This document shows positions 1 through 64,000 of a DNA stretch of 64,000 nt, piece by piece. The stretch is from Lacinutrix sp. WUR7 (GTDB lineage: Bacteria > Bacteroidota > Bacteroidia > Flavobacteriales > Flavobacteriaceae), in NCBI RefSeq assembly GCF_016864015.1, contig NZ_CP045067.1, forward strand, positions 1,771,001-1,835,000, written 5' to 3'. Both the position numbers and the translations under genes were made by a program. The notes beneath the pieces were generated by a model. That model saw only the letters and a program-made list of their open reading frames with translations, had not been told where the DNA came from and ran no database searches. Each line of letters begins with the position of its first letter. Within the stretch, counting starts at the first letter, position 1.

Positions 1-32
1 ACTTTGTAAAAGAAGTTTACGGAGATAAATAA
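1..32 (+). CDS. tig: C-terminal tail of a gene upstream of clpP, probably trigger factor (partial)
   Basis: Only the last nine codons and the TAA stop are present, reading FVKEVYGDK. The tail is too short to identify by itself. The call rests on gene order: trigger factor commonly lies directly upstream of clpP-clpX. A good intrinsic terminator follows about 70 nt later, so the gene and clpP appear to be separate transcription units. Confidence 0.4.
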   Translation, partial: FVKEVYGDK

Positions 33-101
33 TAAGCAAAATTAGTTGCACTTAGCTTATGTAAGTGTTAACATAATTTTAAAGAATAAATCCTTATATT
101 T

Positions 102-135
102 AGGCGTTGAAACTTTTCGGTTTTAACGCCTTTTT
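102..135 (+). terminator. Intrinsic terminator between probable tig and clpP
   Basis: A 12-bp stem with one G-U pair (AGGCGTTGAAAC at 102-113, GTTTTAACGCCT at 120-131) with a 6-nt loop is followed directly by a T run. It should end transcription coming from the upstream gene. Confidence 0.75.
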
Positions 136-161
136 AATAACTATAATTTTTATATCAACAT

Positions 162-836
162 ATGGATTACGGAAAAGAATTCGAAAAATTCGCAATTAAA
201 GACCAAGGGATTAGTAGTACTTATTACAATAAGATAATTAGTAGTATGTATCCTACAAACTTGACGCCAAATATTATTGAGGAACGTCAAATGAACATCG
301 CTATATTCGATGTGTTTTCACGTTTAATGATGGATAGAATCATCTTCTTAGGAACAGGGATTAACGATCAAGTTGCTAATATTATTCAAGCACAATTACT
401 GTTCTTAGAAAGTACAGATGCTAATAAAGACATTCAAATTTACATCAATTCTCCAGGAGGAAGTGTATATGCTGGACTGGGTATTTATGATACCATGCAA
501 TTTATTAAACCAGACGTAGCAACTATTTGTACAGGAATGGCAGCATCTATGGGAGCTGTTTTATTATGTGCAGGAACAAAAGGAAAACGTAGTGGTTTAA
601 CGCATTCTCGTGTTATGATTCACCAACCTTTAGGTGGCGCACAAGGACAAGCTAGTGATATAGAAATTACTGCGCGTGAAATCTTAATCTTAAAAGAAGA
701 ACTTTACAATATTATTAGTAAGCATTCTGGTCAAGATTACGACAAAGTATACAACGATTCAGATCGTGATTACTGGATGAAATCTGATAAAGCGAAAGAA
801 TACGGAATGATTGATGAGATTTTAGTGAGAAGCTAA
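162..836 (+). CDS. clpP: ATP-dependent Clp protease proteolytic subunit ClpP
   Basis: ClpP is the cytoplasmic serine peptidase that forms a two-ring chamber and degrades proteins unfolded by ClpX. At 224 residues it has normal length for a Bacteroidota ClpP. The nucleophile Ser129 lies in GMAASMGA, His154 in RVMIHQP, and the likely third triad residue is Asp203 in DRDYWM. The [12 protein letters not shown] loop (94-104) is also typical. The start ATG follows an AT-rich leader downstream of a terminator, so the gene probably has its own promoter. clpX follows 133 nt later, the standard pairing. Confidence 0.97.
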
Positions 837-847
837 AACGAATAAAT

Positions 848-899
848 TAAAATGGAATGTCCTATTACGGCGTTGTCGAAATAGCTCCATTTTATTATA
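848..899 (+). terminator. Hairpin between clpP and clpX (possible weak terminator or processing site)
   Basis: TAAAATGGA (848-856) pairs with TCCATTTTA (886-894), with an inner CTATT/AATAG stem (862-866 and 880-884). The outer stem is followed by an AT-rich stretch rather than a clean T run. It may only partly stop transcription, letting clpX be read at a different level from clpP. Confidence 0.4.
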
Positions 900-969
900 T
901 AGAAGAATTAAGGTAAAGCTTAGAAGAACTAGTGAAAACTTTTAAGCTTTATACTTTTAAACTTAAATA

Positions 970-2202
970 ATGGCAAAAGAAGATTTAGAATGTTCGTTTT
1001 GTGGACGTAAAAAGCCAGAAACCAACTTATTAATTGCAGGATTAGATGCACACATTTGTGATCGCTGTATTGAGCAAGCACATGGTATTGTTATTGAAGA
1101 ATCAAAACAAACCGATAACAGCGACCTTTCTGCTGAATTAGTATTGCGCAAACCAAAAAAAATTAAAGGTTTTTTAGACGAATATATCATCGGACAAGAA
1201 GCTACTAAAAAAGTAATGTCTGTTGCGGTATATAACCACTATAAAAGATTATTACAACCACCAAGTGATGATGATATTGAGATTCAAAAATCAAATATCA
1301 TTATGGTTGGGCAAACGGGAACTGGTAAAACTTTAATGGCTAAAACTATTGCTAAAATGCTTAATGTGCCTTTAGCTATTGTAGATGCAACTGTTTTAAC
1401 AGAAGCTGGTTATGTTGGTGAAGATGTAGAAAGTATTTTAACAAGATTACTTCAGGCTGCTGATTACAATTTGGAAAAAGCAGAAAAGGGTATTGTTTTT
1501 ATTGACGAAATAGATAAAATTGCGCGTAAGAGTGATAATCCATCTATTACTCGTGATGTTTCTGGTGAAGGTGTACAACAAGCATTATTAAAGTTGCTTG
1601 AAGGTACTGTTGTAAATGTGCCGCCAAAAGGAGGACGTAAGCATCCAGACCAGAAATTTATAGAAGTAAATACAGAAAATATTTTATTCATAGCTGGAGG
1701 AGCATTTGATGGTATTGATCGTGTAATCTCTAAAAGATTAAACATGCAAGCTGTTGGTTACTCTGCTTCTATGAGTGATAATGTTGTAGATCAAAACCAC
1801 TTATTACAGTATATTATTCCTAAAGATTTAAAAGACTTTGGTTTAATTCCTGAGATTATTGGTCGTCTTCCTGTATTAACATACATGGATCCTTTAGATG
1901 CTAAAACGTTAAGAGCTATTTTAACGGAGCCTAAAAATGCAATCATTAAACAATACAAGAAATTGTTTGAGATGGATGATATCGAGTTTACCATTACAGA
2001 TGGTGCTTTAGATTTTATTGTCGGTAAAGCAATAGAGTATAAGTTAGGAGCTCGTGGTTTGCGTTCGTTATGTGAAGAAATTTTAACCGATGCTATGTTT
2101 GAATTGCCAGGCAGCAAAGAGAAGAAGTTAAATGTAACACAAGCTTACACAGAAGAAAAATTGACTAAAACAACGATAAAAAAATTGAAAGCAGTTTCTT
2201 AA
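970..2202 (+). CDS. clpX: ATP-dependent Clp protease ATP-binding subunit ClpX
   Basis: ClpX is the AAA+ unfoldase that feeds substrates to ClpP. The 410-residue protein starts with the zinc-binding ZBD domain (C8, C11, C30, C33). Walker A follows (GQTGTGKT, 114-121), then Walker B with FIDEIDKI near residue 178. A C-terminal AAA+ small domain contains the GARGLR sensor-2 motif. Length and order match the family. It is the second gene after clpP and ends at a strong terminator. Confidence 0.98.
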
Positions 2203-2225
2203 TTTTTATTTGTTGTTATACCTAT

Positions 2226-2263
2226 AAAAGCCATTTGTAAAAAACTACAAATGGCTTTTTTTT
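2226..2263 (+). terminator. Intrinsic terminator after clpX
   Basis: Perfect 14-bp stem (AAAAGCCATTTGTA at 2226-2239, complement from 2246) with a 6-nt loop, running into a T tract to 2263. Confidence 0.9.
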
Positions 2264-2275
2264 ATATCTTTAAGA

Positions 2276-2794
2276 ATGGAATTTAAAGACACTCCAAAAA
2301 TACAAACCGAAAGATTAACATTACGTGTTTTAAATATGACGGATGTAGCAATTGTTTTTGCACTTCGTTCTAATGTTGAAGTGATACAATATATCGCACG
2401 AGAACCTCTTAATTTTGCTGAAGCGGAAGAAAAAACACAAGAGATAGTAAAATATATAGATAACAACGAATCCATTTCTTGGATAATCTATCTAAATGCT
2501 GAAAATATAAAAATAGGAAGCATTTGTTTGTGGAATTTTAGCAAAGACCGAAAAACTGCTGAGGTTGGTTATGATTTATTACCAGAATACCACAATAAAG
2601 GAATCATGCATGAGGCTTTAAAAAAGGTTTTGCATTGCGGTTTTAATACATTATAATTAGAAACAATAGAGGCATTTACAAGTAAACACAATAAAGGTTC
2701 TATCGCTTTGTTAGAAAAGAATAATTTTAAAAAGGTACAAGATAGAGTCGATGAAGGGTTTCCAGATAATCTTATTTTCAGCGTAAAGCTTTAG
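2276..2794 (+). pseudogene. GNAT-family N-acetyltransferase (RimJ/RimL-like) interrupted by an in-frame TAA
   Basis: The first 126 codons encode the N-terminal part of a RimJ/RimL-type acetyltransferase, with a TERLTLRVL opening strand and an AEVGYDLLPEYHNKGIMHEAL acetyl-CoA region. A TAA at 2654-2656 stops the frame. The same frame continues without further interruption to TAG at 2792-2794, reading LETIEAFTSKHNKGSIALLEKNNF and onward, which is the expected GNAT C-terminus. No indel is needed: a single base change at codon 127, for example from AAA or CAA, explains it. The short product lacks the last fold strands and is probably inactive. The 3' end converges on the lycopene cyclase gene and overlaps it by 17 nt. 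Confidence 0.8.
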
Positions 2795-3476
2795 TTTTTT
2801 TATTTTTAAAATAACGATACAATTCTATATTCATAAAAATTAGAAGCATTCCATAAATGGAATCTTCCACAGGAATGTTACTCATTCTAATTCCTAAGTT
2901 TTCCGTATTATTATACCAAACTATAGGTTGCTTCACCAAAAGGCTTCCGGTCAGAATTCCGTTGCTAATAAAGAAGAAAGGTAGAATTAAGAAATACGTC
3001 AAGTAATGGTAGGAAAGATTCACTTTCTTAATTTTTAAATAGATTAGAAAAACAGCTGTACTTAAAAAAGTAATAAAAGTATAGAGTTTTTCAAAATGAA
3101 AAAGACCAACAACAAAAAGGATAATTATAAAGAAAGAACTTAAAACCGAGGCTGTTTTCTCTATAGGATTATGGTTAATAATATGTTGTAAGGCGAAATA
3201 GGTAAAGACACAGCAATACGGAATACAGATAAAAAATAATATTTCTTCTATTGGTAAATTACCTAAATGAATTCCTGTTAAATAATCTGTGTTAAATCCC
3301 CAAACACCAATATTTGTAAAGATAGAATCCCAAATAATAAAAAGAATTGCAACCATTATATTCGCTTTAAAAAAAGATTTCCACTCTTTGTAAAAGGCAT
3401 GTTTTTTATAAAAACTTGCTAAAAGAGGAATCGAGATACAAGCTAAATCTATAAAAAGATAGGTGTATGATTGCAT
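2778..3476 (-). CDS. Lycopene cyclase-domain membrane protein (CrtYcd-type)
   Basis: This 232-residue, highly hydrophobic protein has about six to seven membrane segments. It matches the fused two-domain lycopene beta-cyclase type found in Bacteroidota; the PIEEILFF motif near residue 75 is typical of these cyclases. It would close both ends of lycopene to beta-carotene in the membrane. I place the start at MQSYTYLF because that ATG lies 1 nt after the crtZ stop; an upstream in-frame ATG would overlap crtZ by 50 nt. It is the last gene of the carotenoid operon. Confidence 0.85.
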   Translation of the reverse strand: MQSYTYLFIDLACISIPLLASFYKKHAFYKEWKSFFKANIMVAILFIIWDSIFTNIGVWGFNTDYLTGIHLGNLPIEEILFFICIPYCCVFTYFALQHIINHNPIEKTASVLSSFFIIILFVVGLFHFEKLYTFITFLSTAVFLIYLKIKKVNLSYHYLTYFLILPFFFISNGILTGSLLVKQPIVWYNNTENLGIRMSNIPVEDSIYGMLLIFMNIELYRYFKNKKTKALR

Positions 3477-3477
3477 A

Positions 3478-3936
3478 TTATTTTTTAAAAGTGTTATGAT
3501 ACTTTTTCGGAACAAATAACATTCCAAAACATTCTCCTTCCTGTTTGTCTAGATGTTTATGGTGTACTTTGTGTGCTTTTCTTAAGCCAATAAGATATTT
3601 GTTTTTCGTGTTTTTAAACCATTTAAAACGTTGATGAATAAGTACATCATGAATTAAAAAGTAACTAGCACCATAAAAAAAAATACCTAAACCAATAAAA
3701 AATAGGTAATTTAAAGACGGAATAAGGCCATAGTATAAAAGTAAAATACTTGGAATGGCAAAAATCACAAAAAATGCATCGTTCTTTTCAAAGGCATGTG
3801 GATATTTTGGTTGGTGATGATCTTCGTGTAAATACCATAAAAAACCATGCATTACATATTTATGGGTAAGCCAAGTTATTACTTCCATGGAAGTAAATGT
3901 AGCTATAGTTATTAGTATGTATAGTAATATATTCAT
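3478..3936 (-). CDS. crtZ: Beta-carotene hydroxylase (fatty acid hydroxylase/sterol desaturase superfamily)
   Basis: CrtZ is a non-heme di-iron membrane hydroxylase that adds 3-OH groups to beta-carotene, giving zeaxanthin. The 152-residue protein has the expected histidine clusters: HKYVMH, HEDHH, HDVLIHQ and HKVHHK. Four membrane helices alternate with them. Length is normal. It sits between crtB (33 nt gap) and the lycopene cyclase (1 nt gap), which makes the assignment firm. Confidence 0.93.
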   Translation of the reverse strand: MNILLYILITIATFTSMEVITWLTHKYVMHGFLWYLHEDHHQPKYPHAFEKNDAFFVIFAIPSILLLYYGLIPSLNYLFFIGLGIFFYGASYFLIHDVLIHQRFKWFKNTKNKYLIGLRKAHKVHHKHLDKQEGECFGMLFVPKKYHNTFKK

Positions 3937-3969
3937 GTGGAATTGTAAGTTACTTAAACTATTAAAAAA

Positions 3970-4806
3970 TTAAAAAGCATTTAACTTATATCGTATATAC
4001 GATTTTGTAAGTATTACTAATTTTAATTGGTTTGAGATTCTAATTCTTCCGTTCCTTATTTTTTCAGAATCTGCTTTTTTTAGTTTCTTTAGTAATTTTA
4101 AATAATATCGATAGGCTATATAAACGCCAAGTCTGCTTTCTATAGGTAATTGTATAATGCCTTTATATGCTTCGTTAAAATCTTCCTCAATATCTTTTAT
4201 TATTTCCTCTTTATTTGCGTTATTCAATGAATGGCTATTCAAATTAGGAAAGTAAGAACGTCCTAGGTTTTCTGTATCCTCTTTAAAATCTCTTAAAAAA
4301 TTTACTTTTTGAAAAGCAGAACCCAAACGAGTTGCGGACGCTTTTAGTGCTTCAAATTTTTTATCATCATTATTCACAAAAACTCTTAAGCACATTAAAC
4401 CAACAACATCTGCTGATCCATATATGTAGTTTTCGTAATCTTCTTTAGTGTTGTATTCTGTTACTTGTAAATCGGCTTCCATACGCTTTAAAAAATCTTC
4501 AGCATAGCTTTGAAGATGATACTTGAGAGCGACTTCTTGAAAGGAATTAATAATAGGATTTAAACTAATTTTTCTATCTAATGATTTTTTGTAATCTTGA
4601 ACAAAATCATGGAATAATTCTTCTTGCTCGTAATCTTCAAAAGAGTCCACAATTTCATCGGCATAACGTACAAAGCCATATATCGCATAAATAGAAGGAC
4701 GTATGGAAGGAGCAAATAATTTAATGCCTAACGAAAAGGATGTGCTGTAACAATTAGTAACAATCTTGCTACATTTTAGACTGGATGTATCAAATAATGC
4801 TTTCAT
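3970..4806 (-). CDS. crtB: Phytoene synthase
   Basis: Squalene/phytoene synthase family enzyme joining two geranylgeranyl diphosphates to make phytoene. The 278-residue protein carries the first Asp-rich motif in RYADEIVDSFED (about residues 47-58) and the second in FLRDFKEDTENLGRSYFP (about 171-188). The start ATG lies only 2 nt from the crtI stop, indicating translational coupling within the operon. Confidence 0.95.
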   Translation of the reverse strand: MKALFDTSSLKCSKIVTNCYSTSFSLGIKLFAPSIRPSIYAIYGFVRYADEIVDSFEDYEQEELFHDFVQDYKKSLDRKISLNPIINSFQEVALKYHLQSYAEDFLKRMEADLQVTEYNTKEDYENYIYGSADVVGLMCLRVFVNNDDKKFEALKASATRLGSAFQKVNFLRDFKEDTENLGRSYFPNLNSHSLNNANKEEIIKDIEEDFNEAYKGIIQLPIESRLGVYIAYRYYLKLLKKLKKADSEKIRNGRIRISNQLKLVILTKSYIRYKLNAF

Positions 4807-4808
4807 GA

Positions 4809-6275
4809 TTATGCTATGTTTTTTAAAATTAAGTCACTTACTATTTTACCCGAAATTAAGGAAGGAGGAACACCTGGTCCAGGAACGGTTAGTTGTCCGC
4901 AGAAATACAGGTTATCCACTTTTTTACTTTTTAGTTTAGGTCTTAGTACATGCGTTTGTGTTAGCGTGTTTGCTAAACCATAAGCGTTTCCTTTATAGGA
5001 ATTGTAATCTTCTTTAAAGTCTTTTACACAATAGGATTCTTTAAATAAAATGTTGTTTTTAAGATCTTCTCCCGTGATCTTTTCTATTCTTTCTATAAGT
5101 TGCTTAAAATAATGTTCTCTTATTTCTGGCGTGTCTTCTACATCTGGAGCAATAGGAATTAAAAAGATACCAGCTTCTTTTCCATCAGGAGCAGTGGAAG
5201 CATCTGTAATACTTGGAAAACTTGCATAAAACAAAGGTTTCTCGGCCCATTCTTTAGTGTCGTATATCGTTTTGGCGTGTACATCAAAATCGGTATCAAA
5301 AAATAAGGTATGATGTGAAACGTCTTTTAGTTTTTTATTAAAACCTACATAAAATAATAATGCAGAAGGCGCAAAGGTTTTCTTGTTCCAATAACTTTCG
5401 GAATATTGTCTTAGTTCTTTTGGAAGTAAGGTTTCTGTATGATGGTAATCTGCACCACTTAATAGTATATCACATGGCATTACGCCTTGTTTAGTACTAA
5501 CGCTTACTACTTTTTTATTTTCGATGTTTATGTTGTCAACAGCGCAATCTGTTATTGTTTTTACACCAAGACTTTCAGATAGTAATGTCATCGCTTTAAC
5601 AACTTCGTACATACCACCTTCTGGATGCCAAGTACCCAATTTGAAATCGGCATAATTCATAAAATTGTAAAAAGAAGGCGTATTACTTGGTTTTGCACCA
5701 AGAAACAGCACAGGGAATTCTAATATTTTTTGTAGTTTTTTGTTTTTTACATAACCTGTTACTTGTTTTTTTATGGTTGAAATAAATTCCGATAGCTTTA
5801 AAATGGTTTTACTATTTATTATTTCAAAAACATGTACTCCTGGTTTGTACACTAAATCCTTAATGGCAATATTGTAGTTTTTTTCCGCCTTGTCAATAAA
5901 TTGTTGTAACTTATTTCCACTTCCTTTTTCAATATTTTCGAAGGTATTTTTAATATCTTCAAAGTTATCAGAAATACTAATCGAATCTTTTTCACCAAAA
6001 TAAATTTGATACGCTGGGCTTAATTTGTTGAGTTTATAATAGTCTTTTGTCGAGGTGTTGAAATCGTTAAAAAAACGTTCAAAAACGTCTGGCATCCAAT
6101 AAAAGGTTGGTCCAATGTCAAAAATAAAACCATCTTTTTTTAATTGCCTTGCTCTTCCGCCAACCGTTTTGTTTTTCTCTAAAATAGTTACATCAAACCC
6201 TTTACTTGCTAAATAACAGGAAGCAGATAAGGATGAAAACCCAGAACCAACAATTATAATTTTTTTTGAACTCAT
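4809..6275 (-). CDS. crtI: Phytoene desaturase (lycopene-forming type)
   Basis: FAD-dependent CrtI converts phytoene to lycopene by successive desaturations. The 488-residue protein begins with a dinucleotide-binding fold (IIVGSGFSSLSASCYLASKG, then LEKN). It ends with the family signature NLYFCGQLTVPGPGVPPSLISG. It is the first crt gene in the unit. A 16-bp inverted repeat lies 14 nt upstream of its start codon, and I see no clear promoter of its own. It may therefore be read from the promoter upstream of the FAS1 gene. Confidence 0.95.
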   Translation of the reverse strand: MSSKKIIIVGSGFSSLSASCYLASKGFDVTILEKNKTVGGRARQLKKDGFIFDIGPTFYWMPDVFERFFNDFNTSTKDYYKLNKLSPAYQIYFGEKDSISISDNFEDIKNTFENIEKGSGNKLQQFIDKAEKNYNIAIKDLVYKPGVHVFEIINSKTILKLSEFISTIKKQVTGYVKNKKLQKILEFPVLFLGAKPSNTPSFYNFMNYADFKLGTWHPEGGMYEVVKAMTLLSESLGVKTITDCAVDNINIENKKVVSVSTKQGVMPCDILLSGADYHHTETLLPKELRQYSESYWNKKTFAPSALLFYVGFNKKLKDVSHHTLFFDTDFDVHAKTIYDTKEWAEKPLFYASFPSITDASTAPDGKEAGIFLIPIAPDVEDTPEIREHYFKQLIERIEKITGEDLKNNILFKESYCVKDFKEDYNSYKGNAYGLANTLTQTHVLRPKLKSKKVDNLYFCGQLTVPGPGVPPSLISGKIVSDLILKNIA

Positions 6276-6289
6276 TTTGTGTTTTTAAT

Positions 6290-6329
6290 TTAATAAACCG
6301 ACAACATAATTGCGTTGTCGGTTTATTAA
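6290..6329. promoter_or_regulatory. Perfect 16-bp inverted repeat between the FAS1 gene and crtI
   Basis: TTAATAAACCGACAAC (6290-6305) and its exact complement (6314-6329) flank an 8-nt loop. It lies between the FAS1 stop and the crtI ATG on the minus strand. There is no U run immediately after the stem in the transcribed direction, so it is not a textbook terminator. It could be an attenuator, an mRNA-stabilising hairpin, or a protein-binding site. A weaker second stem (ACCAAT/ATTGGT) lies at about 6334-6354. Confidence 0.6.
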
Positions 6330-6359
6330 TTCAACCAATTATAGGGCGATTGGTTTATT

Positions 6360-7775
6360 TTAGTTGTTAATCATTACTTTATTAATAACGTGTATTACAC
6401 CGTTTCCAGCTTGCACATCTACTGCTATAATACCTATATCTGTTGCTCCAGAGCCATCTGTAATGTCTGCAATATTGGTTCCAGAACCAGGTAGTGTAAT
6501 CGTGATGTTATCTCCTTCTAATGTAGCCGCAGTAGTATCACCAGGATTATTTAACATACTAGAGGTGATGTTAGCTTCTTTAATTACGTGGTGTAATAAT
6601 ACTTGCGTTAAAGGTCCTTCTGCAGGAATTGCAGCTAAAGCATCAAAAGCATCATTTGTTGGTGCAAATACCGTAAAATTAGGATCTATAGTGTCTGCGT
6701 TTCCAGTTGCTGTTCTCGATAATATGCTAGCAAAATCTGTTGCAGGAGTTAAAGTTGTTAAAGCAGTAACAAGTGTAGAAAAAGTTGAATCTGCTAAAGC
6801 AAAAGTAACTACAGTAGGTATGTCAATTACAGTATCTACTGCATGAATAATTCCGTTAGTACCCACAACATCTGCTTGGGTTACTGTAGATATGCCATTA
6901 AACATTACGCCATTTGAAGTATTATAATATAAACTTAAAGCATTCCCTCCAGGACCACTAGCACCTGTGTTTGCATATCCAGCTCCGGCATCTACTAAAG
7001 CAGTGGAAGTATTTGTAGAACCAATTATTACATGATTCAATAATATTTGAGAAAGTACAGCAGTATCTACATTAGCTAAAGGAGTACCATCTAAAAAGGT
7101 GCTAAATGCAGCATCATCTGGCGCTAAAACAGTAAATGGTCCAGTACCACTAAGTACATTTACTAGGTCACCATCAGCAGCTCCTAAAGCAGCAACTAAA
7201 TTGGAGAAAGCTGGATTTGCAACTGCATGATCTACTACACTTGGTAATCCTAGTACAGCATCTATGATATGTACTGTTCCGTTAGAAGCATCTGCATCTG
7301 CGGTAGTTACTGTTGCAACGTTATTAAACATCACACTTCCAGATGCATCAAAATAGATGCTAATATTTAATCCATCTGCTCCACTTGCGCTTCCTGATGT
7401 GTAACCAGAACCCATAGCTACTAAATCACTAGAAGCAACATCGGTCATGATTACATGATTTAGAAGTACTTGAGATAATATATCTGTTGGTACATCCTCA
7501 AGAGATGCAAATCCGTTTGCAGATAAGAATGATGCGAAAGCAGCATTTGTTGGTGCTAAAACTGTAAATGGTCCGTTTCCGCTTAAAACAGTCGTTAAGT
7601 TTCCATCTGCTCTAGTAAGGGCGGCGACTAAAGAGCTTAAGTCTGGCGTTGCTTGCGCTAGTTCTACTATGTTTGGAGTAGGTGTTGCGTTGCTTGAATT
7701 GTCATCGTCATTACTACAAGATGTTGTTAATAATGATAGACTAAAAATTGCGATAAAAAAAAGTTTCGTTTTCAT
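6360..7775 (-). CDS. Three-domain fasciclin (FAS1) lipoprotein
   Basis: The 471-residue protein has a lipoprotein signal (hydrophobic stretch ending TTSCSNDDD, so Cys about residue 20). Three FAS1 domains follow at about 35-175, 180-320 and 322-470. Each carries the FTVLAPTNAAF / LLNHVI / NGTVHIIDAVL pattern of the fold. FAS1 domains act in adhesion, and some bacterial FAS1 proteins bind carotenoids or hydroxylated aromatics. Here it is the first gene on the carotenoid side of a divergent promoter with a CarH-like regulator. A role with the pigment is plausible but is inference. Confidence 0.9.
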   Translation of the reverse strand: MKTKLFFIAIFSLSLLTTSCSNDDDNSSNATPTPNIVELAQATPDLSSLVAALTRADGNLTTVLSGNGPFTVLAPTNAAFASFLSANGFASLEDVPTDILSQVLLNHVIMTDVASSDLVAMGSGYTSGSASGADGLNISIYFDASGSVMFNNVATVTTADADASNGTVHIIDAVLGLPSVVDHAVANPAFSNLVAALGAADGDLVNVLSGTGPFTVLAPDDAAFSTFLDGTPLANVDTAVLSQILLNHVIIGSTNTSTALVDAGAGYANTGASGPGGNALSLYYNTSNGVMFNGISTVTQADVVGTNGIIHAVDTVIDIPTVVTFALADSTFSTLVTALTTLTPATDFASILSRTATGNADTIDPNFTVFAPTNDAFDALAAIPAEGPLTQVLLHHVIKEANITSSMLNNPGDTTAATLEGDNITITLPGSGTNIADITDGSGATDIGIIAVDVQAGNGVIHVINKVMINN

Positions 7776-7806
7776 AATTGTCTAATTTAATTGTTTATAA
7801 CTTAGA

Positions 7807-7837
7807 CAAATATATGAATAAATTTATAGTTGTCAAA
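7807..7837 (-). promoter_or_regulatory. Promoter for the FAS1-carotenoid unit
   Basis: On the minus strand TTTG (7837-7834) is followed after 19 nt by TATATTTG (7814-7807). This matches the Bacteroidota -33 TTTG / -7 TAnnTTTG consensus. The FAS1 start codon lies 31 nt beyond the -7 box. Confidence 0.7.
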
Positions 7838-7900
7838 TAAATTTAAATAAAAGTTGGACAAAATAAATTTACGTCATTCTTTAATTTAACTTTTTTTGTT

Positions 7901-7908
7901 TAACTTTG
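7901..7908 (+). promoter_or_regulatory. -7 promoter element for the MerR/B12 regulator
   Basis: TAACTTTG matches TAnnTTTG and lies 20 nt upstream of the regulator ATG, giving a very short leader. No convincing TTG -33 element is seen at the usual distance, which could make it activator- or derepression-dependent. Confidence 0.5.
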
Positions 7909-7927
7909 ACTTATAAATAATTAGACA

Positions 7928-8806
7928 ATGAGTAAATACACAATGGCACAAATTGTGACTTTAACAGGAATAAAAGCGCATACCTTACGGAAATGGGAGA
8001 CTAGATATAGTTTTTTAGATCCAGAGCGGACGGATACTAATATTAGGTATTATTCAGATAGTCAATTGAAAAAGTTATTGAATATCAGTGTGTTGACTAG
8101 AAATGGATATCGGATTTCTAAAATTGATAAAATGTCGGATGTGGAAATTCATGAAATCATTGCAGAGAGCATTATAAAAGGGAATTATGAAGATGAAATA
8201 AGTGCGCTAGTTATTAGTATGCTGGATTTGGATGAAGAAGCATTTAATGAAATATTGAGAACGCAAATTGTTAAAAAAGGACTTTTAGCTACCACTACAG
8301 AACTTATTTATCCATTTTTAAATCGGGTGGGAGTACTTTGGGGAATTAATAAAGTATTGCCAGCGCAAGAGCATTTTATTTCTAATTTAATTAAGAAAAA
8401 GATGTTTGCTTCTATAGATTTGCTTCCTTATCCTCACCAAGGGGCTCCTAATATACTGATGTTTTTAACAGAAGAGGAACACCATGAAATTGGACTTTTA
8501 CTTGCGTATTATATAGCAAGAGAGATGGGCTGGAAAGTATATTATTTAGGTCAAAATGTACCTATTGAAAATATTAAGCAAGTTATTGAAGAAGTAAAAC
8601 CAGAATTAATGTTGTCTATGTTTATAACACCAACGGAAGCATCTGTTTCCAGTAAAATAGATGCTATATTAAAACAAGGAGATGTTCCGCTTCTAGTTTC
8701 TGGAAATCCAATTGGTTTAGAGGGTGTTATGGAAAATAAAAGGGTGCAATACTTATCACATCCCGACGAACTAATCCAAATATTAAAAAATAAAAAACCC
8801 AAGTAA
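7928..8806 (+). CDS. MerR-family regulator with B12-binding domain, CarH/LitR-like light sensor
   Basis: The 292-residue protein has an N-terminal MerR helix-turn-helix (1-70, with HTLRKWETRYSFLDPERT). A four-helix cap and a cobalamin-binding Rossmann domain follow. The W-x9-EH motif of CarH photoreceptors is intact (W138, E148, H149). The lower B12 ligand motif appears as E-x-H-x-x-G (E184, H186, G189). CarH proteins bind adenosylcobalamin in the dark, repress carotenoid genes, and let go in light. Position next to the crt unit fits this role. The specific chromophore cannot be proven from sequence. Confidence 0.9.
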   Translation: MSKYTMAQIVTLTGIKAHTLRKWETRYSFLDPERTDTNIRYYSDSQLKKLLNISVLTRNGYRISKIDKMSDVEIHEIIAESIIKGNYEDEISALVISMLDLDEEAFNEILRTQIVKKGLLATTTELIYPFLNRVGVLWGINKVLPAQEHFISNLIKKKMFASIDLLPYPHQGAPNILMFLTEEEHHEIGLLLAYYIAREMGWKVYYLGQNVPIENIKQVIEEVKPELMLSMFITPTEASVSSKIDAILKQGDVPLLVSGNPIGLEGVMENKRVQYLSHPDELIQILKNKKPK

Positions 8807-8825
8807 ATTTACTTGGGTTTTTATT
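8792..8825. terminator. Terminator overlapping the end of the MerR gene
   Basis: AAAAAACCCAAGTAA pairs with TTACTTGGGTTTTT around a very small loop, and T-rich sequence follows. The stop codon lies within the 5' arm. It probably works in both directions, since the GH3-like gene converges from the other side. Confidence 0.8.
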
Positions 8826-8983
8826 TATGGACGATAATTAATACTACATTATTAGTATATGGATATCGATTAATAGCAAGGCTAAAGTAGTTCTAATTTA
8901 TTTAATAATTAGCTGTTTTAGACAAAGTATAACTTATACTCGTTGTAAGAAAATAGATTGTTTTTTTCTTCGATTAACTACAA

Positions 8984-10498
8984 CTATACATTCAACTTTA
9001 GCAACTCTTCTATATAATCTCTAGTATTAGAAAGTCTAGGTATTTTGTGTTGCCCACCAAGTTTGTTGTTCTGCTTTAACCAATCGTAAAATAGTTTTTC
9101 TCTAGCAACGTGAACGGTTGGTTTGTTGAGTGTTAAGTTATTGTAACGTTTCGCTTCATAATCCGAATTTAAAGATTTTAAAGCATTGTCAAACAATTCG
9201 TTAAACATGTGAATGTCTTTAGGAGGTGTTTTAAATTCTATTAGCCATTCATGCGCACCTTTTTCTCTACCTTGCATAAAAACGGGAGCTGCTGTATAAT
9301 CTATAATTTCAGCCCTAGTTTTTTTACAAACCGTTTTTAATGCGTCTTCGGCATTTTCAATAATTAGCTCTTCACCAAAAACATTAATATGATGTTTTGT
9401 TCGTCCGGAAACCTTTATTCTATATGGTTTGGTAGAAGTAAAACGAACGGTATCCCCAATTTTATAGCGCCATAATCCAGCATTAGTAGTAATAAGAATC
9501 GCGTAGTTTTTTCCAATTTCAACTTCGGCAAGCGGAATGATTTTTTCACTAGTACTTCCATAAGTATCCATAGGAATGAATTCGTAAAAAATACCGTAAT
9601 CTAACATTAATAGCAGCTCACTAGAATTGTTTTGATCTTGGATTGCAAAAAATCCTTCCGAAGCATTATAGATTTCATAATACTTAAAATTGCTTTTAGG
9701 TAAAATATTTTTGTATTGCTCTTGGTAAGGTGTGAAACTTACACCACCATGAAAATAAACTTCTAGGTTTGGCCAAACTTCATGTAAGTTATTTTTGCCT
9801 GTAGTTTCTAAAACATTGTTTAATAAAACTAACATCCAAGAAGGTACACCAGCAAGACTGGTTACGTTTTCGTTAATGGTTTCGTCTACAATGGCTTGCA
9901 TTTTATGTTCCCAATCACTCATGAGCGAAACTTTGTTGCTTGGCGTGCTACTAAATTCTGCCCAGAAAGGCATGTTATCAATCAAAATTGCGCTTAAATC
10001 ACCAAAAGCAGTTCCGTTTTCTTTATAAAGTTCTTTGCTGCCACCAAGACGTAAACTTTTTCCTGTAAAGAGTTGTGAGTCTTCATTGTTATTTAAATAC
10101 ATACAAAGTAAATCTTTACTTGCTGCATAGTGACAGTCTTCTAAAGAGTCGGTGCTCACCGGAATAAATTTACTTTTTGCATTTGTGGTTCCGCTAGACT
10201 TGGCAAACCATTTAATTGGTGTTGGCCAAAAAATATTGTTTTCTCCATTTCTAGAACGCTCAATACTTGGTTGAAAGTCTTCGTAAGTAGAAACAGGAAC
10301 ACGTTCTGCGAATTGTCTGTAATTTTTTATAGAAGCAAAATCGTATTGCTTACCAATTTCGGTATCTTTTGCTGTATCTATAAGATCTAATAGTAATTCG
10401 GTCTGTACTTCGTTGGGGTATTTTAAAAACAATTCGATTTGATGAAATCGTTTTTTTAAAAACCAGGAAGCAATAGAATTGACTATAGGAATTGCCAT
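8984..10498 (-). CDS. GH3-family (auxin-responsive-promoter-like) acyl-adenylating protein
   Basis: The 504-residue protein matches the bacterial GH3 family, relatives of plant acyl-acid amido synthetases. The ATP/AMP-binding motif SSGTTNAKSKFIPVS lies near 98-112. A YNASEGFFA motif lies near 278-286, and a LWRYKIGDTVRF segment near 343-354. Plant GH3 enzymes conjugate amino acids to hormones; the bacterial substrate is not known. It faces the DUF2797 gene divergently across 43 nt and stands alone. Confidence 0.9.
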   Translation of the reverse strand: MAIPIVNSIASWFLKKRFHQIELFLKYPNEVQTELLLDLIDTAKDTEIGKQYDFASIKNYRQFAERVPVSTYEDFQPSIERSRNGENNIFWPTPIKWFAKSSGTTNAKSKFIPVSTDSLEDCHYAASKDLLCMYLNNNEDSQLFTGKSLRLGGSKELYKENGTAFGDLSAILIDNMPFWAEFSSTPSNKVSLMSDWEHKMQAIVDETINENVTSLAGVPSWMLVLLNNVLETTGKNNLHEVWPNLEVYFHGGVSFTPYQEQYKNILPKSNFKYYEIYNASEGFFAIQDQNNSSELLLMLDYGIFYEFIPMDTYGSTSEKIIPLAEVEIGKNYAILITTNAGLWRYKIGDTVRFTSTKPYRIKVSGRTKHHINVFGEELIIENAEDALKTVCKKTRAEIIDYTAAPVFMQGREKGAHEWLIEFKTPPKDIHMFNELFDNALKSLNSDYEAKRYNNLTLNKPTVHVAREKLFYDWLKQNNKLGGQHKIPRLSNTRDYIEELLKLNV

Positions 10499-10541
10499 AT
10501 TTATATTATCTTTAAGAAGTTTAAAAATAAGACTTTTTTTT

Positions 10542-11336
10542 ATGTTCTACCAAGGTGTTTTAACAAAAATGATAACCGAATTTACGCAGCCTATTCAATA
10601 TTATTTAGTATTTGAAAGTGATTTCTTGAATATGAACCAGTTGTTGGGCAAAACGTTACATATAAAGTTTGTGAAATACCAATGTTTACACTGTGGTTTA
10701 AATAAGGAGATTTACAGACAAGGATTTTGTAAGAGCTGTTTTTTTGATATTCCGCAAGCTGCAGATTGGATTATACGTCCAGAGTTAAGTAAGGCACATT
10801 TAGATGAGGAAGATCGAGATTTAGCATACGAAAAGAAGGTACAGTTACAACCACATATTGTTTACTTGGCTAATTCTAGTAATGTAAAAGTTGGTGTTAC
10901 CAGAAAAGGACAAGTGCCAACACGTTGGATAGATCAAGGTGCTCATGAAGCTATTGAAATTGTAGAAGTGCCAAATAGGTATTTAGCAGGAATTACGGAG
11001 ATGGCTTTAAAAGATCATGTTGCAGACAAGACCAATTGGCGAACCATGTTAAAAAATGAAATTGCAGATGAAGATTTAGTGGTTTGGCGAGAACGCTTAA
11101 AACAATATATACCAGATGAGGCGCAACAGTATTTTATAGAAGATAATGCCGAAACAAATATCGAGTTTCCGGTGTTGCAATATCCATTAAAACCTAAAAG
11201 TTTAAATATTAAAAAACAAGGAAGTTATTCTGGGAAGCTTGTAGGTATAAAAGGACAATACCTCATTTTTGAAGATCAAACCGTTTTTAATATAAGATCT
11301 AATGAAGGTTTAGTTGTAGAGATTGGCGTAGATTAA
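10542..11336 (+). CDS. DUF2797 family protein
   Basis: The 264-residue soluble protein has a conserved zinc-ribbon-like segment CLHCGLNKEIYRQGFCKSC (two CxxC pairs). It also has an HIVYLANSSNVKVGVTRKGQVPTRWIDQGA block reminiscent of a GIY-YIG-like fold. These are hallmarks of DUF2797, which has no established function. I start it at the ATG of MFYQGVLTKM because a longer frame would run into the divergent GH3 gene. A strong terminator follows. Confidence 0.85.
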   Translation: MFYQGVLTKMITEFTQPIQYYLVFESDFLNMNQLLGKTLHIKFVKYQCLHCGLNKEIYRQGFCKSCFFDIPQAADWIIRPELSKAHLDEEDRDLAYEKKVQLQPHIVYLANSSNVKVGVTRKGQVPTRWIDQGAHEAIEIVEVPNRYLAGITEMALKDHVADKTNWRTMLKNEIADEDLVVWRERLKQYIPDEAQQYFIEDNAETNIEFPVLQYPLKPKSLNIKKQGSYSGKLVGIKGQYLIFEDQTVFNIRSNEGLVVEIGVD

Positions 11337-11344
11337 AACAAACG

Positions 11345-11378
11345 AAAAAACACGCTTTTTATTAAAAGCGTGTTTTTT
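11345..11378. terminator. Bidirectional terminator between DUF2797 gene and rpsU
   Basis: Perfect 15-bp stem, AAAAAACACGCTTTT and its complement, around a TATT loop. It has T runs on either strand and serves both convergent genes. Confidence 0.88.
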
Positions 11379-11403
11379 GTATATATTAAAAAAGAAGTAA
11401 CTA

Positions 11404-11598
11404 CTAAATATCTTCAGCGTCTCTTAATCCTTGGATGTAAGATGCTTTTTGTACTTGTCTTCTACGTTTTACAGATGGCTTAGTGAAAAACTGGTTTTCT
11501 CTTAAGTTTTGCATAACTTTCACATTTCTGTGTTTACGCTTGTAACGTTTTAAAGCACGTTCTATATTTTCTCCTTCTTTTATTTCTATTCTTAACAT
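11404..11598 (-). CDS. rpsU: 30S ribosomal protein bS21
   Basis: This 64-residue, highly basic protein reads MLRIEIKEGENIERALKRYK and then KRKHRNVK. It has the length and sequence of Bacteroidota bS21, which helps 16S rRNA base-pair with mRNA at initiation. A TACTTTTG -7 element lies just upstream. It is monocistronic, closed by a terminator. Confidence 0.95.
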   Translation of the reverse strand: MLRIEIKEGENIERALKRYKRKHRNVKVMQNLRENQFFTKPSVKRRRQVQKASYIQGLRDAEDI

Positions 11599-11620
11599 AA
11601 TGAATCTTTAATTGTGGATG

Positions 11621-11628
11621 CAAAAGTA
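11621..11628 (-). promoter_or_regulatory. -7 promoter element of rpsU
   Basis: On the minus strand this reads TACTTTTG, a match to TAnnTTTG, 22 nt upstream of the rpsU start codon. No TTG -33 box is obvious. Confidence 0.5.
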
Positions 11629-11679
11629 AATTAAATATTCATATTTTATAATATTTATTCACTTTTTTTTTCTTCTTTT

Positions 11680-14397
11680 TTACTTAATCGAATCTTTTGT
11701 AGTTTCTTTCTTCTTTTTCCCTCCAAAAAGTCCGCCTAAAATGTCTTTTACACCATCTTCAACAGTAGGTTTTTTAGGGGCTGTTTCTGTGTTTGTCGTA
11801 TCGGCGGTATTAGTGTTTGTACTGTTTCCTCCTATAATACCTCCAAGTACATCTTTAATTGGATTATTGGTTTGTGTTTTTGTGGAATCGTTTTTAGGTT
11901 TGGTTCCACCTAAAGCATCTCCAATTAAATCTTGCAATTGTTGTGTCCCTTGATTTAAAAGTTTTTGCTTTTGTATCTCAATAAGCTGTTTTGTTAAATT
12001 GGTAACACCGCTAGTTAAATCTGTTTTAACGGTTGGAGCAGTAAAAGTACCACCAATTGTTGCTGTTACAGGAATAGTTATCTTATCTACGGCAGGATCG
12101 TTTATTTTACCAATAAGTTGATTGACTTCACTTCCTAGGTATTTAGCAGGAACTTGTAAAACGGCATTGTAAGCCATGCTTTTATCAAAACCATGAGATC
12201 CATCTACAGTAATATTGATATCTTTGTATTTGATATCAAAAGGTTTTACGTTTACTTTTCCGTCTTTAAAATCTAATTTTGTTTTAAGGTCTTTTAAATC
12301 TAGTTTATCAAAATCGATAAAGCTAAATGCACCATTTAGTTTACTTAATAAAGGAGCATTTTCGGAAGAAATATTTGTAGTTAATAACTCTGCAATTGCA
12401 TTTCCAGAAACCGAAGCTAAATCTGGTGAAAATTCTTCATCTAAGGCACCAGAAAGATTAATGGTTGTGTTTAGTTTTCCTTGTAAAATTTTTGCAATAG
12501 GCGCTAAACTTTGTAGTAATTCTAATTCTTTAAAAGATTGCGAGATGTCAAAATTAGCAATACCAAGATTCATATTAAAAAGTGGTGTCTTGTTTTTTGT
12601 GTCCACCAAACCAGAGATGGCTAAATCACCATCAAAAATATTGGTTGTTAGATTTTCTAAATTGGCTTGTTCGTTTTTTATTTTAAGAGACCCTTTTACG
12701 TTTTTAAGGGTTAGGTTATCATATAAAACTGTTTTTGCATCCGCTTGAATACTGCAATCTAAAAATGCTGGAATTTTAAGAGATGCTTCCTCTGTAGTTG
12801 TTTTGTTTTTGGTAGCTGTTTCTGTTTCAGCAACCATAAAGTCGTTTACCGCAAAAGTATTCGACTTTACATTAAAGTTTCCTTTTAATTTACCGTCACT
12901 AAGTAAAAAACCTAATAGGTTGTTAATGGTTCCTGTTGCGTTTATGTCACTAGTTCCTGTTCGTGCATCAAAACTGTTTAGGGAAACGGTTCCAGGATGA
13001 AAAGTAATATCTGCTTTACTAATATGAATCGGATTTACAATATCTTCTCCAGAAAAGATGAAATCAGTAATACCTACTGTACCATTATTTTTAATACGTT
13101 GGTATGTGTTTGTTTCTATAGCATTCATGTCAAAAGAAGTATTTAACTTTGCTTTTAAAATTCCGCTTAATTCTTTTTCTAAAGTTACAGGATACGCTTT
13201 GGTGATGTTTGCTAGATTTAAAACACCATCAATGTCGGCGTTTACAAACATGTTTTTAGTGATGTTTTTTAGAGTTGCAGATGACTTAAAGATGTCTTCG
13301 TCTATTTTAAAGTTTAAAGCTTTTATATCCACATAGGTATTGTCTACGTTTCCGTCATCGTTTTTTACCGATGCATTTATGATGATGTTTTCTACACTTT
13401 TTGGTAAGTCCGGATATTTAAACGAAGCATTATTAGAGGTCACCTTAATATCTAAATGCGGAATGGTGGTATCGCTACTTAGTCCTTTTATAATTCCTTT
13501 TACTTTAAAGGTTCCTGTAGTTGCTACATCTTCTATGTTTTTTGAATATGCTTCAGGAACAATGGCTAGGAAGTCTTTGAAATCGGAACCCGTATTTTCA
13601 AAAGAAATATCAATATCCTGACCTTCATCTACCATTTGCACATATCCTTGAAAAGCTAGCGGTAGCTGATTGATAATCGCTTTATTTTCTTTAAAAGTGT
13701 ATTTGCTATTTTCTAAATCTAGACCAATTAAGGCATCTAATTTAATAGTGTTGTTGTTTAAATATTGTGTGCTGTCTAGTTTTAAACTGACTCTAGCTTC
13801 TGTATTGGTATCTAACTGAGAAACATCACCAGAAAAAGTTCCTTTTCCAGAATGATTCAATTCTGTGATATAAAAAGTAACGTTCGATTTTTCGTCTAAA
13901 TAGGTGAAAGCACTATTGTTTATAGCGTAATCTTCTATGTCTAAGGTAAATCCTTTTTCATCTGCAGAAGCTTCTGTATTTTGGTTTTCTTTTTGCTTTA
14001 CAATATCATAATTTACATCGCCAAGTTTGTTTGTTTTTAAAGTCAGTAATGCTTCATTTACATTTATGGCGTTTATAATTATAGGTCCTTCGTCTGCAGT
14101 TTTAAATAATTCTTTTATAGACATATTAAAAGTAATGGACTTCGCTGTGGCAAAAGTTTCGTCTTTAAAAGGAGCGAAATTAGTAATTACTAAATCGTCT
14201 ACACTAACATGCGCTTGCGGAAAACTGCTTAAAAAGCTAAGGTTTACATCGCTAAATTCTACTTTAGCATTCATGTTTTCGTTTATAAAACGTTTTACCA
14301 TATCCTTAATTTGCGATTTAAACATAAAAGGAATGGCAACTAAAAGTGCCACAATAATAAGTAAAGTAATACCAATAATTTTTAAGGCTTTCTTCAT
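11680..14397 (-). CDS. AsmA-like large inner-membrane-anchored periplasmic protein
   Basis: The 905-residue protein has an N-terminal membrane anchor (MKKALKIIGITLLIIVALLV). A long beta-rich periplasmic body with DUF748/AsmA-type repeats follows, and the C-terminal tail is low-complexity and rich in Thr, Asn, Lys and Gly. AsmA-family proteins are thought to bridge inner and outer membrane and move phospholipids. The start is set at MKKALK, the natural signal-anchor start, four codons inside the longest frame. The tail contains repeated DxLGGxxGG-like segments. Confidence 0.82.
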   Translation of the reverse strand: MKKALKIIGITLLIIVALLVAIPFMFKSQIKDMVKRFINENMNAKVEFSDVNLSFLSSFPQAHVSVDDLVITNFAPFKDETFATAKSITFNMSIKELFKTADEGPIIINAINVNEALLTLKTNKLGDVNYDIVKQKENQNTEASADEKGFTLDIEDYAINNSAFTYLDEKSNVTFYITELNHSGKGTFSGDVSQLDTNTEARVSLKLDSTQYLNNNTIKLDALIGLDLENSKYTFKENKAIINQLPLAFQGYVQMVDEGQDIDISFENTGSDFKDFLAIVPEAYSKNIEDVATTGTFKVKGIIKGLSSDTTIPHLDIKVTSNNASFKYPDLPKSVENIIINASVKNDDGNVDNTYVDIKALNFKIDEDIFKSSATLKNITKNMFVNADIDGVLNLANITKAYPVTLEKELSGILKAKLNTSFDMNAIETNTYQRIKNNGTVGITDFIFSGEDIVNPIHISKADITFHPGTVSLNSFDARTGTSDINATGTINNLLGFLLSDGKLKGNFNVKSNTFAVNDFMVAETETATKNKTTTEEASLKIPAFLDCSIQADAKTVLYDNLTLKNVKGSLKIKNEQANLENLTTNIFDGDLAISGLVDTKNKTPLFNMNLGIANFDISQSFKELELLQSLAPIAKILQGKLNTTINLSGALDEEFSPDLASVSGNAIAELLTTNISSENAPLLSKLNGAFSFIDFDKLDLKDLKTKLDFKDGKVNVKPFDIKYKDINITVDGSHGFDKSMAYNAVLQVPAKYLGSEVNQLIGKINDPAVDKITIPVTATIGGTFTAPTVKTDLTSGVTNLTKQLIEIQKQKLLNQGTQQLQDLIGDALGGTKPKNDSTKTQTNNPIKDVLGGIIGGNSTNTNTADTTNTETAPKKPTVEDGVKDILGGLFGGKKKKETTKDSIK

Positions 14398-14486
14398 AAA
14401 AAAATACAAATTAGTTTGTGCAAGTATTTACGTAATAATACAATGTTTAGATGTTGCAAAGATAGGCTTTAGTATAAGTTTAGCAT

Positions 14487-15191
14487 TTAAAGTAAATCTA
14501 TTTCTTCGTTAGTTTTTAAATTAAAACGTTTTCTAAAAAGATAGACGCCTAAGTATAAAAAAGGCGTGTCAAAAATAGCGATGAGCACTTTAAAAATAAA
14601 TCCTGCAGCTAACAATCCCGCAAATTTATCCCAAGCTATAATATGAAAAGAGCATAGTAATATTAAAATGGTAAAAGTATCTACAAACTGAGAGAAAAAG
14701 GTGGAGAAGTTATTTCGCAACCATAAATGTTTTCCTTTGGTGACTCTTTTCCAGAAATGGTAAATCTGAATATCTATTAATTGTGCAAATAAGTAAGCCA
14801 TCATACTAGCAAAAACAGCAATTGCTGTGCTTCCAAAAACAGTGGTGAATAATTTGTTGTCTACTGGCGACCAACTTGTAGCTGGTGCTGCATTGGCGAC
14901 ATAAACAATTAGCATGGAAAAAAAGGAAGCGAAAATTCCAGCGATAACAATATCGTTGGCTCGCTTTTTTCCGTAAATTTCACTTATTAAATCGGTTACT
15001 AAAAAAGTAATAGGGTATGGTAAAATACCTACTGAAATCTCAAATAACTTCGATCCAAAAATTTCTACATTTACAGGGTACCAATAAAAAAATTTTTGAA
15101 ATATTAAATTAGAAACCACTAACGAAGTTATAAATAGAGCACCTAAAAACAGGTAAATACGTTGTGCAGCAAGTTTATCTTTTAATGTCAT
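14487..15191 (-). CDS. Queuosine precursor transporter (YhhQ/DUF165 family)
   Basis: The 234-residue membrane protein has about six helices. It carries the family motifs ISVGILPYPITFLVTDLISEIYGKKRAND (about 50-78) and VDTFTILIL (about 165-173). YhhQ-type proteins import preQ0/preQ1 for queuosine tRNA modification. A conserved PYPITFL...D.I.E.YG block is clear. No queuosine gene is adjacent. The 250 nt upstream (15192-15441) holds no gene I can support. Confidence 0.88.
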   Translation of the reverse strand: MTLKDKLAAQRIYLFLGALFITSLVVSNLIFQKFFYWYPVNVEIFGSKLFEISVGILPYPITFLVTDLISEIYGKKRANDIVIAGIFASFFSMLIVYVANAAPATSWSPVDNKLFTTVFGSTAIAVFASMMAYLFAQLIDIQIYHFWKRVTKGKHLWLRNNFSTFFSQFVDTFTILILLCSFHIIAWDKFAGLLAAGFIFKVLIAIFDTPFLYLGVYLFRKRFNLKTNEEIDLL

Positions 15192-15441
15192 AATGTTTCC
15201 AATGTTGGCAGGAATCTAAATTTTGTTAATGTTTATTAGTTTCATATTCTATCTGTCGTATTTAATGAATTCAGATTAGACAAGTTTCCGCTCAAAAACT
15301 TTTTAGATTAAATTGTGAATAAATAGCTAAGATAAATATAAAGCATTAAAAATTGTTTTACTTATTTTGCACGAACGCATCTTCACTTTTTGTTTTAGTC
15401 ATTTCATAGGAACAAAAAAGAGGAGATTCGTTAAATAACTT

Positions 15442-16569
15442 ATGAGCCAACCAAAAAAAGCATACATTTCTTTAGGAAGCAACCAAGGCGACAAATTTAA
15501 AAATTTGCAAAACGCTATTGATTGTATTCACGAACAAGTTGGTAATATTAAAATTATTTCTAAGGTCTATAAAACACCAGCTTTTGGTTTTGAAGGCGAG
15601 GCGTTTTATAACACTTGCTTAATTCTAGAAACCGAATTTAAAGCAAGTAAGCTTTTAAAGATTCTATTAGATATTGAAAAGCAATTAGGAAGAGTTCGCT
15701 CTAAAAAGGAAGGGTATGAATCTAGAATTATAGATTTAGATATTATTTTTTATGCGGATGAAGTTATAGATACGAAATCGTTGCAAATTCCGCATCCAGA
15801 AATGCATAAGCGTAAGTTTGTATTGCAGCCTTTACATAATATAACTTCGCAAATGAAGCACCCCGTTCTAGGGAAGGAAGTTAGTGTTTTGTTAGAAGCA
15901 TGTGAAGATACTAGTGTTTTAGAACCCGTAAATATTTGGTTGAAAAACCCAAGTAAGCAATATGACTTTTCTAAGTATAATTTTATTGCAATTGAAGGAA
16001 ATATTGGTGCAGGGAAAACGAGTTTAACCAATAAAATGGCGCACGATTTTAATGCAAAACTTATTTTAGAACGCTTTGCTGACAATCCGTTTTTACCCAA
16101 ATTTTATAAAGAACCTAAGCGTTATGCGTTTACTTTAGAGATGTCCTTTCTTGCAGATCGTTACCAACAAATTAGTGACGATTTATCGCAATTAGATTTA
16201 TTTAAGGATTTTATTGTTAGCGATTATGATGTTTTTAAGTCGTTAATATTCTCTAAAATCACCTTGCCAGAAGACGAGTTTAAATTGTATAGAAAACTCT
16301 TTTATCAAGTATATAAAGATATAGCAAAGCCAGATTTATATGTGTATTTATATCAAAATACCGAAAGACTTCAGGCAAATATCAAGAAAAGAGGTAGGAA
16401 TTACGAGAAAGATATCGAAAACGATTATCTGGACAAAATCAATTCGGGATATTTAGAATTTTTAAAAGAACAAACCGAATTGAATATTAAAATCATTGAT
16501 ATTTCAAATAAAGACTTTGTGAAAAACAGAGCAGACTACCTTTGGTTGTTAGATAGGATTTGTGAGTGA
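15442..16569 (+). CDS. folK: HPPK-deoxynucleoside kinase fusion (FolK + dNK)
   Basis: Residues 1-160 are 2-amino-4-hydroxy-6-hydroxymethyldihydropteridine pyrophosphokinase, with the RIIDLDIIFY signature (95-104) and PHPEMHKR (118-124), acting in folate synthesis. Residues 178-375 are a deoxynucleoside kinase with P-loop GNIGAGKT (186-193), making dNMPs by salvage. This fusion recurs in Bacteroidota. The last 42 nt before the stop are duplicated at 18955-18996, beyond the next gene. Confidence 0.93.
   Translation: MSQPKKAYISLGSNQGDKFKNLQNAIDCIHEQVGNIKIISKVYKTPAFGFEGEAFYNTCLILETEFKASKLLKILLDIEKQLGRVRSKKEGYESRIIDLDIIFYADEVIDTKSLQIPHPEMHKRKFVLQPLHNITSQMKHPVLGKEVSVLLEACEDTSVLEPVNIWLKNPSKQYDFSKYNFIAIEGNIGAGKTSLTNKMAHDFNAKLILERFADNPFLPKFYKEPKRYAFTLEMSFLADRYQQISDDLSQLDLFKDFIVSDYDVFKSLIFSKITLPEDEFKLYRKLFYQVYKDIAKPDLYVYLYQNTERLQANIKKRGRNYEKDIENDYLDKINSGYLEFLKEQTELNIKIIDISNKDFVKNRADYLWLLDRICE
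16526..16567 (+). repeat. Direct repeat copy 1 (3' end of folK-dNK)
   Basis: These 42 nt encode RADYLWLLDRICE at the C-terminus of the HPPK-dNK protein. They match 18955-18996 at 41 of 42 positions; the only difference is T at 16549 versus A at 18978. The pair brackets the MG2-like gene. Confidence 0.85.
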
Positions 16570-16600
16570 TTATTTGTATTTTTCTAGATATCTGTAATTT

Positions 16601-18934
16601 ATGAAGCTTACCAGTTATTTACTATTTTCATTTCTTAGTTTTTTTACTACAATAATAATTGCACAAAACAAATCTGTAGATTCTGTGATTACTGCTTTAC
16701 AAAAAGACCAATTGTTTTTCGAAAAAGTATTTATTCATACCAATAAAAGTGAATATAATAATGAAGATACTATTTGGTTTAAGGCTTATGTTACTTCAAA
16801 CGAGAATAAACCTTCATTAAAAACAACATTGCTTTATGTTAGTTTGTTTTCTGCGACAGGAGATTTAATAGAAACTCAAAATATTTTAATTAATGAAGGA
16901 GTTGGAATAGGGCAATTTGAATTGTTTGGTGCTTTAAAATCTGGAGATTATTATATTCAAGCAAATACCAATTATATGAGAAATTTTGGTAATGAAAATA
17001 CATTTGTTACTAAAGTTAAAATTGGCAATGTTGTAAAAATAATGCGTAATAGAAGTAACGACTTATTTGATATACAACTCTTTCCGGAAGGAGGTTATTT
17101 GCTAGAAGATGTAAAAAATGTAGTTGCAATTAAAGTTTTAGTAAACGGAAAAGGATCTAGTTATTCGGGTAAAATAATGGATTCTAAAAACAATGAAATA
17201 GTTCAGTTTAACAACGAATATTTGGGTATGAGTACCTGCGAATTTTATTATAAAGCATCTGAAAAATATAAAGCTATTATAAAAATAAACGACACCATTT
17301 TAAAGCTAGATGTTCCAAAAGCAAAGCCTACAGGTTTGAGGTTAAAAATATTAAATACAGATATCAATATGTTAAATATTGAACTTCAAACAAACAAAAA
17401 CACACTTAATAATTTAAATGACAATTTCAGTATTTTATTTCATCAGAATAATAAGCTTATTGATCGTGTAGATGTTACACTTAAAGATACATTAACAACA
17501 GAATTAAAGATACAGAAGGAAGGCTTTTTTAATGGTGTAAATACAGTAACAGTTTTTAAAAATAGCATCCCAATATTGGAACGGAAGTTTTTTGTTCAAA
17601 AAGTCAATAATAAAATAGCTATAAAAATTGAAGAACAACTAAAAGAAAAAGACTCTATAGTTTATAATTTACATGCAGTAAGCAAGGCTAATTTAAGTGT
17701 TTCAATTTTGTCAAATCAAATAGATTATCAAGAAAACACCAATATTGAATCTGCCTTTTTATTAACACCTTACATAAATGGTTTTATAGAAAATCCTTCG
17801 TATTATTTTAATGAAGGAAACAGTAAGAGGTATAAGTATTTAGACTTGTTATTGTTAACACAGGGTTGGACGCAATATAATATTTCAGAATATATAGATA
17901 CTGTAAATCCAAAATACAAATATGATTTTGAAATAGGATTTAAATTGTCAGGAAAAGTAAGCCCTTTAGTCTCTAATAACATGGTGTTAATTAATAACGC
18001 CAACCAAATAGCAGTTAGATTATTTTTGAATGGAAAAACAGAATTCAGCTTCAAAAACCTTGTTGTTTACAAAGGCGATTCTATAAAGGTTTCATTTATT
18101 AAACCAAATCAAGAAATTGTAAAACCGAGAAATATTTATTTTGATACTTTGAAGGTAAAAAAGCAAGAATTAATAAATAATGTTTCAAAAACAAGTGGTT
18201 TTTTTAAAACTGTAAAAAAAGAAGCATTACTAGAAAGTATTAATCAAACCGATATTTACTGTCAGGCCATTACTGAATTAGACACCGTAAATCTTAAAAA
18301 TAGAATACGAAGCAAACAATTTTTAACAGACAAAAAATTTAATGATAAATATAGAAAATATGATTTTCATATTGGTGGGTACTATAAATTAGATGTTCCT
18401 GAATGGTATTTAATAAACGACGATAATTTAGGAGGTTTTTTAAGAAGTGAAAAAGGATTAGAAAAAAGAAATACTGGCGGTAATTATTACTTAGTAGCTT
18501 CAAGCGAAGGTTATGGATTGTCTATTGATGGAAAAGAAATAACACCAATAAATGAAGGTTTATCATTACCTTCAGCTTTATCTATTAACATGAATGATAT
18601 TGAGGTAATTGCTTTTCAGTCTAAACACATAAAAAGGGGATTTCCTTATATTTTAGTAGTTACTACAGATAATTACAAAAAAGGTATAAAAGAATTATAT
18701 AAAAAGCATTTCTTTACCCAAGGTTTTAATCGATCTAAAAAATACTATACACCAATTCAAGATTTTAATATTTTAAGGGAAACCCAAGAAATAGATTGGA
18801 AGCCAATAGTGAAAACAAACGAATTAGGCGAAACTCAAATAAGAATTAAAAAACAACAACAAGATTATTCTTTTTATATTCAAGGGTTTACAGAAAACGG
18901 TGAGCTAATTAATGAAATAATTAGTTTTGAATAA
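16601..18934 (+). CDS. Secreted MG2-like (alpha-2-macroglobulin-domain) protein, function unknown
   Basis: The 777-residue protein has a signal peptide (residues 1-21, ending TIIIAQN). An N-terminal MG2-type beta domain follows at about 35-130, with VFIHTNKSEYNNEDTIWFKAYV as its usual opening. The rest is a large beta-rich body with no motif I can name. Bacteroidota encode many such proteins, often near TonB-dependent systems, but no receptor is adjacent. It starts 31 nt after folK-dNK and is flanked by direct repeats of the folK-dNK 3' end, suggesting it was inserted there. Its codons look more AT-rich than its neighbours. Confidence 0.75.
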   Translation: MKLTSYLLFSFLSFFTTIIIAQNKSVDSVITALQKDQLFFEKVFIHTNKSEYNNEDTIWFKAYVTSNENKPSLKTTLLYVSLFSATGDLIETQNILINEGVGIGQFELFGALKSGDYYIQANTNYMRNFGNENTFVTKVKIGNVVKIMRNRSNDLFDIQLFPEGGYLLEDVKNVVAIKVLVNGKGSSYSGKIMDSKNNEIVQFNNEYLGMSTCEFYYKASEKYKAIIKINDTILKLDVPKAKPTGLRLKILNTDINMLNIELQTNKNTLNNLNDNFSILFHQNNKLIDRVDVTLKDTLTTELKIQKEGFFNGVNTVTVFKNSIPILERKFFVQKVNNKIAIKIEEQLKEKDSIVYNLHAVSKANLSVSILSNQIDYQENTNIESAFLLTPYINGFIENPSYYFNEGNSKRYKYLDLLLLTQGWTQYNISEYIDTVNPKYKYDFEIGFKLSGKVSPLVSNNMVLINNANQIAVRLFLNGKTEFSFKNLVVYKGDSIKVSFIKPNQEIVKPRNIYFDTLKVKKQELINNVSKTSGFFKTVKKEALLESINQTDIYCQAITELDTVNLKNRIRSKQFLTDKKFNDKYRKYDFHIGGYYKLDVPEWYLINDDNLGGFLRSEKGLEKRNTGGNYYLVASSEGYGLSIDGKEITPINEGLSLPSALSINMNDIEVIAFQSKHIKRGFPYILVVTTDNYKKGIKELYKKHFFTQGFNRSKKYYTPIQDFNILRETQEIDWKPIVKTNELGETQIRIKKQQQDYSFYIQGFTENGELINEIISFE

Positions 18935-18954
18935 GAAAACAGATGATTGTCAAT

Positions 18955-18996
18955 ACAGAGCAGACTACCTTTGGTTGATAGATAGGATTTGTGAGT
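18955..18996 (+). repeat. Direct repeat copy 2 (remnant of folK-dNK 3' end)
   Basis: It still encodes RADYLWLIDRICE followed by TAA, but has no upstream reading context. It is a relic of the kinase C-terminus left on the far side of the MG2-like gene. Confidence 0.85.
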
Positions 18997-19037
18997 AATG
19001 ATTTTTATTGCTCTTAATTCCTTTCGGAAGGATAGCT

Positions 19038-19571
19038 TTATATCTTCTGAAGCTTACTAAAAACATCCCAAACCACAACACCACAACTCACCGAAATATT
19101 AAGGGAATGCTTGGTTCCAAATTGAGGGATTTCAATAACCACATCACTTTTTGAAACTACATCTTGTGCAACACCTTTAACTTCATTGCCAAAAACTAGC
19201 GCGTATTTATGGTTAGCTTCCGGTGTAAAATCGTTTAGCATCGTTGCGTTTTCCGCTTGTTCAATCGCGCATATTTTTACGTTTTCGTTTTTTAGCTTTT
19301 CAACAACATCTAAAGTGTTTTCCGCATATTCCCAAGCAACAGTGTCTGTGCTTCCTAAAGCTGTTTTGTGTATGTCTTTATGTGGTGGCGTAGCGGTAAT
19401 TCCGCAGAGATAAATTTTTTCAACTAAAAAAGCATCACTAGTTCTAAATACAGAGCCAATATTGTTTAAGCTTCTAATATTATCTAAAATGATACTAATA
19501 GGTGTCTTTGCCGAAGTTTTAAAATCTTCAACACTTAATCGATCTAGTTCGTTATTTTTTAGTTTTCTCAT
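19038..19571 (-). CDS. TrmH/SpoU-family RNA 2'-O-methyltransferase
   Basis: The 177-residue protein has the SPOUT knot motifs: LDNIRSLNNIGSVFRTSDAF (about 29-48), ALVFGNEVKGV (about 128-138) and IPQFGTKHSLNISVSCGVVVWD (about 149-170). Members methylate tRNA or rRNA ribose using S-adenosylmethionine; the target here is unknown. Start chosen at MRKLKNNELDR, five codons inside the longest frame. Confidence 0.9.
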   Translation of the reverse strand: MRKLKNNELDRLSVEDFKTSAKTPISIILDNIRSLNNIGSVFRTSDAFLVEKIYLCGITATPPHKDIHKTALGSTDTVAWEYAENTLDVVEKLKNENVKICAIEQAENATMLNDFTPEANHKYALVFGNEVKGVAQDVVSKSDVVIEIPQFGTKHSLNISVSCGVVVWDVFSKLQKI

Positions 19572-19589
19572 ATTGCAAATATTCAAAAA

Positions 19590-19617
19590 AAAACTTCCTT
19601 ATAAAAAAGGAAGTTTT
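19590..19617 (-). terminator. Terminator of the DUF1573 gene
   Basis: AAAACTTCCTT / AAGGAAGTTTT stem with a 6-nt loop. Read on the minus strand it runs into a T tract at 19585-19591. Confidence 0.75.
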
Positions 19618-19639
19618 AAAGTTATCAAAAAAAAAGAAA

Positions 19640-20083
19640 TTAAATATTCTTGTCTTCTATTGGTTTTGGTTTCACCTTTCCTTTAATGTGTATTACTTTT
19701 TTAGGAGCATTTACAGCGTTAGAAGTTAGTGTGATACTTTTAGAAAAAGATCCAGTTCTGTCTGTTGCATAACGTACGCCAATAACAGAAGATTCACCAG
19801 GAGCAATAGCTTGTTTTGGCCATGTTGGGACTGTGCATCCGCAAGAACCTTTCGCATTTGTTATTACTAGAGGTGTCGTACCTGTATTTGTAAAGGTAAA
19901 CTCCCTATTTCCATCCGAGCTGTTTTCAATAGTACCATAATCTATGGTTTCTGATTCAAACTCAATTTTTGCGCCATCTTCATTAGCTACTGTTTTTGCT
20001 TCACTAGCTTTTGTGGTGTTTTGAGCCATTCCTACTGTTGTCATTGCTAGCATAGCAAAACTTAATAAAATTGCTTTTTTCAT
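19640..20083 (-). CDS. Secreted DUF1573 domain protein
   Basis: The 147-residue protein has a signal peptide (MKKAILLSFAMLAMTTVGMAQ). A DUF1573 immunoglobulin-like domain follows with FTFTNTGTTPLVITNAKGSCGCTVP and WPKQAIAPGESSVIGVRYAT. Such proteins are abundant exported proteins of Bacteroidota without a fixed function. A TAAATTTG -7 element is upstream and a terminator follows. Confidence 0.9.
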   Translation of the reverse strand: MKKAILLSFAMLAMTTVGMAQNTTKASEAKTVANEDGAKIEFESETIDYGTIENSSDGNREFTFTNTGTTPLVITNAKGSCGCTVPTWPKQAIAPGESSVIGVRYATDRTGSFSKSITLTSNAVNAPKKVIHIKGKVKPKPIEDKNI

Positions 20084-20116
20084 AATTTATAATGGTTTGA
20101 TTTAAAATATGTATAC

Positions 20117-20124
20117 CAAATTTA
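20117..20124 (-). promoter_or_regulatory. -7 promoter element of the DUF1573 gene
   Basis: Minus strand TAAATTTG, matching TAnnTTTG, 33 nt upstream of the ATG. No -33 element at standard spacing. Confidence 0.45.
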
Positions 20125-20238
20125 GTAAAACATTATATTTCTAGTGCTACAATTTAGTTTTTAACTTTATTTTATAACAACTATTAATTTGACTAAATTC
20201 GCAATGAAATGAATTTTTACTAAAAATAACATCTACCC

Positions 20239-22851
20239 TTGGCAAAAAAAGAAAAGAAAGTAACCCCTTTAATGAAGCAGTATAATGCTATAAAAGTGAA
20301 GCATCCAGATGCTTTATTATTATTTCGTGTTGGTGATTTTTATGAAACCTTTGGTGCAGATGCTATTAAAACCGCAGGTATTTTAGGAATTATTTTAACC
20401 AAACGAGGCGCAGGAAGCGAAAGCGAAATTGAACTTGCAGGCTTTCCGCATCATTCTTTAAATACCTATTTACCAAAATTAGTAAAAGCTGGTGAGCGTG
20501 TTGCTATTTGCGACCAATTAGAAGATCCTAAGCTAACCAAAAATATTGTAAAAAGAGGTGTTACCGAACTTGTAACTCCTGGAGTTGCGCTTAATGATGA
20601 GGTTTTAGTCTCTAAATCGAATAACTTTTTATGTTCGGTTTATTTTGAAAAAAGTAAAATAGGAATTTCCCTTTTAGATGTATCTACTGGTGAGTTTTTA
20701 ACTTCACAAGGAAATGCAGAATATATAGATAAGTTACTTCAAAATTTTAGTCCGAGTGAAGTATTAGTGTCCAAACAGAAGAGAACGCTATTTAATGAAA
20801 CTTTTGGTGCCGACCTCCATACTTTTTATTTGGAAGATTGGGTATATCAAACCGATTATGCAAACGAAACTTTAATTAAGCATTTTAATACAAAAACATT
20901 AAAAGGTTTTGGTATTGCCGATTTGCATGAAGGAATTATAGCTTCTGGTTCGATTTTGCATTATTTAAGCGAAACACAGCATAATAAATTACAACATATT
21001 ACTTCTGTTTCTAGAATTGCAGAAGACGATTATGTTTGGATGGACCGATTTACCATTCGAAATTTAGAACTGTATAACTCGACCAACAATAATGCAGTGA
21101 CACTTTTAAATGTTATTGATAAAACCATTTCTCCAATGGGAGGACGTTTATTAAAGCGCTGGTTGGCCTTACCATTAAAGAATGTTGAGAAAATAAAACA
21201 GCGTCATGAAGTGGTAGATTTCTTTACTAAAGATAAAACGACGCTTCAGAAAATACAGAATCACATCAAGCATATTGGGGATATAGAAAGATTAATCTCT
21301 AAGGTGGCAACTGCAAAGGTAAATCCTAGAGAGGTTATTCAGCTTAAGAATTCTTTGGAAGCAATATTGCCAATAAAAGTATTATCGTCTAATTGCGATA
21401 ATGAATCTCTCAAGATTATTGGTGACAAATTACAAAGCTGTGATATACTTCGTGAGAAGATTAAAACGATGCTTAATGAAGAAGCTCCTGTTAATGTTTT
21501 AAAAGGAAGCACTATTGCGTTAGGATTTTCTGAAGAATTAGATGAGCTTCGTGCCTTGTCTACTTCTGGTAAAGATTATTTGAATAAGATGTTACAACGT
21601 GAAAGTGAGCGTACCGGAATCACTTCGCTTAAAATAGCATCTAACAATGTATTTGGTTATTATATAGAAGTACGAAATACGCATAAAGATAAAGTCCCAG
21701 AAGAATGGGTTAGAAAGCAAACCTTAGTAAATGCAGAAAGGTATATTACGGAAGAACTTAAAGAATACGAAACTAAAATTTTAGGTGCCGAAGAAAAAAT
21801 TCTAGCCATAGAACAAAAGTTGTTTGCTGAATTGGTTACTTGGATGAATCAATACATAAAACCGGTACAACAAAATGCGTATTTAATTGGTCAGTTAGAT
21901 TGCTTGGCTGGTTTTGCACAATTAGCAAAAGATAATAAGTACATCTATCCGGTTATTGATGATTCTCATGATTTGGAAATAAAAGATGGTCGTCACCCAG
22001 TAATTGAAAAACAATTACCAATTGGTGAGCCTTATATTGCGAATGATGTGTTTTTAGATAGAGATGCACAACAGATGATTATGATTACTGGTCCAAATAT
22101 GTCTGGTAAGTCGGCTATTTTGCGTCAAACCGCATTAATAGTACTCTTGGCTCAAATGGGAAGTTTTGTTCCTGCAAAAGCCGCTAGAATTGGTTTAGTA
22201 GATAAAATATTTACTAGAGTAGGAGCGAGTGATAATATTTCGATGGGAGAATCTACATTTATGGTAGAAATGAATGAGACCGCTTCTATTTTGAATAATA
22301 TTAGTAATCGAAGTTTAGTCTTGTTAGATGAAATAGGAAGAGGAACAAGTACCTACGATGGTATTTCTATAGCTTGGGCAATTAGCGAGTATTTGCATGA
22401 GCATCCTGCAAAGCCAAAAACACTTTTTGCGACACATTATCATGAGTTAAATGAAATGACCGAAACATTTACTAGAATAAAAAACTACAATGTTTCTGTA
22501 AAAGAACTAAAAGATAATGTTTTGTTCTTGCGTAAGCTCGTTCCTGGCGGAAGTGAGCATAGTTTTGGAATTCACGTAGCTAAAATGGCTGGAATGCCAC
22601 AGCAGGTAATACATCGTGCTAATAAAATATTAAAGAAATTAGAAAAATCACATTCTAGCGAAGAACTTACCGATAAAGTAAAATCGTTAAAAGATGAAAT
22701 GCAATTGAGTTTCTTTAATTTAGACGATCCATTGCTAGAAGAAATTAAAGAAGAGATTTTAGATATTGATATTGATACACTTACGCCTGTAGAAGCGTTG
22801 ATGAAACTTAACGAAATAAAACGAATGTTGGTGAAGAAAAAGGAGGTCTGA
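20239..22851 (+). CDS. mutS: DNA mismatch repair protein MutS
   Basis: MutS binds mismatches and starts methyl-independent repair. The 870-residue protein has the N-terminal mismatch-reading motif [14 protein letters not shown] (the F-x-E is FYE). The C-terminal ATPase has Walker [10 protein letters not shown], a [14 protein letters not shown] signature and Walker [15 protein letters not shown]. The most upstream in-frame start is TTG (20239-20241, TTG-GCA-AAA); the nearest upstream ATG is out of frame or stops at once. TTG therefore looks like the true start. Confidence 0.97.
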
Positions 22852-22881
22852 AAAAAAAAATAATATTTTTTCAAAAAAAGC

Positions 22882-22911
22882 TTTGCAATTCATAGATTTA
22901 TTTTAAATTTG
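22882..22911 (+). promoter_or_regulatory. Promoter of the tRNA-Gly/tRNA-Leu pair
   Basis: TTTG (22882-22885) and TAAATTTG (22904-22911) are 18 nt apart, a good Bacteroidota promoter. The first tRNA begins 39 nt beyond the -7 box. Confidence 0.7.
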
Positions 22912-22950
22912 CAACCGCAATAGCAATATTGCACGTTCTTACAAAAGACT

Positions 22951-23022
22951 GCGAAAGTAGCTCAGGGGTAGAGCATCACCTTGCCAAGGTGGGGGTCGCG
23001 GGTTCAAATCCCGTCTTTCGCT
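22951..23022 (+). tRNA. tRNA-Gly (anticodon GCC)
   Basis: A 72-nt cloverleaf with acceptor GCGAAAG/CTTTCGC. The D arm is TAGCTCAGGGGTAGAGC, the anticodon loop CTTGCCAAG reads GGC/GGU codons, and the T arm is GCGGGTTCAAATCCCGT. The CCA end is not encoded. Confidence 0.96.
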
Positions 23023-23072
23023 CTGAGACTTTCATTATAATATACCAAGCGATATTTAAAATATCGTTTCCT

Positions 23073-23156
23073 GCTGAAGTGGTGGAATTGGTAGACACGT
23101 TGGACTTAAAATCCAATGTCCATTAGGACGTACGGGTTCAAGTCCCGTCTTCAGTA
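23073..23156 (+). tRNA. tRNA-Leu (anticodon TAA)
   Basis: An 84-nt class II tRNA with acceptor GCTGAAG/CTTCAGT (one terminal G-U pair) and anticodon loop ACTTAAAAT (TAA). It has a long variable arm (TGTCCATTAGGACG) and T arm CGGGTTCAAGTCCCG. CCA is not encoded. It lies 50 nt downstream of tRNA-Gly and is probably cotranscribed. Confidence 0.95.
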
Positions 23157-23162
23157 CAGATG

Positions 23163-23192
23163 AAAAGCCGAAACGAAAGTTTCGGCTTTTTT
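23163..23192 (+). terminator. Terminator of the tRNA operon
   Basis: 12-bp stem AAAAGCCGAAAC / GTTTCGGCTTTT with a GAAA tetraloop followed by TTG-TTTT. Confidence 0.9.
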
Positions 23193-23216
23193 GTTTTAAA
23201 AATCTACGGAAAGCTT

Positions 23217-23690
23217 GCTTTCAAGTATATTTTTAAAACAAAAAATCAATCCAATCTTTTGGATTGGCTTTTCTCAACATGTTGAAACAGGGACTCGACG
23301 CAGTCAATTCCCGTTTTCATACAAAAGCCTTTCTTTTCTGTAAAGCTTTTGTGTTTTAAAAATTTAAGTAAAATTTAATTTCAAGAGTATTCTTTAAGTA
23401 AAAGAGCAATCCTGTTTTATGGATTAGTTCTTCTCTAAGCTAGGATAAGGGACTCGACGCAGTCAATTCCCGTCATAAACAAAAAAGCCTTAGAGAAACG
23501 TAAGGATTTTTTGTTATAAAAATTCATTTGATTTTTAATTTCAAGAGTATTCTTTAAGTAAAAGAGTAATCCTGTTTTATGGATTAGCTCTTCTCTAAGC
23601 TAGGATAAGGGACTGGACGCAGTCAATTCCCGTTTTCAACACAAAAGCCTTACATTTCTGTAAGGCTTTTGTGTTTTCCGGTATTTCAAT
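23217..23690. repeat. Three tandem ~160-bp repeats downstream of tRNA-Leu, each with a conserved core and a hairpin
   Basis: This is the only stretch longer than 300 bases without a gene. Three units contain the core GGGACTCGACGCAGTCAATT-CCCG, starting at 23290, 23449 and 23609 (periods 159 and 160; unit 3 has GACTG). Units 2 and 3 are nearly identical over most of their length, and unit 1 is more diverged. Each ends in a terminator-like hairpin; that of unit 3 has a perfect 16-bp stem (AACACAAAAGCCTTAC). The CCCGTTTTCA-ACA-AAAAGCC junction resembles the tRNA-Leu 3' end plus its terminator, so the units may derive from decayed tRNA copies. Confidence 0.75.
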
Positions 23691-23705
23691 TTTAAATATA
23701 AGCAC

Positions 23706-23738
23706 AAAAAAAAGCCTTCATAGATATGAAGGCTTTTT
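23706..23738. terminator. Terminator at the end of the Ala-rich lipoprotein gene
   Basis: AAAAAGCCTTCAT / ATGAAGGCTTTTT, 13-bp perfect stem with a 4-nt loop and A/T tracts on both sides. On the minus strand it follows the lipoprotein stop codon. Confidence 0.85.
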
Positions 23739-23755
23739 AAATTTAAGTCTGATAA

Positions 23756-24175
23756 TTAGTGACCAGCTTTAGCTTTTAAATCTTTTGCTTTGTCAGAAAC
23801 TGCATCAGCAGCTTTGTCTACAGCGTTTCCAGCAGCATCTTTTGCGTCACCAGCAGCTTTTTCAACAGCGTCTACAGCATTTCCAGCAGCATCTTTTGCA
23901 GAGTCAGCAGCGTCTTCAATTGCATTTCCAGCAGCATCAACAGCATTACCTGCAGCGTCAACAGCAGAATCAGCAGCACCTTCAACAGCGTCTCCAGCAT
24001 CTTCTAAAGCTTCACCTGTTGCGTCAGCAGCATTTTCTAGTGCATCACCAGTAGCTTCAGCAGCGTTTTCTACAGCATCTCCAGCCGCGTCAGTTTTTTC
24101 TTTTACTTCTCTACAAGATGTAAACGATACGCTTAATGCTAATAATAAAGCAGCGCTAAATAATAATTTTTTCAT
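23756..24175 (-). CDS. Small Ala/Asp-rich repeat lipoprotein
   Basis: The 139-residue protein has a lipoprotein signal (LSVSFTSCREV, Cys about residue 21). About ten imperfect repeats of the type DAAGNAVDAAGNAIEDAADSA fill residues 27-135. The pattern is amphipathic and helix-favouring, resembling LEA-like or YtxH-type stress proteins. Low complexity makes homology unreliable. It is monocistronic, with its own terminator and a TACTTTCG -7-like element at 24209-24216 (one mismatch). Confidence 0.85.
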   Translation of the reverse strand: MKKLLFSAALLLALSVSFTSCREVKEKTDAAGDAVENAAEATGDALENAADATGEALEDAGDAVEGAADSAVDAAGNAVDAAGNAIEDAADSAKDAAGNAVDAVEKAAGDAKDAAGNAVDKAADAVSDKAKDLKAKAGH

Positions 24176-24290
24176 TAGTAATAGTTTTAGTGTTAATTTT
24201 CAATATTACGAAAGTAACAACTTCCTGTTAAAATTCGCACTAGTTTGTTAAAATTTTTAACATAATCGTTATTCAGGTAAATTTATTAGT

Positions 24291-25553
24291 CTATTTACGT
24301 ATATAACGAATGATTTGGATGACTGCCTCCTTATTTTTTTTAATATAATTAAAGTTTTGGGCTCCAGATCGCTCTCTCTTTTCTTTATTTTTAATCAATT
24401 CGTCTAAAGTTAAGGCTAGTTCTTCTTTGTTTTTTACCGAAAATATACCTCCTTCTTCTAACATGGCATAAGCTTCAGGGAATTTTTTGTAATTTTTGCC
24501 AATTAGTACAGGTATACCAAAAACAGCAGGTTCTAATGTGTTGTGTAAACCTGTATTGCCCATTGCACCTCCAACATAAGCAATATCTGCATAGCTGTAG
24601 GTTTTAGACAATAAACCAATAGTATCCATTATAAAAACCATGGATTTAGAGATGTCTTGGTTTTCTTTTTCAGAATACTTAATGCTTGGTACTTGCAGTT
24701 GTTTAATAAAACGATCAATTTGTGCACTTTTAATATTATGAGGTGCAATAATGAATTTAAGTTTTTCGGAAGCGTTTTTATTGATATAATCTATTAAGAT
24801 ATTTTCGTCTTCCGGCCAAGTGCTTCCTGCAACAATGCATAAACTATCTTGTTTGAAATCTTCAATAAAAGCTAAGGTGTTGTTTTGTGATAACTGACTA
24901 TAAACACGATCAAAACGGGTATCTCCAGAAACGGTAACCTTATTATAGCCTATGGTGTGCAATAGGGTTTTGGAAGTTTCATTTTGCGTGAAAATATGAT
25001 CGAAAGCAAATAACGCATTTCGTTGTTCTTTTCCGTAGAATTTGAAAAAAGAATGATTAGGTCTAAAAAGCGCAGCTATTAAAATGGCTTTTAATTGACG
25101 TTTTTTTATTTCCTTTAAAAAATTTGGCCAAATATCATACTTTACAAATACGGTTAAATCCGGATTTACAAGATCCATGAAATTTTTAGCATTTTTCTTA
25201 GTGTCTAAAGGAAGGTAGACAACAATATCTGCTATTTCTGTGTCTTTTCTTATTTCATAACCAGAAGGCGAAAAAAAAGTAAGCACAATTTTATGATTCG
25301 GATAAAGCTTTCTAATTTCTTTAAAAACGGGAAGTCCTTGTTCGTATTCTCCCAAGGAGGCACAATGAAACCAGATACAAGTATCCGTTTTTAAAATATT
25401 GTTTTTTAAAACTGCGAATGTTTGTTTTCTTCCTTGGACACCTTTATTAATTTTGGTGTTAAATAGGGCTACTCCTTTTAAAACAAGAGAAGTTAAAGAA
25501 ATAAGTATGTTATAAATGAAACCCAATAGTTTTTGTTTATTGCTAAAATACAT
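24291..25553 (-). CDS. waaA: 3-deoxy-D-manno-octulosonic acid (Kdo) transferase
   Basis: WaaA/KdtA is the membrane-associated GT30 enzyme that transfers Kdo to lipid A precursor. The 420-residue protein has a hydrophobic N-terminal anchor (FIYNILISLTSLVLKG). The acceptor motif WFHCASLGEYEQGLPV follows, then VAGSTWPEDE and YVGGAMGNTGLHNTLEPAVFGIPV (about 330-353). Length and motifs are normal for the family. Confidence 0.95.
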   Translation of the reverse strand: MYFSNKQKLLGFIYNILISLTSLVLKGVALFNTKINKGVQGRKQTFAVLKNNILKTDTCIWFHCASLGEYEQGLPVFKEIRKLYPNHKIVLTFFSPSGYEIRKDTEIADIVVYLPLDTKKNAKNFMDLVNPDLTVFVKYDIWPNFLKEIKKRQLKAILIAALFRPNHSFFKFYGKEQRNALFAFDHIFTQNETSKTLLHTIGYNKVTVSGDTRFDRVYSQLSQNNTLAFIEDFKQDSLCIVAGSTWPEDENILIDYINKNASEKLKFIIAPHNIKSAQIDRFIKQLQVPSIKYSEKENQDISKSMVFIMDTIGLLSKTYSYADIAYVGGAMGNTGLHNTLEPAVFGIPVLIGKNYKKFPEAYAMLEEGGIFSVKNKEELALTLDELIKNKEKRERSGAQNFNYIKKNKEAVIQIIRYIRK

Positions 25554-25614
25554 TTCTTTTAAATTATATACATATCTAGTATTTAATAAATTATTTATTA
25601 TTCAGTAATCTTCA

Positions 25615-25645
25615 TTGTTAAACAGTATGGTTTTTTGTAAATTCG
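25615..25645 (+). promoter_or_regulatory. Possible promoter of the DegT-family gene
   Basis: TTG at 25615-25617 and TAAATTCG at 25638-25645 are 20 nt apart. The -7 box has one mismatch to TAnnTTTG. Confidence 0.35.
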
Positions 25646-25695
25646 TGAGATATAATGCCCCTAAATGTTATGTTTAGGTTTCAAAATTTAAGAAG

Positions 25696-26853
25696 GTGAA
25701 AAAAATTCAAATGGTTGACCTTAAAGGTCAATATGCAGGTATAAAAGATATAGTTAATCCAACTATTCAAGAAATAATAGATAACGCATCATTTATTAAT
25801 GGACCAAAAGTTCATGAATTTCAGAAAAACTTAGAAGAATATTTAGGTGTAAAACACGTTATCCCTTGTGCCAATGGTACAGATGCATTGCAAATAGCAA
25901 TGATGGGTTTAGGTTTAAAACCAGGAGATGAAGTTATTACAGCCGACTTTACATTCGCTGCAACTGTTGAAGTAATCGCATTATTGCAATTAACTCCAGT
26001 TTTAGTAGATGTAGATCCAAACGACTTTAATATTAGTGTAGATGCGATTAAAAAAGCAATAACACCAAAAACAAAAGCGATAGTTCCTGTGCATTTATTT
26101 GGACAATGTGCCAATATGGAAGCAATCATGAAACTTGCCGAAGAACATAATTTATACGTTATAGAAGATAATGCACAAGCAATTGGTGCTACATATACCT
26201 ATAGTGATGGCAAAAAGGCTAAAGCAGGAACTATGGGGCATATTGCTTCTACTTCCTTTTTTCCTTCCAAGAACTTAGGCGGTTATGGTGATGGAGGAGC
26301 AATTTTTACTAATGATGATGCTTTGGCACATACCATTAGAGGAATTGTAAATCACGGCATGTACGAACGTTATCATCATGATGTCGTGGGAGTGAATTCA
26401 AGGTTAGATTCTATTCAAGCAGCTGTGTTAAATGCTAAATTACCACATTTAGATACGTATAATAAGGCGAGACAATCTGCCGCAAGAAAATACAGTAAAG
26501 CTCTAGAAGGGATCGCTAGTATTACAACACCGCAGGTTTCTAAAACATGTGGTGCAATTTGCGAAGATTGTGATTGTCACGTTTTTCATCAATACACGTT
26601 AAAGCTAAATAATGTAGATAGAGATGGCTTAGTAAAGTTTTTAAATAGCCATGATATTCCATGTGGTGTGTACTATCCAATTCCGTTACACAACCAAAAA
26701 GCGTATCAAGATACCAGATATAACGAAGCAGATTTTCCGGTTACTAACCAATTGGTAAAAGAAGTCATTTCTTTACCAATGCACACCGAGTTAGACGATG
26801 AGCAAATACAGTTTATCACCGATAAGATTAAAGAGTTTATAACAAATAATTAG
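25696..26853 (+). CDS. DegT/DnrJ/EryC1/StrS-family PLP-dependent sugar aminotransferase
   Basis: These enzymes aminate keto sugars for surface polysaccharide precursors. The 385-residue protein has the early ANGTDALQIA motif (about 56-65) and the PLP region VIEDNAQAIGATY. The Schiff-base lysine lies in FFPSKNLGGYGDGG. The start is GTG (25696); an ATG five codons later (MVDLKGQY) is a possible alternative. A CxxxCEDCDCHVFHQ insertion near 290 is typical of one subfamily. galE follows after a structured repeat, suggesting a nucleotide-sugar role. Confidence 0.9.
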   Translation: MKKIQMVDLKGQYAGIKDIVNPTIQEIIDNASFINGPKVHEFQKNLEEYLGVKHVIPCANGTDALQIAMMGLGLKPGDEVITADFTFAATVEVIALLQLTPVLVDVDPNDFNISVDAIKKAITPKTKAIVPVHLFGQCANMEAIMKLAEEHNLYVIEDNAQAIGATYTYSDGKKAKAGTMGHIASTSFFPSKNLGGYGDGGAIFTNDDALAHTIRGIVNHGMYERYHHDVVGVNSRLDSIQAAVLNAKLPHLDTYNKARQSAARKYSKALEGIASITTPQVSKTCGAICEDCDCHVFHQYTLKLNNVDRDGLVKFLNSHDIPCGVYYPIPLHNQKAYQDTRYNEADFPVTNQLVKEVISLPMHTELDDEQIQFITDKIKEFITNN

Positions 26854-26854
26854 A

Positions 26855-26942
26855 GCGTTACCGCAAGGGTCAGGCTGTACACTTAAATCTTTTTTTGCCA
26901 TATAGGCAAGCAAAAAAAGGATACCGCTTCCATCCTTAACGC
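26855..26942. repeat. 88-nt structured intergenic repeat (Bacteroidota REP-like element)
   Basis: The outer stem is GCGTTA (26855-26860) with TAACGC (26937-26942). The inner hairpin is CTTTTTTTGCC-ATATA-GGCAAGC-AAAAAAAGG. The segments ACCGCAAGGGTCAGGCTGT and ATACCGCTTCCATCC recall a dispersed non-coding element I remember from many Flavobacteriia genomes. It fills the DegT-galE gap and has no coding capacity. Only one copy is present in this window. Confidence 0.6.
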
Positions 26943-26954
26943 ACACATTAGCCA

Positions 26955-27974
26955 ATGAAAGTATTAGTCACAGGAGGTTTAGGTTTTATAGGTTCGCACA
27001 CGGTTGTAGAACTTCAAAAAGAAGGATACCAAGTGGTGATTATAGATAACCTATCTAATTCCTCTTTAGAGGTTTTACAAGGTATTGTTTCCATTACAGG
27101 AATAACGCCAGTTTTTGAAAAGCTAGATTTAAAAGACAAAGCGAAAGTTCAAAAATTCTTTAAGCAACATCAAGATATTCATGGAGTCATCCATTTTGCG
27201 GCTAGTAAAGCAGTAGGTGAGAGTGTGCAAAATCCTTTAATGTATTATGAAAACAATATCAATACATTGGTTTATGTGTTACAAGAATTAGAGAAACTAC
27301 CAACAGCTAATTTTATTTTTAGTTCCTCGTGTACAGTATATGGTCAAGCCAAAACCATGCCGATAACAGAAAATGCACCCATACAATTTGCAGAATCTCC
27401 TTACGGAAATACCAAACAAATTGGCGAAGAAATCATACAAGATACGTGTAAGGTAAATAGTAACATACAAGCTATATCCTTACGGTATTTTAATCCGATA
27501 GGAGCGCATGAAAGTACTAAAATTGGAGAATTACCAATTGGTGTGCCACAAAATTTAATCCCGTACATCATGCAAACAGGTGCAGGAATTCGCGAGCAAC
27601 TCTCTGTTTATGGTGACGATTATCCAACAACAGATGGAACCTGCATAAGAGATTATATTCATGTGGTAGATGTTGCAAAAGCACATGTTATTGCTTTAAA
27701 AAGATTATTAGAAAATAAAAATACATCTAATAATGAAACGTTTAATCTAGGTACTGGAACTGGGAGTTCTGTTTTAGAGGTTATTCAAGCTTTTGAAAAA
27801 GTAGCAAATAATAAACTCAACTATAAAATAGTAAATAGACGTCCTGGTGATGTTATTTCTGCTTACGCAGATACCTCAAAAGCAAATGAGGTTTTAGGTT
27901 GGAAAGCACAATACAGTTTAGAAGATGCGGTACTATCTGCTTGGAAATGGCAAAATAGCCTAAATTCCCTTTAG
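26955..27974 (+). CDS. galE: UDP-glucose 4-epimerase
   Basis: GalE interconverts UDP-glucose and UDP-galactose with bound NAD. The 339-residue SDR protein has GGLGFIGSHTVVELQ (8-22), the catalytic SSSCTVYG (about 122-129) and YGNTKQIGE (YxxxK, about 149-157). The later motif TCIRDYIHVVDVAKAH is also clear. It supplies sugar nucleotides for surface polysaccharides, consistent with the neighbouring aminotransferase. Confidence 0.95.
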   Translation: MKVLVTGGLGFIGSHTVVELQKEGYQVVIIDNLSNSSLEVLQGIVSITGITPVFEKLDLKDKAKVQKFFKQHQDIHGVIHFAASKAVGESVQNPLMYYENNINTLVYVLQELEKLPTANFIFSSSCTVYGQAKTMPITENAPIQFAESPYGNTKQIGEEIIQDTCKVNSNIQAISLRYFNPIGAHESTKIGELPIGVPQNLIPYIMQTGAGIREQLSVYGDDYPTTDGTCIRDYIHVVDVAKAHVIALKRLLENKNTSNNETFNLGTGTGSSVLEVIQAFEKVANNKLNYKIVNRRPGDVISAYADTSKANEVLGWKAQYSLEDAVLSAWKWQNSLNSL

Positions 27975-28136
27975 TATATGATTAGGTATTTGGTGTCTCA
28001 TTATCAAATGCGCAACATATTCTAAACGGACTTATGTAATTCCTATTAATATGTTGATTAACAATATTTTAATGTTCTTAATTGGGGATTGGTTTATATT
28101 CTTGTTTTCTTTGTAGCTAATGAAAATGAGAAAACA

Positions 28137-28328
28137 ATGAAATGGATTACAGTAAAACGTCAGACAAGACAAGAAAACAGATTCGCACCCAACATGGGAC
28201 GTGTTAATGCCAAAGTAACGTATATTAAAAAACAAGTACTTGGTATTCCTATTAAAACACTACACAAATACAGAGAAACCTATTATGGAAAAGTAAAAGA
28301 CTGTGAAGATTGTGTACTAAGTAAATAA
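28137..28328 (+). CDS. Small conserved-looking protein, unknown function
   Basis: The 63-residue basic protein starts MKWITVKRQTRQENRFAPNM and ends in a CEDCVLSK tail with a CxxC pair. I do not recognise the family. The ATG at 28137 is chosen over an upstream in-frame ATG because it gives a sensible N-terminus. It is closed by a strong terminator and stands alone between galE and lspA. It could be a nucleic-acid-binding or zinc-binding peptide, but nothing proves that. Confidence 0.6.
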   Translation: MKWITVKRQTRQENRFAPNMGRVNAKVTYIKKQVLGIPIKTLHKYRETYYGKVKDCEDCVLSK

Positions 28329-28331
28329 TAA

Positions 28332-28368
28332 AAAAAAAAGCCTCGAAATTATTTCGAGGCTTTTTTTT
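28332..28368. terminator. Bidirectional terminator between the small ORF and lspA
   Basis: AAAAAAAAGCCTCGAAAT pairs with ATTTCGAGGCTTTTTTTT. A and T runs at the two ends make it usable by both convergent genes; it reaches the lspA stop codon. Confidence 0.88.
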
Positions 28369-28846
28369 ATGCTTCTTTCTTTTTAAAATTGCCAAGAATA
28401 AGCAATCCTAATCCTACCATTACAGACATATCTGCAACGTTAAAAATTCCAGTTCTAAAAACACCGCCAAGGTTTATGTAAAACATATCGGTTACAGAAC
28501 CATACATAAAACGGTCGTAAATATTAGCCATTCCGCCACCTAAAATACAGCAAAAACCTATTAATGAAAAGGTGTCTAAGTCTTTGTTTTTAAAAACTAG
28601 AAATAAAACATAGGCCATTACCGCAACAGGAACAATAAGTAAAAACAGGACGCGCATGGTCGGACTTAAATCACTTCCCATACCTAGAAAGGCTCCGGAA
28701 TTCTCTACATTATGTAAGGTCAAGTAGTCTCCAATAATTTCTGACTTACTACCAGGAACAACATAGGCACGTGTCCAAATTTTAGAAACCTGATCAATAA
28801 CAATATTGAAAATAATTACAAACGAGATAAATAAGGAACGTTTCAT
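28367..28846 (-). CDS. lspA: Lipoprotein signal peptidase (signal peptidase II)
   Basis: LspA cleaves the signal peptide from diacylglyceryl-modified prolipoproteins in the inner membrane. The 159-residue protein has four membrane helices, NSGAFLG (about 49-55) and GGGMANIYDR. The two catalytic aspartates are D120 (SVTDMF) and D139 (FNVADMSV). Its start overlaps the fabD stop by one base, so the two are translationally coupled. Confidence 0.95.
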   Translation of the reverse strand: MKRSLFISFVIIFNIVIDQVSKIWTRAYVVPGSKSEIIGDYLTLHNVENSGAFLGMGSDLSPTMRVLFLLIVPVAVMAYVLFLVFKNKDLDTFSLIGFCCILGGGMANIYDRFMYGSVTDMFYINLGGVFRTGIFNVADMSVMVGLGLLILGNFKKKEA

Positions 28847-29739
28847 TATACTTCCGTTTCTATAGTTGCAGTAGCTGTTTGAGCTTCTCTATTTATTTTT
28901 TTAACCAAGCCTTGTAAAACTTTTCCTGGTCCAACTTCTGTAAATAAAGTGGCACCATCTGCAATCATTTGTTGTACAGATTGCGTCCAACGTACAGGAG
29001 CAGTAAGTTGTGAGATTAAGTTCTTTTTTATTTCTGCTTCATCTAAAACCGCACTTGCAGTAACATTTTGATAAATCGGACAATTAGGTTTGCTAAACAG
29101 AGTGTTTTCTATAGCAGCAGCTAACTCTTCTCTAGCTGGTTCCATCATTGGCGAGTGAAAAGCACCACCAACAGGAAGTACTAAAGCACGTCTTGCTCCA
29201 GCTTCTTTCATCGCTTCACAGGCACGATTAATTGCATCAATTTCACCAGAGATTACTAATTGCCCCGGACAGTTATAATTTGCAGCAACTACAATTCCTT
29301 CGGTTTGTGCACAAATATCTTCAACAATTTTATCTTCTAGACCTAAAACAGCAGCCATGGTACTTGGTTGTAGTTCACATGCTTTTTGCATTGCCAAAGC
29401 ACGTTGAGAAACTAAACGTAAACCATCTTCAAAAGTTAAAGCACCATTTGCAACTAATGCAGAAAATTCACCTAAAGAATGACCCGCAACCATATCCGGT
29501 GTAAAACGATCTCCTAAAGTTTTTGCTAAAATTACAGAGTGTAAAAAGATAGCAGGTTGTGTTACTTTGGTTTCTTTTAAAGCTTCCGCAGTACCTTCAA
29601 ACATAATGTCTGTAATGTTGAATCCTAAAATGGCATTAGCATCTTCAAATAAATGTTGTGCTTCAGGTGATTTTTCGTATAAGTCTAAACCCATTCCTGA
29701 GAATTGTGCGCCTTGACCTGGAAATATATATGCTTTCAT
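28846..29739 (-). CDS. fabD: Malonyl-CoA:ACP transacylase
   Basis: FabD loads malonyl groups onto ACP for fatty acid synthesis. The 297-residue protein begins YIFPGQGAQFSGMG. It has the nucleophile Ser88 in GHSLGE, an FHSPMM motif around the catalytic His (about residue 193), and a C-terminal TEVGPGKVLQGL. A TATTTTTG -7 element lies 21 nt upstream of the start. Confidence 0.96.
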   Translation of the reverse strand: MKAYIFPGQGAQFSGMGLDLYEKSPEAQHLFEDANAILGFNITDIMFEGTAEALKETKVTQPAIFLHSVILAKTLGDRFTPDMVAGHSLGEFSALVANGALTFEDGLRLVSQRALAMQKACELQPSTMAAVLGLEDKIVEDICAQTEGIVVAANYNCPGQLVISGEIDAINRACEAMKEAGARRALVLPVGGAFHSPMMEPAREELAAAIENTLFSKPNCPIYQNVTASAVLDEAEIKKNLISQLTAPVRWTQSVQQMIADGATLFTEVGPGKVLQGLVKKINREAQTATATIETEV

Positions 29740-29759
29740 TTGTTTTAAATTTTGAGTTG

Positions 29760-29767
29760 CAAAAATA
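29760..29767 (-). promoter_or_regulatory. -7 promoter element of fabD-lspA
   Basis: Minus-strand TATTTTTG matches TAnnTTTG. No clear -33 TTG at the usual spacing. Confidence 0.45.
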
Positions 29768-29953
29768 GTAATAAAATATTTATAAAGAGAAAAGATCGCT
29801 TCGCCTAAAGAATCAAGAATATAGACTTGTTTCTTTTGATAATAAACAGCCAGTCGTCTTAATTATTCTTAAAAAAAAATCAAAAAAATAAATGTTTAAA
29901 TGAGATTTCTCAACATTTTAAATGCTGTTAGCAATAAACCTCTATCCTATTTT

Positions 29954-31510
29954 TTATAACCCAACAATTGCAGATTCTGCACAACGTTCCCCATCCATGG
30001 CAGCACTAATAATTCCGCCAGCATAACCACCACCTTCACCACAAGGGAAAAGTCCGATAATTTCTGGATGTTCTAAATTTTCATTTCTTGGAATATTTAC
30101 AGGAGAAGATGTTCTAGATTCTACACCAATTATATTGGCTTCTTCGGTGTGAAAACCTCTCATTTTAGAACCGAAAGCTTTAAAACCTTGACGTAATCTG
30201 CTTCCTATAAATTTAGGAAATAAAGAATGTAGTGGTGCCGATTGTAATCCTGGTTGGTATGAGGTAGGATTTAAGCTAGAGGATAAATTACCATCTACAA
30301 AATCGGTTAGTCGTTGTGCTGGTGCAGTCTGACTTCTTCCGCCAGCATTAAATGCTAGTTTTTCAAAATCCTTTTGATATTCTAATCCTTTTAAAACGCC
30401 AAATTTTTCATATTTAGCTAAATCTTTATCGACATTAATTTCAACAACAATACCAGAATTTGCGAATTCGTTATTTCGTTTAGAAGGGGACATCCCATTT
30501 ACAACTACTTCACCATTTGCAGTAGCAGCAGGAACAATAAAACCACCAGGACACATGCAAAAAGAGTACACGCCTCGATCGTTAACTTGGTGCACTAAAC
30601 TGTATGCAGCAGCAGGAAGTAGTTCGCTACGATTCCCATCACAATGGTATTGAATAGCATCTATAATATGTTGTGGGTGCTCTACACGAACTCCCATTGC
30701 AAAAGATTTTGCTTGTAGCGCAATCTTTTTTTTATGTAGTAAATAATAAATATCACGAGCAGAATGACCAGTAGCCAAAATAACCCGATTTGCCGTTAGC
30801 TCTGTACCATTTTGCAATTGTAATGCTTGAATCGCATTGTTTTTGATGACAAAATCGGTGACACGAGATTCAAAATGAATTTCGCCACCAAATTTTAAAA
30901 TGGTTTCTCTAATATTAGAAACCACTTTTGGTAATTTATTGGTTCCAATATGTGGATGGGCATCTACCAAAATTTGATCTGTTGCTCCGTGAAATACAAG
31001 GTTTTCAAAAATACGACGCACATCACCACGCTTTAAACTACGTGTGTATAATTTACCGTCGCTATAGGTTCCTGCACCACCTTCACCAAAGCAATAATTA
31101 GAATCTTCGTTTACAAAATGATCTTGATTGATGGCTTTTAAATCCCGACGTCTGTCTTGCACATTTTTTCCGCGTTCTAAAACAATAGGCTTAAAACCTA
31201 GCTCGATACAACGCAGTGCAGCATACATTCCTGCAGGACCAAAACCAATAATATGAATCGGTTTTGCATTAGAAACATCTTTGTATTCAAAGGTGTAATC
31301 GGAAGTTTGCGGAACAGGCTCGTTTATAAAAACAGCAACTTTATAATTAAAGATGATTTTAGCTTTACGTGCATCAATGGATTTACGTAATACTTTAATT
31401 CCTGAAATATCGCCATAAGGAATGCCTAAGTTTTTGGAAGCTTTCTTTAATAGGATATTTGGTATTTCTTCTTCCTTTAAGGAAACACGAAGTTGGATGT
31501 CTTTAATCAT
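29954..31510 (-). CDS. NAD(P)/FAD-dependent oxidoreductase (COG2509-like)
   Basis: The 518-residue flavoprotein has an N-terminal ~90-residue domain. The FAD-binding GFGPAGMYAALRCIELGFKP (about 96-115) follows, then a FGEGGAGTYSDGKL motif and a C-terminal FPCGEGGGYAGGIISAAMDG. These features mark the uncharacterised dehydrogenase family widespread in anaerobes and Bacteroidota. The substrate is unknown. It is monocistronic. Confidence 0.88.
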   Translation of the reverse strand: MIKDIQLRVSLKEEEIPNILLKKASKNLGIPYGDISGIKVLRKSIDARKAKIIFNYKVAVFINEPVPQTSDYTFEYKDVSNAKPIHIIGFGPAGMYAALRCIELGFKPIVLERGKNVQDRRRDLKAINQDHFVNEDSNYCFGEGGAGTYSDGKLYTRSLKRGDVRRIFENLVFHGATDQILVDAHPHIGTNKLPKVVSNIRETILKFGGEIHFESRVTDFVIKNNAIQALQLQNGTELTANRVILATGHSARDIYYLLHKKKIALQAKSFAMGVRVEHPQHIIDAIQYHCDGNRSELLPAAAYSLVHQVNDRGVYSFCMCPGGFIVPAATANGEVVVNGMSPSKRNNEFANSGIVVEINVDKDLAKYEKFGVLKGLEYQKDFEKLAFNAGGRSQTAPAQRLTDFVDGNLSSSLNPTSYQPGLQSAPLHSLFPKFIGSRLRQGFKAFGSKMRGFHTEEANIIGVESRTSSPVNIPRNENLEHPEIIGLFPCGEGGGYAGGIISAAMDGERCAESAIVGL

Positions 31511-31565
31511 ATTGCGAATTTATGAAAAATTGCGATAGCGGATTAAAGATTTTATGAGTTTCGAA

Positions 31566-32300
31566 TTATACTAACGCACCATTAGCTCCAATTACTTGTC
31601 CTGAAATCCATTTGGAATCGTCACTAGCTAAAAATAAAGCCACTTTTGCAATATCTATTGGTTTGGCAAGTCGGTTGAAAGCATTCATACTGCTTAGTTT
31701 ATCTATAAATTCTTGGGATTTTCCATTTAAAAACAATTCGGTTTCTGTTGCTCCAGGAGCCAATGCATTTACAGAGATTCCTCTTCCAATTTCTTTTGAG
31801 AATACGCGTGTCATTTGTTCTACTGCAGCTTTTGTTGCGGAATATAGTGCGTAAGTAGGAAACATTAATTTTACAGTACTTGAGGATATATTGATAATGT
31901 TTCCGTTATCTGCTAATTTACTGCTAGCTTCTTGTAGTGTGTTAAAAACACCTTTTACGTTTACATTAAATTGTTTAGTGAAATCGGCTTCCGTATTATC
32001 TTTTAATTCTTTCGAAATCATAATACCAGCATTGTTTATTAATACATCTACTTTTCCAAAAGCAGCGATAGCTTGGTCAAATAAGGCAGTAACTTCGTCT
32101 TTTTTACTTACATCTGCTTTTACAACAATAGCAGTTCCGCCTTGTGTTTCAATCGTGTTTAAAGTGGCGTTGGCTTCCTCTTGACTATTGGAATGGTTTA
32201 CAATTATTTTTGCTCCGTTTTTAGCCAAAAGCGTAGCTATTTCTCTACCAATTCCTTTAGAAGAACCAGTTACTATAATTACTTTATTTTCTAGTTTCAT
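31566..32300 (-). CDS. SDR-family oxidoreductase (FabG-like)
   Basis: The 244-residue short-chain dehydrogenase has TGSSKGIGREIA (11-22), NNAGIM (about 89-94), the catalytic Ser in NISSST and Tyr-x3-Lys in YALYSATKAA. The C-terminal region keeps LAPGATETELF. The substrate cannot be told. It lies 22 nt downstream of the HAD gene under probable TetR control, so it is more likely an accessory detoxification or modification enzyme than housekeeping FabG. Confidence 0.9.
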   Translation of the reverse strand: MKLENKVIIVTGSSKGIGREIATLLAKNGAKIIVNHSNSQEEANATLNTIETQGGTAIVVKADVSKKDEVTALFDQAIAAFGKVDVLINNAGIMISKELKDNTEADFTKQFNVNVKGVFNTLQEASSKLADNGNIINISSSTVKLMFPTYALYSATKAAVEQMTRVFSKEIGRGISVNALAPGATETELFLNGKSQEFIDKLSSMNAFNRLAKPIDIAKVALFLASDDSKWISGQVIGANGALV

Positions 32301-32322
32301 GTGTGTATGGTTTGAGTTTTAC

Positions 32323-33123
32323 TTATTTTAAAGCAATTAGTTGATCGGCAATCTCGGTTAAATTGGATGCAACTATTTCTGGTTTTTCTGCTAAAGGATA
32401 CATTTGTGCTCCTGGTCTGCTAACAAAAGCACCTCTCCAATTTGCCCAAAGCGCACCTGTAATATCCCAACCATGAGCTGCAACTAATAAACATTCGTTG
32501 GATGAAACTCCCATCTTTCTGGCAGCCCAATCGTAAGCATCAGTATGAGGTTTGAATTTCCCTATATCTTCGATACTTAAACGTGCATCAAAAAACTCGA
32601 TTAATCCGGCATTTTCAAATTGGGTTTGCACGCCTTTGTTAGAAGAGTTAGTAAAAGATACTAGTTTATATCCAGCGTCTCTTAATTTTTGAAGCGCAGC
32701 TTTTACTTCTGGATGTGCAGGTAAAGATCTAATAGGACCTAAAATAGCTTCTCTTGCATCTGTTTCAGATATGGTGATTCCGTAGTTAGAAGCTACCATT
32801 TGTAATGCAGCTGCACCTATAATTCCGAAATCGTTATATTTTCTTCCTACTGTAGTAACTAACGAATATTGTAACATGGTTGTAAACCATAATGGTAATA
32901 AATCACTTCTGTTTCCTAGCGCTTTACCAACACTTTCTTTCATTGCGGTAAGATCTAGTAATGTTTCATTTACGTCAAAAAATAATACTTTTGGTCTAGT
33001 GTTCATATTTTCTGTTTTAGTGGGTTGTTCTAAGGAAGAGCTAAATGCTAAATGAGGCGCGGTCAAACCTATCATTGCTGTTTTCTTAATAAAATCTCTT
33101 CTGTTGTTTCTTTCTTTTGTCAT
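32323..33123 (-). CDS. Haloacid dehalogenase type II-like hydrolase with Tat-type leader
   Basis: Residues 1-30 form a leader with NRRDFIKKTAMIGL, resembling a twin-arginine signal. The HAD core starts at about residue 45 (KVLFFDVNETLLDL, nucleophile Asp). It continues with VSFTNSSNKG and KPHTDAYDWAARKMG and ends with the AAHGWDITGALWAN block typical of 2-haloacid dehalogenases. Family members remove halide from 2-haloalkanoates. Export of this enzyme would be unusual. It sits between tetR and the SDR gene, with an operator-like palindrome 15 nt upstream. Confidence 0.87.
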   Translation of the reverse strand: MTKERNNRRDFIKKTAMIGLTAPHLAFSSSLEQPTKTENMNTRPKVLFFDVNETLLDLTAMKESVGKALGNRSDLLPLWFTTMLQYSLVTTVGRKYNDFGIIGAAALQMVASNYGITISETDAREAILGPIRSLPAHPEVKAALQKLRDAGYKLVSFTNSSNKGVQTQFENAGLIEFFDARLSIEDIGKFKPHTDAYDWAARKMGVSSNECLLVAAHGWDITGALWANWRGAFVSRPGAQMYPLAEKPEIVASNLTEIADQLIALK

Positions 33124-33137
33124 GTGTTATTATTTAT

Positions 33138-33160
33138 AAACATACCAAGTAGTATGTTTT
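33138..33160 (-). promoter_or_regulatory. TetR operator-like palindrome upstream of the HAD-SDR genes
   Basis: AAACATAC (33138-33145) and GTATGTTT (33152-33159) form an inverted repeat. Read on the minus strand the 23-nt site matches 33794-33816 at 21 of 23 positions. The shared core is TACTA-S-TTGGTATG. Confidence 0.65.
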
Positions 33161-33174
33161 AGCTTAAAAAAAAA

Positions 33175-33777
33175 CTAAGCTTTAAGTTGTTTTAAGTATA
33201 GCGAAAGGCCTGCAATATATTCCTCTAGAATGTCATCATTATCATATAGTTTTCTAATACCTCGAATGCCTTCAAAAGCACTAATAAGATATACAGCAAC
33301 TGCTTTACTAGAAATGTTTTTGTTTATTGTGTTTTCGCTTTTTCCTCTTTCTATTAAAAGGGTTAAAGCTGCCTTCCAATCTTCAATAATATTTCGCAAT
33401 GCTATTTGATAGGCAATTTCAAGATCGCCAATCTCGTTAATAAAGTTATTCATTGGGCAACCATGTTGCTTATCGTATATAGGAAAAGATTTTAAGCGTT
33501 CTAAAAAAGTGGCTTCTAAAATTTCTAAGGTATTGCCTGATTTGTATAATGGAAGAATCATTCCTTCACAAACTCTTTTTTCCAGTTTTAAGCTAATTAC
33601 AGCAAGGCCTAATTCCTTTTTGTTTTTGTAATGATGATAAAATGCACCTTTAGTGAGTTTAGTAGCCTTCATTATTTTATCTACACTCGTCGTTTTAAAA
33701 CCATTTTCATAAAACAGTTTAAACGATTCGTTTAGAATGGTTTGTTTCGTGATTTCTGATTTTAAATCTTGTTGCAT
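33175..33777 (-). CDS. TetR/AcrR-family transcriptional repressor
   Basis: The 200-residue protein has an N-terminal TetR helix-turn-helix (TILNESFKLFYENGFKTTSVDKIM and then KGAFYHHYKNKKEL, about 13-60). A helical ligand domain with CPMNNF, seen in the TetR_C group near YxaF/LmrA-type repressors, follows. It is first in a three-gene unit with HAD and SDR. Matching palindromes lie upstream of this gene and of the HAD gene, which indicates autoregulation. Confidence 0.92.
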   Translation of the reverse strand: MQQDLKSEITKQTILNESFKLFYENGFKTTSVDKIMKATKLTKGAFYHHYKNKKELGLAVISLKLEKRVCEGMILPLYKSGNTLEILEATFLERLKSFPIYDKQHGCPMNNFINEIGDLEIAYQIALRNIIEDWKAALTLLIERGKSENTINKNISSKAVAVYLISAFEGIRGIRKLYDNDDILEEYIAGLSLYLKQLKA

Positions 33778-33793
33778 GCTACAAAGATATGTG

Positions 33794-33816
33794 AAAAAAT
33801 ACTAGTTGGTATGTTT
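33794..33816 (-). promoter_or_regulatory. TetR operator-like palindrome upstream of tetR
   Basis: The site AAATACTAGTTGGTATGTTT lies 17-39 nt upstream of the tetR start codon. It repeats the site before the HAD gene (21/23 identity), the expected arrangement for an autorepressor. Confidence 0.65.
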
Positions 33817-33835
33817 TTATTTAACAATAATGGAG

Positions 33836-34324
33836 CTAATGTTGATAACATCGAGCTCCATTTTTTACTTTTCGTTTACAGAAACCTCCAGATTTTGTTC
33901 TTGCACCACAGGTGGAACTTGTAGTTTGATTTGTGGTATTATAGGAATTACTATTTTGACTTGTATGTTGATAGCAATAACCGTTAGCCAAACTTGTTTT
34001 ATGTTTACACCTAGTGCCTTTTTTAGTTTTTCCTTTGCATTGCACTGTTTTAGATGTCCCAACCGCTTTATTGGTATTCGAGAAACTATTTGTGATATTT
34101 GTTTGAATAGGTGGTTTGCAAATTTTGCAAGGAGTTAAACCATATTTAGATATATCTATATCTGAAAGTTTCTTAGAAACATTTTCGACCATTCTGCAAC
34201 TGCTTAAATGATACTTTTTACCAGATGGTGTTTTGTAAAGTGCTTGCGCGTTGATTTTGGTAAAAACCATAAATAGAATTAACACAATTATACTGTGTTT
34301 TAATTTACAGTTTGTAGTAATCAT
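33836..34324 (-). CDS. Secreted Cys/His-rich protein with two DUF5763-like motifs
   Basis: The 162-residue protein has a signal peptide (to about residue 27, TKINAQA). An N-terminal motif Y-H-L-S-S-C-R-M with CKIC resembles Ada/Ywrf-type metal-binding sites. Two repeated modules follow: CKGKTKKGTRCKHKTSLANGYCYQH near 96-120 and CGARTKSGGFCKRKVKNGARCYQH at the end. Each has three Cys and one His and probably binds zinc. Function unknown. Its ATG overlaps the stop of the 2TM-DHFR gene (TAATG), so it is translationally coupled to it. Confidence 0.75.
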   Translation of the reverse strand: MITTNCKLKHSIIVLILFMVFTKINAQALYKTPSGKKYHLSSCRMVENVSKKLSDIDISKYGLTPCKICKPPIQTNITNSFSNTNKAVGTSKTVQCKGKTKKGTRCKHKTSLANGYCYQHTSQNSNSYNTTNQTTSSTCGARTKSGGFCKRKVKNGARCYQH

Positions 34325-35232
34325 TATTTGCGTAAATAAGTCAAAAATGAAAAATCAAATTTATGATTTTCATCTTTTTGATGGTATTTATCGTTGGTTT
34401 TTTTCCAGATAGAAGTATCTATTTTTGGAAAAAAGGTATCTGCTTCAAACTCTTCATGCACACGAGTAATTTCAATCTTATCTGCTAAAGGCATGGCTTG
34501 TTTATAAATTTCGCCACCACCAATAATAAAAGGTTGTATATCGTTTTTAGCAATTGCAATCGCTTTTTCTAGAGAATTTACCACAATTACTCCTTCAGGA
34601 ACTTGGTAGTTTTCTTGTCTCGAAATAACCACATGTGTTCTGTTTGGTAATGGTTTTGGGAAACTTTCAAATGTTTTTCTTCCCATGATGATATGATGAC
34701 CAGAGGTTAATGCTTTAAAGCGTACTAAATCATCACGTAAATGCCAGATAAGTTTATTGTCTTTACCAATAGCATCGTTTTCTCCAGCAGCAACAATAAT
34801 GGTTAAGGTTTGTTTTTTTGCAGAAACTTCTTCGTTGTACACTTCTGTTTTTGCAATATGAGGCGCCTCCTTTTTTAGATTCGTTTTTAACTTTTCAATT
34901 CTAGCTTGTTGCTTTGCGACTAGTTTTTCTAGTTGTTTTTGCTCCCAATCTTTTCCCATAAAGGTTTGAAACAAAAACACATTTAAAAAATGCCAGAATA
35001 ATAGCACAAACCAAATAGCAATTATTACTACCGACCAAGGAAGTGTTGCTATGGTAAACTCATCTGCTAATTGTAATCCAACATTAAAAGTATATAGTAT
35101 TAAACCAAAAATTGCAAATACGATAGCATGAGAATAAAAACGTTTTTTCTGTTTTATTCTACGTTGTGCATTTTGTATAAGTTGTAATTGCTCTTGGTCT
35201 ATTTGTGGTTTATTTTTCTTTTTACCGAACAT
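34324..35232 (-). CDS. folA: 2TM domain-dihydrofolate reductase fusion
   Basis: The 302-residue protein has two parts. Residues 1-135 contain two hydrophobic helices (FYSHAIVFAIFGLILYTF and VVIIAIWFVLLFWHFLNVF) of the 2TM domain family, then a coiled coil. Residues about 141-302 are dihydrofolate reductase, with IIVAAGENDAIGKDNKLIWHL, IIMGRKTFESF and FIIGGGEIYKQA. DHFR regenerates tetrahydrofolate after thymidylate synthase, whose gene lies 2.5 kb upstream. The fusion would tether DHFR to the inner membrane, which is unusual. Confidence 0.88.
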   Translation of the reverse strand: MFGKKKNKPQIDQEQLQLIQNAQRRIKQKKRFYSHAIVFAIFGLILYTFNVGLQLADEFTIATLPWSVVIIAIWFVLLFWHFLNVFLFQTFMGKDWEQKQLEKLVAKQQARIEKLKTNLKKEAPHIAKTEVYNEEVSAKKQTLTIIVAAGENDAIGKDNKLIWHLRDDLVRFKALTSGHHIIMGRKTFESFPKPLPNRTHVVISRQENYQVPEGVIVVNSLEKAIAIAKNDIQPFIIGGGEIYKQAMPLADKIEITRVHEEFEADTFFPKIDTSIWKKTNDKYHQKDENHKFDFSFLTYLRK

Positions 35233-35484
35233 ATTTAATAGGTTTCTTATGTAAAGTTACTGAATTCCTTTTTGTCTTTCACTAAAACGATATAGTTTGG
35301 TTTTCAGTGTTTTATGTTGTTTTTGTAATTATTGTATTCTTTATTTATGAATCTGTTTTATAGTGAATCAATACTTTTACTATGGGATTTATAATAATAA
35401 AATAATAATTCAAAATTAGGTATTTATTTTTTTGATACCTCTAACTTTCTTATTTAATTTGAACTAGCTTAAATCAATAATATT

Positions 35485-35781
35485 ATGGCAATTAAGAAAC
35501 AATTTTTAAAAAGTAAGCCAGTTTGTAAAGTAACATTTACAGTTCCTGCTAAAGAAGCAAAAGAAGTTTTAGTAGTAGGGAATTGGAACAATTGGGATGC
35601 AAAAGCAGAACCTTTACAAAAATTAAAAAACGGAACATTTAAAGGAACAGTTAACTTAGAAAGTGGCAATTCTTACGAATTTAAATATGTTGTTGACGGG
35701 CAATGGCAAAACGAGGAACAAGCAGATGCTTTTGTTTGGAATGAGTTTGCAGCTTCAGACAATAGTGTGATAAATTTGTAA
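35485..35781 (+). CDS. Small CBM48/isoamylase N-terminal-like protein
   Basis: The 98-residue protein consists of a single glycogen-binding/early-set beta-sandwich domain. Its motifs are VTFTVPAKEAKEVLVVGNWNNWD and YEFKYVVDGQWQNEEQADAFVWNEF. Stand-alone copies are common in Bacteroidota. The domain binds alpha-glucans in characterised families; what this one binds is unknown. It is monocistronic and ends in a very strong terminator. Confidence 0.85.
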   Translation: MAIKKQFLKSKPVCKVTFTVPAKEAKEVLVVGNWNNWDAKAEPLQKLKNGTFKGTVNLESGNSYEFKYVVDGQWQNEEQADAFVWNEFAASDNSVINL

Positions 35782-35793
35782 TACGCGACTAGT

Positions 35794-35843
35794 AAAACAA
35801 AAAAAGGTGTATTCTTTAATTAGAATACACCTTTTTTTGTTTT
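35794..35843. terminator. Bidirectional terminator with 22-bp perfect stem
   Basis: The arms at 35794-35815 and 35822-35843 are perfectly complementary (core AAAGGTGTATTCT/AGAATACACCTTT) with a 6-nt loop and A/T runs on both sides. It separates the CBM48-like gene from the converging TonB_C-like genes. Confidence 0.92.
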
Positions 35844-35869
35844 ATGTCTTTTATGAAAAAGGGAAGTTA

Positions 35870-36286
35870 TTAAAAATAAATAGTCATTAAAATTCGAAAT
35901 GGAACTTCTACAGGCTTGCCATTTAAATAACCAGGCTTTTTCATTTTTGGAAGCCGTTTTACAAGCTTAATCGCTTCGGCAGCAATTTCTTTTTTATGTG
36001 CTTTAGCGGTAATGTTTTTAGTCTTTCCTTTTTCATCAATGGTAAATTCTACTAAAAACTGTGTCGACTTGTCTAGCGGAAAGAGCTTGTCTGCTAATTC
36101 ATAATTAAAACTAAGTTTAATAAAGTCTATTATTTTTTCCTTAGTACAAATTTTTGTGCCTTGATAATCTAACTTTTCACTACAACTTCTGTATATAGGA
36201 TAGCTGTCTATTTTATTGATTTTTTCTGTTTGAGAAAAAGGGGATAAACCTAAAAAGAAGGCTATAAGAAAGAAAGTGTTATTCAT
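35870..36286 (-). CDS. Secreted TonB_C-like protein 1
   Basis: The 138-residue protein has a signal peptide (ending near LSPFSQTEK). One TonB C-terminal-like domain follows, marked by YPIYRSC, FLVEFTIDEKGKTKNI and KLVKRLPKMKKPGYLNGKPVEVPF. A true TonB has an uncleaved anchor and a proline-rich spacer, both absent, so this is probably a secreted protein of the same fold. It is the third of three tandem paralogues (8-nt gaps). Confidence 0.82.
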   Translation of the reverse strand: MNNTFFLIAFFLGLSPFSQTEKINKIDSYPIYRSCSEKLDYQGTKICTKEKIIDFIKLSFNYELADKLFPLDKSTQFLVEFTIDEKGKTKNITAKAHKKEIAAEAIKLVKRLPKMKKPGYLNGKPVEVPFRILMTIYF

Positions 36287-36294
36287 GAATAATT

Positions 36295-37149
36295 TTAAGA
36301 TTTATTTTTGTTTTTAAGTCGTTTACGCTCTTTTTTTGAGTTTTCTATTTCAAAACTTATAGGAAAACCATAAGGGATAAGAATGGGTTTTCCATCCAGA
36401 TATCCCGGACTTTCTAAATCGGGAATTTCTTCAATTACTCGTTTAGCTTCATTGGATAAAATAGCATAAGATGATCTCGTTTTTACACCAAAAATCTTTC
36501 CTTCTTTATCTACTATGAATTGGACTAAAATTTTTACTTTTCCTTCTAAACCTATAGTTCGAGCTAATTTTTTATTAAAATTTTCACTAACATGTTTGGC
36601 AATTTTTATGCTCATACATTTTTTTAACTCTATGTTACCATCTTTTTTGTTACAACCTTTGTATACAGGTGATTGAAATGAACCAGAGTTTCTAAATTGA
36701 AAATCCTCATAGTTAACATCTTTTAGCTGTGTTAATATTCGGGTTTCTTTATTTAATAGAAAGTAAAAAATTTCATATTTACTAATGTTTAAATCGTGAG
36801 CGTTAAAATCGACTACTACTTTTACACTTGGGAAATCATTAATTAATGGGGATAATTTATCTTGTATTATTTTATTACTTGATGAAATTTGTGAGCGATT
36901 AATTAAAACCTTTCCTTCTTGATTAAAATTTATTCTTGATGAAATATATAAAGTGTCTGTTTTTGTTTCTTTTGAAGCAGCTTCTAACGTTTCTAAATCC
37001 AGATTTTGCAGTAAGTAGTTGTATAAGTTTTCTTTAAAACAGTTTTTGTCAGTTTCATTGGTGTTACAATTCTTAAAATCAATTTCTTCCTCTTGAGATA
37101 ATAGTAATAAACCACTAAAACAGACAATAACTAGGAATATGTTTTTTAT
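36295..37149 (-). CDS. Secreted TonB_C-like protein 2 with apparent ATA start
   Basis: The frame is open for 284 codons. The N-terminus reads as a signal peptide, IKNIFLVIVCFSGLLLLSQ. A first domain (about 20-155) and a C-terminal TonB_C-like domain follow; the latter has SPVYKGC, LKKCMSIKIAKHVSENFNKKLA, VQFIVDKEGKIFGVKTRS and SPGYLDGKPILIPYGFPISF. The codon at the expected start is ATA (37147-37149), not ATG, and no ATG, GTG or TTG lies near it. The next ATG (36613-36615) is deep inside the conserved domain. The 8-nt spacing to the upstream gene is the same as for its neighbour. Either ATA is used, or the start has mutated and the gene is dying. Confidence 0.65.
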   Translation of the reverse strand: MKNIFLVIVCFSGLLLLSQEEEIDFKNCNTNETDKNCFKENLYNYLLQNLDLETLEAASKETKTDTLYISSRINFNQEGKVLINRSQISSSNKIIQDKLSPLINDFPSVKVVVDFNAHDLNISKYEIFYFLLNKETRILTQLKDVNYEDFQFRNSGSFQSPVYKGCNKKDGNIELKKCMSIKIAKHVSENFNKKLARTIGLEGKVKILVQFIVDKEGKIFGVKTRSSYAILSNEAKRVIEEIPDLESPGYLDGKPILIPYGFPISFEIENSKKERKRLKNKNKS

Positions 37150-37157
37150 TAATAGTT

Positions 37158-37676
37158 TTAAGATTTGTTTTTCTTTTTTAATTTTCGTAATTCCTTTTTA
37201 GATAAAGGTTTAGGTGCTTCTACTGTAAAGCTTATAGGGAATCCATAAGGTACAATAACTGGTTTTCCTTTTTGAATTCCTGGTTTATCCATTTTAGGAA
37301 TTAGTCGAACTACACGAATGGCTTCTTTTTCTAATACTGGATGTGGAGCTCTTGCTCTAACACCTACGATATTACCTTCTTTATCTACTTTAAATTGCAC
37401 ACTAATTCTATGCTTTCCGGCAGGAAGGTTTAGTGATTTTACTAGTTTTGTGTTAAAGTTTTTACCAACAAAAGTCGCTATTTGAGAACCCATACATTGT
37501 TTAAGTGCTTGATTTCCCATGTTTTCATCACAACCAGAGTAAACGGGTACTTTTTCAATTATAGAAAAAGAAACTTCGGCAGTATCTTCTGTGACTTTAT
37601 TTATCGTTTTAAGATGGTCTTGAGAAAAAGAGGGTACAGTAAATAGAAAGCATACAAAAAGGTATAAATATTTCAT
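37158..37676 (-). CDS. Secreted TonB_C-like protein 3
   Basis: The 172-residue protein has a signal peptide (MKYLYLFVCFLFTVPSFSQ). The paralogous TonB_C-like domain carries VPVYSGCDENMGNQALKQCM, VQFKVDKEGNIVGVRARA and IPKMDKPGIQKGKPVIVPYGFP. The tail is basic, with KKELRKLKKKNKS. It begins 15 nt after thyA and is probably cotranscribed with it and with two paralogues downstream. Confidence 0.85.
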   Translation of the reverse strand: MKYLYLFVCFLFTVPSFSQDHLKTINKVTEDTAEVSFSIIEKVPVYSGCDENMGNQALKQCMGSQIATFVGKNFNTKLVKSLNLPAGKHRISVQFKVDKEGNIVGVRARAPHPVLEKEAIRVVRLIPKMDKPGIQKGKPVIVPYGFPISFTVEAPKPLSKKELRKLKKKNKS

Positions 37677-37691
37677 TTGGTTTTTTAAAAA

Positions 37692-38516
37692 TTAAACAGC
37701 AACTGCTCCTTTAATATGTGGATGCGGATTGTAATCTTCTAGTGTGAAATCATCAAAAGTAAAGTCGAAAATATCTTTTACATCTGGATTGATTTTCATT
37801 TTAGGAAGTGCTCTCGTTTCGCGAGATAATTGTAATTCTAATTGCTCGATATGGTTGCTATAAATATGTGCATCCCCAAAAGTGTGGATAAAATCTCCTG
37901 CTTGGTAACCACAAACTTGAGCCATCATCATGGTAAACAATGCATAAGATGCAATGTTAAACGGTACACCTAAAAAGATATCTGCACTACGTTGGTATAG
38001 TTGGCAAGATAATTTGCCGTCAGCTACATAAAACTGAAAGAAAGCGTGACAAGGAGGAAGCGCTGCTTTACCATTAGCAACATTCTGGCTAAAAGATTTT
38101 GAAGTATCTGGTAAAACCGAAGGATTCCAGGCAGAAACTAACATTCTTCTACTATTCGGATTGGTTTTTAAAGCGTGAATTACTTCTTTTATTTGATCAA
38201 TTTCATCATCATTCCAGTTTCGCCATTGGTGTCCATAAACAGGGCCTAAGTCGCCATTTTCGTCTGCCCAACTATTCCATATTTTTACGCCGTTTTCGGT
38301 AAGGTAATTAATGTTTGTATCTCCTTTTAAAAACCAAAGCAATTCGTAAATAATAGATTTTAAGTGTAATTTTTTAGTGGTTACCATTGGGAAACCTTCA
38401 CTTAAATCAAAACGCATTTGGTGACCAAAAACACTTTTTGTTCCTGTTCCTGTTCTATCTCCTTTTTGGTTTCCGTTGTCTAAAACGTGTTGTACTAGGT
38501 CTAAATATTGTTTCAT
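37692..38516 (-). CDS. thyA: Thymidylate synthase
   Basis: ThyA methylates dUMP to dTMP using methylene-tetrahydrofolate. The 274-residue protein has [18 protein letters not shown] (about 21-38), the nucleophile Cys in [11 protein letters not shown] (about 164-174), [19 protein letters not shown] and GDAHIYSNH. Length is normal. A 7-bp GAAA-loop hairpin lies 9 nt upstream of its start. With folA 2.5 kb away it completes the thymidylate cycle. Confidence 0.97.
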
Positions 38517-38524
38517 GTTTACTT

Positions 38525-38542
38525 TTTCCGCGAAAGCGGAAA
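38525..38542. promoter_or_regulatory. Short GAAA/TTTC-loop hairpin before thyA
   Basis: TTTCCGC-GAAA-GCGGAAA, a 7-bp perfect stem 9 nt upstream of the thyA ATG on the minus strand. It could influence translation or simply be a copy of a common short palindrome. Low certainty. Confidence 0.35.
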
Positions 38543-38610
38543 TCTCTTTTTAATTATACGGAAGATGCTGAAAATAAATACAGCACGACACTAAAAGCTA
38601 AAATAAAAAA

Positions 38611-38638
38611 AAGCACCAAGATTTGATGCTTGATGCTT
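38611..38638 (-). terminator. Terminator of nupC
   Basis: On the minus strand AAGCATCAAG pairs with CTTGGTGCTT (one mismatch) around an 8-nt loop and runs into eight T residues. Confidence 0.7.
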
Positions 38639-38710
38639 TACTATATTATTATAAAGTTATTAACGATTTTCGCGAACAGAAATTAATAATTTATCTGTGA
38701 CGATTCGCTA

Positions 38711-40417
38711 TTAACCAATTATCATACCAGCAATAGTTGCCGACATTAGTGATGCAATAGTACCACCAATTAAGGCTTTTATACCAAATTCGGATAATGT
38801 TTTACGTTGTCCTGGTGCAAGAGAACCAATACCTCCAATTTGAATACCAATAGAAGCAAAGTTTGCAAAACCACATAGCATATAGGTTGCCATGATTATG
38901 GACTTGTTATAAGTTAAGTGTGTTGCATTTGCAGCATTTTTTAAATCTGCTAGTTGTATGTACCCTACAAATTCACTTGCGGCAAGTTTGATTCCTAAAA
39001 GTTGTCCCATTAAGGCCATGTCTTCTGTAGCAACACCAATTAACCACATTAAAGGGGCAAAGAGGTAACCAAGAATAAACTCTAGCGAAAGACTTTGATA
39101 TGGTGTGTTATTGGCAATGATATCATTTAAAGAAGTGAAATGCCAATTGATATTTAAAGCTTCTATTGTAAATCCGTCAAAACCAGCCATTCCTCCTAGA
39201 ATTCCATTTATCATTGCAATAAATGCAACAAATACTAAAAGCATAGCACCAACATTTACAGCAAGTTTTAAACCTTCAGTTGTCCCATTTGCAATAGCAT
39301 CTAAAAAGTTAGAACCTATTTTTTCTGAAGAAACGTGTACATCGGTGTTTATTTCTTCGGTTTGTGGATAAAGAATTTTTGATATTACTATGGCTCCAGG
39401 AGCAGCCATTACAGATGCAGCTAATAAATGTTTCGCATAAAATAATTGTAGTAATTCATCATCACCTCCTAAAAAGCCAATATAAGCAGCAAGAACAGCT
39501 CCTGCTACTGTTGCCATTCCACCAATCATAACCAGAAGCATTTCTGATTTGTTCATTTTTTCTAGATATGCCTTGATTAATAAAGGAGCTTCTGTTTGTC
39601 CCAGAAAAATATTTCCAGCTACACTTAAGCTTTCTGCTCCAGAGATACCAAGAACTTTAGTAAGTAATAAACCCATTCCTTTTACTACTTTTTGAATGAT
39701 ACCTAAGTAGAAAAGCACAGAAGTAAGTGCGGAAAAGAATATGATTGTTGGTAATACTTGAAATGCGAAAATAAACCCGAAAGAAGTAATGTCTAGCATG
39801 CCTCCAAATAGAAATTCGCTACCAGCTTGTGTAAAGCCAAGAATGGAAATGAATCCTTTTCCCACGACTTCAAAGACTGATTTTATAAAGTCTACTTTTA
39901 GTACGCCTACTGCAATTATTAGTTGAAATACTAAACCAATTCCAACAGTTTTCCAGTTGATACCTTTTCTGTTTTTACTGAATAAAAATGCTAAAACTAA
40001 TAGGGAAACCATACCTAAGATTCCTCTCCATAAACTTTGTAGAGAAAACCCTTGACTGTCTATAATGGTGTTGTTTGAATCTGTAGTATTTATAACCCCA
40101 GCAACTTCTTTTTCTTTGAATGCTGTAAAATGAAATTCTGTATTTTTTTCTGAAAAAACTAAAGTAGAATCTGTGTGTTCTTTAATTTTGTACCGTCTTA
40201 TGGTATCGTTTGGTTGGTTGTAGTAAAAAACCAATAAGTTGTTTTGATGTATGTAATCACCGGAAGCATTTGTAGTATTAAATTCACCTTGATGTAGTTC
40301 TAAGGTTTCAAAACTATTGTTCTGGTTATTTGCTATCCATTTTTTTTCTAGGTCTTGTGCAACAGTTGTAGAAAATCCAAAAAAAACAGCTACAATAGCT
40401 AATACAAAATTTTTCAT
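38711..40417 (-). CDS. nupC: NupC-family concentrative nucleoside transporter with periplasmic N-terminal domain
   Basis: The 568-residue protein begins with a signal-like segment (MKNFVLAIVAVFFGFSTTVAQ). A ~90-residue soluble lipocalin-like domain follows (about 22-115). The rest is a NupC/CNT membrane domain of about ten helices, with FLGQTEAPLLIKAYLEKMNKSE and GGMATVAGAVLAAYIGFLG. CNT proteins import nucleosides with Na+ or H+. I start at MKNFVLAI: the longer frame would carry 41 hydrophilic residues before the signal and nearly reach the next gene. Confidence 0.92.
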   Translation of the reverse strand: MKNFVLAIVAVFFGFSTTVAQDLEKKWIANNQNNSFETLELHQGEFNTTNASGDYIHQNNLLVFYYNQPNDTIRRYKIKEHTDSTLVFSEKNTEFHFTAFKEKEVAGVINTTDSNNTIIDSQGFSLQSLWRGILGMVSLLVLAFLFSKNRKGINWKTVGIGLVFQLIIAVGVLKVDFIKSVFEVVGKGFISILGFTQAGSEFLFGGMLDITSFGFIFAFQVLPTIIFFSALTSVLFYLGIIQKVVKGMGLLLTKVLGISGAESLSVAGNIFLGQTEAPLLIKAYLEKMNKSEMLLVMIGGMATVAGAVLAAYIGFLGGDDELLQLFYAKHLLAASVMAAPGAIVISKILYPQTEEINTDVHVSSEKIGSNFLDAIANGTTEGLKLAVNVGAMLLVFVAFIAMINGILGGMAGFDGFTIEALNINWHFTSLNDIIANNTPYQSLSLEFILGYLFAPLMWLIGVATEDMALMGQLLGIKLAASEFVGYIQLADLKNAANATHLTYNKSIIMATYMLCGFANFASIGIQIGGIGSLAPGQRKTLSEFGIKALIGGTIASLMSATIAGMIIG

Positions 40418-40520
40418 GTGCTTATTTTTATTTTTTTTATTCGTCACATGCTGTTCGCTATTAATGATTTTCTTGGATGAAAAACTTTTTAGCATGCTCG
40501 TTTCATTTGGTGGTGTTTGG

Positions 40521-41135
40521 TTATCGTTTAGAGATCTCATCTCTTATATGCGCTGCTTTTTCATAATCTTCATTAGCAACTGCTTCCTCTAACATATTGT
40601 GTAATTCTTCAATAGTTTTACTAGCAAAGGTGTTGTTTGGTGATTCTGTTTCTAATTCTTCCGTAACTAAAGCATCTAAAAGAATATCGTCTCCTAGGTT
40701 TTCGTCTTCTTTTTCCGGATTTACTTTTAAATAAATCCCTGCTTTGTCCAAAATATTTTTATAGGTAAAAATTGGTGCTTGAAAACGTAAAGCTAAGGCA
40801 ATAGCATCACTGGTTCTAGCGTCAATAATTTCTTCAATTTTATCGCGTTCGCAAATTAAACTAGAATAGAAAACCCCATCTACTAGTTTATGAATGATTA
40901 CTTGTTTTACAACAATATCAAATCGATCTGCAAAATTTTTGAATAAATCGTGGGTGAGTGGTCTTGGCGGACGAATTTCTTTTTCTAAAGCAATAGCAAT
41001 AGATTGAGCCTCGAAAGCACCAATAACTATTGGGAGTTTTCTATCTCCATCCACTTCATTTAAAATCAAGGCATAAGCGCCATTTTGAGTTTGGCTATAC
41101 GAAATACCTTTTATGTTTAACTTGACTAAGCTCAT
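40521..41135 (-). CDS. Bifunctional nuclease family protein (DUF151 + UVR motif)
   Basis: The 204-residue protein has a DUF151 domain (1-140; VGAFEAQSIAIALEK and ARTSDAIALALRFQAPIF). A C-terminal UvrB/UvrC-like motif follows (about 170-204, LEEAVANEDYEKAAHIRDEI). Plant homologues show nuclease activity; bacterial roles are unclear. It may be cotranscribed with nupC (103-nt gap). Confidence 0.88.
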   Translation of the reverse strand: MSLVKLNIKGISYSQTQNGAYALILNEVDGDRKLPIVIGAFEAQSIAIALEKEIRPPRPLTHDLFKNFADRFDIVVKQVIIHKLVDGVFYSSLICERDKIEEIIDARTSDAIALALRFQAPIFTYKNILDKAGIYLKVNPEKEDENLGDDILLDALVTEELETESPNNTFASKTIEELHNMLEEAVANEDYEKAAHIRDEISKR

Positions 41136-41220
41136 AATTTAAAACGCAAAAGACTGTTTAAATTAGGACAAAACAAAATTTAAACAGTCCTTTTTAACAA
41201 TACAATTTATAAAAAAATAT

Positions 41221-42180
41221 TTATTGTTGCGCCTTAAAGGCTTTTAATTTTTCGATTAAAGCAGGAACAACTTCAAAAGCATCGCCTACAACACCATAAT
41301 CTGCAGCTTTAAAAAAAGGAGCTTCAGGGTCTGTGTTTATTACTACTTTTACCTTACTAGCATTAATTCCTGCTAAGTGCTGTATTGCACCAGAAATACC
41401 AATTGCTATGTATAAGTTTGCTGCAACAGGCTTTCCTGTTTGCCCTACGTGTTCGCTATGTGGTCGCCATCCTAAGTCACTTACGGGTTTAGAACAAGCA
41501 GTAGCTGCACCAAGTACATCTGCTAATTCTTCTATCATTCCCCAGTTTTCAGGACCTTTTAATCCACGACCAGCAGAAACTACTATTTCGGCATCTGCAA
41601 TACTAACTTTATCACTTGCTTTGTCTACAGATTGTACATGTACTCCAAATTCTGGAATAGCAGGAGCAAAGTCTTCCGCGGAAGCGCTTCCTGAATTTTC
41701 TACTAATCCGAAAGAATTATTAGATACTGCCACTAATTTTACATCGGTATTAATAGTGGTTATATTAAATGCTTTATTGGTGAAAGCGGTACGTTTTACT
41801 GTAAAAGGAGAAGTACTTGATGGTGCTTCAATAACATTAGTAGCATATCCTGCGTGTAAGCCAACGGCTAATAAGGGTGCTAAATATTTACTGTCTGCAC
41901 TAGAGCTTACAATAACAACTTTAGCATCTTCTTTTTCAGCTGCTTGTTTAATAACATCTGCATACGCTTTTGCATTAAAAGCGTCTAGCTGTTCATTAGT
42001 AACATTTAATACTTTGTCCACACCATAGTTTCCTAAAATACTTGCATCACTAGCATTAATGGTTACTGCTGTTACTGTTGTACCTAATTGGTTAGCAACT
42101 GCTTTTGCGTAAGAAGCTACTTCTAAAGCTACTTTTTTAAATTTTCCTTGTTCTGATTCTGTATATACTAAAACTGACAT
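41221..42180 (-). CDS. etfA: Electron transfer flavoprotein alpha subunit
   Basis: EtfA with EtfB carries electrons from acyl-CoA dehydrogenases to the quinone pool. The 319-residue protein has the C-terminal FAD-binding signature: VSAGRGLKGPENW, CSKPVSDLGWRPHSEHVGQTGKPVAANLYIAIGISGAIQHLAG and INTDPEAPFFKAADYGVVGD. Start set at MSVLVYTE, nine codons inside the longest frame. It lies 103 nt after etfB. Confidence 0.96.
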   Translation of the reverse strand: MSVLVYTESEQGKFKKVALEVASYAKAVANQLGTTVTAVTINASDASILGNYGVDKVLNVTNEQLDAFNAKAYADVIKQAAEKEDAKVVIVSSSADSKYLAPLLAVGLHAGYATNVIEAPSSTSPFTVKRTAFTNKAFNITTINTDVKLVAVSNNSFGLVENSGSASAEDFAPAIPEFGVHVQSVDKASDKVSIADAEIVVSAGRGLKGPENWGMIEELADVLGAATACSKPVSDLGWRPHSEHVGQTGKPVAANLYIAIGISGAIQHLAGINASKVKVVINTDPEAPFFKAADYGVVGDAFEVVPALIEKLKAFKAQQ

Positions 42181-42283
42181 AATATATTCTTTATTTTTTA
42201 TTTCCACCTAAGCAGAAATATCATTAATGATTTCGTAAACTTTTAAAGATCCCAAATCCAGTTTGGAAACATTTAGTTTACAA

Positions 42284-43030
42284 CTAAATTACCTTTGCTT
42301 CGTTATGAAGTAAGTTTACCAATTCGTCTAAATTATCTGGAGAAACAAGTGTTACAGCACCTTTAGGAGCTGGTTTTTCAAATTTAATAGAAGAAGTTTC
42401 TGCTTCTGTAGCAATAGGTTCTACAACTTGTAAAGGTTTTTTACGAGCCATCATGATTCCTCTCATGTTTGGAATACGTAAATCGCTTTCTTCTACTAAT
42501 CCTTTCTGACCTCCTATTACTAAAGGTAAGGATGTAGTAACTGTTTCTTTACCACCATCAATTTCTCTGATCGCAGTTGCATTTGTTCCTTCTACTTCTA
42601 GGCTAATACAGTTATTTACAAAATTTGCATTGGTAAGACCTGCTATCATTCCTGGAACCATTCCTCCATTATAATCAATAGATTCACGACCAGCAATTAC
42701 TAAGTCATAACCTCCATCTTCTATTACTTTCGATAATTGTTTTGCAACGGCAAAACCATCTATAGCTTCTGTGTTTACTCTAATTGCTTCATCTGCTCCA
42801 ATAGCTAAAGCTTTACGTAAAGTAGGTTCTGTTTCTGGACCTCCAACATTAACAACAGTTACACTAGCACCTTGTTTTTCTTTAAACCACATGGCACGAG
42901 TTAAACCAAACTCATCATTTGGGTTAATTACAAATTGAACACCATTGGTGTCAAATTTTGTGTCTCCTTCTGTAAAATTAATTTTTGATGTCGTGTCAGG
43001 AACGTGACTGATACACACTAAAATTTTCAT
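42284..43030 (-). CDS. etfB: Electron transfer flavoprotein beta subunit
   Basis: The 248-residue protein begins MKILVCISHVPDTTSKINF. It has NPNDEFGLTRAMWFKEKQG, the AMP-binding signature LVIAGRESIDYNGGMVPGMIAG and SLPLVIGGQKGLVEESDLRIPNMRGIMMARKKPL. It forms the first gene of etfBA. The upstream region shared with pdhB contains a perfect 24-bp palindrome and a TAACTTCG -7-like box (43143-43136). Confidence 0.96.
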   Translation of the reverse strand: MKILVCISHVPDTTSKINFTEGDTKFDTNGVQFVINPNDEFGLTRAMWFKEKQGASVTVVNVGGPETEPTLRKALAIGADEAIRVNTEAIDGFAVAKQLSKVIEDGGYDLVIAGRESIDYNGGMVPGMIAGLTNANFVNNCISLEVEGTNATAIREIDGGKETVTTSLPLVIGGQKGLVEESDLRIPNMRGIMMARKKPLQVVEPIATEAETSSIKFEKPAPKGAVTLVSPDNLDELVNLLHNEAKVI

Positions 43031-43160
43031 AATTATATAATTTAATTAAAATTTTATTTTTTGTAAAGGCTAGAACTATAACGATATCGTAAAACATTTT
43101 AGTTGTTAAAATTCTAAGCTTTATTTTCTAGGCTACGAAGTTAATTATAATATTTTGATT

Positions 43161-43184
43161 ATTTACTATGCATGCATAGTAAAT
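43161..43184. promoter_or_regulatory. Perfect 24-bp palindrome in the etfB-pdhB divergent promoter
   Basis: The element is fully self-complementary, with core TACTATGCATGCATAGTA (43164-43181). It lies where the -33 region of a candidate etfB promoter would be and about 40 nt upstream of the pdhB -7 box. Two close copies occur at 50233-50250 and 55655-55672. It is probably an operator for a dimeric regulator. Confidence 0.75.
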
Positions 43185-43223
43185 TTTAAACAAATCTTTC
43201 TAAGATAGTTTTTCTTTTATTGC

Positions 43224-43231
43224 TATTTTTG
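43224..43231 (+). promoter_or_regulatory. -7 promoter element of pdhB
   Basis: TATTTTTG matches TAnnTTTG, 22 nt upstream of the pdhB ATG. Confidence 0.45.
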
Positions 43232-43253
43232 TTCCCATTAATATTTATAATAG

Positions 43254-44231
43254 ATGAAGACTATACAATTTAGAGAAGCAGTTTGTGAAGCCATGAGTGA
43301 AGAAATGCGCAGAGATGAAAGCATTTACTTAATGGGAGAAGAAGTAGCAGAATACAACGGAGCATATAAAGCAAGTAAAGGTATGTTAGACGAGTTTGGT
43401 GCAAAACGTGTTATAGACACACCAATTGCAGAACTTGGATTTTCTGGTATTGCTGTTGGTTCTACCATGACAGGAAATAGACCAATTGTAGAGTTTATGA
43501 CTTTTAACTTCGCTTTAGTTGGTATTGACCAAATTATAAATAATGCAGCTAAGATTAGACAAATGTCTGGCGGACAATTTAAATGTCCTATTGTTTTTCG
43601 TGGTCCAACTGGATCTGCAGGACAATTAGGAGCAACACACTCGCAAGCTTTTGAAAGCTGGTTTGCAAACACTCCAGGTTTAAAAGTAATTGTACCTTCT
43701 AATCCTTATGATGCAAAAGGTTTATTAAAAGCGGCTATACGTGATGACGATCCAGTAATTTTTATGGAAAGTGAACAAATGTATGGGGATAAAGGAGAAG
43801 TGCCAGAAGGAGAATATGTAATTCCTATTGGAGTTGCAGAAGTGAAAAGAGAAGGAACAGATGTAACTATAGTATCTTTTGGTAAAATTATTAAAGATGC
43901 TTACAAAGCAGCAGACCAATTAGCTGAAGAAGGTATTTCTTGTGAAGTTATTGATTTACGTACCGTAAGACCTTTAGATATCAATACTATTTTAACGTCG
44001 GTTAAAAAAACAAATAGATTGGTTATTTTAGAAGAAGCTTGGCCATTTGGAAATGTTTCTACAGAAATTACATACCAAGTGCAAGCGCAAGCTTTCGATT
44101 ATTTAGATGCACCAATTGTAAAAATAAATACTGCAGATACACCTGCACCTTACTCACCAGTTTTATTAGCAGAATGGTTGCCAAATAGTGACGATGTTGT
44201 TAAAGCGGTGAAAAAAGTAATGTATAAATAA
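43254..44231 (+). CDS. pdhB: Pyruvate dehydrogenase complex E1 component, beta subunit
   Basis: E1-beta pairs with E1-alpha to decarboxylate pyruvate using thiamine diphosphate. The 325-residue protein reads MKTIQFREAVCEAMSEEMRRDE and then MGEEVAEYNGAYKASKGM. It has TPIAELGFSGIAVG, GAQLGATHSQAFESWF-type central motifs and the C-terminal EEAWPFGNVSTEI. The alpha subunit and E2 genes are not in the window. It could be a branched-chain 2-oxoacid E1-beta, but the sequence fits the pyruvate type. Confidence 0.92.
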   Translation: MKTIQFREAVCEAMSEEMRRDESIYLMGEEVAEYNGAYKASKGMLDEFGAKRVIDTPIAELGFSGIAVGSTMTGNRPIVEFMTFNFALVGIDQIINNAAKIRQMSGGQFKCPIVFRGPTGSAGQLGATHSQAFESWFANTPGLKVIVPSNPYDAKGLLKAAIRDDDPVIFMESEQMYGDKGEVPEGEYVIPIGVAEVKREGTDVTIVSFGKIIKDAYKAADQLAEEGISCEVIDLRTVRPLDINTILTSVKKTNRLVILEEAWPFGNVSTEITYQVQAQAFDYLDAPIVKINTADTPAPYSPVLLAEWLPNSDDVVKAVKKVMYK

Positions 44232-44253
44232 AAACTAATTTCTTTCGTTATAT

Positions 44254-44289
44254 AAACTTCATTGGCAACATTGTTGATGAAGTTTTTTT
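44254..44289 (+). terminator. Terminator of pdhB
   Basis: AAACTTCAT / ATGAAGTTT stem with an inner CAAC/GTTG stem, followed by a T run to 44289. Confidence 0.8.
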
Positions 44290-44313
44290 GTATAATGAAA
44301 TCAGATGGACTAA

Positions 44314-46821
44314 ATGAAGTTTAAATTAATTCTCTTATTGTTTTTTTTCGGAATCGTTTCCGTTGTAGCACAAACCAAAGTTAGCGGTAAAGTATACGAT
44401 GAATTTAATGAGCCAGTAGCCTTTGCTAATGTTATCTTTAAAGGTTCTTCCGAAGGTACAATAACAGATGAAAATGGAACTTTTTATTTAGAATCTGATG
44501 CCAATTGGGATACTGTTTTTGTTTCCTTTATTGGTTTTGCTACTTTAAATGTTCCTCTGGAAAAACGAGTTAATTACGATCTTAAATTTATTCTAAAAGA
44601 AGAAGAAGGATCGTTAGATGAAGTAGTAATTGTTACCGGAAAGCAATCCAAAAAAGAATCTGAAAATCCTGCAATTGCTATTCTTAAAAAAGTTTGGGAA
44701 CACAAACGTCAAAATGGCTTAAAACAATTCAAACAATACGAATACGATAAATACGAAAAAGTTGAATTCGATCTAAATACCATTGATAGTTCCCTTATTA
44801 AAAGTAAGCTGTTTAAAGGTATGGAGTTTGTATTTGACAAGGTAGATACTTCTCGTGTTACAGGAAAAACATACTTACCTATATTTATTAATGAAGCGGT
44901 TTCTAAAATTTATGGAGACAACCTTATTAATAAAGAAAAACAAGATTTATTAGGTAATAAAAACTCTGGTTTTAGTGATAATCAAGTCATAATTGATTTT
45001 GTAAATGATCTGTATTCCGAGTTTGATATTTATGATAACTACCTAAAGTTTTTCGATAAGAGTTTTGTTAGTCCGATTTCTAGAACGGGAATAAATACTT
45101 ACAATTACGTTTTATCAGATAGTACTTATCGCGATAATAAATGGTGTTACAATATTATATATTATCCTAGACGTAAAAACGAACTTACATTTAAAGGTGA
45201 TTTTTGGGTTGCAGATACTACTTATGCCATTAAGGAAATTAACATGCAAGCTTCTAAAAGTGCCAATATAAACTGGGTAAAAGAGATTTATATAGAGCAG
45301 GAATTTGAAGTCCTTAATGACTCTTTATTGTTATTAAAAAGAGATTATTTTATGTCTGATTTTTCTTTTAATAAAAAGGAAGAAGCTCGTGGTGTTTACG
45401 GTAAGCGTACTACTTTGTATGATAATTATGCTTTTGATATTCCAAAAGATGAAAAATTCTACAGTCAGGAAGTGTATAATTACGATAAGGATATTTATAA
45501 TAGAGAAGACGACTTTTGGGAAGATAACCGAATGGAAGCTTTAAGTAAAGACGAAAAAGGGGTTTACAAAATGCTAGACACTTTAAAAACCGTTAAAAAG
45601 TTTAAGCGTCTTTATAATGTAGGAAGTATTCTTGCATCCGGATATATAGAAATGCCAAGTTTGAATTTAGATTATGGTCCAATTTTTTCCACATTTGGTT
45701 TTAATGATGTAGAAGGATTGCGTTTAAGAGCTGGAGGAAGAACCTATTTTGGACAAAATGATCTTTGGCGTATTGAAGGTTTTGGTGCTTATGGTTTTAA
45801 AGACGATAAGTTTAAATACGGAATCTCAGGAAAAGTACTTCTAGACAAAAAAAATAGGTTCATTATATCTGGAGGAAACCGAAGAGATGTAGAGCAAATA
45901 GGAGCAAGTTTAACTACATCTACAGATGTTTTAGGACGTAGTTTAGCGTCGTCATCTGTTATAGGAACCGGAACAAATGATAAATTGACATCTATTAATC
46001 TTACCAGTCTTGCCGTTGAAATGGAACCGGTTAGAAATGTGGTTTTTAGACTAAGCGGAAACTACAGAACTTTAGAGTCGGCATCTAAAACGTTTAGTTT
46101 AGATTATTATACAGACCAAACACATACAACCACAGAATCGGAAATCAAGCAATTTGAAAGTGCTTTATCTGTTTCGTATTTTCCAAAAAGAAAAATGACA
46201 GGTTATGGTGTAGAACGTAGAGAAGCAAACGATGGTTTTGCAAGAATTTTTGCGCAAGTAACCAATGGTAATCAAAACATGTTTAAAAGTGATTTTGATT
46301 ATACTAAAGTACAATTATCCTACTTGCAACCTTGGTCGGTTGGTGGTTTAGGAAGGTTATATACTACACTAGAGGTAGGAAAAACATTTGGAGAAGTTCC
46401 GTTAGGACTATTAAGTGTCGTTCCTGGAAATCAGAGTTATTTCTCTATATATAACACCTTTTCTAACCTAGATTATTACGAGTTTGTAACAGATACGTAT
46501 GCATCTATGCATATACAACATAATTTTAATGGTCGTTTCTTTTCGCGAATTCCTTTTCTACGTAAGTTAAACTGGAGAGAAATAGTTGGGTTTAGAGCTG
46601 TTGTTGGTGAAATATCCAAAGAGAACAGAGCACTTAACGCATCTGGTTTAGTCTATAAAGCACCAACGAATAAAGCGTACTACGAATACAGTTTTGGTAT
46701 AGATAATATCTTTAAAGTCTTTAGAATCGATTTTAATTTTAGAGGAAATTATTTGGACGAAACCAATTATCCAGATGCCAGAAAATTTGGTATTACAGGT
46801 AGTTTCGGGTTTAATTTTTAG
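44314..46821 (+). CDS. DUF5686 outer-membrane protein with carboxypeptidase-like regulatory domain
   Basis: The 835-residue protein has a signal peptide (LILLLFFFGIVSVVAQ). A CarboxypepD_reg-like beta-sandwich follows at about 20-105 (VSGKVYDEFNEPVAFANVIFKGSSEGTITDENG). The rest is a long beta-rich domain ending in aromatic-rich strands with a terminal Phe (SFGFNF), typical of outer-membrane barrels. DUF5686 proteins are common in Bacteroidota and unassigned. Its stop lies 5 nt from the converging glpD stop, with no terminator between. Confidence 0.87.
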   Translation: MKFKLILLLFFFGIVSVVAQTKVSGKVYDEFNEPVAFANVIFKGSSEGTITDENGTFYLESDANWDTVFVSFIGFATLNVPLEKRVNYDLKFILKEEEGSLDEVVIVTGKQSKKESENPAIAILKKVWEHKRQNGLKQFKQYEYDKYEKVEFDLNTIDSSLIKSKLFKGMEFVFDKVDTSRVTGKTYLPIFINEAVSKIYGDNLINKEKQDLLGNKNSGFSDNQVIIDFVNDLYSEFDIYDNYLKFFDKSFVSPISRTGINTYNYVLSDSTYRDNKWCYNIIYYPRRKNELTFKGDFWVADTTYAIKEINMQASKSANINWVKEIYIEQEFEVLNDSLLLLKRDYFMSDFSFNKKEEARGVYGKRTTLYDNYAFDIPKDEKFYSQEVYNYDKDIYNREDDFWEDNRMEALSKDEKGVYKMLDTLKTVKKFKRLYNVGSILASGYIEMPSLNLDYGPIFSTFGFNDVEGLRLRAGGRTYFGQNDLWRIEGFGAYGFKDDKFKYGISGKVLLDKKNRFIISGGNRRDVEQIGASLTTSTDVLGRSLASSSVIGTGTNDKLTSINLTSLAVEMEPVRNVVFRLSGNYRTLESASKTFSLDYYTDQTHTTTESEIKQFESALSVSYFPKRKMTGYGVERREANDGFARIFAQVTNGNQNMFKSDFDYTKVQLSYLQPWSVGGLGRLYTTLEVGKTFGEVPLGLLSVVPGNQSYFSIYNTFSNLDYYEFVTDTYASMHIQHNFNGRFFSRIPFLRKLNWREIVGFRAVVGEISKENRALNASGLVYKAPTNKAYYEYSFGIDNIFKVFRIDFNFRGNYLDETNYPDARKFGITGSFGFNF

Positions 46822-46826
46822 GAAGC

Positions 46827-48500
46827 TTATACCAATTCTGCATCATAAAAGTGAGTAGCATCTTTTACCAGAATGCTTAATGTTTCTTTTTCTTTAGTAA
46901 TTCGAGCAGCATCCCAGTTTAAGTATTGTGTGCAGTCTTTCGTAATTAACGTTTCATATTTTGCAACGCTAGAAATATTAAAATACAGTCTACCGGTTCG
47001 TCGTATAAAGAAATCAGCAAGGCTATTAATCATTTCATAATGTATACCATACCATAACTCGGCTCTAATGAGTTTAGATTCCGGATTTTCATCGGTAAAG
47101 GATTGCATTTTTTCTAGTATATCATTCGCTTGTTTACCATAATGGGAAGTTAAATACCAAGCAAAATAATCGTTTTCTATTCCGACTTCTTGAAGCTTTA
47201 ATTGCAATTCTTTTTGATATTTTTTTACTTCTTTAGACGAAGTCATAGCATCTGTGGTAAGCGTAATTTTTTCGGTATATGAATCTTTTAATTTAGATTC
47301 TTGCTTGTCAGTCATCGTTTTTAAAACCGCATCCATAACCCGTTGTGCCATTTTTCTGTAGCCTGTTAATTTTCCACCAGCAATAGAAATTAGGCCACTT
47401 TTAGAAACAAATATTTCATCTTTTCTAGATAATTCGGAAGGATCTTTTTCTTCTTCATGTATTAATGGTCGTAACCCAGCCCAATTCGATTCAATATCTT
47501 CTTCCTTTAAATGGATATCCGGAAATGCATCATTTACAGCATCTAGCAAATAATGAATATCTGCTTTTGTAGTAACTACGCGATCTAAGTTTCCAAAATA
47601 ATCGGTATCTGTAGTGCCAACATAGGTTGCTCGTCCTCTCGGGATTGCGAATATCATACGTCCGTCTGCGACATCAAAATAAACCGATTGTTGTAATGGG
47701 AATTTTTCAATAGGAAAAACAATATGTACCCCTTTTGTTAGATGTAAATGTTTATTGTTTTTGGAAGCATCTTTTTCTCTTAACTTATCTACCCACGGAC
47801 CAGTAGCGGAAACGAAATTCCGAGATCTAATGGTAAAGGTTTCTCCCGAATTATGATCGATACATTGAATACTCTTTATTTCCTTTTTGGTATTGTAAAC
47901 AAAAGTATCCATCTCACAATAATTAAGAATGGTTGCTCCAAATTCGGAAGCCTTTTTTAGTAACTCAATGGTAAGTCGCGCATCATCTGTTCTGTATTCC
48001 GAATAATAACCACTACCAAGAATCGTCTCGGCATCAAGCAATGGTTCTTTTTTTAAAGTTTCGGCTTTATCTAGCATTCTCCTACGATCATCCCCTTCCA
48101 CATCGGCTAAAAAATCATATACTTTTAATCCGATAGACGTCATCATTTTACCATAAGTACCATCTTCAACAAGCGGTAAAAGCATCTTTTCTGGAATCAC
48201 TAAATGTGGCGCTAGCTTATGTACAATAGCACGTTCTCGACCAGATTCTCTCACTAGACCAATTTCCAATTGCTTTAAATAACGCAAACCGCCATGAATT
48301 AGTTTTGTGGATTTATTACTCGTTCCAGAGGCAAAATCATTTTTTTCAATCAAACAAGTTTTCAGTCCTCGTGATGCAGCATCTAAAGCAATTCCTGCTC
48401 CTGTAACACCACCGCCAATAATAACAAGGTCAAATTTTTGGGTGCTTACGGTTTTAAGATCTTCGGCTCTATGTAGAATAGAAAATGGTTTTGCTTTCAT
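46827..48500 (-). CDS. glpD: Aerobic glycerol-3-phosphate dehydrogenase (FAD)
   Basis: GlpD oxidises glycerol-3-phosphate to dihydroxyacetone phosphate and passes electrons to quinone. The 557-residue protein has the FAD-binding DLVIIGGGVTGAGIALDAASRGL, SGTSNKSTKLIHGGLRYL (about 58-75), YVGTTDTDY and AGGKLTGYRKMAQRV. Length is normal. It follows glpK on the same strand after a palindromic repeat, but has its own TAAATTTG -7 box. Confidence 0.96.
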   Translation of the reverse strand: MKAKPFSILHRAEDLKTVSTQKFDLVIIGGGVTGAGIALDAASRGLKTCLIEKNDFASGTSNKSTKLIHGGLRYLKQLEIGLVRESGRERAIVHKLAPHLVIPEKMLLPLVEDGTYGKMMTSIGLKVYDFLADVEGDDRRRMLDKAETLKKEPLLDAETILGSGYYSEYRTDDARLTIELLKKASEFGATILNYCEMDTFVYNTKKEIKSIQCIDHNSGETFTIRSRNFVSATGPWVDKLREKDASKNNKHLHLTKGVHIVFPIEKFPLQQSVYFDVADGRMIFAIPRGRATYVGTTDTDYFGNLDRVVTTKADIHYLLDAVNDAFPDIHLKEEDIESNWAGLRPLIHEEEKDPSELSRKDEIFVSKSGLISIAGGKLTGYRKMAQRVMDAVLKTMTDKQESKLKDSYTEKITLTTDAMTSSKEVKKYQKELQLKLQEVGIENDYFAWYLTSHYGKQANDILEKMQSFTDENPESKLIRAELWYGIHYEMINSLADFFIRRTGRLYFNISSVAKYETLITKDCTQYLNWDAARITKEKETLSILVKDATHFYDAELV

Positions 48501-48526
48501 ATATGTTTGCTAGGTTCCTTTAAAAC

Positions 48527-48534
48527 CAAATTTA
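48527..48534 (-). promoter_or_regulatory. -7 promoter element of glpD
   Basis: Minus-strand TAAATTTG, 26 nt upstream of the glpD ATG. No standard -33 box is apparent. Confidence 0.45.
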
Positions 48535-48572
48535 TATTTAATACCAATGGAAAATTCGTTGTCATTGGTTGT

Positions 48573-48651
48573 CCTGCAAGGTTTTGAAAACCTTGTAGGT
48601 ATTGTTTGTTTAGGTATAATACCTACAAGGTACAAAAGGAGACCTTGCAGG
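48573..48651. repeat. 79-nt nested palindromic repeat in the glpK-glpD spacer
   Basis: CCTGCAAGGT (48573-48582) pairs with ACCTTGCAGG (48642-48651). Inside, ACCTTGTAGGTAT (48590-48602) pairs with its exact complement (48619-48631). CAAGGTTTTGAAAACCTTG (48577-48595) is itself a palindrome. The CCTGCAAGGT-type arms recur, degenerate, at 54233-54265. This looks like a REP/MITE-like element rather than a terminator. Confidence 0.7.
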
Positions 48652-48688
48652 AAATAAATTAATTGTTTGTGTTTTTATAATGCAATAT

Positions 48689-50188
48689 TTACTCCTCGTC
48701 ATTAAAGGTTTTGGTTCTTTTAATAGCCGACAACCAGCCTGCGTATTTTTGTGTTCTCGTTTTGTTATCCATTTTTGGAGTGAAAACTTGATCTATTTCT
48801 CGAATGGATTCCATGTCTTTTCTTGTCCATATTCCAGCTTTTAATCCTGCTAACATGGCAGCTCCAAGAGCGGTAATTTCAAGCATTTTTGGTCTTTCAA
48901 CAATAACATCAAGCATGTCTGATTGAAATTGCATCAGGTAATTATTTGCACTTGCACCACCATCGACTTTTAAGGAAGTTAGTGTTTTTCCGCTATCTTC
49001 TTCCATTGCTTTTATAACATCTTTGGTTTGATAGGCTAAGGCTTCAATGGTTGCTTTAATGATTTCGTTTTTTCCAATATCTAGCGTAATTCCGTAGATA
49101 GCGCCTTTGGCATTCGCATCCCAATAAGGTGCTCCTAATCCGGCAAAAGCGGGAACCACATATACATCTTTTAATGGCGGAATACTTTTACAAATAGCCT
49201 CGGTTTCTTTTGCCTCTTTAATGAATAACAACTTATCGCGTAACCATTGTATAGATGCACCACCAATAAAAATACTGCCTTCTAATGCGTAGTTGACAGG
49301 TTCGTTGGGTAAGCTGCAAGTTAGTGTGGTGATGAGTCCGTTTTTAGAAGCTACATAATCTTTTCCGTTATTAAGCAATAGGAAGCAACCCGTACCATAA
49401 GTGTTTTTTGCAATTCCTGCTTCCGAACCTCCTTGTCCGAACAAAGCTGCCTGTTGGTCGCCAGCAACACCATAAATAGGAATAGATATTCCGTTATGTG
49501 TTACAGCACCAAAATTAGAGGATGAGGTTTTTACTTCTGGTAACATCGATTTTGGAATATCTAAAGCAGCCAACAACGTAGCATCCCACTTTAAATCTTT
49601 AATATTATACAGCATGGTTCGGGATGCATTGGTATGATCGGTAATGTGCTGCTTTCCGTTGGTAAATTTATAAATCAACCAACTATCTATAGTTCCAAAA
49701 AGTAGTTGTCCCGCTCCGGCTTTTATACGCGCTTCAGGTACGTTATCTAAAATCCATTTTAATTTGGTTCCCGAAAAGTAAGCGTCAATAACTAATCCTG
49801 TATGCTCTCGAACATAAGTTCCTAAGCCATCTTTTTTTAAAGTCTTACAAATGTCTTTGGTTCTGTTGTCTAGCCAAACAATGGCATTGTAGATAGGTTC
49901 TCCCGTTTCTTTATCCCAAACCACAGTAGTTTCTCTTTGGTTGGTAATTCCTATAGCTGCAATTTCTTCTGGAAGAATTCCGGTGTCTTTTAAAACGGTT
50001 TCAAAAGTTTCTTTTTGGTCGTTGTATATTTCGATAGGGTCGTGTTCTACCCAGCCAGATTCTGGATAATGTTGTGTGAGTTCTTTTTGCGAAATACCTA
50101 CAATAGTACCTTTTTCATCAAAAATAATGGTCCTGGTACTGGTTGTACCTTGATCAAAAGCGATTACGTATTTTTTTTGCATGAACAA
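48689..50188 (-). CDS. glpK: Glycerol kinase
   Basis: GlpK phosphorylates glycerol to glycerol-3-phosphate. The 499-residue FGGY-family protein begins YVIAFDQGTTSTRTIIFDEKG. It has GITNQRETTVVWDKETGEPIYNAIVWLDNRT, TYGTGCFLLLNNG and KVDGGASANNYLMQFQSDML. Length is normal. No glpF is adjacent. A conserved TACTATGC-type palindrome lies 45 nt upstream of the start, close to a TAATTTCG -7-like box (50224-50217). Confidence 0.97.
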   Translation of the reverse strand: MFMQKKYVIAFDQGTTSTRTIIFDEKGTIVGISQKELTQHYPESGWVEHDPIEIYNDQKETFETVLKDTGILPEEIAAIGITNQRETTVVWDKETGEPIYNAIVWLDNRTKDICKTLKKDGLGTYVREHTGLVIDAYFSGTKLKWILDNVPEARIKAGAGQLLFGTIDSWLIYKFTNGKQHITDHTNASRTMLYNIKDLKWDATLLAALDIPKSMLPEVKTSSSNFGAVTHNGISIPIYGVAGDQQAALFGQGGSEAGIAKNTYGTGCFLLLNNGKDYVASKNGLITTLTCSLPNEPVNYALEGSIFIGGASIQWLRDKLLFIKEAKETEAICKSIPPLKDVYVVPAFAGLGAPYWDANAKGAIYGITLDIGKNEIIKATIEALAYQTKDVIKAMEEDSGKTLTSLKVDGGASANNYLMQFQSDMLDVIVERPKMLEITALGAAMLAGLKAGIWTRKDMESIREIDQVFTPKMDNKTRTQKYAGWLSAIKRTKTFNDEE

Positions 50189-50232
50189 CTTTTTCAGAAA
50201 TTAAAACATAAAGTACCGAAATTATTTTAATA

Positions 50233-50250
50233 TACTATGCGTGCATAAGA
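50233..50250. promoter_or_regulatory. TACTATGC-type palindrome upstream of glpK
   Basis: TACTATGCGTGCATAAGA matches the 43164-43181 core at 15 of 18 positions, with the central TATGCRYGCATA intact. It lies between divergent glpK and the phasin-like gene. Confidence 0.65.
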
Positions 50251-50343
50251 ATTATTTTGTAAGTTAAATATGGTATTCCGTTTCCGGAGCAATTCATTTC
50301 TCAAAAAAGAATTGTAATTTGTAACGGATAAAATTTTAAGATT

Positions 50344-50910
50344 ATGGCTAAAAAAGCAGACCAAACAGCATCCTTTATGGTTCGGTTTAACCAAATTATT
50401 TTTGAAGAAGATGGGGAATCAAAAGTACAATGGCGCGGAAAAGTATCGCATGTACAAGGTGGTGAGGATAAGAGTTTTTCAGATTTTAAAGAAGCTGTAG
50501 CTTTTATACAGTCCAAATTAGCCGATTTAACTTTGGAAGCTACAAAACATGAAACTCCAGAAGTGCAGGATTCTCTATTGAAAAAGAGTTTTTCGCTTTG
50601 GAAAACCATTTCTAAGGAAGGTCCGAAAGTAATCCTAGAAACCATCAAAGATCCTAGAAAGCAAGTCGCAAACATACAAGATCAAATTAGTTATTTAGGC
50701 GAAGACTTAATGGATAAAGTACATATCGATCAATGGCGAAATGCTTCTCGATCTGATTTTAATACTATAAAAGATTCTATTAGCAGTTTAGCAGATGAGA
50801 TTAAAAAATTAAATGCTAAAGTAGATGCTATTAGCACTCCAACTAAAGCAACCAAAACTACTAAAACTACGAAAACAGCTAAAACTACACGAGCTACTAA
50901 AAAGAAGTAA
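50344..50910 (+). CDS. Phasin-like protein with basic H1-like tail
   Basis: The 188-residue protein has three parts. The first (about 8-58) is a small domain with FMVRFNQIIF, VQWRGKVSHVQGG and FSDFKEAVAFIQ. The middle (about 70-160) is a coiled-coil-prone helical region (SISSLADEIKKLNAKVDAI). The tail (166-188) is rich in KATKTTKT and ends KKK. Phasin plus H1-like tail is the layout of PhaF, which links storage granules to the nucleoid. Primary-sequence homology is not certain. It lies 9 nt before the SARP-like regulator gene and is probably cotranscribed with it. Confidence 0.65.
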   Translation: MAKKADQTASFMVRFNQIIFEEDGESKVQWRGKVSHVQGGEDKSFSDFKEAVAFIQSKLADLTLEATKHETPEVQDSLLKKSFSLWKTISKEGPKVILETIKDPRKQVANIQDQISYLGEDLMDKVHIDQWRNASRSDFNTIKDSISSLADEIKKLNAKVDAISTPTKATKTTKTTKTAKTTRATKKK

Positions 50911-50919
50911 GCCTTATAC

Positions 50920-51720
50920 ATGAATCCACTTCCAGATAGATTAATAGAATTAAAACAGTTTCAAAAGGATGCGATTATTCGTATTCAGACTTTGGGACAG
51001 TTTCATCTATGGATACATAATGAGAAAGTAGATTCTAAGAAATGGGGAAGAGATAAAACCGTGCAATTACTACAGTATTTAATTTCTAATAGACAACGGC
51101 ATGCCCTTCATAAAGAAAAAATCATGGATCATCTTTGGGAAGATGGAGACGACAGGGATTTTAAAGTCGCATTACACGGAGTTAATAAAGTTTTAGAACC
51201 CGAAAGACCTTCTAGAACCGAACCTAGTTTTGTGATTCGACAAGGAATTAGTTATCAATTAGATTTAGAAAAAGTTTGGATTGATGTCGAAGCTTTAGAA
51301 CAATATATTATTATAGGTAACGAAGCTTTTGGCGAAGATCAAGGAATTGCTAAAGAAGCCTATAAAGAAGCTATTGCCTTATATCGAGGTGTATATTTGC
51401 CTAATCGGGTTTTTGAAGATTGGTCTTCCGAAGAACGCGAGAAAATTCAAATCCTAATTTTAGGCGCTTATGTAATACTTGCTGAAATTTTATTAAATGA
51501 AAACCCGTTAGAAAGTATTCGTTTAGCACAATGTGCAATTGCAATAGATAATACTTGGGAAGATGCATACCGACTTCAAATGCAAGCGTACATTAAAAAA
51601 GGAAATAGACCACAAGCCATCAAAGCCTATCAAAAATGTGCCGATGTGCTAGAAAAGGAATATGGTATTGAACCACTTCCAACCACAAAAAATCTTCTAA
51701 AAGAAATTGAAAATATTTAA
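50920..51720 (+). CDS. SARP/BTAD-type transcriptional activator
   Basis: The 266-residue protein has an N-terminal OmpR-like winged helix (about 18-115; IRIQTLGQFHLWIHNEKVDSKKWGRDKTVQLLQYLI, then HALHKEKIMDHLWED). A bacterial transcriptional activator domain of TPR-like helices follows (about 118-266; LEQYIIIGNEA, YLPNRVFEDWSSEEREKI, DAYRLQMQAYIKKGNRPQAIKAYQKCADVLEKEYGIEPLPTT). This is the AfsR/DnrI/SARP architecture best known from actinomycetes. It sits among phasin-like genes and probably activates them. Confidence 0.88.
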   Translation: MNPLPDRLIELKQFQKDAIIRIQTLGQFHLWIHNEKVDSKKWGRDKTVQLLQYLISNRQRHALHKEKIMDHLWEDGDDRDFKVALHGVNKVLEPERPSRTEPSFVIRQGISYQLDLEKVWIDVEALEQYIIIGNEAFGEDQGIAKEAYKEAIALYRGVYLPNRVFEDWSSEEREKIQILILGAYVILAEILLNENPLESIRLAQCAIAIDNTWEDAYRLQMQAYIKKGNRPQAIKAYQKCADVLEKEYGIEPLPTTKNLLKEIENI

Positions 51721-51819
51721 TTGTAAAATATTTTAAAAAATAATTATCCGCTGTAAACCCTTGTTTTTACTCAAGTTTTTATTCTTCCTTCTTATAAAAA
51801 ATCGCTAAGCATCGTTTTT

Positions 51820-51858
51820 GCAACTCAGTTGTAACTACCTGATTGTACGTTTGTACCA
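51820..51858 (+). promoter_or_regulatory. Duplicated phasin leader, copy 1
   Basis: This 39-nt block matches 52188-52226 at 35 of 39 positions. It contains CAACTCAGTTG (palindrome), TTGTAACT, TTGTACGT and TTGTACCA. The first and third TTGTA start 22 nt apart. TACGTTTG (51846-51853) is a -7 match. It lies about 35 nt upstream of the first small phasin-like gene. Confidence 0.65.
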
Positions 51859-51892
51859 TAAAATAAGATATAACACATTTAAACAATATATT

Positions 51893-52156
51893 ATGGCTAC
51901 TAAAACAAAAGCAACATTAATCAACAGTACTACAAATAAAGTATTAGGATTAACTACGAAAGCAAATGATTTCGCTTTAAACACTACAGAAAAAGTATTC
52001 ACAAAATCTATTGCATGTACTGAAAAAGGATTAGGTCTTTCTGCAAAACTACTAAAGAAAGGTTTAAAAGCATCTGCTAAAAACCAAGATATGGTTTTTA
52101 ATACTTTAGAAACAGTAAAAGGAAAAGCGGTAAAGTTTATCGCAAAATCTAAATAA
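51893..52156 (+). CDS. Small phasin-like protein A
   Basis: The 87-residue basic, helical protein begins MATKTKATLINSTTNK. The end carries the shared motif AKNQDMVFNTLETVKGKAVKF. Start chosen at ATG 51893: the sequence AACAATATATTATGGC is repeated exactly before the next gene start, and a longer frame would begin inside the duplicated promoter. Sequence and context suggest a granule-surface protein. Standard phasins are longer, so this may be a short variant. Confidence 0.7.
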   Translation: MATKTKATLINSTTNKVLGLTTKANDFALNTTEKVFTKSIACTEKGLGLSAKLLKKGLKASAKNQDMVFNTLETVKGKAVKFIAKSK

Positions 52157-52187
52157 TTTCAAAAATAAAAGGAACGCATACACAAGT

Positions 52188-52226
52188 GCAACTCATTTGT
52201 AACTCGCTGATTGTATGTTTGTACCA
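52188..52226 (+). promoter_or_regulatory. Duplicated phasin leader, copy 2
   Basis: Same block as at 51820-51858 (four differences). TTGTAACT, TTGTATGT and TTGTACCA have the same spacing, and TATGTTTG (52214-52221) is the -7 match. The conserved TTGTA repeats 22 nt apart resemble the direct-repeat sites of SARP regulators. Confidence 0.65.
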
Positions 52227-52262
52227 GAATTAAATATAACAACACAATAACAACAATATATT

Positions 52263-53135
52263 ATGGCAACTAAAACTAAAAAAGTAGCAAAAAAAGCAAC
52301 AAGTAAAGTAAAGAACGATACTAACGTTGTAAAGAAAATTAATACAGAATTAGTGAACGCATCTATAGCTACAATTAATACGGTTGTAGATAATGGTGAG
52401 AAATGGCAAAAATTAGCTTCTAAGTTAATGAAGAAGTCAGAAAAAATAAGAGAGCAACAAATCAATATGATTTTTGATACTGCGGAAGCTGTAAAAGGAC
52501 AGTTTGTAACAGGATCGGATAAAATGAAAGATTTAGTTGGTTACGATGCAACTATGGTTGAGAAAGCTAAAGATATGGCAATGCGCAATCCAGTAGCTAA
52601 AAAAGTATTGGATATTGTTGAAGATATTACAGAGAAAGTTTCTGAAAACCCAATGGTTCAAAAAGCAGAAAAAGTTTCCGAAGACATTAAAAGCATGGGA
52701 ATGGCTAAGTTTAAAGAACTTAAGGGAGATGTTCTAGAACAAGCTTCAAAAATTCTTGACAAAGGAGAAGCTATTATTGAAGAAGCGAAAGAAACACCTA
52801 AAGCGAAAGTAACGAAGAAAGTGGTTAAAGCTAAAACAACAGTAGCTAAAAAAGCAGTAGCTAAAAAAACGGTTGCTAAAAAAGCAACGGCAAAAGTTAC
52901 TAAAGCAACTAAGGTAGTAGCAAAAGCAGCACCTAAAAAAGCGGTAGTTAAAAAACCAGTAGCTAAAAAAACAACTACAACTAAGAAAGCGGTAACAAAA
53001 GCTGCTCCTAAAGCAAAAGCTACTGTAGCTAAAAAAGCAACAGCAGTGAAAAAAGAAACGACAGCAAAAGTAGCTGAGGTTAAAACAGAAGTAGCTGCAA
53101 AAGTTGCTGAAGTTAAAACAGAAGCAACAAAATAA
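52263..53135 (+). CDS. PhaF-like phasin with long Lys/Ala histone-H1-like tail
   Basis: The 290-residue protein begins with a short basic segment. A helical phasin-like domain follows (about 25-170; NGEKWQKLASKLMKKSEKIREQQINMIFDTAEAVKGQF). A tail from about 180 to 290 is built of AKKAVAKKTVAKKATAK-type repeats. The layout is that of PhaF/histone H1-like proteins: granule-binding helix plus DNA-binding tail. It has its own copy of the duplicated leader and is followed by a third phasin-like gene 28 nt later. Confidence 0.78.
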   Translation: MATKTKKVAKKATSKVKNDTNVVKKINTELVNASIATINTVVDNGEKWQKLASKLMKKSEKIREQQINMIFDTAEAVKGQFVTGSDKMKDLVGYDATMVEKAKDMAMRNPVAKKVLDIVEDITEKVSENPMVQKAEKVSEDIKSMGMAKFKELKGDVLEQASKILDKGEAIIEEAKETPKAKVTKKVVKAKTTVAKKAVAKKTVAKKATAKVTKATKVVAKAAPKKAVVKKPVAKKTTTTKKAVTKAAPKAKATVAKKATAVKKETTAKVAEVKTEVAAKVAEVKTEATK

Positions 53136-53163
53136 TACCATAACTTATAAAAAGTAATTTGAT

Positions 53164-53451
53164 ATGCTTACAAAATCAATATTAGATGCTCCAAAAAACA
53201 TGGTTTTTAAAGCATTAAATAAAACAAGAAAAGTTGCAGAATCGGCTAACGATTATGCGCTACATACCACAGAAGATGTTGTTAGTGAAACGATAGTTGT
53301 TGCAGAGCAATGGCAAACGGTTGCTAACAAAGCAATAAAAGACAGTTTGAAAATAGCTGCAACAAATCAAGATTTAGTTTTTACTGCTTTAACAGGTATG
53401 AAAAAACACGTAAAACTTAGCAAAAAAAGATTTACTAAGCTTATGGCATAG
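53164..53451 (+). CDS. Small phasin-like protein B
   Basis: The 95-residue protein reads MLTKSILDAPKNMVFKALNK and contains EQWQTVANKAIKDSLKIAATNQDLVF with TGMKKHVKLSK. It shares the NQD-VF--L--K motif of small phasin-like protein A and an EQWQ segment related to NGEKWQ in the PhaF-like protein. It is probably the last gene of that unit, closed by a terminator. Confidence 0.7.
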   Translation: MLTKSILDAPKNMVFKALNKTRKVAESANDYALHTTEDVVSETIVVAEQWQTVANKAIKDSLKIAATNQDLVFTALTGMKKHVKLSKKRFTKLMA

Positions 53452-53488
53452 TATTAAATTTTTTGTTTATTATTAAGTTGGTTAGTTG

Positions 53489-53520
53489 AAAAGGTTGTCT
53501 GTAGAGGCAACCTTTTTTTT
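53489..53520 (+). terminator. Terminator of the phasin-like unit
   Basis: AAAAGGTTG / CAACCTTTT stem (53489-53497 and 53508-53516) with a 10-nt loop and a T run. Confidence 0.8.
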
Positions 53521-53534
53521 GTTTTATAGATCTT

Positions 53535-53550
53535 CGTTTTGGTCAAAACG
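53535..53550. promoter_or_regulatory. Inverted repeat upstream of the TetR-like gene
   Basis: CGTTTTG-GT-CAAAACG, 7-bp perfect arms, about 30 nt upstream of the TetR-like start codon and just ahead of TACTTTTA (53556-53563). It is a candidate autoregulatory operator. Confidence 0.5.
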
Positions 53551-53580
53551 TTTCGTACTTTTATAGCAAACAATTGATTA

Positions 53581-54231
53581 ATGGCCAAGAAAAAGAAAGT
53601 TGCAGCTTCAGATATACTTACCATGTACATGGATTATGTGGTAGAACACCATAGTAAGCCAGAATCGGTAACCAGTTTTACTGAAATACATGCTTTAGAT
53701 GAAGAAGTTTTTTACACCCATTTCACCTCTTTTAAAGATGTAGAAAAGGATATTTATTTACTGCTTTTTGAAAATTCAGTGGCTATTTTAAAGCAAACGC
53801 CAGAGTATATTTCGTTTACTAAAAAAGACAAGATGCTAAGTTTGTATTATACCTTTTTTGAAAACCTGTCGCTCAATCAAGAATTTATAAAAATCAATCT
53901 GAAAGGTTTCGAAAATCAGCTGAAAGCATTTTCTACCTTTTCCAGATTAAAACGTGGATTTAAGGCATTTGTAGAAGATTTAGATTTAGAAACAATTAGT
54001 CTGAATGTAGATACTATCGAAAATATTCAAAAGAAAACCATTAAAGAATCTTTCTGGATTCAGTTCTTGTTTACCATGAAATTTTGGCTCGATGATACTT
54101 CGGAAGCTTTTGAAAAAACAGATATTTTTATTGAGAAATCACTAAACACGAGTTTCGAATTGTTAAATACCAAGTCTTTGAATAATATAATTGATTTGGC
54201 GAAGTTTTTATATAAAGAGAAAGTGAAATAG
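53581..54231 (+). CDS. TetR-like transcriptional regulator
   Basis: The 216-residue helical protein has an N-terminal region (DILTMYMDYVVEHHSKPESVTSFTEIHALDEEVFYTHFTSFKDVEKDIYLL, about 11-62) that fits a divergent TetR helix-turn-helix. A ligand-binding-type helical domain follows. The HTH lacks the usual glycine-rich turn. Its place between phasin-like genes and WS/DGAT recalls PhaD in Pseudomonas PHA loci. The ATG overlaps no neighbour. Confidence 0.75.
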   Translation: MAKKKKVAASDILTMYMDYVVEHHSKPESVTSFTEIHALDEEVFYTHFTSFKDVEKDIYLLLFENSVAILKQTPEYISFTKKDKMLSLYYTFFENLSLNQEFIKINLKGFENQLKAFSTFSRLKRGFKAFVEDLDLETISLNVDTIENIQKKTIKESFWIQFLFTMKFWLDDTSEAFEKTDIFIEKSLNTSFELLNTKSLNNIIDLAKFLYKEKVK

Positions 54232-54232
54232 T

Positions 54233-54265
54233 AGACCTGCGGGGTTTTTAAAACGGTGTAGGTCT
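54233..54265. repeat. Degenerate 33-nt palindromic repeat
   Basis: AGACCT...AGGTCT outer arms and GTTTT/AAAAC inner arms, with mismatches between. It resembles the CCTGCAAGGTTTT-type palindrome in the glpK-glpD spacer and may belong to the same family. It lies 2 nt after the TetR-like stop codon. A second small stem (CCCGT/ACGGG, 54284-54297) precedes the next start. Confidence 0.5.
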
Positions 54266-54304
54266 ATAAATTAAAAAAAGATACCCGTTTTCACGGGCAG
54301 GAGT

Positions 54305-55615
54305 ATGAAAACACTTAAAAACATACCGATTTCTAAAATTCAACGCGCATCCAAATTGGTGCAAACGGGAGCGAAAGTTGGCGTAAATTATCTGAAATAT
54401 TATGGCGATAAAATGGTGCATTCCGAAGAAGAAGCCAAAGAACGTTTAGATGAATCTAACGCCACAGATATTTATGATAGTTTAAAAGACCTAAAAGGTT
54501 CTGCTTTAAAATTAGCGCAAATGCTAAGCATGGAGAAAAATATTTTACCGCGAGCCTATGTGGAGAAATTCTCGTTGTCGCAATTTTCAGTACCTCCATT
54601 ATCTGCTCCTTTAGTTTTGAAAACCTTTAAAAAGTCTTTTGGTAAATTCCCAAGTGAAATTTTTGATGCTTTTAATCCAGAAGCAATAAATGCAGCGAGT
54701 ATCGGACAAGTACATAAAGCAGAAAAAGATGGGAAAACCTTGGCTGTGAAAATTCAGTATCCTGGAGTTGCAGATAGTATTTTGTCCGACTTAGCAATGG
54801 TGAAGCCAATTGCTATGAAGATGTTTAATATAAAAGGAGAACATTCCGATGTGTATTTTAAAGAAGTAGAAGGGAAGCTATTAGAAGAAACAAACTATTT
54901 ATTAGAGATAGCACAAAGCAAAGAAGTCGTTGCTGCGTGTGCGCATATTCCAAATTTAGAATTCCCTAGATATTATGAAGGTTTCTCTTCACAACAAATC
55001 ATTACAATGGATTGGATGGAAGGAATGCATCTTTCCGAATTTGCTAAAATAAATACCAACGCTGAGCTTGCAAGTCAACTAGGACAAGCTTTATGGGATT
55101 TCTATTTATATCAAATGCATATACTTAAAAAAGTACATGCCGATCCGCATCCTGGTAATTTTTTAGTTTCCGAAAAAGGAAAATTAATTGCCATCGATTT
55201 TGGTTGTATGAAAATCATTCCGGAAGATTTTTACATTCCTTATTTCGAATTATTTAATAAAGAAATACTGGATGATTCTAAACGGTTTCATAAGCAATTA
55301 TTGAAATTGGAGATTTTAAGAAAAGACGATTCCGAAGAAGAAATAGTATTCTTTACCAATATGTTTCATGATGTACTAAGCTTTTTTACACAGCCTTTTA
55401 GAGAAGAAACTTTTGATTTTTCAGATCCTGCATTTTTTGAGAAAATAGCAGCTATTGGGGAACGTTATTTTAAAAGTACGAGATCTAATAAAATGAACGC
55501 CAATAGAGGTTCTAAGCATTTTATTTATTTGAATAGAACGTTTTTCGGATTGTTTAATTTAATGTTTGATTTAAAAGCGACAAACATTAAGATCAATAAC
55601 TATCAAAATATATAG
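54305..55615 (+). CDS. ABC1/UbiB (AarF)-family atypical kinase
   Basis: The 436-residue protein has the ABC1 hallmarks: an N-terminal LKLAQMLS in place of the KxGQ motif (G replaced by A), the Ala-rich loop NAASIGQVHKA and VKIQYPG with the ATP-binding Lys. Catalytic HADPHPGNFLV and DFGCMK complete the set. Family members are ATPases or kinases linked to ubiquinone and other isoprenoid lipids. A strong AGGAG sits right before the start, and a small CCCGT/ACGGG hairpin precedes it. It lies between the TetR-like and WS/DGAT genes. Confidence 0.92.
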   Translation: MKTLKNIPISKIQRASKLVQTGAKVGVNYLKYYGDKMVHSEEEAKERLDESNATDIYDSLKDLKGSALKLAQMLSMEKNILPRAYVEKFSLSQFSVPPLSAPLVLKTFKKSFGKFPSEIFDAFNPEAINAASIGQVHKAEKDGKTLAVKIQYPGVADSILSDLAMVKPIAMKMFNIKGEHSDVYFKEVEGKLLEETNYLLEIAQSKEVVAACAHIPNLEFPRYYEGFSSQQIITMDWMEGMHLSEFAKINTNAELASQLGQALWDFYLYQMHILKKVHADPHPGNFLVSEKGKLIAIDFGCMKIIPEDFYIPYFELFNKEILDDSKRFHKQLLKLEILRKDDSEEEIVFFTNMFHDVLSFFTQPFREETFDFSDPAFFEKIAAIGERYFKSTRSNKMNANRGSKHFIYLNRTFFGLFNLMFDLKATNIKINNYQNI

Positions 55616-55654
55616 TTGGAAACGGTAGTGCGAATAATTTTAAGGCATTTGAAA

Positions 55655-55672
55655 TATTATGCACGCATAGTA
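55655..55672. promoter_or_regulatory. TACTATGC-type palindrome upstream of the WS/DGAT gene
   Basis: TATTATGCACGCATAGTA matches the 43164-43181 core at 15 of 18 positions, with TATGCRYGCATA intact. It lies 138 nt upstream of the WS/DGAT start, in a 194-nt promoter region. Confidence 0.65.
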
Positions 55673-55809
55673 TTTTGTGTAAATATCGTATATTGTAAAA
55701 AAGACCATTTATTTTGTGGTTTATTTTGATAAAATCATTAAATTTTCACATTAAATTTATAGAATTAGCAAGTTTCTTAAAAGAATAGCATTAATACAAG
55801 TAATTTATA

Positions 55810-57654
55810 ATGGCAAAAAAAATTGATTTGAAGGATATTGTGCAAGATGCATTCGATACTTCAATCCACCAAATTTCAGGTTCTGATGCAGCATTTCTAT
55901 ATGCCGAATCACCAACAAGTCCGATGCATATTGCAACCTTGAATATTGTGGAAGGTTCTTTAAAGTTTGAAGATTTTAAAGAGATTGTCGCGTCTAAATT
56001 ACATTTAGTACCAAAGTTTAGACAGCGCTTATTAAGTGTTCCTATGGATTTAGATTATCCGTATTGGGTAGACGATCCAAATTTTGATATCGACTTGCAT
56101 TTAAATCGTATTAAATTACCAGATCCATCGAATTGGAAAACGTTAAGAGATTTGACATCCACTTTGTTTTCTGCACCTTTAGATTTACGTAGACCATTAT
56201 GGTCGGTGCATTTTATTGAAGGAATAGATGAAATTGCGCAAGTGCCTAAAGGCTCTGTTGCTATAGTTACAAAAGTACATCACGTAATGATTGATGGTAG
56301 TTCTGGAGTTGGTATTATGGGTGTTTTGTATGATAGTGATGCAGATGGCAAGCAAAAAAAACGTTCTAAACCAAAGCCTTTTAATCCAGAGCCATTACCA
56401 GACGAACTTAGTTTACTGTTAAAAAGTGGGTATGGGTTTTTAAAAAATCCGTTTAGAATTCCAAGAACAGTTGCAGAAACGGCTTACAGTTTTATTAAAA
56501 GTAAAGCCGCCAAGAAACTAAGTATTCAAAGAGAATTTAGTTCCACAAAGTTTCCAGTTCCAATCACCATTTTTAATGGTACTATTTCTGCCAAAAGAAC
56601 TTGGGGAACAGCCATTTTATCTTTCGAGCGTATCAATGCGCTTCGTAAAACAATGGGTGGAAGTATTAACGATGTTATTCTTGCTATTTGTGCAGGAGCG
56701 CTTCGTCGATATTTAGTAGAAAAAGAAAAATTACCATTACACCCATTGGTCGCCAATGTGCCAATTTCTATTCGTACAGAAAATAGCGACCATACTATGA
56801 ATAATCAAATTGCTAATATGATGATTCAATTAGCAACACATATTGAAGATCCTTTAGAACGTCTAGAATATATTCAAGAACAAACCATGTTAGGGAAGTC
56901 AAGGCACAATACTATGGGAGCAAAAACGTTGGCTAAAATGGCAGATGTGGTTCCTTTTGGTTTAGCAAATTTAGCTGCTGGACTATATAGTAAATACAAT
57001 ATTAAAGATTTACATAGGCCTCCTTTTAATGTTACCATTACTAATGTTCCAGGACCAAGAGGTTTATTGTATTTAAACGGACATAAAGTAGTTTCTATTT
57101 TTGGTTTAACGCCTGTTTTAGATGGTTTTGGACTAATTATTGCTGCATTTAGTTATAATGGTCAAGTAAGTATTACTACCACATCAGATTCTAAAACAAT
57201 GCCAGATGCGGATGTGTTTTCTAGATATATTAGAGAATCTGCTAACGAGTTGGAAGAACAAATTAAAAATCTAGGAAAAGATAAATCAGCTAGTAAAACA
57301 GTACAACAAGTTAAAAGTAAAAGTGGCCCGTTTTTTACGGCTTTAAAAAAATATGTAAAAGAAAATCCTAAAGAAGTGAAATCGGCAAAGGGTTTATATC
57401 ACATGCAATTAGATTTAGGAGATAGGACAGATAGCTGGGAACTAGATTTTACAAAAACAGTAGCCGTTATTAAGAAAAAGAAAAATTTAGACCCTAAAGT
57501 TTTAATAGAAATTGAAGATGAAAACCTATTTGCTTTGTATAAAGGCAAGTTGCTTTTAGAGGAATTAAAAATTCAAGGGCGAATTAAAATAACAGGAACA
57601 GCAGCAAGTAAAACAAAATTTATAAAGTTACTTATAGCATTTCTAGAACGATAA
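55810..57654 (+). CDS. Wax ester synthase/diacylglycerol acyltransferase (WS/DGAT) with C-terminal SCP2-like domain
   Basis: The 614-residue protein begins with a WS/DGAT domain. Catalytic HHVMIDG lies at 157-163, PLW at 129-131, GGSINDVILA near 280 and NVPGPRG near 415. WS/DGAT esterifies acyl-CoA with diacylglycerol (triacylglycerol) or fatty alcohol (wax ester). Residues about 515-614 look like an SCP2 sterol/lipid-carrier domain (LYHMQLDLGD through LEELKIQGRIKITGTAASKTKF). Usual WS/DGATs are 450-500 residues, so this is an addition. Three further genes follow with gaps of 3-10 nt. Confidence 0.93.
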   Translation: MAKKIDLKDIVQDAFDTSIHQISGSDAAFLYAESPTSPMHIATLNIVEGSLKFEDFKEIVASKLHLVPKFRQRLLSVPMDLDYPYWVDDPNFDIDLHLNRIKLPDPSNWKTLRDLTSTLFSAPLDLRRPLWSVHFIEGIDEIAQVPKGSVAIVTKVHHVMIDGSSGVGIMGVLYDSDADGKQKKRSKPKPFNPEPLPDELSLLLKSGYGFLKNPFRIPRTVAETAYSFIKSKAAKKLSIQREFSSTKFPVPITIFNGTISAKRTWGTAILSFERINALRKTMGGSINDVILAICAGALRRYLVEKEKLPLHPLVANVPISIRTENSDHTMNNQIANMMIQLATHIEDPLERLEYIQEQTMLGKSRHNTMGAKTLAKMADVVPFGLANLAAGLYSKYNIKDLHRPPFNVTITNVPGPRGLLYLNGHKVVSIFGLTPVLDGFGLIIAAFSYNGQVSITTTSDSKTMPDADVFSRYIRESANELEEQIKNLGKDKSASKTVQQVKSKSGPFFTALKKYVKENPKEVKSAKGLYHMQLDLGDRTDSWELDFTKTVAVIKKKKNLDPKVLIEIEDENLFALYKGKLLLEELKIQGRIKITGTAASKTKFIKLLIAFLER

Positions 57655-57657
57655 TTA

Positions 57658-58587
57658 ATGCATTATAATACACATATATTGAAATCGACAGATGGCGAAT
57701 CCATTTGTTATTATAAATGGGAAGCAAACCCCAAAGTGCCTTTTAAAGGTCTTGTACAAATTGCACACGGATTAGGAGAACATGCTGGTAGATATGATGA
57801 TATGGCACATCTTTTACAAGACGAAGGCTATTCGATTTATGCTAATGATCATCGTGCTCACGGTAAAACCGCCGAGATGAAACGCTTGTTTGGCTTTTAT
57901 GATGGTGACGCGTATTTTGACGATTGTATAGAAGATATGCACGTGTTGTCCAATCTAATGAAAGCCGAAAACCCAAAAGCTAAATTTATATTATTTGGAC
58001 ACAGTATGGGATCCCTTTTTAGTAGAATGTACGTAACTAAATATGGTGAAGAATTAGATGCTTTAATCTTATCTGGAACCGCAAGTTTTATGAAGGGGTT
58101 AGGGAATGTCGGACTCGTGGCAGCGTCTACAGTAACCGCTTTTCGCGGAAGAGCAAGAGGAAATGAATTTTTAAAATCGGTCTTTTTTGGCGAATTCAAT
58201 AAAAAGTTCAAACCCAATAGAACCAAGTTTGATTGGCTAAGTCGCGATGAAAAACAAGTCGATGTTTTTGCTAAAGATCCTTATCGAATAGAAGATTTTT
58301 CATTGGGTGTGTTTTTAGATATTATTAAAAACTCGAAAACAATCAATAAATCGGAAGCCTTTAAAGCAACACCAAAAGATTTACCAATTTTGATGTTTTC
58401 TGGCGATAAAGATCCCGTTGGTGAAATGGGGAAAGGCGTAAAGCGCGTTGCCAAACAATTTGAGAAAAGTGGAATACATGATTTTACCTTTAATTTATAT
58501 GAAGGAGGAAGACACGAAATGTTAAAAGAAACGAATGCCGAGGCAGTGAAGCAAGAAGTTATTGCTTGGCTAAATGCACGTATGTAA
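57658..58587 (+). CDS. Alpha/beta hydrolase, monoacylglycerol lipase-like
   Basis: The 309-residue hydrolase_4 (serine aminopeptidase-type) protein has HGLGEHAGRY (37-46), nucleophile Ser116 in GHSMGS, acid residue in SGDKDPVG and His in GGRHEML. Its length and motifs match monoacylglycerol lipases/lysophospholipases. It starts 3 nt after WS/DGAT, so it is cotranscribed. A role in releasing fatty acids from stored lipid is a fair inference. Confidence 0.88.
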   Translation: MHYNTHILKSTDGESICYYKWEANPKVPFKGLVQIAHGLGEHAGRYDDMAHLLQDEGYSIYANDHRAHGKTAEMKRLFGFYDGDAYFDDCIEDMHVLSNLMKAENPKAKFILFGHSMGSLFSRMYVTKYGEELDALILSGTASFMKGLGNVGLVAASTVTAFRGRARGNEFLKSVFFGEFNKKFKPNRTKFDWLSRDEKQVDVFAKDPYRIEDFSLGVFLDIIKNSKTINKSEAFKATPKDLPILMFSGDKDPVGEMGKGVKRVAKQFEKSGIHDFTFNLYEGGRHEMLKETNAEAVKQEVIAWLNARM

Positions 58588-58597
58588 GAATAAAAAA

Positions 58598-59779
58598 ATG
58601 GAAGAAACCCAAATTATATATAAGATTTTCACACGCTTAGCTGTTGCTTTGGGAACGCTAAATGGCTTGAGTCTAAAAGAAGCGAAAAAGCTTACGAATC
58701 TACAATTCAAGGAGCATCTTTTTCAAAAAGAAATCAAAGTGCTCATTAGTGCCATTAAAAAAGATGAACACGAAATTATTGAACAATTATTAGAAAAAAC
58801 TATTTTGGTTTGTGATGAGTTAGGTCCAAATAGAGATTATATAACGCTAATAAAAATATTAAAAAATATAGGCGTTTCTATTTCCGAAGGGCACGATCAA
58901 AACGAATACAAATACACCAATTCCATTCTAGATAGATTTCAGAAAAAAATAAAGGCAATCAATAAAAAAATCCCATTGCCGCCATTATTTAATATGATGA
59001 TGGAAAGTAGGTCGTTAATCGAATGGTCATCCATTTATTGCTTATATCCTTTTATCCCAAAACGTATTAAAGGAAAAGGCAAGCCTGTATTATTAATTCC
59101 GCCATATTTAGGGGATGACTTTTCAACTTCCTTTGTAAGGAAATATTTAAAATCTCTGGGGTTTACAACCTACAAATGGGAATTAGGATTTAATATGGTG
59201 AAATCCCATTATATTCCTAGGTTAGAAGAAAAACTAGCAGATATTTATCAGGAACACCAAGAAAAAGTAAGTATTGTTGGTTGGAGTGGCGGTGGTATTT
59301 TTGCCAAAATCATGGCAAATAGACACCCGAATCAAGTGGAACAAATTTTAACTATTGGCTCTCCCATTTGGGGCGTTATGGATATGAAAACACCGCTTTA
59401 CGGTTTGCTAGAATTTTTTAGAGGAAAGTCTTTAAAGGAACGTAACGAAAGATTTTTAGCCGAATTAGAACCAATACCAATAGTTCCAGTAACCTGTATT
59501 TATACAAAAACCGATGGTCTAGTGCCTTGGAAACATTGTATGGAAGCAGCGACATATAGAAAGAATATTAAAAATATTGAAGTCTTTGGTAGTCATACCG
59601 GAATGGGCGCCAATGCAAGTGTTTTACTCGTCACAGCCAATATGCTTAGCGCGAATATACAAGGCAAAAAAATAAGAGATGTTGGCTCTAATATTGAACG
59701 TTATTTATATCCTAATTTCTGGAAAAAAGCTATAAAAACGTTCAAAACCAAAAAGCCAATTGTACCAGTAATAAAATAA
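58598..59779 (+). CDS. Alpha/beta hydrolase of unknown substrate in the lipid operon
   Basis: The 393-residue protein has an N-terminal helical region (1-150). An alpha/beta hydrolase fold follows with GKPVLLIPPYLGDDFSTSF and nucleophile elbow GWSGGG (Ser230). Later come IGSPIWG, TKTDGLVPWKHC (acid) and GSHTGMGAN (His). The nucleophile is Ser, not the Cys of PHA synthases. Start set at MEETQII, because the longer frame overlaps the previous gene. It resembles esterases encoded near WS/DGAT genes elsewhere. Confidence 0.8.
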   Translation: MEETQIIYKIFTRLAVALGTLNGLSLKEAKKLTNLQFKEHLFQKEIKVLISAIKKDEHEIIEQLLEKTILVCDELGPNRDYITLIKILKNIGVSISEGHDQNEYKYTNSILDRFQKKIKAINKKIPLPPLFNMMMESRSLIEWSSIYCLYPFIPKRIKGKGKPVLLIPPYLGDDFSTSFVRKYLKSLGFTTYKWELGFNMVKSHYIPRLEEKLADIYQEHQEKVSIVGWSGGGIFAKIMANRHPNQVEQILTIGSPIWGVMDMKTPLYGLLEFFRGKSLKERNERFLAELEPIPIVPVTCIYTKTDGLVPWKHCMEAATYRKNIKNIEVFGSHTGMGANASVLLVTANMLSANIQGKKIRDVGSNIERYLYPNFWKKAIKTFKTKKPIVPVIK

Positions 59780-59785
59780 TAAGAT

Positions 59786-62700
59786 ATGGATCATATTATT
59801 GCCCATCATAAATTTCAAGACGCTTTAAAGCAAATTGCTATAGAGCTAAAGTTAGATCTTGAAGATGTAAAAAAGCAAGGCGCAAACTGTATTAAGGAGT
59901 TGTATGCACAACAGCATCCTATTGCAAAATTAATGTCCGTAAAAAGCTTTGATTATATTCTTTCTAGAGCGTATAATGATAAAATTGATGTAGATCCAAA
60001 AGGGATAAAAAAGCTGATGAAATTGATGCAGAAAAACTCTGTAGCATTCATTATGACACACAAAACCTATCTCGATACTTTGGTGCTAATTTCAACATTG
60101 GCACGTTATGGTATGCCAATTCCATATTCTTTCGGTGGAAGTAATTTGGCATTTCCAGGAATGAAACAATTAGGAAACAATGCAGGACTCATTTTTATTC
60201 GTCGCAGTTTTAAAGACGACTTAATTTATAAAGCAGCTTTACGTCATTATATCGCTTCCATTATAGATAAAGGGGATCATTTAACTTGGAATATTGAAGG
60301 AACACGATCTAGAACCGGAAAAATTATTTACCCAAAAATGGGAATCTTAAAATATATAAAGGAAGGGGAAGCACAGAGTACAAGAAATATTAAATATGTT
60401 CCCGTTTCTATTGTTTATGATCTCATTCCAGATGTCAAACAAATGACAGAGGAAGGAAAAGGGCAAGAAAAAAAGTCGGAAAACATAAAAGAGACTGTCA
60501 GTTATATTAAGAAATTAGGAAATGATTATGGTCGTGCAGCAATCCGATTTGGAGACCCTGTAGAAATGGAAGAAGACCAGCAAGCCATCATTCCAGACAT
60601 GGAAGAAGATAGTTATGCCGATAAAAATACACTACCACGTTTTGCTTTTGAGTTGATTCACAAAACCAACGCGATTACACCAGTAACTACAGTTTCCTTA
60701 ATTTGCCATGTATTGCTAAATGATTTCGCTTTAACCAAAAAAGAAATCGAATTCAAGGTGAATAGATTGATGGGATACATTGGTCAGAAAAAAGAAGATG
60801 TACTTATAGATCGTGGTAAAAAGATTGGAGTTACCATTCAAACCGCACTAAATTTATTAAAGGCAGCTAGAATAATTCAAAAAAGTAGGGCAGGACAAAA
60901 GGCACAATATAGTTTGGTTGCTACTGAGTATTTACCAGCGACGTATTATGCAAATATGGCTTCGGGCCATTTATACCACCAAGCTTTTATTGAAATGGCT
61001 TTGGTGAAAATAAAAGACGATACATCTGCGAATCGAATCACGAACTTCTGGGAAGAAATTATGGAGCTTCGTAATTTATTTAAGTTTGAATTTTTCTACA
61101 CCAATAAGCCGAAATTTAGCAGTGAAATTGAAACCGAATTATTCCGATTCGATAAAAACTGGAGAGCCATTTTAGCAAATCCAAAAGGAGATATTTCTGC
61201 GTTATTAAAAAAGCAAGATTTATTCGTTTCTAGAGCAATTCTTTTATCGTATTTAGAAGCCGATAAAGTGGTTTGTCATACCTTGAATAGTTGGGATACA
61301 GATGATGAATTTACAGATAAAGAATTCATCGAATTGTCTATGTTTAAAGGAAAAGAATTGCATTGGCAATCTAAAATAACACGCTTAGATAGTGTTTCTA
61401 AACCCTTTTTAATTAATGCACTTCGTTTTGCTAAGAATGCAAATTTAATTCCGGTAGATAGAACCATAGATTATGATGCTTTAGAAAGCTGGAAAAATCA
61501 GTTAGAAGATTTATCTGAAAGATTATTTTACTTAAAGCAAATAGAAAATGTACAAGATGAAAGAGGATTAAAAGAAGAACCACAAGAACAAATTATAGTT
61601 CCAGATTCTGGTAGTGATGAAGTACATCAAGAAGAGGAAATCGAAGAAGGAGCGCATATTACAGCGTTTTTTGATATGGATAGAACGCTAATCAATGATT
61701 TTTCTGCAAAAAAATTCATGACAACACGTTTGTTTAGTGGAAAAACAACGGCAAAAGAATATCTCACACAGTTTGCTACAGCAGCAGTATTTGCTTTAGG
61801 AAATAGAGATTTTGAAGTGCTTACCAAAATCGCTGCACTTGGTGTAAAAGGGATTGCAGAATCTGCATTTACAGAATTAGGAGAACAAGTTTTTACCGAT
61901 TATCTAGAAGAAACTATTTACCCAGAATCGCGGGAGTTAATAGAGAAACATTTAGAGAAAGGTCATAAAGTCGTTATTATATCTGCTGCTACTACCTATC
62001 AAATAGAACCCATAGCGAAAGCCTTAGGGATTAAAGATATTTATGCCACCGAAATGGAATTACGCAACGGTAAGTTTACTGGTCGTGTTTCCGAAATGTG
62101 TTGGGGAGAAGGTAAAGCAAGAGCGGCAAGAAAATTTGCGAAAAAGAACAATACCGATTTATCTAAAAGTTATTTTTATACCGATAGCTTTGATGATTAT
62201 CCATTATTAAAAATTGTAGGAAAACCAGTTGCTACCAATCCTGATCAACGCTTATCACAAATAGCATTCGAAAATAATTGGCCTATCTTAAGATTTGAAG
62301 AGCCAGTAGGAAAACCTTTGGTTAATGGGTTTAGAACTGGATTAGCGGCGGCAAGTATTTATCCTTCCGCTTTAAAAGGAATTGTAAAAGGAGCAATGAC
62401 GATGTCTAGGCAAGAAGCCGCAAATACTACCTTTTCTAGTATTGGCGATTTAGGATCCAAAATGGCAGGATTAGAAATTGCAGTAAAAGGAAAGCATAAT
62501 TTAGAAGAAATACGTCCCGCAGTTTTTTGTTTTAATCATCAAAGTGCTGCCGATTTCTTTATCGTCATGAAATTGATTCGTCATGATTTTACAGGAATTG
62601 CTAAAAAGGAATTAGAAAGAACGCCTTTCGGTCCTATATTTAAAGCGTTAGGTGCTATTTATGTAGATCGTGCTAATAAAGAAAAAGCCATTGAAGCCAT

Positions 62701-63016
62701 GCAACCAGCTGTAGAAGCTTTAAAGAATGGTATTTCTGTTGCTATCGCGCCAGAGGGAACGAGGAGTGGAAGTAAAACCTTAGGAACCTTTAAAAAAGGT
62801 GCGTTTCACTTAGCCATGCAAGCTGGAGTACCAATTATTCCAATCGTGATTAAAAATGCATATATGGCCATGCCTAAAGGAACGAGTATGTTTAAACCAA
62901 CACATATAGAAGTGGTTGTTTTAGATCCTGTTGATACTTCCCTTTGGAAACGAAAAAATATCAATAAGCATATTGAAGAAGTTCGAGATTTGTATATTAA
63001 TGAATTAGAAAATTAA
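59786..63016 (+). CDS. Acyltransferase-HAD phosphatase-acyltransferase fusion (PlsB-like + HAD + PlsC-like)
   Basis: The 1076-residue protein has three catalytic units. N-terminal (about 80-450): a PlsB-type acyltransferase with H92-x4-D97 (HKTYLD), GLIFIRRSF and EGTRSR (171-176). Middle (about 620-830): a HAD-IB hydrolase with DMDRT (630-634), VVIISAATT and YTDSFDDYPLL. C-terminal (about 895-1076): a PlsC-type acyltransferase with H918-x4-D923 (NHQSAADF) and PEGTRS (989-994). All key residues are present. Together they could turn glycerol-3-phosphate into phosphatidate and, if the HAD acts on it, diacylglycerol. It lies 6 nt after the previous gene and 9 nt before gpsA. Confidence 0.92.
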   Translation: MDHIIAHHKFQDALKQIAIELKLDLEDVKKQGANCIKELYAQQHPIAKLMSVKSFDYILSRAYNDKIDVDPKGIKKLMKLMQKNSVAFIMTHKTYLDTLVLISTLARYGMPIPYSFGGSNLAFPGMKQLGNNAGLIFIRRSFKDDLIYKAALRHYIASIIDKGDHLTWNIEGTRSRTGKIIYPKMGILKYIKEGEAQSTRNIKYVPVSIVYDLIPDVKQMTEEGKGQEKKSENIKETVSYIKKLGNDYGRAAIRFGDPVEMEEDQQAIIPDMEEDSYADKNTLPRFAFELIHKTNAITPVTTVSLICHVLLNDFALTKKEIEFKVNRLMGYIGQKKEDVLIDRGKKIGVTIQTALNLLKAARIIQKSRAGQKAQYSLVATEYLPATYYANMASGHLYHQAFIEMALVKIKDDTSANRITNFWEEIMELRNLFKFEFFYTNKPKFSSEIETELFRFDKNWRAILANPKGDISALLKKQDLFVSRAILLSYLEADKVVCHTLNSWDTDDEFTDKEFIELSMFKGKELHWQSKITRLDSVSKPFLINALRFAKNANLIPVDRTIDYDALESWKNQLEDLSERLFYLKQIENVQDERGLKEEPQEQIIVPDSGSDEVHQEEEIEEGAHITAFFDMDRTLINDFSAKKFMTTRLFSGKTTAKEYLTQFATAAVFALGNRDFEVLTKIAALGVKGIAESAFTELGEQVFTDYLEETIYPESRELIEKHLEKGHKVVIISAATTYQIEPIAKALGIKDIYATEMELRNGKFTGRVSEMCWGEGKARAARKFAKKNNTDLSKSYFYTDSFDDYPLLKIVGKPVATNPDQRLSQIAFENNWPILRFEEPVGKPLVNGFRTGLAAASIYPSALKGIVKGAMTMSRQEAANTTFSSIGDLGSKMAGLEIAVKGKHNLEEIRPAVFCFNHQSAADFFIVMKLIRHDFTGIAKKELERTPFGPIFKALGAIYVDRANKEKAIEAMQPAVEALKNGISVAIAPEGTRSGSKTLGTFKKGAFHLAMQAGVPIIPIVIKNAYMAMPKGTSMFKPTHIEVVVLDPVDTSLWKRKNINKHIEEVRDLYINELEN

Positions 63017-63025
63017 TTTTAAGTT

Positions 63026-64000
63026 ATGAAACTAAACGTAGGGATTTTAGGAGGTGGTTCTTGGGGAACCACAGTAGCATCATTAACTGCAAAAAATAAT
63101 GATACTATTTTATGGGCAAGAAATGAAAAGACTATTCGAGAAATTAATGAAGAACATAGCAATTCTAAGTATTTACCAGGAGCAAAATTAAATAAGAATT
63201 TAAAAGCTTCTACTTCTATTGAAGAAACGGTTAAAAATGCAGATGTGATTGTCATGGGAATTCCTTCGCAGCATTTTAGAGAAGTGTTGCGTGCTGCAAA
63301 ACCTTTTATTAGACCTTGGGTTCCTATTGTGAGTTTAGCTAAAGGTTTAGAATTGGACACAAAAATGCGCATGACGCAAATTATTGAAGAAGAACTTCCT
63401 GGGCATCCAGCTGGAGTTCTTACAGGACCTAACTTAGCGAAAGAAATACATGCTGGGCAAGCAGCGGCAGCAGTAATTGCGATGGTAGATAAAACGATTG
63501 CTAAAGAATTACAACAAGTATTTAGCACAGGGTTATTTCGTGTATATACCAATAATGATGTGATAGGTTGCGAACTTGGTGGAGCTCTTAAAAATATTAT
63601 GGCAATTGCCACAGGAATGGGGGATGGTGCAGATGCAGGGGATAATACAAGAGCTGCGTTAATCACCAGAGGCTTATCTGAATTAACTAGGTTGGGAATT
63701 GCCATGGGAGGAAAACGACGCACGTTTGCTGGACTAGCAGGAATGGGAGATTTAGTAGCTACCTGTTCCAGTTCTAAAAGTAGAAACCATCATGTTGGAT
63801 TTCAAATCGGACAAGGGAAAAGTTTAGATCAAATAATTGAAGAAATGGATGAAGTTGCCGAAGGTGTAAAAACGGCAAAAGTAGTTATGGAATTAGCTAA
63901 AGATTATAAGGTCGATATGCCAATATCTAGAGAGGTTTACAAAGTGCTTTACGAAGGGAATACTGTTAATGATGCTTTTAAAGGTTTGCTTAAAATTGAA
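63026..64000 (+). CDS. gpsA: NAD(P)H-dependent glycerol-3-phosphate dehydrogenase (3' end cut by window)
   Basis: GpsA reduces dihydroxyacetone phosphate to glycerol-3-phosphate for lipid synthesis. The 325 visible codons begin MKLNVGILGGGSWGTTVAS. They include MGIPSQHFREV, SLAKGLE, LTGPNLAKEI, LGGALKNIMAIATGMGDG (catalytic Lys) and FAGLAGMGDLVATC. The usual length is about 330 residues, so only a few codons are missing. It is cotranscribed with the acyltransferase fusion, which uses its product. Confidence 0.96.
   Translation, partial: MKLNVGILGGGSWGTTVASLTAKNNDTILWARNEKTIREINEEHSNSKYLPGAKLNKNLKASTSIEETVKNADVIVMGIPSQHFREVLRAAKPFIRPWVPIVSLAKGLELDTKMRMTQIIEEELPGHPAGVLTGPNLAKEIHAGQAAAAVIAMVDKTIAKELQQVFSTGLFRVYTNNDVIGCELGGALKNIMAIATGMGDGADAGDNTRAALITRGLSELTRLGIAMGGKRRTFAGLAGMGDLVATCSSSKSRNHHVGFQIGQGKSLDQIIEEMDEVAEGVKTAKVVMELAKDYKVDMPISREVYKVLYEGNTVNDAFKGLLKIE

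Follow-up and report, generated by a model that had tools for sequence, protein, structure and literature searches.

Organization of the locus

The window analyzed here, a 64,000-nt stretch of the Lacinutrix sp. WUR7 genome, carries a run of enzyme genes (WS/DGAT, HydA, HydB, a GPAT-HAD-PlsC fusion and gpsA), upstream of which lie P1, BTAD, P2, P3, P4, TetR and ABC1. A sequence-only reading of this DNA had described such a cluster on one strand, with glpK and glpD next door, and Pfam and NCBIfam matches bear it out: all genes named there are present on the + strand, apart from glpK and glpD, which lie alongside on the – strand. The cluster as described is confirmed. The spacing of 3–10 nt given for the enzyme genes was reproduced as well, with gaps of 3, 10, 6 and 9 nt from WS/DGAT through HydA, HydB and the fusion to gpsA; those between the BTAD block and the enzyme operon measure 73–194 nt.

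46827..48500, – strand: glpD, glycerol-3-phosphate dehydrogenase (DAO 5e-56, DAO_C 2.6e-16)
48689..50182, – strand: glpK, glycerol kinase (FGGY_N 9.7e-81)
50237..50246, no strand: palindrome ATGCGTGCAT, candidate TetR operator, between glpK and P1
50344..50910, + strand: P1, unnamed 188-aa granule-module protein, no Pfam family above cut-off (alignment A2)
50920..51720, + strand: BTAD/SARP-type transcription activator (PF03704 3.9e-17), 9 nt after P1
51819..51836, + strand: SARP-type operator TGCAACT-CAGT-TGTAACT, upstream of P2
51893..52156, + strand: P2, 87-aa helical coat-like protein (aligned with P4 in A4)
52187..52204, + strand: SARP-type operator TGCAACT-CATT-TGTAACT, upstream of P3
52263..53135, + strand: P3, 290 aa, P4-like N-terminal part and K/A-rich basic tail
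53164..53451, + strand: P4, 95-aa coat-like protein, single long amphipathic helix predicted
53581..54231, + strand: TetR-family regulator (TetR_C_23, PF17931 6.5e-37)
54305..55615, + strand: ABC1/UbiB-like atypical kinase (PF03109 5.5e-54)
55659..55668, no strand: palindrome ATGCACGCAT, candidate TetR operator, upstream of WS/DGAT
55810..57654, + strand: WS/DGAT acyltransferase with SCP2 domain (TIGR02946 8.8e-123; HHVMIDG)
57658..58587, + strand: HydA, alpha/beta hydrolase (Hydrolase_4, PF12146 9.5e-45; GHSMG)
58598..59779, + strand: HydB, alpha/beta hydrolase (GWSGG)
59786..63016, + strand: GPAT-HAD-PlsC fusion (G3P acyltransferase, phosphatase-like, AGPAT; GPAT_C, HAD, Acyltransferase)
63026..64000, running beyond the window, + strand: gpsA, glycerol-3-phosphate dehydrogenase (PF07479 5.6e-57)

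Enzymes of the cluster

The WS/DGAT protein scored 410.5 bits against TIGR02946 in an NCBIfam search (curated cut-off 309.95) and is the sole PF03007 match genome-wide at E ≤ 0.001. Its active-site HHxxxDG motif, HHVMIDG at residue 157, is kept in 84 of 85 DGAT-hit ORFs, and it ends in a C-terminal SCP2 domain (1.2e-6) that was absent from the sequence-only reading. Profile and active site place the protein in the WS/DGAT family, with predicted acyl transfer to diacylglycerol or an alcohol.

The fusion combines GPAT_C (1.7e-55), HAD (3.7e-35) and Acyltransferase (1.6e-44) domains; of 60 homologous ORFs, 57 are 1000 aa long or longer. Motifs at the locus also include DMDRT and two EGTR. As had been proposed, gpsA lies on the cluster strand, where both its N and C domains were matched, but its ORF extends past the window end (full length in relative L006, 333 aa). 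PlsY gave no match in the genome; 8 of 14 control genomes do match, but the Bacteroides control does not, which makes this absence uninformative on a separate phospholipid pathway.

Of the two alpha/beta hydrolases proposed earlier, HydA is well supported by Hydrolase_4 and its GHSMG motif. HydB carries GWSGG, a box that all 48 homologs of 330 aa or more retain, but its best Pfam match is weak and below cut-off (PGAP1, 6.8e-5, 23.2 bits versus 24.3). The HydB box contains a Ser nucleophile, in contrast to the Cys of PHA synthase. This conserved Ser box and a TIGR01836 value of 0.033 rule out HydB as a hidden PHA synthase.

Many WS/DGAT enzymes are bifunctional, and the product of the cluster might be wax esters, wholly or for the most part, in place of TAG, with coats and regulators unchanged. 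The genome contains six matches to the reductase-type NAD_binding_4 domain (best 1.6e-25), which would suit such a product; however, all lie outside the window, and because the domain also matches in 14 of 14 control genomes, it is of no use as a wax-ester test. No fatty-acyl reductase domain was listed among the Pfam and NCBIfam matches of the cluster proteins. Instead, the operon comprises the glycerolipid genes GPAT, AGPAT and gpsA, with glpK and glpD close by, and GPAT_C shares its presence pattern with WS/DGAT across genomes. We consider a wax-ester product quite improbable and infer that the cluster makes TAG.

Small coat-like proteins

P1–P4 had been called phasin-like. None of them matched a Pfam or NCBIfam phasin model (PF09361, PF05597 and PF09602) at E ≤ 1, under filters that discard most matches above ~0.1. 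Among homologs, PF05597 matched 4 of 26 P3 members at E ≤ 0.01 (best 1.7e-6; 24.6 bits in the L045 homolog, below the cut-off of 28.8), and PF09361 matched one of 33 P4/P2 members at 0.01. Comparison of the P4/P2 alignment A4 failed both with a true PF05597 phasin and with a 130-aa helical protein of a PHA cluster, and the best value of A4 against PDB sequences was 0.098. Lacking a profile match and failing the A4–PF05597 comparison, P1–P4 are ruled out as members of the Pfam phasin families. What stands is the small amphipathic helical form: judged from sequence, “phasin-like” describes shape rather than family.

P4 was modeled as one long amphipathic helix (residues 9–94), and the mean helical moments of P1, P2, P3 (residues 1–110) and P4 were reached by 0, 2, 0 and 0 of 500 shuffles. 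P2, P3 and P4 are small amphipathic helical proteins, P4 by its model and P2 and P3 by helical moment. The P1 model, of low confidence (mean pLDDT 60), has a strand-rich N-terminal part, long helices and a K/T tail, and a structure search with it returned no PDB match at E ≤ 0.001; the β-strands of this low-confidence model suggest that P1 is not a simple phasin.

P3 joins a coat-like part to a K/A-rich basic C-terminus (+30 in the last 110 aa), an architecture of a predicted DNA-tethering type. The helix-hairpin-helix domain HHH_5 was found in 22 of 26 P3 members scanned at E ≤ 0.01, although not in the window’s own P3; in ten P3 homologs it gave eight matches, one above the Pfam cut-off. The K/A-rich tail, these HHH_5 domains and an HC2 match (1.6e-7) in the L033 homolog would also suit nucleoid or stress proteins of histone-H1-like or LEA-like type, sharing their regulation with lipid storage during stationary phase but located off the droplets. 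P2 and P4, however, are small and helical without such tails, and the genes are tightly linked to WS/DGAT. We regard a nucleoid or stress role as unlikely and favor P2–P4 as droplet coats.

Conservation of the cluster in relatives

A profile search found WS/DGAT in 5 of 149 family genomes, and the same five contain P1 (E < 1e-75), P4-type proteins (E < 1e-30) and GPAT_C; no strong P1 or P4-type match occurs in the 144 family genomes without WS/DGAT. Weak matches outside the five were seen in G006 for P1 (4e-4, inside a 1124-aa frame) and in G029, G031 and G045 for P4 (2e-4 to 6e-4). The Fisher p value for co-occurrence is 1.7e-9, or 1e-8 (P1) and 1e-7 (P4) when weak matches are counted, kinship being ignored throughout; part of the input to the P1, WS/DGAT and P4 models came from the window’s own proteins, so that G000 matches by construction.

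Gene neighborhoods were compared in the best 80 of 131 relatives. Forty-four of these loci have full flanks, with >6 kb before WS/DGAT and 9.9 kb after it; the remaining 36 fall short on one or both sides and were excluded from the full-flank count, and 18 of the 36 have no P1 hit. The linkage of phasin-like genes to WS/DGAT on which the earlier interpretation depended holds in all five family genomes that carry WS/DGAT and in 41 of the 44 loci with full flanks, where P1 and BTAD lie near WS/DGAT (L065, L068 and L077 lack P1). Gene order varies: among 59 loci with P1, it is upstream in 29, downstream in 22 and on the other strand in 8. Tree distances of P1 and WS/DGAT agree (rho 0.86, 58 loci). 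Further members found near WS/DGAT in fully flanked loci are glpD (11/44), glpK (9/44), TetR (at least 29/44) and ABC1 (at least 23/44), the latter two being lower bounds because downstream-arranged loci often end before these genes; in several relatives ABC1 is immediately 5′ of WS/DGAT. In a phylum sample, 17 of 21 WS/DGAT-bearing genomes have no P1 at E < 1e-20, which confines the link to the SCP2-type lineage rather than to Bacteroidota WS/DGAT at large.

Two regulators and their candidate operators

The proposed SARP-type activator is substantiated by its BTAD domain (PF03704, 3.9e-17); the N-terminal Trans_reg_C match (0.0026, 18.2 bits) falls below the cut-off of 26.2. In all 59 loci with both genes, P1 and BTAD share a strand, with a gap of at most 20 nt in 55 and of 49–167 nt in four. 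The candidate BTAD site consists of heptamer direct repeats with an 11-bp period upstream of the putative targets. Its pattern, drafted from upstream sequences at 22 loci and then counted across all 80, occurs 92 times in 1.395 Mb, 91 of these before P2, P3 or P4, and never in a reversed control or ten shuffled controls; in 80 occurrences it lies 9 nt before TAnnTT[T/A]G. Known SARP sites have the same arrangement of heptamer and 4-nt spacer, as described in part of PMC5930380. P2–P4 have a textbook SARP operator in common, with BTAD as its presumed binder.

The TetR regulator carries TetR_C_23 (6.5e-37). The palindrome ATGCRYGCAT, a candidate TetR operator, occurs 33 times in the 80 loci against a shuffled mean of 3.2, and 27 of the 33 lie upstream of WS/DGAT (14), glpK/P1 (5) or tetR (8). 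Two of 23 rearranged half-sites were also frequent (27 and 15), so the excess by itself is weaker evidence than the placement.

Relation to PHA granules

In two relatives from another Bacteroidota family (L116 and L117), BTAD and P1 lie inside a PhaE-PhaC-PhaB-PhaA cluster, in which a looser form of the SARP operator was not found. In Flavobacteriaceae and Saprospiraceae-type genomes the pair lies in a neutral-lipid cluster; it thus accompanies two storage chemistries, which lends direct support to the earlier idea of a mixed system. The PHA clusters might also mean that P1–P4 and BTAD serve PHA granules and that their WS/DGAT neighborhood is historical. Yet no PHA synthase scored above cut-off in the complete genome (PhaC_N had no match; the best TIGR01836 value was 3.5e-4, below cut-off, in a 265-aa frame), P1 follows WS/DGAT across differing gene orders, and family genomes without WS/DGAT have no strong P1 match. 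We find a PHA role here highly improbable and retain the neutral-lipid reading.

Discussion

The locus probably specifies a storage body for neutral lipid, with synthesis and coating encoded in one dedicated gene block under two proposed switches, and the lipid-body interpretation of the sequence-only reading is supported. Of the three refuting outcomes named in that reading, two were checked, a PHA synthase elsewhere in the genome and a lack of co-occurrence in relatives, and both checks favored the interpretation. GpsA, together with glycerol entering via GlpK, would supply glycerol-3-phosphate, which the fusion would acylate twice; its HAD domain probably strips the phosphate to give diacylglycerol, onto which WS/DGAT would load a third acyl group to form TAG. 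The Ser-box hydrolases HydA and HydB may mobilize this TAG. Amphipathic P2, P3 and P4 would coat the droplets, and the basic tail of P3, with the helix-hairpin-helix present in most homologs scanned, could tie them to the nucleoid. We further infer that paired heptamer operators let the SARP-type BTAD switch on the coat genes, and that the ATGCRYGCAT palindromes place the synthesis operon, glpK/P1-BTAD or tetR itself under TetR control. P1, the companion of BTAD, probably connects the droplet surface with the regulator.

More tentatively, P1 and BTAD may form a surface-sensing control pair for storage granules, independent of the material stored. P1 would detect uncovered granule surface and either free or retain the SARP activator; the activator would then yield just enough coat protein, and coat proteins with a DNA-binding domain would pass droplets to daughter cells with the nucleoid. 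Such a circuit would resemble PhaR/phasin and MLDSR/MLDS, yet be built of other parts. That PHA and lipid clusters have P1 and BTAD in common suggests that the machinery for coating and controlling granules can be inherited independently of what they store.

SCP2-type WS/DGAT has already been reported in Lacinutrix, Polaribacter, Winogradskyella, Ulvibacter, Dokdonia and Muricauda (Galvan 2023, PMC10351704). The sections of that report consulted here note an acyltransferase/hydrolase neighbor of Bacteroidota WS/DGAT, mention neither coat genes nor a regulator or operators for this phylum, and describe neutral-lipid storage in it as unexplored. The report also shows one Pseudomonadota WS/DGAT scaffold with a putative phasin, so a phasin beside WS/DGAT has precedent. 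Coat-like genes linked to WS/DGAT, with a conserved switch in many relatives, suggest a fat-storage organelle, which would fall in a bacterial phylum where such storage is little explored. Marine bacteria of the genera Lacinutrix, Polaribacter and Winogradskyella are common, many of them living in cold waters, and an oil-body system in them would matter for how carbon is stored in the ocean. Both the conserved SARP operator and the palindrome open the circuit to direct testing.

Among the known systems nearest to this one are the MLDS/MLDSR neutral-lipid droplets of Rhodococcus jostii, which, in the part of PMC5504291 used here, have a coat protein with a Lys-rich DNA-binding C-terminus and a regulator within the same operon. 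We claim no homology: the system here has a SARP-type regulator with heptamer operators and several paralogous helical proteins, with helix-hairpin-helix in most P3 homologs scanned. The PHA phasin PhaF likewise joins an amphipathic coat part to a basic, histone-like AAKP tail, according to part of PMC5658603. A further likeness to PHA phasins lies in the BTAD and P1 of the two PHA-cluster relatives, whereas here there is no PHA synthase above cut-off and no Pfam phasin match among the window proteins. On a Mycobacterium paragordonae plasmid, two neighboring genes, annotated as HAD-IB hydrolase and 1-acyl-G3P acyltransferase, together align with 94% of the fusion (31.7% identity); a protein with a WS/DGAT domain and an alpha/beta hydrolase are encoded ~2–3 kb away on the opposite strand. 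The M. tuberculosis neighborhood plsB2-plsC-tgs-lipQ is presumably a similar actinobacterial arrangement. By comparison, GPAT, HAD and PlsC form one polypeptide here, gpsA is added, and a coat and regulator block is attached.

Coat-like genes co-occur with WS/DGAT

The window covers positions 1771001-1835000 of the Lacinutrix sp. WUR7 genome (one contig of 3.99 Mb, completeness 99.93%). This genome has a single PF03007 match, the WS/DGAT of the cluster, which shares 98% identity with its counterpart in Lacinutrix himadriensis. All genes listed in the sequence-only reading were present on the strand claimed. Their domain support was uneven: curated domains were found for the other genes, whereas the phasin-like proteins carried none and the second hydrolase was matched weakly. 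Genes of the synthesis operon (WS/DGAT, the alpha/beta hydrolases HydA and HydB, a GPAT-HAD-PlsC fusion and gpsA) are separated by 3, 10, 6 and 9 nt, the 188-aa protein P1 and the SARP-type regulator BTAD by 9 nt, and the small helical coat-like proteins P3 and P4 by 28 nt. Because the remaining gaps measure 73-194 nt, the cluster is likely to comprise more than one transcription unit. Elsewhere in the window, a 139-aa lipoprotein-like protein built of LEA-like repeats rich in A/D/G/N is encoded at 23756-24175 on the minus strand, and a 160-bp tandem repeat (23289-23677; 2.4 copies, 82% match) lies directly after tRNA-Gly and tRNA-Leu.

Among 149 family genomes from 148 genera, WS/DGAT was present in five, and the same five carried GPAT_C, P1 (E < 1e-75; one further weak match lies inside a 1124-aa frame) and P4-type proteins (E < 1e-30; three further weak matches). 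The expectation that phasin-like genes accompany WS/DGAT in relatives was thus borne out by the strong P1 and P4-type matches; Fisher's test of co-occurrence, uncorrected for kinship, gave 1.7e-9 with weak matches left out and up to 1e-7 with them counted. No match to WS/DGAT, P1, P4-type proteins or GPAT_C was found in the sole other sampled genome of the genus; the block is therefore not universal in Lacinutrix. Its patchy distribution suggests that it was gained or lost in one piece.

A scan with the WS/DGAT alignment yielded 131 relatives, the best 80 of which were kept as loci; their record titles name Flavobacteriaceae, Saprospiraceae, Chitinophagales, Cytophagia and unplaced Bacteroidetes. 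P1 and BTAD lay near WS/DGAT in 41 of 44 loci with full flanks, as did P3 in 41, P4 in 38 and P2, another small helical coat-like protein, in 32. Among the 59 loci with P1, its position relative to WS/DGAT varies: 29 have the gene upstream, 22 have it downstream and eight have it on the opposite strand. BTAD shares the strand of P1 in all 59 (gap at most 20 nt in 55, 49-167 nt in four). P1 and WS/DGAT tree distances (58 loci) gave a rho of 0.86, reached by 0 of 200 permutations, a value expected of co-inheritance but also of plain common descent. Ten Polaribacter-type loci (L037-L057) share a gene set 0-10 kb upstream of WS/DGAT, presumably including a photolyase/cryptochrome-like gene. The locus is real and conserved, and it most likely serves neutral-lipid storage, with coat-like and control genes of its own.

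Coat-like proteins and their putative operators

Amphipathicity of P1-P4 exceeded nearly all shuffles, and P4 was predicted to form a single helix (residues 9-94, mean pLDDT 79). Since hhalign aligned the P4/P2-type proteins with the P3 homologs at 2.3e-20, P2/P4 and the P3 N-terminus are related. The P3 of the window has a C-terminal tail of charge +30, rich in K, A, V and T. A helix-hairpin-helix domain was detected at E <= 0.01 in 22 of 26 P3 members scanned, with no match at this threshold in the window's own P3; when ten members were checked singly, eight matched, one of them above Pfam's cut-off. A GIGP-like motif occurs in 43 of 56 P3 homologs; the 13 that lack it include two short ones of 105 and 128 aa. 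Given this architecture, P3 may hold DNA, by analogy with what excerpts on MLDS (PMC5504291) and PhaF (PMC5658603) describe.

Two of the coat-like genes are preceded by SARP-type operators.

SARP-type operators of the cluster
Before P2: TGCAACT-CAGT-TGTAACT, 9 nt before TAnnTTTG
Before P3: TGCAACT-CATT-TGTAACT, 9 nt before TAnnTTTG

The classical SARP arrangement, as given in an excerpt (PMC5930380), consists of heptamers with a 4-nt spacer and an 11-bp period. In 1.395 Mb of the 80 loci the strict pattern matched 92 times, 91 of them before P2 (32), P3 (53) or P4 (6), while the remaining match falls close to the end of the L057 stretch; the reversed control and ten shuffled controls gave 0 matches. 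As the cluster encodes a SARP-type protein, the simplest reading is that BTAD would activate the coat genes by binding at these operators.

A second element, the palindrome ATGCRYGCAT, occurred 33 times in the 80 loci against a shuffled mean of 3.2; 23 rearrangements of its half-sites averaged 3.3, yet two reached 27 and 15. Sites lay before WS/DGAT (14), before tetR (8), in the glpK-P1 gap (5), before HydB (1) and elsewhere (5). Because the palindrome also precedes tetR itself, TetR is the best candidate for its regulator.

P1 and BTAD also accompany PHA genes

Outside the family, P1 matched three genomes of one genus (G161, G180 and G272; 4e-24 to 7e-23). In G161 the order is BTAD, a P1-like gene, a 130-aa helical-looking protein, PhaE (5.9e-27), PhaC with GICQGG, a PhaB-type reductase, a small protein and thiolase; all eight genes recur in this order in G272, and hhalign confirmed the P1 domain in the PHA cluster (7e-20). 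Profile matches alone place P1 and PhaC about 2.5 kb apart in G180. A diverged WS/DGAT is also present in all three genomes, on separate contigs. Thus, the P1-BTAD pair accompanies two storage chemistries.

Of 392 genomes sampled across the phylum, 21 have WS/DGAT, and 17 of these gave no strong P1 match; other Bacteroidota WS/DGATs therefore manage without P1. The two weak P1 matches of this sample adjoin a PhaR-like gene, and the one scanned is a PF05597 phasin. Two genomes of another family (f22) matched WS/DGAT and gave no hit to PhaC_N. Here a phasin-like protein adjoins a PhaR-type regulator, at L118:8629-9530 (PF05597 1.6e-28; PHB_acc_N 7.3e-20) and, judged by eye, at L119:1505-2389, possibly a second phasin/lipid pairing.

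Enzymatic core and comparison with known systems

The WS/DGAT has an HHxxxDG motif and a C-terminal SCP2 domain, and matched two solved chains, 7nxg and 6chj, both acyltransferases. The 1076-aa fusion joins GPAT_C, HAD and Acyltransferase domains in one chain, with EGTR twice and DxDxT once. From family knowledge, its HAD step would yield diacylglycerol, and HydA and HydB would act in lipid breakdown. Another possible source of diacylglycerol is a DIDDT-containing protein of 334 aa, encoded about 4 kb downstream of gpsA in a relative (L006:14106-15110), which we take to resemble an App1-type phosphatidate phosphatase.

Two neighbouring genes of a Mycobacterium paragordonae plasmid together align with 94% of the fusion (31.7% identity), and genes for an alpha/beta hydrolase and for a protein with a WS/DGAT domain lie nearby on the opposite strand; the core therefore looks like a known actinobacterial kind in fused form. 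Passages of Galvan et al. 2023 (PMC10351704) describe SCP2-type WS/DGATs in Lacinutrix, Polaribacter and others with an acyltransferase/hydrolase nearby, mention that one WS/DGAT scaffold from Pseudomonadota has a putative phasin, and regard the neutral lipids of Bacteroidota as unexplored. Among the open-licence titles listed, none dealt with coat genes near WS/DGAT in Bacteroidota or with how such genes are regulated. The locus is of a known kind, and its new part is the P1-BTAD pair with its operators.
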